The notes beneath the pieces were generated by a model. That model worked only from the letters and a program-made list of their open reading frames with translations, was not told the DNA's origin and ran no database searches. The position numbers and the translations under genes are program-made. A DNA stretch of 36,807 bases from a virus: positions 1 through 36,807 of IMG/VR virus record IMGVR_UViG_3300032117_000080; one strand, 5' to 3'. Positions 1 to 36,807 of the stretch are shown here, piece after piece (the stretch's first letter is position 1; each line of letters opens with the position of its first letter).

Positions 1-589
1 AAGTACCGCCATTAAAAGATTTTGTTCCTGTTATAGTTTCACTTCCTGCTAAATGCACAACTGCATTATCATTTGCTTTTACAATACCTAAACTATCAAT
101 AGGTTTTTGTACTCTTGCTCTTGAAGCATTAAATGTACTATCACTTGAAAATGTTTTATTGGGATAAGTCCCCGTTATTAAAGTTGCATAACCCGCTATT
201 GGGTTAAATTGTGCGGGTACAACTATTGCTGCGGCTGCACTATCAGCTATCCTTCTTGCATTCCATATTGTTGCAAATATTGTTGAATCGGTTGCACTTG
301 CATTTGTCTGTAATTTCATCCACATTCCATTATAACGATAATATAAATTACCATTTAATCCTACAAATCCGTATCCTTTACCACCTGTACCATCATAGTA
401 ATTTATTTGTCTACCTATTGCTGTATCTCCGTTATTAGTTACTATAAATCCTGAATCAGAAGATAAAGCACCCTTTGAATTATAATTAGTTGTTGGACTA
501 CCTACTGTTTGTTTATTTATAAATTGAGCATTACCCAAATAACATATTAATATTAATGATAATGATATTAATAACCGTTTCAATGACAT
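1..589 (-). CDS. Tail fibre protein with N-terminal signal peptide (partial, 3' end off window)
   Basis: The frame is open from an ATG at 589 to the left edge (196 codons) with no stop, so the C-terminus lies outside the window. The ATG comes one base after the stop of the preceding gene, which supports this start. Residues 1-22 read as a classical Bacteroidota Sec signal peptide: MSLKR, then the hydrophobic run LLISLSLILICYL, then a GNAQ cleavage site. Near the edge is the phage fibre phrase AGSETITGTKSF, typical of repeats in tail-fibre shafts that fold as trimers. The middle holds a GGKGYGF segment and an ordinary Ser/Thr/Asn-rich body. Last place in the tail operon fits a receptor-binding fibre. 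The fibre call is fairly secure from the motif and position. The signal peptide is seen directly but is unexpected for a virion protein. Confidence 0.75.
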   Translation of the reverse strand, partial: MSLKRLLISLSLILICYLGNAQFINKQTVGSPTTNYNSKGALSSDSGFIVTNNGDTAIGRQINYYDGTGGKGYGFVGLNGNLYYRYNGMWMKLQTNASATDSTIFATIWNARRIADSAAAAIVVPAQFNPIAGYATLITGTYPNKTFSSDSTFNASRARVQKPIDSLGIVKANDNAVVHLAGSETITGTKSFNGGT

Positions 590-590
590 A

Positions 591-1127
591 TTAAAAAGTT
601 TTAAAATAAAGACCTGTTACTTCATCTCCTGTTTGTAATGTATAATTTACGAATGTAATTGTACCCGTACTTGAATTAACGGAAAATCCTGACCCTAATT
701 GAAAAGCACCATTATTTATAAAAATAGTATTCCATCCTAAAGAACCTATTAAGTTATTATCTTGATATGTATTTACGTTTGCTTGACCTGATGTAACGGT
801 AAATACTAAAGTATAAGGATAGTTTACAGGTATTGATGGTATAGTTCCTGTTGGTACTACTGTACCTGTTGCATTACCAAATATTTGTTGTGCCTGTACA
901 AGATACTTACCACATAATGAAATAAGATAATTAACCAATGGTATTAATGTAGGACTTGTTGGGTAATTAGAGTATTCAAATTGTATAGCTTTTCTAACAA
1001 TATAAATTAGTCTTGGTGTTCTTTTTACTATTGAATTACCCAAAAATAAAGTTTGATTTAAGCTATCGTCTGATGCTAATACCTGTGATACTTCTGCATA
1101 TCCAATATTTGTAGGTATATCTGCCAT
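591..1127 (-). CDS. Tail-associated structural protein, 178 aa, unknown function
   Basis: Its start codon overlaps the stop of the 175-aa gene before it (TAATG), and one base separates its stop from the fibre ATG, so it is part of the tail operon. The first 90 residues look helical (TPRLIYIVRKAIQFEY, LIPLVNYLISLCGKYL). The remainder is Gly/Thr/Val-rich beta sequence with phrases such as GWNTIFINNGAF and NSSTGTITFVN, as in adhesive tail domains. The ending TGDEVTGLYFKTF resembles ends of small phage tail proteins that cap or attach fibres. I do not recognise a named family. A fibre adaptor or tail-tip role is inferred from position and composition only. Confidence 0.6.
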   Translation of the reverse strand: MADIPTNIGYAEVSQVLASDDSLNQTLFLGNSIVKRTPRLIYIVRKAIQFEYSNYPTSPTLIPLVNYLISLCGKYLVQAQQIFGNATGTVVPTGTIPSIPVNYPYTLVFTVTSGQANVNTYQDNNLIGSLGWNTIFINNGAFQLGSGFSVNSSTGTITFVNYTLQTGDEVTGLYFKTF

Positions 1128-1654
1128 TAGAATATAAAGTTTGTATTGTTTACAATATCGTATGCTTGATTTATTGCTGTTTGCGCTGACTGTTGTAAAC
1201 TATATACTGTTGCTTGTGTTGCATTATCTACAAACATTTGCAAATCTGTCATTCCTTGAAAGAAATTTTCAGCATTAATTATATTGGGTTGTGCTGTTAT
1301 CTGTTGAATTAACCCTACCTGAAATGTATTTATATTACATAAGAACGTACATATTTTTGAAGATGTATATGTACTACCTGTTTGCGGATTAGTAGAAGTT
1401 AATACCAATACTATATTCAAAGAATAATCTTGTGGTATAGGTACTGTAATACTATCGCTTGGATAAGCTGCAAAAGTAAATGACGGCTCATTAGGGAAAG
1501 GTAATAAACTACCATCCGTTAAATACAAATAAAGCTGTCTATTTGAAAATGTGTTTTTAGCTTCTGATGAAGCATAATTCGAGGTATCAACAATAGTGAT
1601 AGTTGAACAGTTCGGGGCTTGACTAACCGAAAATGATGCTACAAATGCTGCCAT
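1127..1654 (-). CDS. Tail-associated structural protein, 175 aa, unknown function
   Basis: The first ~110 residues form a beta-rich, Ig-like segment (SQAPNCSTITIVDTSNY, then DSITVPIPQDYSLNIVLVLT) with three cysteines. The last ~60 residues are amphipathic helix (TDLQMFVDNATQATVYSLQQ), suggesting a beta head on a helical tail. It is first in a short transcription unit: a good Bacteroidota promoter lies just upstream at 1670-1700, and the next gene overlaps its stop. Proteins of this layout sit near fibres in Bacteroidota phages, but I cannot name a family. A tail or fibre-adaptor role is inference. Confidence 0.6.
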   Translation of the reverse strand: MAAFVASFSVSQAPNCSTITIVDTSNYASSEAKNTFSNRQLYLYLTDGSLLPFPNEPSFTFAAYPSDSITVPIPQDYSLNIVLVLTSTNPQTGSTYTSSKICTFLCNINTFQVGLIQQITAQPNIINAENFFQGMTDLQMFVDNATQATVYSLQQSAQTAINQAYDIVNNTNFIF

Positions 1655-1669
1655 TTAACAAAAGTTTAT

Positions 1670-1700
1670 CAAAACTACTAAATTTTTGTTAAATTACAAT
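1670..1700 (-). promoter_or_regulatory. Bacteroidota-type promoter for the tail genes
   Basis: Read on the minus strand, a -33 ATTG (1697-1700) is followed by a 19-base spacer and the -7 box TAGTTTTG (1670-1677), matching TTG-N17-23-TAnnTTTG. The transcript then enters a TTTTGTTAAAT stretch that runs into the ATG of the 175-aa gene at 1654. An 11-bp inverted repeat (1653-1663 with 1684-1694) brackets the -7 box. It lies in the only real gap between the 1842-aa gene and the tail genes. Confidence 0.55.
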
Positions 1701-1705
1701 GAATT

Positions 1706-4700
1706 TTAGAAAGATGTTACTTTACCTGTTGATGCACCTTTACCCATCCTATTTTGGGTGTTATATTCATTGCCTACCTTTAATCCCGTACCGCCCACTA
1801 TTATACCCTTCATTATACCTGTAAGAATATCGCTTGTTTGTGCTTCACTTAACCCTTCGTTTCTCATTCCTTCGTACACAGTTTTAGCTACTTCTGATGC
1901 AGGAATAGGTAAATGGTTTGAATAAATATATTCTTTCCATGTTAATTTATGGGCAAATTTATTTAATGGCTTATCATTTGAGTATGGCATAGTATTACCA
2001 CTAAAATCATGTGCTGTTGTAAAATCCTTTACCGTACTTATTGCAGGGTGTAATTTTGATGCACCATATTTATAAACAGTTTTTATTAATTCATCTGCCC
2101 TTGTTTTTCTACCTAATTCCTGTTTATTTTCAAAAGGTATATATAATAAATGCCCCAAAAATCTAATTGCAGTCATTATACCACCTATACCTATCGTATG
2201 ATTTGCTATTTTAAAGTCCAACCAATCACTTTTTGTTGGGTCTGTATAGTTTACCTTATCATTTGAGCCTGATGCCTTTAATAAGGCACTATTTATGCCT
2301 AATGCACCAAAATAAGCCCCTAATATATATGCTGATTTTGAAGCGATAGCTTTTGCTGCTATTTTTTCACCCTCTGATGATGTTTTCCAATTAGCAAAAA
2401 CATTTGCTGCTTCATAGGGGTCTTTTACAAGTCTTTCATACTGTGATGTAATTAATCTTGGGGCAAAGAATATATTATCTGCAACTGCACCAACATCTGC
2501 ACTTGTAGAACCTGTTGAATGGTTTACTAAATCCCCTATCATTTTTAATGCACCTTTATTATTCCTTTCACTTACGGGTAATTGATTGTATAATTTTTTG
2601 AAATAATCCATTCTAAATTCCTTCAAAGTATTAAATCCCCTTGTACCCATTTCACTAATATATTCACCAAATAATTTAAACTTTGGCATATCATCCGAAA
2701 TTATACTTGGGTCAACCTTAACCCCAGCTTGTAATGCTTTTGTATATAATGGGTCATTTACTAAATGTTGCATTGCCTTTTCATAATCTGCCGTTTTACC
2801 GAAAACACGTTTATATTGATTAAAAAAACTTTTCCAAAATATCTTTGATACTGACGGGTCAAATACATTCATGCCACCATGAGTAACCATACCAACTGTA
2901 CCATGACCTGTTAATAATATTGACCTAAAAAATTCAGGAATTAATTTAGCCCACTTTACCAATGCGGGTGTTTTAGCTTCATTAATCATTCTTTGACCTG
3001 CTGCTAATACTTTTTTATACCTGTATTGTTTTTTAAATATTTCATCTGAAATTTCACGATTACCCTTTGGTGATTCTATTGCATCCAATACTTGTTTAGA
3101 AGTTAATCCTAAATCTTTTGAAACTCCATTTAATAATTCAGGCAATGATGCACCTTTATCTAAATACTCTTTTTTAGCATAATCCCATATAGATTTTGAT
3201 TCTTTAAGTGTAAATTTATTGTCTGTTTTATCTAAAAACATTTTTATTAAATCATCTTTCTTTTTTACTGCTATCTCTGTTTCCGTTGGCGGTAATTCTT
3301 TAGATGGTATTAATCCTAAATTCTTTTTAGCTTCAAATATTTGTTCTTTTAAATCTTTTTCTTGTTCGGATAATTCACGACTTGGCTTTTTTTCTTTTAC
3401 AATACCTTGTCTTAAATCGTCTAATTGTTTTTCCAAATTAGCTATTCTTGCAGCTTCTTTTTTATCTGCTATCTCTGTTTCCGTTGGCGGTAATTCTTTA
3501 GATGGTATTAATCCTAAATTCTTTTTAGCTTCAAATATTTGTTCTTTTAAATCTTTTTCTTGTTCGGATAATTCACGACTTGGCTTTTTTTCTTTTACAA
3601 TACCTTGTCTTAAATCGTCTAATTGTTTTTCCAAATTAGCTATTCTTGCAGCTTCTTTTTTATCTGCTATCTCTGTATAATGAGATTCTAATTCCTTACC
3701 AAATCTTTCTTTATCATCATCGGATAATTTTTTATACCAATCTGCATCTTTTACTTTATCTACAATGGCTTTAATTCCATCTGCTATTTCACCGCTTTTT
3801 TCAATAGCCCTTGCACCTAATTCTACTAAGTCATTCCATGATACACCCATTTTTTGTAATGGAATATCATTACCGTCTTTATCTTTAAATGTAAATTCTT
3901 TTTGTTTTAATTTTCTGAATTGGTTAGCTGCTTTTTTTGCTTTTTCTGTAAATGTTTTAGGCTTTTCTTCTGTTCCTTTTTCGGATAATTTTTTACTTAA
4001 ATCTTCAATCTGCTGTTTAAGTTCTTGTGTTTCTTTATTTAATCTTTCGATTTGTATTTTTTGGTCTTTAGATAAAGGTGTTCCTTGAGCATCTTCTATT
4101 TTTCTGCTCATATTAGTAAACGAACCTGTATCTAAATCAGTTTCGCCTTGTAAACTTCTTCCTATTTCACCGAATTTAGTTCCCATTGATTTTAAAATAT
4201 TTCTACTCCAATCATTAACCTTATCCAATGCTTCTTTATATTCTTTACTATCTATTCCAAATTCTGTTTTGGCTTTATCTGCATCCCTTGTTAAATCAAC
4301 TAAATGCTGTGTAGCTACTGAAATAATATCTGCATTTACCTTATCATCTTCTTTAAATTCTTTAGCTATTTTTTCGGGGTCTGCCCCATTATCAATTAAC
4401 ATTCTGCCACGTTCCTGATATTCTTTAGGTGTTAATACTTCACCTGTTTCTATTTCGGGTAACCCTAATCTTTTAGCTAATTTATTTAATGATTCATGCG
4501 AACCACCTACTGCATTATTGTTTTCTTCTTCGCCCAAAGCATTTTTCTTTTCTGTGCCTGTTGGGGGGATTCCTTCATTTTTGGGTTTAGTTTCTGTGGT
4601 AGTTCCTGTTGGTTCGTTAGGTCTGCCCACTTCTTTGCGAATGGTTGTTTCGTTGCGAACGCCCATTTCTCCTGTTGTTTGCTTTGGAATGGCATTTTCT

Positions 4701-7234
4701 TCTGTTTTAGGTGTTAATTTTTGTTTTTCTACTTGTTCAGGCATTTCAACTGTTACGCCCGATTTTTTACCGATTTCATCCATTGCTAAATTAGCAGTAT
4801 GTATTGCTCTTGGCAAATCAGATGATATTATTTTAGGTGGCTGTTCCCCTAATTCAGCACCTACTTCTTTAGCTTGTTTTATTCCTTTGGGTGTTAAATT
4901 AGTTTCGTCATTTCTAAATTTACCTGTTAGATTATCTTCTGTTTGCCCATGCCTTGCTATTTTTATTTTACCACCTTTACCATTATCGTATGTTTCTATA
5001 TCTCCGTTATTAGTTGATTCTTTTGTATAATGGTCTGTAAATAGTTTAGCTTGTTCGGGTGTTAAATTATTCCAATCTGCATCTTTAAATTCAGGTTTAT
5101 CTTTTAATGCTTCATAAGTTTTTAATGCTTTTAATACTGAACTATGTGCTACTATAACACTATTATCAGGATTATTTGCCTTATCTTTTTCATATTGTCC
5201 TACAACTCTACCTACAAAGTCTTGCATAGTTTCACCTTTTGGATTTTCTGTTCCTTCATCCAATGGTACATTAAACTTCTTTATGTTTTCTGTTTGTTGT
5301 TTTTTAGTATCTGTTTGACTTTCTACTGATTTATCTAATTTAGCATCGGGACTATTTTTTAATAGTTCTTCATTACCTTCAATCGGATATTTTTTACCAT
5401 CTAAAATAAAATGTGTAAATTCTTGTTCCCCTTCATGATTACCTGCATAAGCTGTTCTATAATTAGGTGTTGTTTCTATATTATCATGTTCGGGTACTAT
5501 GCTTTCTTTTCCTTTTGGTTTTGTTTCTTCTGCTTCTCCGATAGGCTGATTAACTTCTTCCGTAATAGGCTTTTCAACTTCTGCGGGGTGCTGTACTTTA
5601 TTTGCTTCATTTATTTTTTCTCCTGTTAATTCATCTGTTTCAAAATTACTTGCGGGTACTTGCCCTTGTGTTATTTTAGCTGCTGTAATTTTGTTTTGTT
5701 TAATTTGATTATCGTTTTCTAAATCTTCTATTTGTTTATTTGTATCTGCATCAAATGTTTCATTACCTGTTAATGTAGATTTTAATTGTTTTATCTTTTC
5801 ATTATTACCATCAATTCCATTTAATAAACCTGCATAAGTTGGTATATCTTGTTCGGGTACTTTGCCAACTACTTTATTTCTTGCATTTTGGTAGTCATCA
5901 AGTGATTTTTTTACTTCTTCTGCATTAGGCATTTTATTTAATGCACTTTCTACTATCGGATGTATTTCGGGTTGTAAAGCGTATTCTTTAACCGCACTTT
6001 GAGCATATTTTGGCAACGATGGCAATATTGGCAATGCTTCCATAACCGCAGTTAATCCTGCGCCATTAACGATGGCATCTTTTACTCTTTTTTGCCACCC
6101 TTCTGTATCATATCCCTGTTTACCCTTTATTAATTCTTCACTGCCTTGTGTAGCACCACTAATTGCAGAAAATAATGCAGTTCTTTTTGCTGCATGACCT
6201 AACGCATTTAATAAATTTTCTGCGGGTTTTGGTGATGGTAATACACCACCAAATAGCATTGATTCCATTGCTGTTTGTGGTATCGCTTGTGCTGTTGCAT
6301 CAACATCTGCTTTTTTTGATGCTTCTGCATCATTTACGCCTTTATTTTTAAGTTCATTAAATATTTCATTTGATTTTGCAGCATAGTTTTTAGGATAAGC
6401 CATTGCAAATGCAGTAGATAATTTTGAAACAGTACCACCCGCTAAATTTGTTGGACTAAAATATGTTATATCTCCACCTAACCCACCAATAGTAGGTGCT
6501 AAATTGCTATAACTTATATCATTACCACCTGTTTGTCTATTTATATCTTGAAGTCTTTTACCTTCATCAGTATTAAATACATTTAATGAATGTATCATTG
6601 AACCATAAGGGTCTTTATCTACTGATTCTAATTCTGCACTTTGCTTTTTTTCTAAATTGGTATTATCTCCACCTGTTAAAGCATTAACACCTTTTACAAT
6701 ACCATAAGAAGCATTTAATAAATTTCTATTTAAGTTTCTGACAAAACCTTGCATTGCACTTGCATCCCTTTGAAAAGATACATTCCCATTATCGTCTTTA
6801 TGAAGTTTTAAATTACCGCTATTAACATCTTTTTGAACTGCATTTTTTTCATTTGCTAATGTAGCATCATTAACTTCAATTCCTTTTGCTTGTAATCTTT
6901 TTGTTGCTGTATTATTTAAAGCATTATCCTGTTGTTTTTGGATAGCAACTAAATCGGGTTGTTTTATTTTTGCACTTGTACTTTCAGAAACATTGCTTGG
7001 CACACCAATACCACTTGCAGGCTTACCTAATAATTGGTTAATATCATAATCCTTTTTCGGTTTTTCTTCTGATAGAGAAGTAGAACTTGTAGCCAAAGAT
7101 GGCGAAGCTGATTGAATAGTAGAACTTTCGTTTTTTTTTAAAATGCCTAATGGGTCTGCTTGTGCAGCAGGTTTACCTAATATACCTAATGGGTCTTGTT
7201 GTGGTGTATTATCGTCTAAAACTTCGTCTGCCAT
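1706..7234 (-). CDS. Giant polyvalent virion protein, 1842 aa, with permuted histidine-phosphatase domain
   Basis: The N-terminus carries two DPLGIL motifs (residues 14-19 and 27-32) and related LGKPA phrases. Residues 440-560 and 1040-1330 are charged coiled coil; the latter holds two identical 66-aa repeats (1187-1318). Residues 666-825 contain histidine-phosphatase elements in swapped order: GETMQDFVGRV and IVAHSSVLKAL (H697) come first, then ARHGQTEDN (R761, H762) and SSDLPRAIHTA (R809). Residues 1410-1700 hold hydrophobic, Gly-rich segments and an FFAPRLITS phrase resembling the C-terminal domains of large polyvalent phage proteins. Such proteins are packaged and ejected with DNA. Position after the 913-aa and ejection-type genes supports this. 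No transglycosylase or RNA polymerase motif was found. Virion role likely; exact function unknown. Confidence 0.7.
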   Translation of the reverse strand: MADEVLDDNTPQQDPLGILGKPAAQADPLGILKKNESSTIQSASPSLATSSTSLSEEKPKKDYDINQLLGKPASGIGVPSNVSESTSAKIKQPDLVAIQKQQDNALNNTATKRLQAKGIEVNDATLANEKNAVQKDVNSGNLKLHKDDNGNVSFQRDASAMQGFVRNLNRNLLNASYGIVKGVNALTGGDNTNLEKKQSAELESVDKDPYGSMIHSLNVFNTDEGKRLQDINRQTGGNDISYSNLAPTIGGLGGDITYFSPTNLAGGTVSKLSTAFAMAYPKNYAAKSNEIFNELKNKGVNDAEASKKADVDATAQAIPQTAMESMLFGGVLPSPKPAENLLNALGHAAKRTALFSAISGATQGSEELIKGKQGYDTEGWQKRVKDAIVNGAGLTAVMEALPILPSLPKYAQSAVKEYALQPEIHPIVESALNKMPNAEEVKKSLDDYQNARNKVVGKVPEQDIPTYAGLLNGIDGNNEKIKQLKSTLTGNETFDADTNKQIEDLENDNQIKQNKITAAKITQGQVPASNFETDELTGEKINEANKVQHPAEVEKPITEEVNQPIGEAEETKPKGKESIVPEHDNIETTPNYRTAYAGNHEGEQEFTHFILDGKKYPIEGNEELLKNSPDAKLDKSVESQTDTKKQQTENIKKFNVPLDEGTENPKGETMQDFVGRVVGQYEKDKANNPDNSVIVAHSSVLKALKTYEALKDKPEFKDADWNNLTPEQAKLFTDHYTKESTNNGDIETYDNGKGGKIKIARHGQTEDNLTGKFRNDETNLTPKGIKQAKEVGAELGEQPPKIISSDLPRAIHTANLAMDEIGKKSGVTVEMPEQVEKQKLTPKTEENAIPKQTTGEMGVRNETTIRKEVGRPNEPTGTTTETKPKNEGIPPTGTEKKNALGEEENNNAVGGSHESLNKLAKRLGLPEIETGEVLTPKEYQERGRMLIDNGADPEKIAKEFKEDDKVNADIISVATQHLVDLTRDADKAKTEFGIDSKEYKEALDKVNDWSRNILKSMGTKFGEIGRSLQGETDLDTGSFTNMSRKIEDAQGTPLSKDQKIQIERLNKETQELKQQIEDLSKKLSEKGTEEKPKTFTEKAKKAANQFRKLKQKEFTFKDKDGNDIPLQKMGVSWNDLVELGARAIEKSGEIADGIKAIVDKVKDADWYKKLSDDDKERFGKELESHYTEIADKKEAARIANLEKQLDDLRQGIVKEKKPSRELSEQEKDLKEQIFEAKKNLGLIPSKELPPTETEIADKKEAARIANLEKQLDDLRQGIVKEKKPSRELSEQEKDLKEQIFEAKKNLGLIPSKELPPTETEIAVKKKDDLIKMFLDKTDNKFTLKESKSIWDYAKKEYLDKGASLPELLNGVSKDLGLTSKQVLDAIESPKGNREISDEIFKKQYRYKKVLAAGQRMINEAKTPALVKWAKLIPEFFRSILLTGHGTVGMVTHGGMNVFDPSVSKIFWKSFFNQYKRVFGKTADYEKAMQHLVNDPLYTKALQAGVKVDPSIISDDMPKFKLFGEYISEMGTRGFNTLKEFRMDYFKKLYNQLPVSERNNKGALKMIGDLVNHSTGSTSADVGAVADNIFFAPRLITSQYERLVKDPYEAANVFANWKTSSEGEKIAAKAIASKSAYILGAYFGALGINSALLKASGSNDKVNYTDPTKSDWLDFKIANHTIGIGGIMTAIRFLGHLLYIPFENKQELGRKTRADELIKTVYKYGASKLHPAISTVKDFTTAHDFSGNTMPYSNDKPLNKFAHKLTWKEYIYSNHLPIPASEVAKTVYEGMRNEGLSEAQTSDILTGIMKGIIVGGTGLKVGNEYNTQNRMGKGASTGKVTSF
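3268..3663 (-). repeat. Perfect 198-bp tandem duplication inside the 1842-aa gene
   Basis: Two adjacent 198-base copies (3268-3465 and 3466-3663) read identically base for base, and a short third start of the unit follows at 3664. The length is a multiple of three, so the reading frame is kept. Each copy encodes a 66-aa coiled-coil unit containing RIANLEKQLDDLRQG and ending in SKELPPTE. Confidence 0.95.
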
Positions 7235-7238
7235 TTAA

Positions 7239-7406
7239 TTATTTTTTAGCTGTTGCATTGATATAATCTATTGCTTCAACGGCTTTTACTAAAGGATTAT
7301 TTTTATCATCTTTCAATGAATGATATTGTTCAGCTATTTCTTTAGCTAAGTCTTTTAAACTTCCTTTGTATGGTTCGCCTTTTATGTAGGGGATACAGTT
7401 GCCCAT
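7239..7406 (-). CDS. Small protein, 55 aa, unknown function
   Basis: This short frame fills the gap between two giant genes. Its ATG is 3 bases after the stop of the 913-aa gene, and its TAA is 4 bases before the ATG of the 1842-aa gene, so it is almost certainly translated as part of the operon. The protein begins MGNCIPYIKGEPYKG and continues as a charged helix (LKDLAKEIAEQYHSLKDD). No family is recognised. Position between two presumed ejected proteins suggests a small virion component or chaperone for one of them; this is inference. Confidence 0.65.
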   Translation of the reverse strand: MGNCIPYIKGEPYKGSLKDLAKEIAEQYHSLKDDKNNPLVKAVEAIDYINATAKK

Positions 7407-7409
7407 GAT

Positions 7410-10151
7410 TTACGCTTGATTATTGTCTTTATTTTTATCGGAAGATGCTATAATATTATTCAGCTTTATAATTCCTTCCTTGCCAAAGTTAGCAATCATT
7501 CTCTGAAAGTGAGGTTCATTTTTTATACCCTTATGCTTTGCGGCTTTTTCAAGCAATTCAGGGGTTAAATCTTCACCGTACTCTTTTGTCACACCTTCTT
7601 TATGTAGCAGGAATCTTAATGCATCTAAATCGGCTTTATTTTCGGAAGTACTTATTTCATGAACATCTGATGTTTTACCATACACATCTGCGGGTAAATC
7701 CATAGAGTATTCATGCGGCGGTCTCCATTGTCCTGCGGTTACTGGCTTGCCGAAACTTTCATCATGGTATTTTTGCCATAATGTATTTTTCATTTCAGGA
7801 GTGATAGCCTTATTCCTATTTATGAACGCCCACGCTTCATTAGGTGACATTTGGGACATTGTAGCCTTGAATGGGCTGTAAACCTTTTCTTGGTTTCCGC
7901 CGGCTGTTATATGCCCTATTTCATGTGCTTTTGTTACACTTGAATCTCCTTTTGCTAAAACAACCTGTGGGACTCCATTAACATCAGAAGTGCTTGCCTG
8001 TACATCTTTATTTTCAGAGGTATAGAATTGTGCTTTTTTTAAATAATCAATTCTATCCTGAATTAATTTATCAGGATTTTCTACACTCATACCCTCCAAT
8101 CTTTTTTTATAAGTTGGTGATTGTACATAATCTATTTTTTCTTTTATCTGCGGATCGAGTTTTGTTGGTGGTGGATACACTCCACCATCTGCTGCCGTAT
8201 CGAGTTTTGTTGGTGGTGGATACACTCCACCATCTGCTGCCGTATCGAGTTTTGTTGGTGGTGGATACACTCCACCATCTGCTGCCGTATCGAGTTGTTT
8301 TGGCAATGTATTTACTATTGTAGTAATTGTTTTATTATCCCCTTTCTTAAATAAATTCATTATTCTTTGCCGCCATCTTTTAGGAATAATAGCTTCTTTA
8401 CCGTCATCGCTTTTTATTTTTAATTCCCCACCTTCTGCATTAACTGTTTGTCCGTTTGCATTAACATCTACTCCACCATCTGCATGACTATCTTGTCCTA
8501 CTAAATCTTGTGAAATACTCCATGTAGGATTACTTTTTACTGCTGCTTTAGTAGTTAATCCATCTGCTGCTTTTGGTTTTATATTACCTGCTGATATTGC
8601 ACTTTTAATTTGTTCTTCTGTATATCCTTTATCTAATAAATCTTTATGAGAATAAGTCTCACCTTTTATGTCATAATTTATATTTTCAGGTGCATGATAA
8701 TCTTCGTATGCTTTAACTGCTGCATTTGTAACTTGCGCTTTAAATTTCGGTGTCGTTTCACCCTTTACCATTAATCCTGCAAGTTGGTTATGGTCTAATT
8801 TATCTAATTTATCTGTACCCGATTTATCTACTGAACCATCGGTATTTCTCTTATATCTTACTCCGAAAAATTGTCCATTAGGTGCTTTAACAACATCATC
8901 ATAAGGTACTTTAGTAGTAGTTACATACTTTTGTCCTAATGAATTTAATTTTGTTGTAGCGGCATTAGTTACTAATTGGTCTATCTGATTTTTTTCTAAA
9001 GGTAATACGCCCCATGTTTCTTTACCTTTAGTTGTAGTAATAGCAATAGGGTTTTTATCTGCTGCTCTACCTGCATCTATCAATACATTTTTATTACCTT
9101 CAATAGCTTCTTGTTCGTTTCTTTGCCTCTTTAGTTTATCTAATTCAGATTCCCTACCAAAAGTTAAATTACTTGTGAATTGTGCTTGGTTTCTTTGTGC
9201 TGCTTGTTCTGCTGCCTTTTTAGCTTCCCAATCTACTATTGGCTTCCCTTCGTGTGGTTTGTACGCCCCATTTTTATCAATCAACATTGCTGTTGCTAAT
9301 TCTTCAGGGTGTTCTATATCTATATCATGTCCATAATTTTGTTTAATTATGTTATTATAATAATCATAAGTTGGATTGTTTAATCCATTACCATTTTTAC
9401 CATGTTCATTTACTATTTTATCAACTTCTCCCGCAAGTTCCCCACTATGATATAACTGTTCTCCCATTGCTGCAATTCCCTTTAAATCTTTTGCAGTTGG
9501 TTTATGAACTACTGTTACATTTCTTGTATAATCAGGATTTAAATCACCTAATTTTCTTTGTGATACATCTTCTTCACCTGCAAATTGTGATGGTAAAAAT
9601 TTTTGTAATTTTTCATCTTGTTCAAGTGATAATGGTTTTGGATTAAATAAATTACTATCAAAATCCGCTTCTGATAATGAAACGTGATTAGGGTCATTTA
9701 TAGGTAACGCTTGTTTATCTAATAAATCCCTACCAACTTTAGATACTCTACCTGCTCTATTTGGGTCTAATTTTAATTTAGTTGAAAGCGCATCTATTTT
9801 TGCTTCATTTTTTGATTGCCCTGTAAGCCCCAATGCCTTATTGTATAAATCATTATTTTCTCCCCATGCTTTACCATTATCCCTATCGGGGTGTTGTATT
9901 AAATCTTTATTTTGTTGCCAATGTGATTGCCAATCATTTTTAGCTTGCATTAAAGCACCTACATCTTGGCTTCTCATTCCTGCGGGTGTTAATGACCTAC
10001 CCTGTTCTTGCATTTGTTTAGCAAAGGCATCCGATTGTGCTTGCCTTCTTGCCAACATATTAGTATAAAAAGTAGTAAATGGTGTTGTATTTAAAACAAC
10101 ATTACCACCTGCGTATGGATTGCCTACTATTCCTGTGCTATTATTTGCCAT
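7410..10151 (-). CDS. Putative ejected virion protein with HExxH zinc metallopeptidase domain, 913 aa
   Basis: Residues 1-550 are mostly hydrophilic helix, as in internal virion proteins. Residues 556-590 hold ADGGVDVNANGQTVNAEGGE, a glycine-rich phrase, followed by a basic patch KRWRQR. Residues 618-664 hold three copies of a 15-aa unit, TKLDTAADGGVYPPP. Residues 740-850 carry the zinc-site signature KAHEIGHITAGG (H743, E744, H747) with a downstream ENKADLDALRFLL (E837) that could supply the third ligand, the spacing pattern of ImmA/IrrE-like and related gluzincin peptidases. It follows the short ejection-type gene and precedes the giant polyvalent gene, so it may be delivered into the host or act in virion maturation. 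The peptidase call rests on motifs alone; cell-wall or protein substrate is unknown. Confidence 0.65.
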   Translation of the reverse strand: MANNSTGIVGNPYAGGNVVLNTTPFTTFYTNMLARRQAQSDAFAKQMQEQGRSLTPAGMRSQDVGALMQAKNDWQSHWQQNKDLIQHPDRDNGKAWGENNDLYNKALGLTGQSKNEAKIDALSTKLKLDPNRAGRVSKVGRDLLDKQALPINDPNHVSLSEADFDSNLFNPKPLSLEQDEKLQKFLPSQFAGEEDVSQRKLGDLNPDYTRNVTVVHKPTAKDLKGIAAMGEQLYHSGELAGEVDKIVNEHGKNGNGLNNPTYDYYNNIIKQNYGHDIDIEHPEELATAMLIDKNGAYKPHEGKPIVDWEAKKAAEQAAQRNQAQFTSNLTFGRESELDKLKRQRNEQEAIEGNKNVLIDAGRAADKNPIAITTTKGKETWGVLPLEKNQIDQLVTNAATTKLNSLGQKYVTTTKVPYDDVVKAPNGQFFGVRYKRNTDGSVDKSGTDKLDKLDHNQLAGLMVKGETTPKFKAQVTNAAVKAYEDYHAPENINYDIKGETYSHKDLLDKGYTEEQIKSAISAGNIKPKAADGLTTKAAVKSNPTWSISQDLVGQDSHADGGVDVNANGQTVNAEGGELKIKSDDGKEAIIPKRWRQRIMNLFKKGDNKTITTIVNTLPKQLDTAADGGVYPPPTKLDTAADGGVYPPPTKLDTAADGGVYPPPTKLDPQIKEKIDYVQSPTYKKRLEGMSVENPDKLIQDRIDYLKKAQFYTSENKDVQASTSDVNGVPQVVLAKGDSSVTKAHEIGHITAGGNQEKVYSPFKATMSQMSPNEAWAFINRNKAITPEMKNTLWQKYHDESFGKPVTAGQWRPPHEYSMDLPADVYGKTSDVHEISTSENKADLDALRFLLHKEGVTKEYGEDLTPELLEKAAKHKGIKNEPHFQRMIANFGKEGIIKLNNIIASSDKNKDNNQA
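8154..8288 (-). repeat. Three perfect 45-bp tandem repeats in the 913-aa gene
   Basis: The 45-base unit begins at 8154, 8199 and 8244, and a fourth start (ATCGAGTTG) diverges at 8289. Each unit encodes 15 residues (TKLDTAADGGVYPPP), so the frame is kept. It forms a proline/glycine-rich linker just before the metallopeptidase domain. Confidence 0.95.
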
Positions 10152-10156
10152 TTTTA

Positions 10157-10942
10157 TTAATAATTTTGACTTGCGTCTATAAATAATGGTTCGCCATCTT
10201 TAGGGTATCTGTTAAATAATCCTGTATATCCTTGTTGCGGATTGCTTAATTTATTATTAAACCCACCCGTTGTATTTACTGTTTGCTGAATACCCATTGA
10301 CGGATTTGGCGTTTTTAAATTCATAAAATTATTATACGCTGCATCTTTATCTGTACCTGTATTTGATGGGTACATTTGCTGTTCTGTTGATATTTCACCT
10401 GCACTTTGTATTCCTTGTGATATATTTTGTAAACCCGCATTTAGTAATTGCCCACCTGCTGCTGCTTTCATTGAATATAACTGCGCTTGTTTTTGATATG
10501 GCAACATAGAATTAATACCAAATACATATTGGTCATTTGCGTTCTTTTGTCCTGCTGCTTGTCCTAATTGCCCAAATCTTTGTGCATTTTGATTTTCTGC
10601 TGCTACACCTGCACCTTGTAAAGCATTATTTGTTTGAGCATTTATAGCACCTACACTTGCCAATCCACCTCGTCTATCTGTTGCTGCATTTAAACTTGTT
10701 GCTTGATTATTTTCAATATTTTGTTTTTGCATTTGATACAAACGTGATTGATACGGACTTGCACCATACCTACTTAATGCTTCCTGATAATAGTCATTAA
10801 TAGCTTTACTTGGTTGTACCTTTGGTGTTTGCAAATTTTGCAATGCTTGTGTGGCTTTATGCTGTTTACCACCACCAATTAAGGCTTGTACTCCACCCGA
10901 TAAAACAGATGCACCACCAACTGCTGCTGCTATCCAACTCAT
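10157..10942 (-). CDS. Internal virion / DNA-ejection protein, 261 aa
   Basis: The N-terminus MSWIAAAVGGASVLSGGVQ is a glycine/alanine-rich membrane-active segment like those starting T7 gp14-type and P22 gp7-type ejection proteins. The body (residues 40-200) is Ala/Gln/Asn-rich helix with phrases such as NAATDRRGGLASVGAINAQ and GAGVAAENQNAQRFGQLGQ, again typical of that class. The C-terminus is less ordered and Pro/Asn-rich. Its ATG overlaps the stop of the cupin gene and its stop lies 5 bases before the 913-aa gene. Such proteins leave the head first and help form a channel across the host envelope. Family by composition and position, not by a catalytic motif. Confidence 0.7.
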   Translation of the reverse strand: MSWIAAAVGGASVLSGGVQALIGGGKQHKATQALQNLQTPKVQPSKAINDYYQEALSRYGASPYQSRLYQMQKQNIENNQATSLNAATDRRGGLASVGAINAQTNNALQGAGVAAENQNAQRFGQLGQAAGQKNANDQYVFGINSMLPYQKQAQLYSMKAAAGGQLLNAGLQNISQGIQSAGEISTEQQMYPSNTGTDKDAAYNNFMNLKTPNPSMGIQQTVNTTGGFNNKLSNPQQGYTGLFNRYPKDGEPLFIDASQNY

Positions 10943-11406
10943 AGTAATTCTTTTTTATTGTTCAATAATTCTTTGTATATTTTATTTATATCTTCACCAA
11001 TTACCGAATTAGTATGTGGTTCTAATATTCTATTTTCTATTTCTTCCAAATCGGTTGTATTATCTAAATTCACATGAAACGTACTCCATATAGCATCTTC
11101 CCATATATACAAAATTCTTCGTGTTCCTATCTTAGTTGTATCACTAAATGGTGCTTCCATTGTTACCCATTCACCATTATCTATCTTTACCGAAACTTTA
11201 CCCTTTGATAATACAAATGGATGGTTTGTTTTATGAATCTTAGATGTTACCAATGTACCTGCGGGCATATATATTTCTCGTATGTACATTTTATCGGTAA
11301 ACCTATGAATCAAAGGACAATCAATCGGTTCTAATTCCAACATTGCTGCTTCCAATTCATCAATTCTATCATCTTCCACCCGTACTATTTCTTCTGTTTC
11401 AATCAT
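10939..11406 (-). CDS. Cupin-fold protein, 155 aa
   Basis: Residues ~38-125 have the pattern of a single cupin barrel: MYIREIYMPAGTLVTSKIHK, then LSKGKVSVKIDNGEW, then GTRRILYIWEDAIWSTFHVN. Small phage cupins of this exact layout are common beside tail or ejection genes and are usually annotated only as cupin-domain proteins. Residues 1-30 form an acidic coiled segment (EDDRIDELEAAMLELEP). The start codon overlaps the stop of the 1325-aa gene, and its stop overlaps the next ATG, so translation is coupled on both sides. Histidines H58, H61 and H113 could bind metal, but the full cupin metal set is not clear. Role in the virion is unknown. Confidence 0.65.
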   Translation of the reverse strand: MIETEEIVRVEDDRIDELEAAMLELEPIDCPLIHRFTDKMYIREIYMPAGTLVTSKIHKTNHPFVLSKGKVSVKIDNGEWVTMEAPFSDTTKIGTRRILYIWEDAIWSTFHVNLDNTTDLEEIENRILEPHTNSVIGEDINKIYKELLNNKKELL

Positions 11407-14400
11407 TACTTTTCATTTAATTGACTTTGTATGAACTTAACCGATGGGTTTATCAAAGTTAAGAATTTACTTCCATCTGTTAGTGTAAATGTTATAACTA
11501 TATACGTTCCCTTCAAAAAATCGCCATTTAGTAACCCTTTTTGACTATTTGCATCCCTTAAAAATGCTGCTTGGTATTCACCTTCCAAAAGTTTAAAATC
11601 ACTATCAATTAGCGAACTTTGTTGCGGTGTACTACCGTATGAATATAGCTGTGTGTAAATTGTGGGGCAATTAACGGTTATATTTGAATTTACCTGTACA
11701 TTCTGCCATGATTTTTTAAACTCGTTAAAATCGTTAAATATGACGGTTACAGATGGCTTAAATTGTGTACCGTAATAATTGCAGTAGGTTGTGTTATTAT
11801 TGTGTACATACAGTAATCCGTTATTCCATGAATAAAGCGTATTTTCTGCACATAAATAATGGTCTGCACCAAAATCATAAAAAGTAGGGAATACATTAGT
11901 TCTTTCAATAAAAGAAAGTGTTTCGGATGCCAATGTTGAACTTCCATTTGTACCGCCCTGTGTTACAAATAATACTTCACTATCCCTATCTTCTAAGAAA
12001 TTATAAACTGCTATTAATTTAGATGTGCCGCCTGTTGGATAATTATAAGTACCGTTATATTCTGTTAATTTACTACCCGCCCATGTTTGTACTTTAAATT
12101 CTTCACTTATTGGGTCTAATCCATTTAAACTTTCCCTTACTAAATATCCCTTAATCGGGTCAAATAAATAAAACTGATAACCATTATGACATACACCTGT
12201 TCTTTGTGTTCCTATTCCATAATCACCATCGTAATATTGTACGTTATTTCTTGTTATAATTTCATCAGTTGTAATTAATGTTGTTTGTCCTGCTTGGTTT
12301 TTTATAAACTTACCGTATATAGTTGTTACTCCACATTTTCTATTTTGGAATATTTTTAATTGCCTACCGTTTACAATCATTCGTTGCGTATCTCCAAATG
12401 ACTTATCAAATTCATCAAAATTTTCAGGATAAAATCTATTTGTATTATTTATATTAGTTCCTAAAACATAAGGTTCTGAATATCTAAATAATGTAGAAAA
12501 ATATTGTTGTAATGAAGTTCTGTCCTGTACTAATGGTCTTGAATCACTATTTGTATATAATGAATAACTATCGCTAAATGAAGCATCATAAATAGGTACT
12601 GAAACACTATTCAATACATCTAATCTTAAAGTAAATTGTCCTATTATTAAGTTTGGCAATCCACTAAAATCGGGAGCTTGTGTTAAATTACTTGCTATAA
12701 TAAAAGCGTTATATCCTGCGGGTACTGTTATTGTTGCATCAAAAGCAAAATCATAGTTTGTATTAATCTGCAATATTTTTTGTTCAACTACTATCTGTAA
12801 TATCTGATATGTACCACTTGCATTGATTAATTTAACATACATTCCAGAAGTAGTAGCACCTGCTGATGCTTGTAATGATAAAGTATATTCACCCCTTATT
12901 CTTATTGAAATAGGACTTGAACTTATATTTTGGAATAAACCACCATTTGATTGTACAGGGTAACTTGAACTTGGATTATTTATTGCGGGTGTATTATTAC
13001 CTACTACTTCTGTATTACTTTGATGCCCTACTACATAATTTGAAGTAGTTGTATCATTTGCTGCCTGATCAAAATTAACTAAAAATGTAGTAAACTGATT
13101 CCCGAATTGATAGTTACCTGCGGGTAAATAATAAGATGCTCCTATTGGTATATTTCTTGTTCTTAAAAAGACATCACCATCAGTTAATGATATTTGATTA
13201 TCAGCAACATTACCAATGTGATATGCACTTACTGTTCCTGCATTACCTATTCCGTATTGTTGTCCTATTTCATAGTAAACATTGCTATCTGTTGTTGCTG
13301 TCGTTGGTTGATGTTCTTGTATGCTATAAATTAATATTTGATAGTTTTGAAAGTTCGGTGTACCGTCAAATTTAAACGTACTGCCAATATCGCTTGTTGG
13401 ATAATTTATTTGTAAAAATGTTCCTGTTTTTTGTATGCCATTTAATACGGGATTTTGAACAGTTCCTAATATTGCATAATCGTATGTGTATGGTGTAAAA
13501 GTTCCTGCTACATTATAAACACCAACTATTTTAACTCTATCTCCTTGTGTAAATTCATAAGAAACTACATTTGAAGTTGATTGTATTTGTTGGTTATAAA
13601 GTTGAATATTATCAATTTCTAAATAAGCATATTGGTTTTGTACATACTGACCTATATTACTATAAGCACCATTGGTAATCCACCAAAGATATTTATTGTA
13701 AGTAAGTGTATCTGTTCTAACTAAATGATAGTATGTTGCCCATGATGGCGGTGTAAATCCTGATAAATCAATATTAACTAAAATTAATCCATTATTGTTT
13801 AAATAATATGCACCGCTTGGTGTATTTATATTAGCTGTTGCATCTGTAATGACTCCATTGGTTCTACCTTTTGAATCGTAATAAACAACCCCATAAGAAT
13901 ATCCTGAAAATGGATAGTGTGCGAATTGTTGTGTATTTGCGGGTGTTGTATTACATAAAGAAAAATAAGCAGATTGTAAAACAACATTTGATAGGCTAAT
14001 TGTTAAACTATTCCCTGTTGAAGATACATAAGTATATCCTGCTGATACTGCTGCTGTTTGTAAACCTGATAATATATTTGCAATATTTGTATCGGTTGAA
14101 TTAGTATATGAAAAATTATAATTGGTAATACCAACTTTTGCTCTTACATTCAATCCCAATGGTGGATTGTCTAATGTTGTAGGTAAATTTGTTGTACCGT
14201 CATTTGTTCCTACACCTGTTAAATATATTGTTATATTATTAGTTCCTTTTGGTTGATATGCAAAAAATAAAACACCATTAACTGTAAAATAAGGTGCTGT
14301 ATATGTACCACTATCTGTTATTGCAAATGATGAATTTACATAATTGTATCCTTCTAAAATTCCGCTATATGCAACCGTACTGCCATCTAATAATGCTTGG

Positions 14401-15383
14401 CAATTTGCTTGTTGTGGTACATAATCTTGAAGTAATACAGTAAACTTTGGGTCTGCTGTAATATAGTTTCCGTCATTTTTAAAAGTATATCTATAAACAG
14501 TATTAGATAAAATGCTGAAATATGATTTCTGTAAAGTGTTTACAATAAACCATGAACCCGCTTTACCATTTTGTGTTTGCCTACCGTAAATACGAATTGA
14601 TTTTACAGTAACATCACCTGTTTCAACATATAAAGCAATTCTTGAATTAGAAGTAGCAGGTGTATTATTTAAAGGACTATAAACTATTGTAGGTAATGGA
14701 ACTATACTACCTGAACTTATTACACTTTCTTCACCGTCATCATAAATAAATGAATAACAAAATTGAAATAATGAATTAAGTAAATTATTTACTTTGGTAG
14801 TATTATCATTTTCATAAGTACATTTAATAGGCATTACAGGTGGTGCTTTTGCAACATCTATATAGCTTCTTTCTATTGTACTGTAAACTGCTGCTAAATA
14901 TCTTTGAATATTTATTTTAGTTGGTCTAAGTAATGAATCAACAAAAAATAATAAATCACCACCTGTATCTAATGTAGAATTATATGTTTCACCATAAATA
15001 ATATCAACCGAAGTAATATACATATCGGCTGTAAAGTTTAAAATATCTCCGTCTGTACTAAATCCTGATTGAATTAATCTTTGTATAACACCTGAAACAG
15101 TATTGTAAATATAAATTCCATTATTACCTGCTGAATTATAATTAAACCAAAAAAATCTTTGATTAACCGCATCAAAAAAGTTACCGATACATTTATTATT
15201 TCCTGATAATGGTAAATAGCTATTAGGTATAACTGTTGTTCCTAATTGGCTTTCTAATCTTTGATTTCCCTTATTACCTCTTGGTATTAAATTCCTTGCT
15301 TGTCTATGCCATCCTGCGGGAACAACATAATCGGGGCTATCTAAGTCCATTCCACCAATAAAAGGATGTGATATTACGGGCAT
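11406..15383 (-). CDS. Giant beta-rich 'stabilization/muzzle' protein of the portal vertex, 1325 aa
   Basis: The N-terminal signature GGMDLDSPDYVVPAGWHRQA, followed by RNLIPRGNKGNQRLESQLG, matches the opening of the large phage stabilization proteins found in crAss-like phages after the ring genes. The body is almost entirely beta strand, Asn/Ser/Thr/Tyr-rich, with features of a propeller-type fold near the start (NNKCIGNFFDAVNQRFFWF). Residues ~1000-1150 hold FDEFDKSFGDTQRMIVNGRQ and a KCGVTTIYGKF segment. It lies between a ring protein and the cupin gene. In structures of crAss-like phages, proteins at this position assemble below the portal and gate genome exit. Family call good; name of the role depends on that analogy. 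Confidence 0.75.
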   Translation of the reverse strand: MPVISHPFIGGMDLDSPDYVVPAGWHRQARNLIPRGNKGNQRLESQLGTTVIPNSYLPLSGNNKCIGNFFDAVNQRFFWFNYNSAGNNGIYIYNTVSGVIQRLIQSGFSTDGDILNFTADMYITSVDIIYGETYNSTLDTGGDLLFFVDSLLRPTKINIQRYLAAVYSTIERSYIDVAKAPPVMPIKCTYENDNTTKVNNLLNSLFQFCYSFIYDDGEESVISSGSIVPLPTIVYSPLNNTPATSNSRIALYVETGDVTVKSIRIYGRQTQNGKAGSWFIVNTLQKSYFSILSNTVYRYTFKNDGNYITADPKFTVLLQDYVPQQANCQALLDGSTVAYSGILEGYNYVNSSFAITDSGTYTAPYFTVNGVLFFAYQPKGTNNITIYLTGVGTNDGTTNLPTTLDNPPLGLNVRAKVGITNYNFSYTNSTDTNIANILSGLQTAAVSAGYTYVSSTGNSLTISLSNVVLQSAYFSLCNTTPANTQQFAHYPFSGYSYGVVYYDSKGRTNGVITDATANINTPSGAYYLNNNGLILVNIDLSGFTPPSWATYYHLVRTDTLTYNKYLWWITNGAYSNIGQYVQNQYAYLEIDNIQLYNQQIQSTSNVVSYEFTQGDRVKIVGVYNVAGTFTPYTYDYAILGTVQNPVLNGIQKTGTFLQINYPTSDIGSTFKFDGTPNFQNYQILIYSIQEHQPTTATTDSNVYYEIGQQYGIGNAGTVSAYHIGNVADNQISLTDGDVFLRTRNIPIGASYYLPAGNYQFGNQFTTFLVNFDQAANDTTTSNYVVGHQSNTEVVGNNTPAINNPSSSYPVQSNGGLFQNISSSPISIRIRGEYTLSLQASAGATTSGMYVKLINASGTYQILQIVVEQKILQINTNYDFAFDATITVPAGYNAFIIASNLTQAPDFSGLPNLIIGQFTLRLDVLNSVSVPIYDASFSDSYSLYTNSDSRPLVQDRTSLQQYFSTLFRYSEPYVLGTNINNTNRFYPENFDEFDKSFGDTQRMIVNGRQLKIFQNRKCGVTTIYGKFIKNQAGQTTLITTDEIITRNNVQYYDGDYGIGTQRTGVCHNGYQFYLFDPIKGYLVRESLNGLDPISEEFKVQTWAGSKLTEYNGTYNYPTGGTSKLIAVYNFLEDRDSEVLFVTQGGTNGSSTLASETLSFIERTNVFPTFYDFGADHYLCAENTLYSWNNGLLYVHNNNTTYCNYYGTQFKPSVTVIFNDFNEFKKSWQNVQVNSNITVNCPTIYTQLYSYGSTPQQSSLIDSDFKLLEGEYQAAFLRDANSQKGLLNGDFLKGTYIVITFTLTDGSKFLTLINPSVKFIQSQLNEK

Positions 15384-15389
15384 AATTTA

Positions 15390-16160
15390 TTAGGCTTTTA
15401 CTGTCAATCTTTCCATATCTAAATTCAAATTATAAGCATCATTCAGTCTGAAAGTCCGCCATTTAGCATTTGCAAGCCTTCTTTCATTATAAAATGTTGC
15501 TTTTAAATCTCTCGTTATTCCAACCTGTCCACGTTTTACATTTGCTGCTTTTTTATCTTTCCACCATAACCATGCTATCAATGCTTCTCTAAACTGCATA
15601 GGTGCTTGATAAGTTACTTGTGGATTAGGACTTGCTATATATTCAACCATTAAATAATCGTACATATAATTTTCATTAAGTAGGATTATTCCGTTATTAA
15701 TATCTACATTAAATGCGCCTACCCAAACACCGCCACTTGGCTGTCCGTATAAATTAGTAAATACATCACCTTGCCAATAATTATAAAAATATGGTGAACT
15801 TACATTGTACCAATCAACAAGTATTTTATCATCTACTGATATTGCTTTTCTGTTAGGATATTGGTCGCCAAAAAATGTTAGTTTATCATTAAACCTTAAA
15901 TCTAATATTTCACCCCTTGAATTAAGAACACCTATTTTTGTATATTGCAAAAAGTCGGGGGGTAAATTAACTGTATTATTTGAATTAATAGGCAATTTTA
16001 CTGACCGTATTTGATAGAAAAAATCCAACCCCAATTCTTCCATTCCACGAAAACACAACTGCCAACACTTAGCGTATTTTGATACATTACCTTCTGATTC
16101 TTCCAAATAGTCATTCACTATCGAATCAATACTTACAAATGCCATTTGCTGTGCTGACAT
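15390..16160 (-). CDS. Head-tail connector ring protein, 256 aa
   Basis: Recognised by its late segment: MQFREALIAWLWWKDKK, then VGITRDLKATFYNERRLANA and KWRTFRLNDAYN, a pattern typical of crAss-like ring/connector proteins. The N-terminal 60 residues are helical (SIDSIVNDYLEESEGNVSKY), followed by a beta domain (SVKLPINSNNTVNLPPDFLQ) with phrases like ILLNENYMYDYLMVEYI. It sits directly before the 1325-aa muzzle gene (6-base gap) and after groES. Likely one of the stacked rings between portal and muzzle. Which ring it corresponds to in characterised phages cannot be settled here. Confidence 0.65.
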   Translation of the reverse strand: MSAQQMAFVSIDSIVNDYLEESEGNVSKYAKCWQLCFRGMEELGLDFFYQIRSVKLPINSNNTVNLPPDFLQYTKIGVLNSRGEILDLRFNDKLTFFGDQYPNRKAISVDDKILVDWYNVSSPYFYNYWQGDVFTNLYGQPSGGVWVGAFNVDINNGIILLNENYMYDYLMVEYIASPNPQVTYQAPMQFREALIAWLWWKDKKAANVKRGQVGITRDLKATFYNERRLANAKWRTFRLNDAYNLNLDMERLTVKA

Positions 16161-16166
16161 AGTTTA

Positions 16167-16436
16167 TTAATTTTTTAAACAAGCAAGTACATCTTGTTGT
16201 TTCATTAAATAAAATTTTTCTCCATCTTTTTCTATTTCTGTACCCGCACCTTTAATATGAAAAATAGTTTGACCTACTTTTAAATACATTGGTTTCTTCG
16301 CAATACCATCACCTACTGAAACAACAACTGCCTTATTGCTTCTTTCTTTAAATGAATCAGGAACAAATAAACCGCCATCACTAATACTTTCAGATGCACA
16401 TGGTTTAACTAAAATATTATCTCTTATTGCTTGCAT
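16167..16436 (-). CDS. groES: Co-chaperonin GroES (Cpn10) homologue, 89 aa
   Basis: Starting at the ATG at 16436 (4 bases after the upstream TAA), the protein begins MQAIRDNILVKP. A GroES-type mobile loop follows (SESISDGGLFVP, residues 15-26), then the barrel strands KAVVVSVGDG and LKVGQTIFHIKGAGTEIEKD, ending with FYLMKQQDVLACL. Length and motif order match bacterial GroES. An in-frame TTG would add 12 residues but overlaps the preceding gene, so the ATG is preferred. Phage GroES proteins (for example T4 gp31) replace the host one on GroEL to fold large capsid proteins. Location amid head-tail genes fits folding of MCP or ring proteins. No GroEL gene is in the window. Confidence 0.85.
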   Translation of the reverse strand: MQAIRDNILVKPCASESISDGGLFVPDSFKERSNKAVVVSVGDGIAKKPMYLKVGQTIFHIKGAGTEIEKDGEKFYLMKQQDVLACLKN

Positions 16437-16440
16437 ATAA

Positions 16441-17082
16441 TTACGCTGTTTTTTGAGTTTCCATTCCGTCATTCTGATTATCTATTCCTTGTTGTTTTTC
16501 TAATAATATTTTTGGTATGATATAATCATCTAATACACTTAAATAATCATCGGGTACATTTAATATGCTATCTAAATTTGTACTATCACCACCACTAACC
16601 ATTCTAACCGTTGCTGTAAAATTTGATGAATTTAAAAGTATAGGTGAATTTATAAATACATTTATACCTTCTGTCTTATACAACATTTTATTTTGAATTG
16701 GTCGCATTGACCTATAATAAGTAGATTGATTTTCACTTAATGGAACACAATCATAAGATATATTACCTTTACTATCTTTTATTGTTAATGATGATACACC
16801 TTCATTTTTAGCCAATGCTAAAGGTATTTGTGGAAGCGTAACTTCATAAACATTAATATCACTTTTACTAATTGATAACCCTAAATATGTTTGGTAAAAT
16901 CCGTTATTAATATACGGTAACCCATCCATTTGAGCATTATCAACCCAATTCTTTTTTGATGCAAGTCCAATAGCCTCTTGTAACCATGTATTCATTAGGT
17001 TATAGCTAATTGTAGAATCGTCTGTCGGTTGAGAATTATATACCAACCGTAACACCTTTTCCAAATATTGATACCTTGTCAT
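16441..17082 (-). CDS. Head-tail connector ring protein, 213 aa
   Basis: The N-terminal helix set (MTRYQYLEKVLRLVYN, then MNTWLQEAIGLASKKNWV) followed by a beta domain (SDINVYEVTLPQIPLALAKN, GINVFINSPI) and a terminal helix region (VPDDYLSVLDDYIIPKILLE) is the helical-plus-beta plan of tail-completion and connector proteins. Its ATG overlaps the stop of the 224-aa gene (TAATG), and it is followed by groES. Order portal-MCP-294aa-224aa-this gene is the ring block of crAss-like phages. Which ring it forms is not known. Confidence 0.55.
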   Translation of the reverse strand: MTRYQYLEKVLRLVYNSQPTDDSTISYNLMNTWLQEAIGLASKKNWVDNAQMDGLPYINNGFYQTYLGLSISKSDINVYEVTLPQIPLALAKNEGVSSLTIKDSKGNISYDCVPLSENQSTYYRSMRPIQNKMLYKTEGINVFINSPILLNSSNFTATVRMVSGGDSTNLDSILNVPDDYLSVLDDYIIPKILLEKQQGIDNQNDGMETQKTA

Positions 17083-17756
17083 TATTGTCCTTTTTGTGTT
17101 ATTTCATTAGCATACATAGAAACTTCATTAGCTTGAATACTTACCCCAACCATTCTTAATAATCTTGCCAATATTTCAAATAAGTCTGTTATATACCATT
17201 GTGGTTGAATACTATTAATTGGGTCGTAAACAGGTCTGCCATTTGCATCTAAAGTATATGCCCAATACATAGGTGATGGTGTTTGAACATAGCTTAGTTT
17301 AGACATACCTAATTCATTAGGATAAAATCTAAATCCATCTTGCTCAACTAAATAAATAGGATTTGTTTGTATCGGGTCTATTCTACTATTGTAATAAGAT
17401 GCTAAACTATCTTGCTGAACGTATTTTATTTTTTTATACCCGTAATAACTCCACATTGCATCTACAATTTGATAATCTGCTGGGTATGGTGCAAATCCTG
17501 TACTATCTATGTGTAAATTATATCCGTAAATAAATGGTGTTAATCTTTGGCGTATAACTTCGTTTTGGCTGTATCTTACTCTTGGTTGTGAACGCTGATA
17601 TTGATATTGTTGAAATTCGCCTAATAAATAATCTAAAAAACTTACCTCGCTTTGTTTAATGTATAAATTAAATTGGTCGGGAGATAAATACCCATTCTGA
17701 TTTTTATTAATTATGTCTTGGGCTAAATTATATAAATCATCAACTGATATATTCAT
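17082..17756 (-). CDS. Head-tail connector ring protein, 224 aa
   Basis: This is the first gene after a strong terminator and a -7 box, so it opens a new transcription unit of rings, groES and muzzle. N-terminal helices (MNISVDDLYNLAQDIINKNQ, FNLYIKQSEVSFLDYLLGEF) precede a beta region (FAPYPADYQIVDAMWSYYGY, PIYLVEQDGFRFYPNELG), and a C-terminal helix (DLFEILARLLRMVGVSIQAN) that could pack against the portal. The phrase LPPDF/YPADY-plus-tyrosine style is shared with connector proteins of podoviruses. The ring assignment is inferred from fold pattern and gene order. Confidence 0.55.
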   Translation of the reverse strand: MNISVDDLYNLAQDIINKNQNGYLSPDQFNLYIKQSEVSFLDYLLGEFQQYQYQRSQPRVRYSQNEVIRQRLTPFIYGYNLHIDSTGFAPYPADYQIVDAMWSYYGYKKIKYVQQDSLASYYNSRIDPIQTNPIYLVEQDGFRFYPNELGMSKLSYVQTPSPMYWAYTLDANGRPVYDPINSIQPQWYITDLFEILARLLRMVGVSIQANEVSMYANEITQKGQ

Positions 17757-17780
17757 GACTGTTATTTAACAAAAATTTAC

Positions 17781-17788
17781 CAAATATA
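17781..17788 (-). promoter_or_regulatory. -7 box TATATTTG upstream of the ring operon
   Basis: On the minus strand TATATTTG is followed by GTAAATTTTTGTTAAAT and then the ATG at 17756, 24 bases downstream of the box. It lies directly after the terminator of the previous gene. A TTTG is found 12 bases upstream, shorter than the usual Bacteroidota spacer, so the -33 element is uncertain. Confidence 0.5.
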
Positions 17789-17792
17789 CAAA

Positions 17793-17828
17793 AAAAGCCC
17801 CAAAGTATTTTATTACTAAAGGGCTTTT
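17793..17828 (-). terminator. Terminator after the 294-aa structural gene
   Basis: The 8-bp stem AAAAGCCC (17793-17800) pairs with GGGCTTTT (17821-17828); an inner AGTA/TACT helix can form in the loop. On the minus strand the hairpin ends in a run of T (GGGGCTTTTTTTG), as required for factor-independent termination. It lies 17 bases past the stop of the 294-aa gene. Confidence 0.8.
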
Positions 17829-17845
17829 ATTTTCAGTTAATTATA

Positions 17846-18730
17846 TCAACCAACTACTGATTGCAATCTTTCTAAAAATTCTTTACCTTCGGGCGTTTTT
17901 GAAGTAGCCAATTCGATAAGAACTTCTATTGCATTTCTTGTTGGTGGAATAGAACAAATAAACCCACCACTACTGAAATAAGCCCTTCCACGTTCTTTCC
18001 CTAAATCTATTTTAGAATCACTTAATGCCTTTCTAATTAAGAATGAAACATCAACAACTAAGCTATCATAAGATTCATTGAATAGTACATGGTTTTCTTC
18101 TGCTTTTAGTACATATTCATCCCTTATTGCTTCATCTTTCTTTGGTATTCCATATTCATCAACGGGTGAAACACCTAAATAAAATGCGTGTTTCTTTACC
18201 TTTTCAATCGGTGCATCCATAGCTTTACGCATTGCTGAAATCTTTTCTTTACGTTTAGCCAATGCTGCTTCCGCTTGTCTTTGTGGATTCCATTCAAAAT
18301 ACCCATACATACCACCCGTATCTTTTGACGGGTCTTTAATAAAATGCTTTGTAAGCCTTGCATATTTCAAAGCCAAAGTATCTCTTTTGGGTATTCTGCA
18401 AACCCTTCCTTCAAATACCAAACTTCTTAAATTCTGCCTTACATAATCTTTATCTAAATCTTTTTGGTCTTTCATCCAAATACTTTCAACACCTGTTAAA
18501 AGTCTTGCCTTTTCCATTCTTTTTGTTTCTTCATTATACACTACTTCACTTCCATCAATATAAACCCTTCCTTTCTTTTTACTATTTGCTAATCTGAAAA
18601 TAACAACTCCATCGGGGTCATTATCTACTTCTTGTTTTTCATCTTGCCCTAATGTGTGGGCTAATCTACTTTGTTCACTTTCTGGTTCGTGTCCTTTATT
18701 GGACTCGTTAATGTCTGATAACTTTGCCAT
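17846..18730 (-). CDS. Conserved head/virion structural protein, 294 aa
   Basis: A charged, mostly helical protein. Residues 1-40 are acidic and disordered-looking (NESNKGHEPESEQSRLAH); then come a beta segment (DGVVIFRLANSKKKGRVYID), the basic phrase RNLRSLVFEGRVCRIPKRDT-like region around residues 100-120, a helical KRKEKISAMRKAMDAP segment, and a C-terminal helix (TRNAIEVLIELATSKTPEG). Codons ending in C and G are more frequent than in nearby unknown genes, as in the MCP, suggesting high expression. It has its own terminator and, upstream, two hairpins. Position after the MCP suggests an abundant head or connector component. Family recognised only by location. Confidence 0.55.
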   Translation of the reverse strand: MAKLSDINESNKGHEPESEQSRLAHTLGQDEKQEVDNDPDGVVIFRLANSKKKGRVYIDGSEVVYNEETKRMEKARLLTGVESIWMKDQKDLDKDYVRQNLRSLVFEGRVCRIPKRDTLALKYARLTKHFIKDPSKDTGGMYGYFEWNPQRQAEAALAKRKEKISAMRKAMDAPIEKVKKHAFYLGVSPVDEYGIPKKDEAIRDEYVLKAEENHVLFNESYDSLVVDVSFLIRKALSDSKIDLGKERGRAYFSSGGFICSIPPTRNAIEVLIELATSKTPEGKEFLERLQSVVG

Positions 18731-18750
18731 TTTTATTTGTTTTAAGTTTA

Positions 18751-18777
18751 AGGCTTTTCGCCTCTCCCTGTGGGAGA
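18751..18777 (-). other. Two adjacent hairpins between GIY-YIG gene and 294-aa gene
   Basis: AGGC-TTTTC-GCCT (18751-18763) and the perfect TCTCCC-TGT-GGGAGA (18763-18777) lie back to back in the leader of the 294-aa gene. Neither has a T-run after it on the minus strand, so they look like RNA structure (5' leader or mRNA-processing site) more than a terminator. The bases GTGGGAGAT at 18770-18778 recur near the HNH gene at 34733-34741. Confidence 0.5.
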
Positions 18778-18807
18778 TAATTTGTTTAATTAAGCATTTT
18801 AGGCTGC

Positions 18808-19689
18808 CTATTCACCTTCGTAAATATCTTTGTACACAAAAATAAACCCTTTACGAATTGGCTTACCATTGTTATATTGTGCTGCTCTATTAATCGTTCC
18901 TTTTGGTACACCTAAATCTATGGATGCTTCTAATGCTGACGGATATTCAACTATTTTATTTTTTTGAATTAAAAGTACAGGTCTTTTTTCACCCTTTCTT
19001 TTAATTTCAACCGATTCAATTAGTAATGGATAATTTTCTGTTTTAAACTTAAAAATATATTTTCCTTCAACCCCTGTAATCTTACTATGGCAACTTTCAC
19101 TTACGCTTGCACGATTAACACCTAATATTTGTGATGCTTCATTAGTGGAAATAAATTCTCTCAAAAATTCACCTTTATGATTATAACAAACAACAGGCTT
19201 TCTTGATTTTTCATGACTTTTTTCAGCACCCCATTTAGGTATTTCTCTACCAATAATTTTGCTTGATATTTTTGCTTTTTCTGAAATTATTTTTTTAGTT
19301 TCTTCCGTATGTTTTTTACCATAAAAAGGGGCTTTTTCTCCCTTAAATAATTCACTCATGTATTTCCTACGTTCCAAATCGTGCATCCATGTACTTCTTT
19401 GACCTTCACCGCCCTTAGTTAAATTCATACCATCAGGGTAATAAAAGTTGTATGTTTTTAATTTTGCAATCCAAAATATTTCTCTTTCATTTAACTTTTC
19501 ATCCAAAACATTATCTTCAATAATTTCAAGTTTATGGTTATCCCATCCATATTTTTTAATGGAATTAATAACAATACTTGTTCTACCATTCAGCTTATAT
19601 TTATAATCACTTATTCTTCTTTTCAAATTCCATGTTTTGCCAACATAGATTCTTCCATTTGGATTGGTAATTTTATATATAACTCCCAT
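18808..19689 (-). CDS. GIY-YIG homing endonuclease with NUMOD3 and two NUMOD1 repeats, 293 aa
   Basis: The GIY-YIG nuclease occupies residues 1-95: VIYKITN, RIYVGKTWNLKRR, and the catalytic glutamate E70 in NEREIFWIAKL, closing with MNLTKGGEG. A NUMOD3 DNA-binding motif follows (KAPFYGKKHTEETKKIISEK, about 119-138). Two NUMOD1 helix-turn-helix modules come next: KPVVCYNHKGEFLREF with NEASQILGVNRASVSESCH (164-216), and RPVLLIQKNKIVEYPSALEA with LGVPKGTINRA (236-286). This is the full I-TevI-like layout, so the enzyme is probably active. It sits between MCP and the 294-aa gene as a free-standing gene and has its own promoter. It is likely a selfish mobile element that spreads by cutting phage DNA lacking it. 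Confidence 0.92.
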   Translation of the reverse strand: MGVIYKITNPNGRIYVGKTWNLKRRISDYKYKLNGRTSIVINSIKKYGWDNHKLEIIEDNVLDEKLNEREIFWIAKLKTYNFYYPDGMNLTKGGEGQRSTWMHDLERRKYMSELFKGEKAPFYGKKHTEETKKIISEKAKISSKIIGREIPKWGAEKSHEKSRKPVVCYNHKGEFLREFISTNEASQILGVNRASVSESCHSKITGVEGKYIFKFKTENYPLLIESVEIKRKGEKRPVLLIQKNKIVEYPSALEASIDLGVPKGTINRAAQYNNGKPIRKGFIFVYKDIYEGE

Positions 19690-19703
19690 ATATTTATTTT
19701 TAC

Positions 19704-19734
19704 CAAAGATACAATTAATATGTCAAAGAACAAA
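19704..19734 (-). promoter_or_regulatory. Promoter of the GIY-YIG endonuclease gene
   Basis: On the minus strand a -33 TTTG (19731-19734) is followed by 19 bases and a -7 TATCTTTG (19704-19711), a complete Bacteroidota promoter. The ATG at 19689 lies 14 bases downstream. It starts immediately at the foot of the MCP terminator, so the endonuclease can be transcribed independently of MCP. Confidence 0.65.
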
Positions 19735-19769
19735 ATTAAAGTGGTGTATTTTACAACACCACTTTAATT
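19734..19769 (-). terminator. Strong terminator after the major capsid gene
   Basis: A perfect 14-bp stem (19734-19747 with 19756-19769, core AAAGTGGTGT/ACACCACTTT) encloses an 8-base loop and, on the minus strand, runs into AATTTTGTTCTTT. It lies 18 bases after the MCP stop. It should end most transcription after MCP and protect the mRNA 3' end, raising MCP output over downstream genes. Confidence 0.85.
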
Positions 19770-19787
19770 ATAACTTATTGATAATCA

Positions 19788-21218
19788 CTAACTTCCGGGA
19801 TTATTAACTATAATAAATTGGTTAGCTGCTACTGCTCTCAAAGAACGGTATGTTATCATTTCAACATTATCCTGCATAGTTCCGTTGCTTGGATTTTCAG
19901 AAGCACCACCCCATCTCCATACTCTGATACCATTACCAATAGTTCCACCTTTAGGGGGCTGTTGATACATTAAGGTAACATTCTTGTATGTTTTTGAAGC
20001 GTCTTTTGCATCCCTTGTTTCACCTTGTGGGCAAATCAATCCGAAATTACGGAAGTAATCTACGTTAGGTGTTTTACCTGTTGTGAACTCGGTATTGAAA
20101 GGCGCATATTTTTTAGCTTTCAACATATATCCATCAATGTAAATTGATTGTACACCGTAATTGATTGCTGCTTCTTCTGATTTTTCATTAGCACCCCAAA
20201 CGTAAGCACCTGCGGGATATTCTGTGAAGATACCATCAGAGAAGTTTTGTCTTTGGAAAATATCCATCATCCAAAGGTTATCTTTAGCACAACCGTTTAC
20301 ATCCATGATACGGGTAATTTCATGCAATTTAGAAATATCAATAGTGCTGTATGTTACAGATTCGCCTCTGTCTAATACTTGTGGAATTAAACCTTCTGCA
20401 CCTACTGAATTATTAATTGCTGTGTTTGTCTGTACATTACCTCTGATAAGTTTTGATTCTACGTTATTTTTGAAACGCATATTTGCTTTAATCAAACCTT
20501 TCAATGTAAAGTAAGATACACCTGATTGACCGCCACCATTAGGAATATCACCTGTTACACCATTATCATAGTAAACTTGTGTCATTTCTGCTAAATCGGT
20601 AGCTTCCCATGATTCACGAATTTCAGTAATAGTGTTGGTGTATTTAACATCCAAATGGATTTGTGGATTGATGCTTGAACTTGCTTCACCTGCATCTGTA
20701 TCACCTGCTAACAATAAGATTTCACCTGCTAACAAACTTGTTGAACCATAAGATACAAAAGCCTGTGTTAAAATCTTAGGTGCTACTGTAATAACGAAAG
20801 CACCTGCTACTGCTGTACTTACTGTTAATACTTCACCTTCAATGTTAGATGATGCGATACGCAATGTTTCCCCTACACGAATAGGGTTCTGTGTTCCTGA
20901 ATTATAATATTCGTCTGAAACAGTAATGGTAACTGTTGCGCCTGCTGCGGGTATAGTAACTTGTGTTAAGTTAGATACTGCCAACATATTTTTACCTCTG
21001 TTTTCAAACCAAAAATACTGTTGGTTATATACTTGTTCCATACCGCCGTATGTTTGTAACCACCATGTATAATCTTCGTTGCCGTATTTTTCCACATATT
21101 TTTTATAATACTGTGGGGTAAGCAACTGTAACTGTGATACCAATGCTTGTGTTACGCCACCTGCGACACTTATCGCACCCGGCTGCAAGATATTGGAAGT
21201 AGGTATTCCGTTTGCCAT
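19788..21218 (-). CDS. Major capsid protein, 476 aa
   Basis: Called from position (after a scaffold-like gene, 34-base gap), length usual for an HK97-fold MCP, codon choice of a very highly expressed gene, and its own strong terminator. The N-arm carries LLTPQYYKKYVEKYGNEDY (residues 32-50), a phrase typical of Bacteroidota phage capsids. A beta-rich stretch follows (VTIPAAGATVTITVSDEYYN, about 88-107), then EITRIMDVNGCAKDNLWMMD with Gly-rich loops, a spine-like segment (AINYGVQSIYIDGYMLKAKK), and a late beta region (GIRVWRWGGASENPSNG). HK97 proteins often show no conserved active site, so the call depends on context, but alternatives are few. About 400 copies would form the head; GroES/GroEL may fold it. 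Confidence 0.85.
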   Translation of the reverse strand: MANGIPTSNILQPGAISVAGGVTQALVSQLQLLTPQYYKKYVEKYGNEDYTWWLQTYGGMEQVYNQQYFWFENRGKNMLAVSNLTQVTIPAAGATVTITVSDEYYNSGTQNPIRVGETLRIASSNIEGEVLTVSTAVAGAFVITVAPKILTQAFVSYGSTSLLAGEILLLAGDTDAGEASSSINPQIHLDVKYTNTITEIRESWEATDLAEMTQVYYDNGVTGDIPNGGGQSGVSYFTLKGLIKANMRFKNNVESKLIRGNVQTNTAINNSVGAEGLIPQVLDRGESVTYSTIDISKLHEITRIMDVNGCAKDNLWMMDIFQRQNFSDGIFTEYPAGAYVWGANEKSEEAAINYGVQSIYIDGYMLKAKKYAPFNTEFTTGKTPNVDYFRNFGLICPQGETRDAKDASKTYKNVTLMYQQPPKGGTIGNGIRVWRWGGASENPSNGTMQDNVEMITYRSLRAVAANQFIIVNNPGS

Positions 21219-21252
21219 TTTAAATTAATTTAATTGTTGATTTTAATTTTGT

Positions 21253-22410
21253 TTACGCATCCCAAATGGCATCATACTGTTTTTTAATTTGCTCTGATGC
21301 TTCGGGTTTAAATGTACCTTGTGGCTGTTGATTCAGATTAAGGTTCATTTTTTGTTTTATTTCCTGTTCATATCTCTGCGCTGCTGATTCATTAGCCAAT
21401 TTTTGCGCTACCTTTTTACCGTTAAGCATCCAAAATAAATCTTCTTTAGCTTGGTCTGACTTTGGATTTCCTGCCTCATCAAACCATCTACTTCCGATAA
21501 ATTTGTTTACATCATTGTTTTCAATAGCATCGGATAATATCGTCTGCATTTGTGCTTTTTCTTCATTGCTTAATGTATAGCTTATTGGTAATTTAACTTC
21601 CCCGTTAATTACTTCAAAGTCCACACTATTAAATGAATTAATTGCTTGTCCTATTTGCTGAATGTGAGATTTTTTAGTAGCTTCAATTTCCTGTAATTCC
21701 TTTTCAGATAATTGCGGTACTTCTTCTCTTTCACCAAATATATTTTTTAAAGATATTTCACTTTTTAATTTTTCTAATTCAGGCTTTGAAATATTAGCCT
21801 CAATTAAAAGTTCTTCTTTAATATCGTTTACTTGTCTTTGCCATGAATTTACCCTTTGCTCATATTCACTATCTAATTCATCTGAAAATTGTGCAGGTTT
21901 TTCAGGCATAGCAAATTGTTTATTATACCTGTATTCTATTTGTGCATCTGAAAGTGTTGGGTATTTTTCTTTCATTGCCAACTTAACTACTTGCGGTGCA
22001 TTTTTTTCATCTAATTCTGCACTCAATAAATTTTCAATAGCTTGCTGTTTTGCTAAAATAGAAAGTGCTTCACTTTTTTTACCTGCTGCTATTGCTTCAA
22101 ATAATTGTTTACTTTCTTCATTTGCAAATTCAGGTTGTTTAAATTCTTTCCATTTGTTGATTTGTTCTTTTGCAACTTCTACACTATCAAACCCAAAGTT
22201 TTCTTTTAGATAGGCATTGTAATCAACTGTTGGAATTTCTTTTACTTCAACTGTTTTTGTTTCTACTACTTCTGGAGTAGTTATAGCTTCGTTCCCTTGT
22301 ACTGCTGTTTCAGAAATTGCTCCCTGTGCCTGTACAGTAGGTGCTTCTTTCCATGAGTCCTCGTCAAATGGAGATGCTACTTTAGTTTGTTCGATTATTT
22401 CTTCGGACAT
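21253..22410 (-). CDS. Putative scaffold protein, 385 aa
   Basis: A highly charged, helix-rich protein with no cysteine and few aromatics. It begins with an acidic, low-order region (SPFDEDSWKEAPTVQAQGA) and continues with long amphipathic helices (AIAAGKKSEALSILAKQQAI, LEKLKSEISLKNIFGEREEV). The C-terminus is Gln-rich, then basic-acidic (PEASEQIKKQYDAIWDA), as in scaffold C-termini that bind the MCP. It lies directly upstream of MCP, where scaffolds normally sit. No protease motif seen. The function follows from composition and position only. Confidence 0.65.
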   Translation of the reverse strand: MSEEIIEQTKVASPFDEDSWKEAPTVQAQGAISETAVQGNEAITTPEVVETKTVEVKEIPTVDYNAYLKENFGFDSVEVAKEQINKWKEFKQPEFANEESKQLFEAIAAGKKSEALSILAKQQAIENLLSAELDEKNAPQVVKLAMKEKYPTLSDAQIEYRYNKQFAMPEKPAQFSDELDSEYEQRVNSWQRQVNDIKEELLIEANISKPELEKLKSEISLKNIFGEREEVPQLSEKELQEIEATKKSHIQQIGQAINSFNSVDFEVINGEVKLPISYTLSNEEKAQMQTILSDAIENNDVNKFIGSRWFDEAGNPKSDQAKEDLFWMLNGKKVAQKLANESAAQRYEQEIKQKMNLNLNQQPQGTFKPEASEQIKKQYDAIWDA

Positions 22411-22425
22411 ATAATTGATTATTGT

Positions 22426-22782
22426 TTACGAAATCTTAGAGGCGTGAACTAATATTTTTGATACTGTTCCTGAACCTGAAATTTTTAAATATTTCACACC
22501 TGACGGGAATGAAAATATAGCACCGCTACCACTTGCAAGTGTTGTTGCAGTAGTTCCTGCTGTCAAATTTGTTCCCAAAAATGCAACGAAATTCAATGCA
22601 GAATTAGGTTCATCACTTGAAGCACCTTGTACAGCACCGCCATCATTTGATGCTAAAAAGTTTATTGTTCCCGAATTGGTAACAATTTGTGCAGTAACAT
22701 AATTATATGACCCAATGTCTAATATAACTGAATCACTATTATTGTTAAATTGCGTTGTTACATCGAATACTTGTGATACCAT
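22426..22782 (-). CDS. Small beta-sandwich head protein (decoration or head-fibre candidate), 118 aa
   Basis: Almost wholly beta strand and small residues: SDSVILDIGSYNYVTAQIV, then GTINFLASNDGGAVQGA, then GAIFSFPSGVKYLKISGSG. The pattern of a Thr/Ser/Gly-rich beta-sandwich with a short KILVHASKIS ending is typical of small virion surface proteins. It lies between the 91-aa protein and the scaffold gene, with codon choice close to that of the head genes. It may decorate the capsid surface. I do not recognise a named family; the role is inferred. Confidence 0.55.
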   Translation of the reverse strand: MVSQVFDVTTQFNNNSDSVILDIGSYNYVTAQIVTNSGTINFLASNDGGAVQGASSDEPNSALNFVAFLGTNLTAGTTATTLASGSGAIFSFPSGVKYLKISGSGTVSKILVHASKIS

Positions 22783-22802
22783 GATTTATAATTTTAAATT
22801 GT

Positions 22803-23078
22803 TTATCCAATAGTTATTGTTTCTGATGCTGCTAAAACATAAGGCGTACTTGTTGAATCCAATGTTCTTGTTGGCAATTCGGGTGATGCTGTAAATTGTG
22901 TACCTTTCGGGTCAACATAAGTTACATACCCTACTTTTGAAGATGAACTAATAGTAACTTTAGCACCAACTGTAATAGCTGCTAAATGTGCTACAACATC
23001 TGCTTGACTTAATGTTATAGTTACTGATTCTCCTTCGTTTGCTTGACTTGCGATTTGGTTGACTATATTAAATGCCAT
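22803..23078 (-). CDS. Small structural protein, 91 aa, unknown
   Basis: A short, beta-rich protein (ESVTITLSQADVVAHLAAIT, KVTISSSSKVGYVTYVDPKG) ending LAASETITIG. Its ATG lies within the last codons of the GIY-YIG/HNH endonuclease gene (11-base overlap), so the endonuclease was inserted right up to its start. Sequence type and place between portal and scaffold suggest a capsid or head-tail accessory protein. Function unknown. Confidence 0.55.
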   Translation of the reverse strand: MAFNIVNQIASQANEGESVTITLSQADVVAHLAAITVGAKVTISSSSKVGYVTYVDPKGTQFTASPELPTRTLDSTSTPYVLAASETITIG

Positions 23079-23820
23079 TGTAATTGTTTTTATTTTTTGA
23101 TGATTTATTTCTTTTACACTCCATTACTGGTGTATTAATTATTCTATCAGCATCCCATTTTTTACTTCTCCTGCTTTTAACTAATTGCAATGGGATATTA
23201 AATTTATCAGAAAACATTTCACTTGTGTACATTTCATTATTATATTTTATACACCTACATCTATCGGAATAATTAATTATATCTTTCGTTGATTTTAATA
23301 CAATAGTATTTTCTTCTGTAAATCCTTCATTTTTATTTTTTCTACTTATAGCACACCCATTAACCCAATTATTATTTATTGCCCAATTATAAAAATTCAT
23401 AAAATTATTAACCCAATTATCACAAATTAAAACGCCCTTACCGCCATATAAATAATACGCCCTATTATTACTGTTATAACATGCCTTTTTTAGATTAGTC
23501 CATACTGTATATAATGGATATTGACAATAATCATGTATTAATCTTCCTTCTCCCCCATTAGTCATATTTGATAATATGCCTGTTCCCAAATCAATTCTAC
23601 CGTATAATTGTATAAATTCTATTTCTTTCTTTTTTGCATCTTCCCAACTTAAATCATCCATTATTATTTCTACTTCATATTCTGTTTTATTTACAATACG
23701 CTTCCATATTATATTTCTATTAGAACCAACACCATCATTACACCTTCTTTTTCTTTTACTTATCCCAATGTAAAATGGTTCGTTTTTATCAAGTCTTATA
23801 TGTCTATAAACGTATGCCAT
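23068..23820 (-). CDS. GIY-YIG endonuclease fused to degenerate HNH-like domain, 250 aa
   Basis: Residues 1-95 form a GIY-YIG nuclease: AYVYRHI, EPFYIGISKRKRR, E68 in KKEIEFIQLYG, and LSNMTNGGEG. Residues 102-181 follow the scaffold of the HNH endonuclease found at 33988-34668: LYTVWTNLKKACYN, YGGKGVLICDNW, GFTEENTIVLKSTKD. There the catalytic ERDD is replaced by SRKNKNEG, so this half is probably a DNA-binding remnant. The C-terminus is Lys/Asn-rich. The ATG overlaps the portal stop (TAATG) and the 3' end overlaps the next start, so it depends on portal translation. It is a mobile-element gene set between portal and a head gene. Confidence 0.82.
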   Translation of the reverse strand: MAYVYRHIRLDKNEPFYIGISKRKRRCNDGVGSNRNIIWKRIVNKTEYEVEIIMDDLSWEDAKKKEIEFIQLYGRIDLGTGILSNMTNGGEGRLIHDYCQYPLYTVWTNLKKACYNSNNRAYYLYGGKGVLICDNWVNNFMNFYNWAINNNWVNGCAISRKNKNEGFTEENTIVLKSTKDIINYSDRCRCIKYNNEMYTSEMFSDKFNIPLQLVKSRRSKKWDADRIINTPVMECKRNKSSKNKNNYNGI

Positions 23821-26249
23821 TAAGCTGCTTGTGATTGATTTGGTTGCTGTTGTTGTTCTTGCATTTCTTCTTGTGGCTGCTGTTGCATTTGTTGTGCTGC
23901 TTGCTGTGCCTGTTGTTGTAATGCAATTCTATTTCCTGCATTTTTCATAAATAATGGTAATGCTACATTATTTATAATTTCTTGTTCTGTTCCCTTCCAC
24001 TCATTCGGTACTTGTACACCTTTAGCCATTAAATCCATGAATCCTTGCAATAAAATTTCTTCTTTTCTATTATCACTTTCACTTTGGCTTATCTGTCCTT
24101 TTATTTGCATTTCTTGCTGTTGTAATGCTGAATCAGATTGTGCTTTTTGTGCTGCACTTTGCTGTTGTGTTTGTGCGTTCATTTGTGCATTTTGTGCAGC
24201 TTGGTCTTGCTGACCTTTTATTGCTCTTTTTTGCGCTTGCCTGTAAAATAATTCGGCTAATTTTACATCCTCACGAGCCATTCTGCGAATTTTGAACGGG
24301 TCTATATATAGTATAAAATCAGGATTTGTTTGTAATGAATTATTTAACATTCCATCTAATACAGCTATTTCTTGTTCGGTAGGTAACATTCTCATTTTTG
24401 TTTCAAATACCCTACCTTTTACTTCATCTTGTTTTAGTATTTGTCTATACTTTTTACCGTCATAAGAAACACTTGCATTTAATAAACAAGCTACTTTTTT
24501 AGCTGTTTCTTCCATACAATAAAGGAAAGCATCGTACATATAATCTGTTGCATCATTACCTTGTTGAATAGCGGCTTGTACATTACCTTCTGTTACTCTT
24601 GGTTGTGCTGCCTGTTCTGCAAGTGATACATCTTTACCTAATTCGTCTTTTAATACTTGGTAATGGAATTGATAATCTTTTATTAATGATTCTAATTGAT
24701 TGGCAAAACCCGCATTTGGTAATTCTGTAATTGGCATTGGTATTGGGTTTCCTTCTGCATCCCTACCACGATAATATAAATTACCTGATTGTTCCCAAAT
24801 CTTTTGTGCTTCTAACGGTTTAGTCATTGATGCCAACCCTAAATCTAATTCCTGCATTGCATCAATATTAATAGCTGCACCTGCGGGTTTCATTTTAGCT
24901 ACAAGTTGCTGTATTTTCAACCTTGCTAAAATCATTTGGTCTAATGGTTCTTCTATTTTTTCAGGTATTGCAACATTTCTCATATCATAATTCTGATACA
25001 TATAGAATGAATATGAAAATTCTGCATTGCCTAATTCTTTAGGGTCTTGCGGTCTAACCATATTTTGTTTAACACCCCATTCTAACAAATAATTATTATC
25101 AGTTAAATAAACACCTTCATAAATATTCCACTCTTTTTTTTCTATGTATTCCTGATTTTCTTTTAATTTATTAGTTTTACCTTTCTTTATAAATGTACTT
25201 TTAATATCTTTTGCCTTTGTAATAGTTACCCCTGTTGTATCTAAACTTCTTAATTGGTATCTAACTGCATTAATATTCCATTCATCATAGGGTCTTATAA
25301 TGCTTACATTCCAATTATCTAACCATGTTATTTTATCGTATAATTGATATTCTCTTGCCGTACAAGCAAAAGCAAATATTTGTTCTTCGGTTAGTGCATT
25401 TGGATTTTCGGGATGAAATTCTTTACCGTATTTAGCCCTTAATTCACTTATTTTAATTGTATAAACGTGTCCCCTCCATGTAGTATCTCTAAAATCGGGA
25501 TATTCCGAATATGAATAAATCATATTTTCAGGCTTAATCCATTCTACAATAATTTCACCATCTTCATTCATGTATGTATAAGTGCCTATCAATCCTGTTT
25601 CTGCACTATCATGTAATTGTTTTTCTTTTAATACACCTGTCCAACCATTAGCTTCCATAATGTCATTAACACCCATTTCGTATTTTATTTCTTCGGGAAG
25701 TTGGTTGAATTGTAAAACCCATTGGTCTAAATCGTCTTTATCTTCTGGAATAAATTGGTCGGGCTTTGTCATTGGCACACCCGATTGCTGATTTAACATT
25801 GCTAATTTATCTTTATTAGCAAGTATCATTTCTGCTTCGTCTGCTTGTTTTCTTTTTGCTTTTTGACTTTGTAAATCAACCGCCTCAACATCTATTTTTT
25901 CATTCCTTGCCATCCATTGACTAACCATTCTTGATATGGTAGTAGATGCTATTTTAATGCAAGCCCAATTTATATTTGCGTAGTTTACTGTACCGTTAAA
26001 ATCAAGCCTGTCTTGGAATTGACCCATATCAATTCTTCCGTTGGCTATATTTCTATTTTTTCTGAAACGGTTATTTCTAATCCAATAGTAGGAATTATTA
26101 CTTCGTATTGTGGAATTAATATACGCCCCCAAATTCTTGCCATATACCATCCCTCTCTTTTCTTTGGTATCGGAAGTTAATTGAAAATTACGCAACGCTA
26201 AATTGCCGCCACTTTGTTCAGGGGAACTTATAGTAGTTATTGAATCCAA
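23820..26249 (-). CDS. Portal protein, 809 aa
   Basis: Placed directly after TerL and of the usual length for crAss-like portals. The N-terminal phrase GQFQDRLDFNGTVNYANINW (residues 75-94) and following segment RMVSQWMARNEKIDVEAVD are characteristic of this family's portal. The middle is alpha/beta with a clip-like region (KIEEPLDQMILARLKIQQL), and the C-terminal 150 residues are Gln/Ala-rich coiled coil (QQQAQQAAQQMQQQ). Twelve copies would form the dodecameric vertex that packages DNA with TerL. The start used is a TTG just after an in-frame stop; a 10-bp hairpin ends one base before it. An ATG at 26150 (residue 34) is an alternative start. Confidence 0.82.
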   Translation of the reverse strand: MDSITTISSPEQSGGNLALRNFQLTSDTKEKRGMVYGKNLGAYINSTIRSNNSYYWIRNNRFRKNRNIANGRIDMGQFQDRLDFNGTVNYANINWACIKIASTTISRMVSQWMARNEKIDVEAVDLQSQKAKRKQADEAEMILANKDKLAMLNQQSGVPMTKPDQFIPEDKDDLDQWVLQFNQLPEEIKYEMGVNDIMEANGWTGVLKEKQLHDSAETGLIGTYTYMNEDGEIIVEWIKPENMIYSYSEYPDFRDTTWRGHVYTIKISELRAKYGKEFHPENPNALTEEQIFAFACTAREYQLYDKITWLDNWNVSIIRPYDEWNINAVRYQLRSLDTTGVTITKAKDIKSTFIKKGKTNKLKENQEYIEKKEWNIYEGVYLTDNNYLLEWGVKQNMVRPQDPKELGNAEFSYSFYMYQNYDMRNVAIPEKIEEPLDQMILARLKIQQLVAKMKPAGAAINIDAMQELDLGLASMTKPLEAQKIWEQSGNLYYRGRDAEGNPIPMPITELPNAGFANQLESLIKDYQFHYQVLKDELGKDVSLAEQAAQPRVTEGNVQAAIQQGNDATDYMYDAFLYCMEETAKKVACLLNASVSYDGKKYRQILKQDEVKGRVFETKMRMLPTEQEIAVLDGMLNNSLQTNPDFILYIDPFKIRRMAREDVKLAELFYRQAQKRAIKGQQDQAAQNAQMNAQTQQQSAAQKAQSDSALQQQEMQIKGQISQSESDNRKEEILLQGFMDLMAKGVQVPNEWKGTEQEIINNVALPLFMKNAGNRIALQQQAQQAAQQMQQQPQEEMQEQQQQPNQSQAA

Positions 26250-26301
26250 TTACTTAATTTGTAGGTAAAATTAAGTAAACTTTAACAAAAAACAAAAATA
26301 T
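26250..26301 (-). promoter_or_regulatory. Leader of the portal gene: -7 box and hairpin
   Basis: On the minus strand TATTTTTG (26293-26300) fits the -7 consensus; a TTG lies 22 bases upstream. A TTTGTTAAA follows (26281-26289). A 10-bp stem TACTTAATTT/AAATTAAGTA (26251-26277, 7-base loop) then ends one base before the TTG start of portal and could limit its translation. Confidence 0.4.
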
Positions 26302-26317
26302 TTGTTAAATCTTGAAA

Positions 26318-28378
26318 TTAAGCAACTTGCATAGTGCCTTTTTCGTAAGTTTTAATCATTGGCTCTTTTCTTTTTTGTGGCACATATTCTGGTTCTAACA
26401 AACAAACAAGCATCATTAAAAATGACACTATCGTATCATACTTTGTTCTATTATCAGGGTCAAAATCCTTTGATTCGCTTAATATTTCTTCAAAATCTAT
26501 TAAATGTATATTATTTTCAAAATATGCAATACCTACATCTACTTGTTTTGTTAAACTAAATGGAGTTGTCGGAAATCCGTAATATCTTTCTGCTGTTTCT
26601 CTTTTTGATGGGTCTATTGTTAGCATAGGGAATTTACCAAGATATGCAACTTTACCTCGTTCTCTAAAATAAGACAGGAAATCATCACTATTAAATTCAT
26701 ACCAGCATTTATAACCATAATACATAGCGGCAAGCATTACCTGTTCATGTAATGTTTCTTTTATTGGTGGTCTGCCATAAAGATGACCTACCGCTTTGCC
26801 TGTATTATCCGCATTAAAAATATCCATTCTTCTGCCTATCCATGCTGATGCTTTTGAACCAAATTTTCCACCCTGACTATTGCTATAACCATCAATCGCT
26901 ATTACGCCATCTTTTGTTCTTGCGGGTTTTCTTACACCACTATCAATTATATGTTTATTTGAATCTTCTTTTTTGGGTAAGTATGTTACACGCCAATAAA
27001 ATCCATTTTCCGTTTCAGGAACATCCCTATAAGATACTTCCTGTTTATCATTCATGTAAAATAAAATACTTCTTTTTACTATTGGATTATCGTGTAATTC
27101 TTTTTCTCTATTATCAATATTTAATACATTGAATATACACTTATCCGAATCAGTTAAAAATGCTTCCTGTATAGTTAATGGTTCTTTTCTAATACGGGCT
27201 GATAATGCTCTTGGGTTATTTTTTACAGTTTCCCTATCAGCCATTATTGCTTGCAATGTTTTTTCTACATCAGGATAACCGTACAAATCAAAGTTTCTTG
27301 TATTTTTAGCTGACATAAAGAAACGATATAACCCGCTTGAAGTTCTACCATTTTCTTTTTTATTTAATTGGTCGCTTTCATCCCAAAGTAATTTAAAGGC
27401 ATCCTGAATACCATTATTTTCTGTATCAAGTTTTTCAACCGTAGTAGTATAGAGTGCCTTACCTATTATATTACCTTCATCATCAAGCAAACAATATCTT
27501 AATACTTCATGTCTATCATATACATTTACTTCTATTGTCTTTCCTATCTCATCATTTACAAGGCGATGTAGTTTTTGTCCATCATACGCAACTGTATCAG
27601 CACTTTGCCAATCAATAATAGAACCTAATTCATCTTTATCTACATTTTCTTCTGCTTTTTTACCTCTTACATTTGTTTTTTGAAAACGCATTTCAGACTT
27701 TGGGTTTACACCCAATGACATATCATATTCAGGTCTGAAAAATTTAGGTAATCTTCTAAACGGATTAACTACTGTTTTAGCAAAAAATTTCTTCGCATCT
27801 CCACCTGTTTTGCTTTGAATACCACCATTTGTCATTTTAGTTCTTGTTACATATTCAGTAACAAATAAACCTGCTATAAATGATTTACCAAACCTACGTT
27901 TGGTAACTTCCAACATACCCATACAAAAATTATCTTCAATACAATATTGTAAAAAATAAAATTTTTCTAAATCAGGCATACGAAACTTTGGACTTCCAAT
28001 ATCTATACTCCACCATTGTAAATAAAAATAGTGCATACCTGTTAGATATACAGCCTTATCATTATTTTGATACCAAAAACCATTTAATCTTCTATCCCAT
28101 TCTTGTTTTTTAAATTGTTCTAATTTTTCATCGTAAAAATCTACTTCATCTTCTTTTTTCCTTTTATCATAGTCATCCCATTTTTTTATTGTGTCTTTAT
28201 ACCATATAGGCAACGGTATTTTTTCCCAATAACAATCTTTATCATTATTTGAACGTCTATAAACGCCCCTATATTCTATTTTGCTTGTAAAGAAATTCCA
28301 CACATATCCTTCGGGTGGGATACAACAATCCAACCCTTGAATATCTATAATAGTTCCACCTTCTAATTTTTGATACAT
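26318..28378 (-). CDS. terL: Terminase large subunit (TerL), 686 aa
   Basis: The ATPase half shows a Walker A variant VTKRRFGKS (residues 158-166), Walker B HRLVNDEIGK (D276, E277 catalytic) and a coupling motif YTTTVEKL (310-317). The C-terminal nuclease (RNase H fold) begins at GVIAIDGYSNSQGGKFGS (D496). Length is that of large crAss-like TerL proteins. It pumps DNA into the procapsid through the portal and cuts the concatemer. Its ATG overlaps the stop of the 128-aa gene (TAATG), so the two are translationally coupled. Confidence 0.93.
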   Translation of the reverse strand: MYQKLEGGTIIDIQGLDCCIPPEGYVWNFFTSKIEYRGVYRRSNNDKDCYWEKIPLPIWYKDTIKKWDDYDKRKKEDEVDFYDEKLEQFKKQEWDRRLNGFWYQNNDKAVYLTGMHYFYLQWWSIDIGSPKFRMPDLEKFYFLQYCIEDNFCMGMLEVTKRRFGKSFIAGLFVTEYVTRTKMTNGGIQSKTGGDAKKFFAKTVVNPFRRLPKFFRPEYDMSLGVNPKSEMRFQKTNVRGKKAEENVDKDELGSIIDWQSADTVAYDGQKLHRLVNDEIGKTIEVNVYDRHEVLRYCLLDDEGNIIGKALYTTTVEKLDTENNGIQDAFKLLWDESDQLNKKENGRTSSGLYRFFMSAKNTRNFDLYGYPDVEKTLQAIMADRETVKNNPRALSARIRKEPLTIQEAFLTDSDKCIFNVLNIDNREKELHDNPIVKRSILFYMNDKQEVSYRDVPETENGFYWRVTYLPKKEDSNKHIIDSGVRKPARTKDGVIAIDGYSNSQGGKFGSKASAWIGRRMDIFNADNTGKAVGHLYGRPPIKETLHEQVMLAAMYYGYKCWYEFNSDDFLSYFRERGKVAYLGKFPMLTIDPSKRETAERYYGFPTTPFSLTKQVDVGIAYFENNIHLIDFEEILSESKDFDPDNRTKYDTIVSFLMMLVCLLEPEYVPQKRKEPMIKTYEKGTMQVA

Positions 28379-28764
28379 TATTGTTGATTTTGTCCTGCTA
28401 ATTCACCAACTTGGTCTGCCGCCATTTCAGGTGTAAATGGTTTTCTATTAATATTTTCTTGTGGCTTATCTATTGTTATTTCTATACCCGACCTAACACC
28501 TAATGCTGATGCGGATATAGCTATTTTTTCACACTTTTCTAATATAGTAGTAACTCTTTCAAATGCTTTACTATTTTTATCATCCATATCTATATTTTCC
28601 ATACTATTTTTGTTAAGAAGTATGGCAAATTCTGACATTTTCTTTTTTACAGCATAATATAAATTAGAATCACCTTTTTCATACAAATCTATTTTATGCA
28701 ATAAAAACTGATTTTGTTTTTTTAGTTCTTTTATTTCACCTTGTAGTGTTTCTATATCATTCAT
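28378..28764 (-). CDS. Coiled-coil protein, 128 aa; candidate small terminase
   Basis: The N-terminal 35 residues are a coiled coil (IETLQGEIKELKKQNQFLLH), followed by helical segments (KKKMSEFAILLNKNS, ERVTTILEKCEKIAISASAL) and a flexible C-terminus (KPFTPEMAADQVGEL). It is directly upstream of TerL with a 1-base overlap of stop and start, where a small terminase normally sits. No helix-turn-helix is clear, so the TerS role is a hypothesis from position and coiled-coil oligomer pattern. It could instead be an unrelated regulator. Confidence 0.4.
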   Translation of the reverse strand: MNDIETLQGEIKELKKQNQFLLHKIDLYEKGDSNLYYAVKKKMSEFAILLNKNSMENIDMDDKNSKAFERVTTILEKCEKIAISASALGVRSGIEITIDKPQENINRKPFTPEMAADQVGELAGQNQQ

Positions 28765-28951
28765 GAATTATGTTTTGAGATAATTGTTGTTTATAAATTT
28801 GCATTGTTTTTTGTACTATTGAAAATGATTTTGTAAATGGCATATTATTTTTAAATAAATACCATGATGCAGAAACTATAAGATACGGGTTTACATAGTA
28901 GCATTTATCTATTCTTTGTTTAGTGTATTCTATTAATTCTTGTTCACTCAT
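28757..28951 (-). CDS. Small protein, 64 aa, unknown
   Basis: Overlaps its neighbours by 8 bases at each end, which supports translation. Mostly helical with a hydrophobic middle (NPYLIVSASWYLFKNNMPF), which is amphipathic more than a clear membrane segment. No motif is recognised. Grouped with small genes leading to TerL; function unknown. Confidence 0.55.
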   Translation of the reverse strand: MSEQELIEYTKQRIDKCYYVNPYLIVSASWYLFKNNMPFTKSFSIVQKTMQIYKQQLSQNIIHE

Positions 28952-29336
28952 AAACTATGCTTTTCATTGTATTTATTGGTTGTGTATTGCCGTTTCTTAC
29001 ATCATTTGTTGTGCATCCAAATAGGTATTGAAATATCATTTCTCTTTGTTCTTTGTATTCTGCATAGCAAAATTTTTCTAATGATATTAGGTCGTAATAA
29101 TTACCGTCAATATCATCTTCAAAATCAGATTTAAGTTTATTATAAGTTGTTTTAGCACTCCATCCATTTTTTAAACATTCGTCTGCGACATGAAATATAC
29201 TTACTTCAATATTTTTCTTTTTAAGTTCTGAAATAGACATTGATATTGGGTATCCTTCTTGATAAAATAATTTACCTATACCTTTTAAGCATATAGTTCT
29301 ATCCCCAAATTGTTCTACCATTATACCGTTATTCAT
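28944..29336 (-). CDS. Conserved phage protein of unknown function, 130 aa
   Basis: Overlaps the 99-aa gene before it by 8 bases and starts at an ATG at 29336. Phrases such as LFYQEGYPISMSISELKKKN and CLKNGWSAKTTYNKLKSD give a compact alpha/beta protein with a KTTYNKL helix that could recognise nucleic acid. It ends in a flexible tail. No named family recognised. Context: small genes before TerL, possibly replication/packaging accessory. Confidence 0.55.
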   Translation of the reverse strand: MNNGIMVEQFGDRTICLKGIGKLFYQEGYPISMSISELKKKNIEVSIFHVADECLKNGWSAKTTYNKLKSDFEDDIDGNYYDLISLEKFCYAEYKEQREMIFQYLFGCTTNDVRNGNTQPINTMKSIVYE

Positions 29337-29628
29337 ATTGTATTGTTTTTACCCATTCATTAAATGATAATGGTTCAAATTCTTTCCATAAATATCTTAT
29401 TTCTATCCCATAAAATTCTAAATCAGGTTTACCCCATCCATTTGAATTTTTCCATGATTGTCTTTCTATTTCAATCATATCATCCCATTTAGTAAATTCA
29501 TAAATTTTTGAAAAAGATATATTTTCATCTACTATTCTAAGGTGCATTTTATTTTTAAATGCAAGTTTATCTATTAAATAACGACCATATTGTTTTGATA
29601 TTTTTATTTTATTTTCAATATCATTCAT
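29329..29628 (-). CDS. Small protein, 99 aa, unknown
   Basis: ATG at 29628 overlaps the end of the 274-aa gene by 8 bases. The sequence is mixed alpha/beta, aromatic-rich toward the end (WKNSNGWGKPDLEFYGIEIR, LSFNEWVKTIQYE), suggesting a compact binding module. I do not recognise it. Operon position only links it to late genes around TerL. Confidence 0.5.
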   Translation of the reverse strand: MNDIENKIKISKQYGRYLIDKLAFKNKMHLRIVDENISFSKIYEFTKWDDMIEIERQSWKNSNGWGKPDLEFYGIEIRYLWKEFEPLSFNEWVKTIQYE

Positions 29629-30445
29629 ATTTTACAGCTTTATTTGGCTCTAACCCTATTAATAATTCACCTTTTTTTACTTTTTTAGTTAGTTCGTTCA
29701 TTAATGCTATTATTTCTTCTCTATCGTTATATTGATTTTCAAAATGCCTTAATCTTATTATTTTATTTTCTCTACCATCTACATCTTGAAATACTATTGT
29801 GTAATCAGAAGCATAGACTACTTGGCAAACATTGTTTTTATATTCACCACTTGTTATCCAAAGTACATTTTTAACTTGTGTTGGTTCAATGCCTGTTAAA
29901 GTGCCATTATATGGTTTATAAACTCTTAATGCGGTTGCCCATCCTTTACATGGATGCCATTCGTTACTATTTTGTTTTCTATATAAAAAACATTCTTCTT
30001 CAGGTACAGAAAAGTATTTTATTGTGGCTTCTTTTTCTTCTCCCGATAATGATAGGTAATTAAATATTTGATTTACGGGATGGCAGCTATTATGATGGAT
30101 AAGTATTTCAGCCCCTTGTGGTAATCCTTCACCATTTACTACTATTGCATTTACGGGTTCTGTTTCTCGTCTGTTTAGGTTGTTATATTGCCTTTCTAAC
30201 CGTATTTTTAACCCATGCTCAAACGTGTGATTATTTTTACCTTCCATATCTAATTTAACTACAACTCTCCCTTTTACGGGCATTAAATTAGAATCATCAC
30301 GTTCTAATATTTTTTTGTTTATTCTTTCTACTTCTGATGCAACACTTGTTAATACTTCAATTCCTTTCTTTTCAAATCCTAAAATATCTTCTTGTGATAC
30401 AAATGTTTTTGACTTATCGTAATGATACTTTTGATTAATTCGCAT
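29621..30445 (-). CDS. GroES-like barrel protein with C-terminal SH3-like domain, 274 aa
   Basis: Residues 55-123 follow the strand plan of a Cpn10-like barrel: MPVKGRVVVKLDMEGKNN, FEHGLKIRLERQYNN, ETEPVNAIVVNGEGLPQGAE, and ILIHHNSCHP (115-124). The region 190-245 (VKNVLWITSGEYKNNVC, then VVYASDYTIVFQDVDGREN) looks like an SH3/KOW-type barrel. Proteins of this layout are common in Bacteroidota phages. The clustered His residues (H117, H118, H122) may bind metal. Whether it acts as a true GroEL partner is doubtful because no mobile loop is obvious. The start at 30445 overlaps the 79-aa gene. Confidence 0.55.
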   Translation of the reverse strand: MRINQKYHYDKSKTFVSQEDILGFEKKGIEVLTSVASEVERINKKILERDDSNLMPVKGRVVVKLDMEGKNNHTFEHGLKIRLERQYNNLNRRETEPVNAIVVNGEGLPQGAEILIHHNSCHPVNQIFNYLSLSGEEKEATIKYFSVPEEECFLYRKQNSNEWHPCKGWATALRVYKPYNGTLTGIEPTQVKNVLWITSGEYKNNVCQVVYASDYTIVFQDVDGRENKIIRLRHFENQYNDREEIIALMNELTKKVKKGELLIGLEPNKAVKYE

Positions 30446-30674
30446 TATTTTTTATTTCGTGTCTAATTTTATCAAGTGATTCTGCTGATAATGTATTGCT
30501 ATCAAATTCATTCGCCCAATATAATATTTCTTCAAATTTTTGAATTAAAATAAGCGATTCTGATGTTTTACAATTCTTTTTAGCGTGTTCTATTCTTGCT
30601 ACTAAACATTTTTTAATAGCTGTATTTTGTTTTTCTAAATGATTAATATAATCATGTATTTCTTTGCTATTCAT
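30435..30674 (-). CDS. Small helical protein, 79 aa; weak resemblance to Acb2-type cyclic-nucleotide sponges
   Basis: Two helices separated by CKTSE: the first CLVARIEHAKKNCKTSES, the second LILIQKFEEILYWANEFDSN. The pattern of a Ser/Glu turn followed by a helix with K-F-E-E-x-x-x-W resembles the C-terminus of phage Acb2 (Vs.4-like) anti-CBASS proteins, whose typical end reads SRExSLAxTKLEEAxxW. Similarity is weak and the length (79 aa) slightly short. It lies in a run of small genes before TerL. Another small helical protein is an equally likely reading. Confidence 0.35.
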   Translation of the reverse strand: MNSKEIHDYINHLEKQNTAIKKCLVARIEHAKKNCKTSESLILIQKFEEILYWANEFDSNTLSAESLDKIRHEIKNNAN

Positions 30675-30697
30675 AAATTATATATTTAATTAAATAA

Positions 30698-30892
30698 TTA
30701 CTTTTTACCTGTTAGTACGTTTTTAGCAAAATTTGCTTGGCGTTTTGCGGCTTTGCCATATTCACCCCTTAATGCGGCTGCTTTTTTAGAAGCGGGTATT
30801 TTTTCGTTTAGCGGGGTATGGGTTGATTTATGTAATCCGCCTTTTTCTATGGTTATTGGTTTGTACCCTTCACCTTTGATTACTTCTTTCAT
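30698..30892 (-). CDS. Small basic protein, 64 aa
   Basis: N-terminal half contains TIEKGGLHKSTHTPLNEKIP, and the C-terminal half is strongly basic (ASKKAAALRGEYGKAAKRQ, NFAKNVLTGKK). The charge suggests nucleic-acid binding, perhaps inside the head. The ATG at 30892 follows the stop of the 75-aa MCP-motif gene by 4 bases, so it is co-transcribed. Function unknown. Confidence 0.55.
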   Translation of the reverse strand: MKEVIKGEGYKPITIEKGGLHKSTHTPLNEKIPASKKAAALRGEYGKAAKRQANFAKNVLTGKK

Positions 30893-30896
30893 ATTT

Positions 30897-31124
30897 TTAT
30901 ATTTTATCGTGAAATGTCATCATACAATTATAATAATTTTCATTACCGTATTTTGCTACCATTTGTTTATAATAAGACGGTGTTAATAAATTCAAATCGT
31001 TTTGTAATTTATTATTGATTTTACAATCTAAATTTGTAACTTTTTTGTTAAAATCTATTTCACTTATAATCTTAGGTACTACCGCTAATGTAAGCAACGA
31101 TTTAAAAAAGTGATTTCTATTCAT
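30897..31124 (-). CDS. 75-aa protein with Tat-like leader and major-capsid N-arm motif
   Basis: The ATG at 31124 is preferred over an upstream TTG at 31160 because it leaves a 10-base gap after the previous stop. Residues 1-22 (MNRNHFFKSLL, then TLAVVPKII) look like a Tat-type leader with only one Arg (N-R-N in place of R-R). After a spacer, residues 44-70 share LNLLTPSYYKQMVAKYGNE with the MCP, where residues 30-49 read LQLLTPQYYKKYVEKYGNE. Most positions are identical, including LLTP, YYK, KYGNE. The protein ends soon after the motif. It sits between a GT9-like gene and a basic-protein gene. The role is unknown; homology of the motif is near-certain, export is a guess. Confidence 0.65.
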   Translation of the reverse strand: MNRNHFFKSLLTLAVVPKIISEIDFNKKVTNLDCKINNKLQNDLNLLTPSYYKQMVAKYGNENYYNCMMTFHDKI

Positions 31125-31134
31125 AAAATCAAAA

Positions 31135-31950
31135 TTAACAATTATTGAACAATTTACCAAAGAGGTATTCTATGGCATTTTGGTGGTAGCCATCATACGC
31201 ATTTTCACCAATAGGTATTACATTAGGCAAGTTAGGGCTTATTTCTAATAGTCTTGGTACTTTCATAGCTTCTGCAAGTTGAAAACATGATGATTGATTG
31301 CCTAAAAAAAACTTGCATGACTTAATAGCCTGTGCAAGTTCTAAAAAATTATCAACCATTAAATATGGTACTTCTATTTTCCATTGGTCGCAAAATTGTT
31401 CGTATTCATCATAAAGTCCTGCAAATATTATATGCTCTTGGTATTTTTTAAGAAAAAAGTAATTTAGTAGGTAATTTCTGTAACGGTCTGTAAAGTTTAC
31501 GATTATTTTTCCCCTAACTTTATAAAATGATACTTCATCAACTTTTATCCATTCTTTACTTAAATCACATGACATTTGCGGATAAACATAGAAAAGCCAC
31601 CTATTTAAACTGCCTCTTGGTTGATTTGTAAATGTTTCCATTCTTGCTTTATCTAAATCATATTCGTATTCTTGTCCTTCAAAAATTATATAATCTTCAA
31701 TGTATTCCTGACTTATTAATAATGGTCTAAGCATATTGAACATATACTCATTCATTTTTATTGGGTCGTCTTGTTCGTCTTTAAATGGGTGTTTAGCACC
31801 TTCATATCCTTGCCCCTTGCTATTAATATGCTGATAAATAATTGATTTTATACCCGTATTTTTATGTAATTCTTTTATCCCTGCCATAGCAGCCAATAAA
31901 TCACCTGCGGGATTTGCTGTCTTTACTCGAATAAAATTTTCTTCTTTCAT
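31135..31950 (-). CDS. GT9-like (heptosyltransferase-type) glycosyltransferase, 271 aa
   Basis: The start matches the GT9 opening loop: KTANPAGDLLAAMAGIKELH (residues 9-28), where family members carry an RxxxLGD. The C-terminal nucleotide-sugar side is clearer: NFLELAQAIKSCKFFLGNQS (about residues 200-219), then SSCFQLAEAMKVPRLLEISP, parallel to the GT9 phrase with a small/acidic core and an adjacent AxxxxxxP helix. GT9 enzymes add heptose or similar sugars to lipopolysaccharide or proteins. The length is short for the family (usually ~350), as in phage variants. It begins the right part of the divergent region with the plus-strand gene at 32027. Confidence 0.6.
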   Translation of the reverse strand: MKEENFIRVKTANPAGDLLAAMAGIKELHKNTGIKSIIYQHINSKGQGYEGAKHPFKDEQDDPIKMNEYMFNMLRPLLISQEYIEDYIIFEGQEYEYDLDKARMETFTNQPRGSLNRWLFYVYPQMSCDLSKEWIKVDEVSFYKVRGKIIVNFTDRYRNYLLNYFFLKKYQEHIIFAGLYDEYEQFCDQWKIEVPYLMVDNFLELAQAIKSCKFFLGNQSSCFQLAEAMKVPRLLEISPNLPNVIPIGENAYDGYHQNAIEYLFGKLFNNC

Positions 31951-31965
31951 TTGTTAAAATTATGG

Positions 31966-32007
31966 TAAATTTGTTTTCGATAAGGCATTTGCCGAAACAT
32001 TTGTTTC
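31966..32007 (+). promoter_or_regulatory. Promoter and palindromic elements of the lone plus-strand gene
   Basis: The -7 box TAAATTTG (31966-31973) faces the plus-strand gene; a TTTG at 31950-31953 is 12 bases upstream, an unusually short spacer. Two adjacent palindromes follow: GGCATTTGCC (31984-31993) and GAAACATTTGTTTC (31994-32007), both centred on CATTTG. They could be operators, or hairpins in the 5' leader. Confidence 0.5.
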
Positions 32008-32026
32008 AAATTAAAACCATTTTATC

Positions 32027-32296
32027 ATGGCAGGTAACAATCACTTTTTAACACAGATTTACGGGGTAGCTTATCCCGAAAACGCTTCTGTTATCAATCC
32101 CGTAAACGGTGCAATGGGTATTGCAAATTCATTCCCATCAGCAGGTTACAGGGCTTTTAGCTTAACAACTGCTACAACCATTTTAGGTGTAACTGTAAAC
32201 AGCGTTATTGAATCAGTACCAACAGGGTTGAACACAAAATCATTAAAGTTCTATTCTGTGGACAGTGTTGCAACGATTAACACAGCAGCTACTTAG
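32027..32296 (+). CDS. Small abundant-type protein on the opposite strand, 89 aa, unknown
   Basis: The only convincing plus-strand gene. It starts MAGNNHFLTQIYGVAYPENA, is rich in Ala, Ser, Thr and Val (SLTTATTILGVTVNSVIESV), and ends SVATINTAAT. No signal peptide or membrane segment is visible. Asn is mostly AAC and the G+C content is higher than in neighbours, as in the MCP, implying very high expression. It is a single-gene unit with a promoter at 31966 and a tight terminator at 32324. It resembles a small beta-rich surface or capsid-decoration protein, but no family is recognised. An alternative is an abundant early/regulatory peptide. Confidence 0.7.
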   Translation: MAGNNHFLTQIYGVAYPENASVINPVNGAMGIANSFPSAGYRAFSLTTATTILGVTVNSVIESVPTGLNTKSLKFYSVDSVATINTAAT

Positions 32297-32321
32297 TATC
32301 TTCCAAACAAAGAACTAATGG

Positions 32322-32609
32322 TCAAAGCCCTTCGGGGCTTTTTGTTTTAATAATAAATCTTCTAATTAATAAACCAAACCAATTTAATTGTACTAATTTT
32401 TCTGTTATAATAGAATTATAAGTATCGCCACAAAGTATAATAGGTTCATTTATATTATTAGTAGTAATATGAATTGTTGTTATTTCTTCTTGGAAAAAAA
32501 TACTATTATGTGTACTATCCCTTTTTATTCCACAAAAATCAATATCTTTATACCCATCACCATTGCTAATTAATTTACTTAATATTTCATAAAGATTTCT
32601 AACTTTCAT
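32322..32609 (-). CDS. Small conserved phage protein, 95 aa, unknown
   Basis: ATG at 32609 (an in-frame upstream start at 32633 has less support) gives MKVRNLYEILSKLISNGDGY, followed by a strand-rich middle (STHNSIFFQEEITTIHITTN). Phage proteins beginning with this 'MKVxxLxExLSKL' pattern are small and often unknown. Its 3' end (KTKSPEGL and stop) overlaps the hairpin that terminates the plus-strand gene, so the two genes run into each other. Last gene before that head-on collision. Confidence 0.5.
   Translation of the reverse strand: MKVRNLYEILSKLISNGDGYKDIDFCGIKRDSTHNSIFFQEEITTIHITTNNINEPIILCGDTYNSIITEKLVQLNWFGLLIRRFIIKTKSPEGL
32324..32348 (+). terminator. Terminator of the plus-strand 89-aa gene
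   Basis: AAAGCCC-TTCG-GGGCTTT (32324-32341) is a 7-bp stem with a stable UUCG tetraloop, followed on the plus strand by TTTGTTTT. On the minus strand the hairpin is not followed by T residues, so it acts one way. It lies within the 3' coding end of the opposing gene. Confidence 0.85.
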
Positions 32610-32644
32610 AATTTTTATTTTATTGTGATACATACATGATTTTA

Positions 32645-33409
32645 CTATTTTTTTTCAATCCATTCTTTCATTACGGGTGGATGCTCAAAATCTATTGGTA
32701 TTAAATCATTTTCACTAAACCATAATTCAGGTACAAATTCATCTGCCATATCTAATTTTTTATCATGGTTATCTTTGCCCATATTAAATACATTATCCTG
32801 CATATTAATTGACCTTTCTTTCATTATTTTTCTATCCCTTACAAACCCATAGTGAATGATTTTTATTTTATCTGCATATTCTGTATTGCATGATGGTACT
32901 GCTATACTTTCCGCATCCCCAACTGAACGATAATTAACCTTTGCTAATCTAATTACATAATTGCTACATGGAAGCCTATTTTGCTCAACATTAAGCTGCA
33001 AATTTGGGTTGCCCCATAAGTTTATTCGTCTTATCATATACCCTTCGCTATTGTCATTTAATGCATTTCTAATGGTATTATAACTATCGGGATGCACTAT
33101 TTCATCACTTTGAACATTTAGTACATATTGAAAACCTAAACGGTCTGCTTCCTGAATTGCAGCATTTGTTATATAGTTCAATCTTCTTTGGTCGTTATAA
33201 AAGTTCCAATCTTCATTTGTTAGCTTTAATATTTTAAGAAATGGACTATCTATACTTTCTAATATTTCAAGTGTGTTATCAGAACTTTCTACATAAGCAC
33301 AAATCACATAATCACAGCACTCAAGCAATGATAATATACATTCTTTAAAAGTATAATCATATTTAACACCATCTTTTATTAATGTTACTCCGCAAAGTTT
33401 ATTACTCAT
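32645..33409 (-). CDS. GT2-like (GT-A fold) glycosyltransferase, 254 aa
   Basis: N-terminal KLCGVTLIKDGVKYDYTFKE and the phrase CCDYVICAYVESSDNTLEIL follow the GT2 opening where nucleotide-sugar is bound. NVQSDEIVHPDSY (SDE at 101-103) occupies the position of the DxD metal motif. RRLNYITNAAIQEADRLGFQ is the usual preceding helix. Downstream residues include the acceptor-side loop (KIIHYGFVRDRKIMKERSIN). Similar short GT2-like proteins are found in phage and polysaccharide clusters. Substrate unknown. Its ATG overlaps the methyltransferase stop, so the two genes are coupled. Confidence 0.65.
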   Translation of the reverse strand: MSNKLCGVTLIKDGVKYDYTFKECILSLLECCDYVICAYVESSDNTLEILESIDSPFLKILKLTNEDWNFYNDQRRLNYITNAAIQEADRLGFQYVLNVQSDEIVHPDSYNTIRNALNDNSEGYMIRRINLWGNPNLQLNVEQNRLPCSNYVIRLAKVNYRSVGDAESIAVPSCNTEYADKIKIIHYGFVRDRKIMKERSINMQDNVFNMGKDNHDKKLDMADEFVPELWFSENDLIPIDFEHPPVMKEWIEKK

Positions 33410-33974
33410 ATCCTTTCTGTTTTAATTCGTTTTTTACTCTTTCAAAATCTTGTTCTAAATTATCACATTTCCATCCAAACCATGCACCAATATTTAAAGT
33501 TGGGTGGTAATTTTGGAATACAATACTTGCATAATCTGGTATTAATTCAGGTGTCCATAATGAATGATGCCCTTCGGGGTCTTTACTATTTAAGTCTATC
33601 ATCCATTCATTTAATGGGGTAAATATTATTTGTTTTTTAGAAAAATTACCCATTAATGAAAGTAATATAGAGCCATTTGTTACTGTTAAATGTTCTATGC
33701 TGTCAGATGATATGGTACAATCGTAATTAAATCCCAATCGTAAATAATGAAGCATATCCGCACATTCAAAATATTGTTGCTCTTTTTCATCATCTAATTT
33801 TCTTTCGATAATATCAATATACTTTCTTTTTTCAAATCCTAATTGACAAGTATAAGGTGCAGTATTACAACCCAAATCTATCATACTTTTACCACTTGTA
33901 TCACCACAAATAGCTTTCATTACATCTAAATATACCTTCCCGCTTCCCGTTATGTTATCAAAAAATATTTTCAT
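33402..33974 (-). CDS. SAM-dependent class I methyltransferase, 190 aa
   Basis: ATG at 33974 is used: an upstream TTG/ATG frame overlaps the HNH gene. The SAM site is MIDLGCNTAPYTCQLG (residues 31-46, motif I), with the acidic D54 in KYIDIIERK and a YDCTISSDSIEHL segment (84-96) for motif II. A C-terminal region (HSLWTPELIPDYASIVFQNY) is typical of O- or N-methyltransferases acting on small molecules or sugars. Setting between glycosyltransferases suggests sugar methylation, inference only. Confidence 0.7.
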   Translation of the reverse strand: MKIFFDNITGSGKVYLDVMKAICGDTSGKSMIDLGCNTAPYTCQLGFEKRKYIDIIERKLDDEKEQQYFECADMLHYLRLGFNYDCTISSDSIEHLTVTNGSILLSLMGNFSKKQIIFTPLNEWMIDLNSKDPEGHHSLWTPELIPDYASIVFQNYHPTLNIGAWFGWKCDNLEQDFERVKNELKQKGYE

Positions 33975-33987
33975 TACTATTTTTTTA

Positions 33988-34668
33988 TTATAAATATATA
34001 TTTGACATTGTTCTTCTATCAATAATTCCATAATTATTGTAGTAATACATAAATGTATCAAAAGATTCTCTTTTTAATTGAGAATGTAATCTTCTAACAT
34101 CTATATTTAATTTTATTGCCCAATCCTGCAAAATCATTCTTTCCCCATTATATTCTAACCATCTATTTGTTCTCCTATTACCGCATTGTTCTTTATTTGT
34201 AGCCCATCTACAATTTTCAGGTGTGTAATCACCATTAACATCATCTCTCTCAATAGAATATTTTGGTGTTGGCTTATTACCCATATCTTCTAAAAAGTTC
34301 TCAAAACTATGCAGCCATCTGTCGCAAACTTTAATATTTCTGCCACCATAATATTTATACGAAGGCGTTTTTTCATTATAGCATCTATTTTTCATCCTTA
34401 CCCATGTACTATATTCCTTAGTTATTTTACCAACAGTTCCACAACCATGTTTTTTATGAGTTGCCCCATTTTTAGATGCTACTAACTTTTGTAAACATCC
34501 GCAAGATTTAGTATTGCCATACATTAATGCTGAAACTTTAACTATATATTCATTGCCACAATCACACTTACATAGCCACCTATAAATACCATCACTTCCC
34601 TTATCTGAAATTCGTATAGCAACTAATTTGCCAAATCTTTTATCTGTTATATTTAGTTTAGTACCCAT
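33988..34668 (-). CDS. HNH homing endonuclease, 226 aa
   Basis: ATG at 34668; an upstream TTG/ATG would lie in the structured leader. A zinc ribbon (RWLCKCDCGN at 30-39 and KSCGCL at 54-59) is followed by the nuclease core: YSTWVRMKNRCYN (86-98), YYGGRNIKVCDRW, then SIERDDVNGDYTPENCRWAT (138-157) with ERDD and the ENC residues. A C-terminal helix-turn region (LQDWAIKLNIDVRRLHSQ) suits DNA binding. Probably active. It lies between two sugar-modifying genes and is likely a free-standing mobile gene. Confidence 0.88.
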   Translation of the reverse strand: MGTKLNITDKRFGKLVAIRISDKGSDGIYRWLCKCDCGNEYIVKVSALMYGNTKSCGCLQKLVASKNGATHKKHGCGTVGKITKEYSTWVRMKNRCYNEKTPSYKYYGGRNIKVCDRWLHSFENFLEDMGNKPTPKYSIERDDVNGDYTPENCRWATNKEQCGNRRTNRWLEYNGERMILQDWAIKLNIDVRRLHSQLKRESFDTFMYYYNNYGIIDRRTMSNIYL

Positions 34669-34695
34669 AAAATAAAAAATTCCCCCAAATAGAAG

Positions 34696-34781
34696 GCTTA
34701 CCCAATACACGATTAAGTGGAGAGGCATCTAAGTGGGAGATTAATTTAATATTTTTTTTACACATTGTGTATTGAGTAAGC
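34696..34781 (-). ncRNA. Structured leader upstream of the HNH gene
   Basis: Minus-strand RNA can pair GCTTACTCAATACAC with GTGTATTGGGTAAGC (15 bp, one G-U), from + positions 34767-34781 and 34696-34710, enclosing ~56 bases. A shorter ACATTG/CAATGT stem (34762-34767 with 34781-34786) overlaps and competes. It is a candidate regulatory leader rather than a gene product. Confidence 0.45.
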
Positions 34782-34795
34782 AATGTAAAAATACA

Positions 34796-36214
34796 TTAAC
34801 TTTTTATATTTAACAAATAATTTACAGCTTTTAATACTTGCCATTGGGTATATTGTGTGCAAGGCGGTAAATCTTTATTTATCTCACATTCCACCCCCGT
34901 TGTGCTGCAAGGTTCGTTGTGGTAACAAAAATAGTTTTTATCAATCGGGCAATCGGTGTGAATTATTTGTATTTTACTAAAATCACTATATCTTAGTTTT
35001 GGGTTGACACTACCAAAAAATATAGCAGATGGCACACCAAGCGCAACAGCTATTTGTGCGGGGCTACTATCTATGCCAATTAAACAATCACAACCTGATA
35101 TAATATACATTAGCATTTGAAGTGTTGGTGTATTAATATATGTAGCTACTATTTCATTTGTTCTTTTGCCTAATTGAAAAACCTCATAACCCAATCTTTT
35201 ATAATAATTTACAACAAAATTCCATTCACTAACAGTTGCATTTCTGTGATTTAACCCGACTTCATCGCAATGTATCAAAATATACTTTTGAAAAAGCATT
35301 TCACTTTTAGGTGCTAATACTTGTAATCTTGAATTTTGTGGTTCTAAATCTGTTATTTCAGCCATTTCACAATACGATTTAAACACGCTTTGTTGTGGTT
35401 TGTTTTCGTATGCCATATCAAAATTAATAACTCTTTCAGGAACTATTTTGGGGTTCATTTCTGAAATGTGTTTAATCTTATACGGATGCTGAAAAAATAT
35501 AGCCATAAATTGTTGTAATGTATCTAATACAACTTGATAGCCTTTATTATGAAAGTAATCTACTATTGGTAGTAACATTATTAAATCTCCGAGTGCGGCT
35601 TGACGGCAAAGTACAATGTGTGGCTTAAACGGTTGGTGAAAATAACCATGATGCCCAAATGTTTTCTGTATTGGTTCTCTTAATTCAAAAGCAAATTCAT
35701 CACAAATATCATCCGTTGGGAATTTAATACCATGCTTTTCTATTAAATAATTTCTGTACAATCTACCTATAATTTCATCGTCAGGTGAAACTATTTCTAT
35801 AAAATCATCAGTACCAACAACTTCTAATAACTTTTTACTTAGTAAGCAAAACCCGCCATTAAAATTATTTCTTTCATCGGGATAAGTCCATGCACTACCA
35901 ATTCCATCATAATCAAAAAACTTATCTTGCCATGCTGTTTCATCCAATATTGTTCCGTCATGCTGCACTACTAAGGCATAATCAGTATTTATATACTTCC
36001 ATAGTTCTTTTATTATAAATCGGCTGTAATCATGCTTACTTTTAATCTTAGGTATCTGTATTACTTCTACATCGTCATATTTGATATTAATATCTGTAAA
36101 AAATATTGCTCTGCCAAATTCAACTTTATTTAAACAGTTTTTTATTGATGCAATAGATTTACCGTAATAATAGCAATCTGCACAAATTAATGTTACGTTT
36201 GGTAGTTTAAGCAT
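34796..36214 (-). CDS. Two-domain glycosyltransferase fusion (DUF5672-like + GT9), 472 aa
   Basis: Residues 1-195 resemble DUF5672-type transferases: LPNVTLICADCYYYGKS, then LVVQHDGTIL (QHD at 84-86), NGGFCLLSKK, and the closing GHHGYFHQPF. Residues 196-470 form a GT9 heptosyltransferase-like domain: VLCRQAALGDLIMLLP (RxxxLGD at 204-210), then ILIHCDEVGLNHRNAT, and the donor site IGIDSSPAQIAVALGVP followed by FFGSVNPKLR. The Cys-rich end (DCPIDKNYFCYHNEPCSTTG) is as in some GT9 proteins. A single protein with two transferase domains would add two sugars in sequence. It heads the carbohydrate cassette; its ATG overlaps the upstream stop (TAATG). Confidence 0.72.
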   Translation of the reverse strand: MLKLPNVTLICADCYYYGKSIASIKNCLNKVEFGRAIFFTDINIKYDDVEVIQIPKIKSKHDYSRFIIKELWKYINTDYALVVQHDGTILDETAWQDKFFDYDGIGSAWTYPDERNNFNGGFCLLSKKLLEVVGTDDFIEIVSPDDEIIGRLYRNYLIEKHGIKFPTDDICDEFAFELREPIQKTFGHHGYFHQPFKPHIVLCRQAALGDLIMLLPIVDYFHNKGYQVVLDTLQQFMAIFFQHPYKIKHISEMNPKIVPERVINFDMAYENKPQQSVFKSYCEMAEITDLEPQNSRLQVLAPKSEMLFQKYILIHCDEVGLNHRNATVSEWNFVVNYYKRLGYEVFQLGKRTNEIVATYINTPTLQMLMYIISGCDCLIGIDSSPAQIAVALGVPSAIFFGSVNPKLRYSDFSKIQIIHTDCPIDKNYFCYHNEPCSTTGVECEINKDLPPCTQYTQWQVLKAVNYLLNIKS

Positions 36215-36345
36215 TATCTACCTTGTTTTATAGATTTATGAATTGATTTTAAACGCTTGTATATTTTCTTTTTATCTTCATCGGATTTACCTGCTGCAAA
36301 CATATTTGCTTCTAATTTTAGCTTTTTAGCTACTGATTTTCTCAT
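36214..36345 (-). CDS. Very small basic protein, 43 aa
   Basis: Reads MRKSVAKKLKLEANMFAAGK, then EDKKKIYKRLKSIHKSIKQG, with more than a third Lys/Arg and helical throughout. The start overlaps the stop of the previous gene (ATGA) and its TAA overlaps the ATG of the transferase (TAATG). Those two junctions make translation likely even though the frame is short. A basic coiled protein of this type might bind nucleic acid; nothing more can be said. Confidence 0.65.
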   Translation of the reverse strand: MRKSVAKKLKLEANMFAAGKSDEDKKKIYKRLKSIHKSIKQGR

Positions 36346-36509
36346 TTTTTAATTATTGAATAATCTATTAACATTTTATAAGTTCTGTAATACCCATCAT
36401 CTAATACTACACCTACTTCATCTTTTTCTATTACTTTATATCTTTCATTTGTTATATCGTTTTTAATTATACTTCCTATTTTTAATTTGTCAAATTGCTT
36501 TTCAGTCAT
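36342..36509 (-). CDS. Small protein with SH3-like pattern, 55 aa
   Basis: Starting at the ATG at 36509 (a TTG at 36527 would extend it six residues into the promoter), it reads MTEKQFDKLKIGSIIKND, then ERYKVIEKDEVGVVLDDG and a YRTYKMLIDYSI end. The alternating strand pattern resembles tiny SH3-like barrel proteins of phages. It overlaps the next ATG by ATGA. Function unknown. Confidence 0.6.
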   Translation of the reverse strand: MTEKQFDKLKIGSIIKNDITNERYKVIEKDEVGVVLDDGYYRTYKMLIDYSIIKK

Positions 36510-36524
36510 GATATTTAATTTTAA

Positions 36525-36532
36525 CAAAAGTA
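36525..36532 (-). promoter_or_regulatory. -7 box TACTTTTG upstream of the 55-aa gene
   Basis: The minus strand reads TACTTTTGTTAAAATTAAATATCATG, matching TAnnTTTG followed by TTAAA. No clear -33 TTG lies at the right distance. It would start a unit of the two small genes and the GT fusion. Confidence 0.4.
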
Positions 36533-36544
36533 GGTAATTAGTAT

Positions 36545-36673
36545 TTATTGTTTGTTTAGTTTTTGTTTTGCAATGGTTTTATATGTTGAAAATTTTGGTG
36601 CAAATAATGCACTTTCTAAATCCCATTTATTTCTTCTATTGTGGGTAATATATTTTCTATATTCATAATTACT
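36545..36673 (-). pseudogene. Possible broken small gene (no start codon)
   Basis: An open frame of 42 codons encodes protein-like sequence (YRKYITHNRRNKWDLESALF, then APKFSTYKTIAKQKLNKQ) but contains no ATG, GTG or TTG. A 16-codon ATG frame (MNIENILPTIEEINGI, 36616-36666) starts at the same place in another frame. A single-base frameshift would join them, so this may be a broken gene or a sequence error. Chance is not excluded. Confidence 0.3.
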
Positions 36674-36807
36674 TTATTTTTTAGTTGATAATTTTCCTCT
36701 TACTACTGCTAATTTATCGAATACTATCTTTTCTGCAAGTCCGATTTTCATATAGATTCCTGCAAGTATTTTTTCTTGTTCCTTTAATGGTCTTTCGTTT
36801 AAGTCCT
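36674..36807 (-). CDS. C-terminal end of an unknown protein (partial, 5' end off window)
   Basis: Read from the right edge, the frame gives DLNERPLKEQEKILAGIYMK, then IGLAEKIVFDKLAVVRGKLS and TKK, stopping at TAA (36674-36676). It is helical and charged with no recognisable family. It is the 3' end of an upstream gene in the same direction as the rest. A gap of 164 bases to the next ATG at 36509 follows, holding only the possible broken gene and the -7 box. Confidence 0.5.
   Translation of the reverse strand, partial: DLNERPLKEQEKILAGIYMKIGLAEKIVFDKLAVVRGKLSTKK

Follow-up and report, generated by a model that had tools for sequence, protein, structure and literature searches.

CapRel and Lit are both triggered by phage capsid protein, Lit through a short internal peptide of the T4 capsid protein, Gol (PMC9712102), and capsid proteins also trigger Thoeris and other defences (PMC11312562). 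In Gol/Lit, CapRel and staphylococcal Thoeris, the host sensor recognises either a piece of the major capsid protein (MCP), as with Gol, or the MCP itself (PMC9712102, PMC11312562). There the trigger fragment is part of the MCP, whereas the locus described here encodes a separate, accessory, leader-bearing protein. Phage satellites, too, encode small accessory proteins that act on the assembly of capsids, the capsid-redirecting proteins of the Sid and Cpm type. Likeness to capsid sequence does not enter into their definition.

The window, by which we mean the whole stretch of 36,807 nucleotides analysed (IMG/VR record IMGVR_UViG_3300032117_000080), has a terminase large subunit (TerL) that shares about 27% identity with its counterparts in Cellulophaga phages (Baltivirus, Pachyviridae) and Flavobacterium elemoviruses; because of this resemblance its host is probably a member of the Bacteroidota. 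We put at about 90% the probability that its 75-aa gene joins a leader to a copy of the MCP N-arm kept by selection at the protein level, that the gene is accessory, and that it is part of a wider architecture in which Tat-type leaders are joined to pieces of virion proteins, most often a terminus of the MCP that the phage itself encodes. Such an architecture of leader plus capsid fragment appears undescribed. No such small protein was found by tblastn of representative leader proteins and the 75-aa protein against INPHARED (about 50,000 GenBank phage records), and we found no description of such proteins in the open-access literature. The carriers are environmental phages, and no carrier came to light among cultured ones. 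What would be new is the architecture, its function being putative.

An MCP arm in a small accessory protein

The 75-aa product (MNRNHFFKSLLTLAVVPKIISEIDFNKKVTNLDCKINNKLQNDLNLLTPSYYKQMVAKYGNENYYNCMMTFHDKI) is encoded in a long row of minus-strand genes that continues with the GroES-like, terminase, portal, scaffold-like and MCP genes (Table 1). Its ORF starts 10 nt past the stop of the upstream gene and ends 4 nt ahead of the start of the next. PHROG searches gave 0 matches and Pfam searches none, and an AF2 model (pLDDT 59) is too uncertain for use.

Table 1. Positions in the window of the small gene, its parts and the genes discussed with it
Feature	Position	Strand	Remarks
75-aa capsid-arm mimic gene	30897..31124	-	Family of six in IMG/VR; purifying selection
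Leader, residues 1-25	31050..31124	-	MNRNHFFKSLLTLAVVPKIISEIDF; RN rather than RR; hydrophobic stretch; PKI motif; family alignment
Capsid-arm segment, residues 36-71	30912..31019	-	Local alignment to MCP 22-57
271-aa gene, upstream	31135..31950	-	In sequence and place like a 269-aa gene that precedes the small gene in L087, L126 and L163
64-aa gene, immediately downstream of small gene	30698..30892	-	
GroES-like co-chaperonin gene	29621..30445	-	phrog_13932, E=2.8e-5; ~0.5 kb downstream of small gene
Terminase large subunit	26318..28378	-	phrog_6681, E=6.5e-71
Portal protein	23820..26249	-	phrog_6547, E=4e-50
Scaffold-like protein	21253..22410	-	
MCP, 476 aa	19788..21218	-	Virion structural protein phrog_13704, E=6e-17
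MCP N-arm residues 22-57, copied segment	21048..21155	-	Not confidently modelled (pLDDT about 30)

The preliminary description had reported that this protein carries the N-arm motif of the MCP, and the match is firm. Residues 44-64 are identical to MCP residues 30-50 at 15 of 21 positions, and the alignment of residues 36-71 with MCP 22-57 has a BLOSUM score of 90, compared with a maximum of 54 in 5000 shuffles. A search within its own record gives E=1.7e-7 for the MCP. Among the loci then compared, the next best own-locus ORF scored 58 and was of low complexity. The motif is absent from all other frames of the window and so, as had been claimed, is unique there apart from the MCP. An AlphaFold model of the window MCP has the phage VP1 and crAss001 capsids as its fold matches in the PDB; the small protein, at 75 aa, has only the arm of the MCP and neither the full-length fold nor a match to the phrog_13704 profile. 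Between the two arms pS is 0.81, with synonymous sites saturated, and pN is 0.32, which makes the likeness an old one that has been kept at the protein level. Recent copying of MCP DNA is ruled out by this saturation. The leader reads MNRNHFFK, in agreement with the pattern MNR(R)xFxK of the proposed class of leader and virion-fragment proteins, and the tail, with its score of 90 against 54, resembles a terminus of the MCP of its own phage, as in that class.

A single-sequence scan of IMG/VR with the 75-aa protein found no relatives, nor did two scans of genome contigs. Scanning with the arm alignment, and later with family alignments, yielded five from IMG/VR (L133, L087, L126, L163 and L475). 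In the alignment, all six members share M1, N2, R3, K8 and, within the arm, KYG without exception. Pairwise dN is 0.25-0.54 and dS 0.73-2.9, and on these estimates the small gene is under purifying selection in the window family. In L087, L133 and L126 it is preceded at a short distance by a gene resembling the 271-aa gene of the window and followed by a GroES-like gene; in L475 it stands ahead of genes that read as GroEL and GroES. A lack of conserved homologues had been named as fatal to the idea of a capsid mimic; homologues were found in related phages, near packaging and chaperonin genes, and the idea is now strongly supported and more general than the window alone.

The distribution of the gene is patchy. 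Among 50 whole records from that MCP clade, only L133, L163, L087 and L126 have it. In L001 a different 97-aa ORF stands at its place, although the MCP and TerL are practically identical to those of the window. By presence and absence in these records, the small gene is accessory.

The region of the small gene also contains a lone plus-strand gene of 89 aa (window 32027-32296, +) without a PHROG match. Small reverse-oriented genes like it stand in the corresponding region of L087 (8617-8949, -), L126 (409-681, -), L163 (7817-8089, -) and L475 (3059-3286, -), and it is apparently conserved across the relatives. Elsewhere in the window, minus-strand genes at 18808-19689, 23068-23820 and 33988-34728 are, by reading of the sequence only, probably homing-endonuclease-like; they adjoin the MCP, portal and glycosyltransferase-like genes.

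Probable exchange of the arm within a pair of related phages

The DNA of L087 and that of L133 agree at 92% of positions over 9470-12228, and at 96% between portal and MCP. Two tracts diverge, one being the arm within the small gene (50-77%) and the other the block of TerS-like and TerL genes. In the small gene dS is 1.54 in the arm, compared with 0.46 in the leader and 0.57 in the tail, and since the arm lies far above its flanks, the arm tract alone was probably replaced within the gene. The capsid gene, unlike the arm tract and the terminase, was not exchanged. The arm of L087 scores 108 against the MCP of L166 and 107 against that of L165, which belong to a different phage group, compared with 62 against its own MCP. 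L475 has an MCP of this second (L165/L166) type, and the arm of its small protein resembles it (LNF, KYGN, and MEQLG against MEILG). The foreign-type arm of L087 together with the matching arm of L475 indicates that the arm is an exchangeable module.

The other divergent tract, L087:12228-14502, is a clean swap of the TerS-like and TerL genes relative to L133 in phages that are otherwise 92-96% identical. TerL of L087 is 66% identical to that of L009 and 40% to that of L133. L009, the nearest TerL relative compared, carries the other type of MCP arm. The notion that the arm tracks the terminase was set aside, there being one such event and, in L009, a counterexample; we keep it as a lead.

Leaders joined to virion pieces in unrelated phages

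IMG/VR was scanned twice at the DNA level, first for MNRRx[hydrophobic]2K with a TP motif behind it, and then tail-blind for MNRRxF[FL]K; counts below are among the matches listed. Contigs of 38 carriers were examined, most of them whole. The resulting 85 leader proteins are a sample, not a census, and mix both scans, so they include TP-containing proteins of the first. M1, R3, R4 and K8 are invariant in this set, which was itself chosen by that pattern. For each protein the leader was removed and the best match taken among the large ORFs of its own contig or locus.

Among the matches listed, 7/85 leader proteins score at least 60 against a large protein of their own contig, compared with 0/529 random pairings with other contigs. 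Six of the seven targets are MCPs and one is a probable portal. The own-contig targets belong to P22_CoatProtein in G087 and G069, to Phage_capsid_3 in G077, to the major head protein phrog_14242 in G075 and G063, and to phrog_1357 in L205, with the probable portal in L370. The strongest case is a TRR-leader protein of G063, which scores 148 against its own MCP, followed by G075 (123), G087 (96), L205 (94), the window (90), G077 (75) and G069 (71), each well above shuffles. The MCP families involved are five: phrog_13704, phrog_14242, phrog_1357, P22_CoatProtein and Phage_capsid_3. Other small ORFs of the same contigs also match large ORFs at times (9/566 at a score of at least 60, 5/566 at 70 or more), and the top targets of these ORFs read as genes of other kinds, one of them possibly a portal gene. 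At a score of at least 70, leader proteins exceed these controls (6/85, among the matches listed, vs 5/566; Fisher p=0.001).

Independently of the own-contig comparison, leader proteins also match major-head families directly by profile, phrog_283 four times and also phrog_334 and phrog_267. The tails of L205 and G056 match annotated capsid proteins in INPHARED by tblastn, that of G056 annotated P22 coat proteins and the MCP of Xanthomonas phage PBR31. L352 and L363 match the N-terminus of phrog_14242-type MCPs from other contigs (E=2e-13 and 3e-11). Compared with MCPs of the five families, the leader proteins keep only about 25-55 MCP residues and miss the fold core. Their tails align to the MCP at its termini, save in G069 and G056, where the aligned segment is an inner one, and in G077 the tail is the MCP C-terminus (332-361) followed by the MCP N-terminus (11-49). 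Single proteins carry other virion pieces: L370 has a portal piece (score 80), and L206 a terminase-like one with a weaker match (score 59). Several further scores are weak and are not counted as evidence: 52 for L225/L219, equal to the shuffle maximum, 57 against a shuffle maximum of 51 for G090, and 36 for a second protein of G075. A second protein of G063 is also weak (63 against a shuffle maximum of 61), yet is included in the 7/85.

The RR-leader protein at L351:3759-4187 (-) has for its tail a C-terminal domain from a contractile tail sheath (phrog_23, E=1.2e-19). Neighbouring pairs of RR-leader genes with like leaders and unlike tails occur at L370:4707-5407 (-), L232:4939-5666 (-) and L306:12539-13305 (-); G063 too has adjacent leader proteins with different tails. 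A small ORF beside an RR-leader gene, L472:9652-10020 (-), contains a 27-aa piece that matches a 536-aa, possibly portal, protein of its own contig (score 75).

Possible functions of the capsid-arm protein

It is fairly probable that the small protein acts by competitive mimicry of the MCP arm towards some partner: its capsid-derived segment would take up the partner to which the matching part of the MCP normally binds. The likeliest partner would be a host sensor of newly made capsid protein, as in CapRel, Lit and Thoeris. A decoy would stop such a sensor from firing, with the leader serving to keep the decoy at the membrane or to have it removed. We put forward this putative function of host-sensor decoy tentatively, at less than even odds. 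Likeness to the phage's own MCP is what a decoy needs, and it is well established that capsid proteins set off bacterial immunity. The accessory gene, the adjacent leader proteins with different tails and the swap of the arm tract are features of an arms race, and pieces of other virion proteins turn up in single cases (tail sheath in L351, portal in L370, terminase-like in L206). The leader genes of G063, L352 and L363 lie among genes that we judge from sequence to be of replication type, so their products may be made ahead of the capsid protein. Own-MCP likeness, fast-changing genes and this replication-type neighbourhood fit a decoy best.

Several points count against the decoy. A fragment can activate rather than block, as Gol alone activates Lit, and the arm of L087 fits a foreign MCP type better than its own. 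A decoy in the cytosol would have no clear use for the leader, whose Tat features are not kept across the clade. Among the matches listed, 78/85 leader proteins are without an own-contig match at a score of at least 60. The early position is read from neighbouring genes, and the sensor is a hypothetical one here. A somewhat lower likelihood still attaches to the broader proposal of a widespread class in which leaders were joined many times independently to virion pieces, chiefly from the ends of the MCP that the phage itself encodes, and would blind host sensors of structural proteins. If that class is real, phage proteins built from the structural pieces that immunity recognises would give a direct handle on how phages answer immunity. 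Even as assembly regulators or poisons of competitors, these proteins would represent a repeated modular architecture across five MCP families. Being short and orphan-looking, they may have gone unnoticed for that reason, and a search rule follows from them: to compare every small leader protein with the structural proteins that its own genome encodes.

Alternatively, the protein could be the phage's own regulator of assembly or packaging, its arm binding scaffold, neighbouring MCP or terminase and its leader holding the complex at the membrane, which would time or place head assembly. The copied segments are mostly N- and C-terminal ends of the MCP, typical assembly-interface elements, and G077 joins one such end to the other. 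The gene of the window clade lies near packaging and chaperonin genes, that of L205 between terminase-like and portal-like genes, and the L087 arm changed where TerS-like and TerL changed. However, the gene is accessory even among near-identical phages such as L001, the L087 arm departs from its own MCP, the genes of G063, L352 and L363 lie in a replication-type region, and the terminase link is a single event, while L009, the nearest in TerL at 66%, carries the other type of MCP arm. On balance we find a role as assembly regulator rather unlikely.

A weapon against co-infecting phages, in which the fragment poisons a competitor's capsid assembly, would suit the L087 arm, which sits in an exchanged tract and fits the L165/L166 MCP type instead of its own, and would also suit a patchy, fast-changing gene. 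In the other clear cases the likeness is to the MCP type of the carrier itself, whose assembly the fragment would then harm, and we regard such a weapon as improbable. Neutral capture, by which leader genes pick up fragments of coding DNA whose tails have no capsid-related function, is no likelier than the weapon. The tails are very diverse, most match nothing, and ordinary small ORFs do sometimes match a large ORF of their contig. However, dN is well below dS in the window family, the two arms differ far less at nonsynonymous than at synonymous sites, leader proteins exceed the controls, their targets are MCPs rather than random genes, and the architecture recurs in five MCP families.

The preliminary description had read the leader as Tat-like and suggested a place for the protein in the host envelope. 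The hydrophobic stretch stands, and a hydrophobic leader is found in 5/6 family members, all except L126. Twin arginine is present in L087, L133, L126 and L163, with RN in the window and RG in L475, and 0/6 members match the Tat model TIGR01409, so the Tat assignment is weak and the envelope location unsupported for this clade. An exported Tat substrate acting in the host periplasm or inner membrane is the least likely reading, in spite of the hydrophobic leaders and of the TIGR01409 matches in other phages. Unlike Tat-signal proteins (TIGR01409, PF10518), the window family fails the model and does not keep the twin arginine, and the tails studied are virion fragments. The wider leader class does look Tat-like in sequence, and 43/85 of its proteins, among the matches listed, match TIGR01409.
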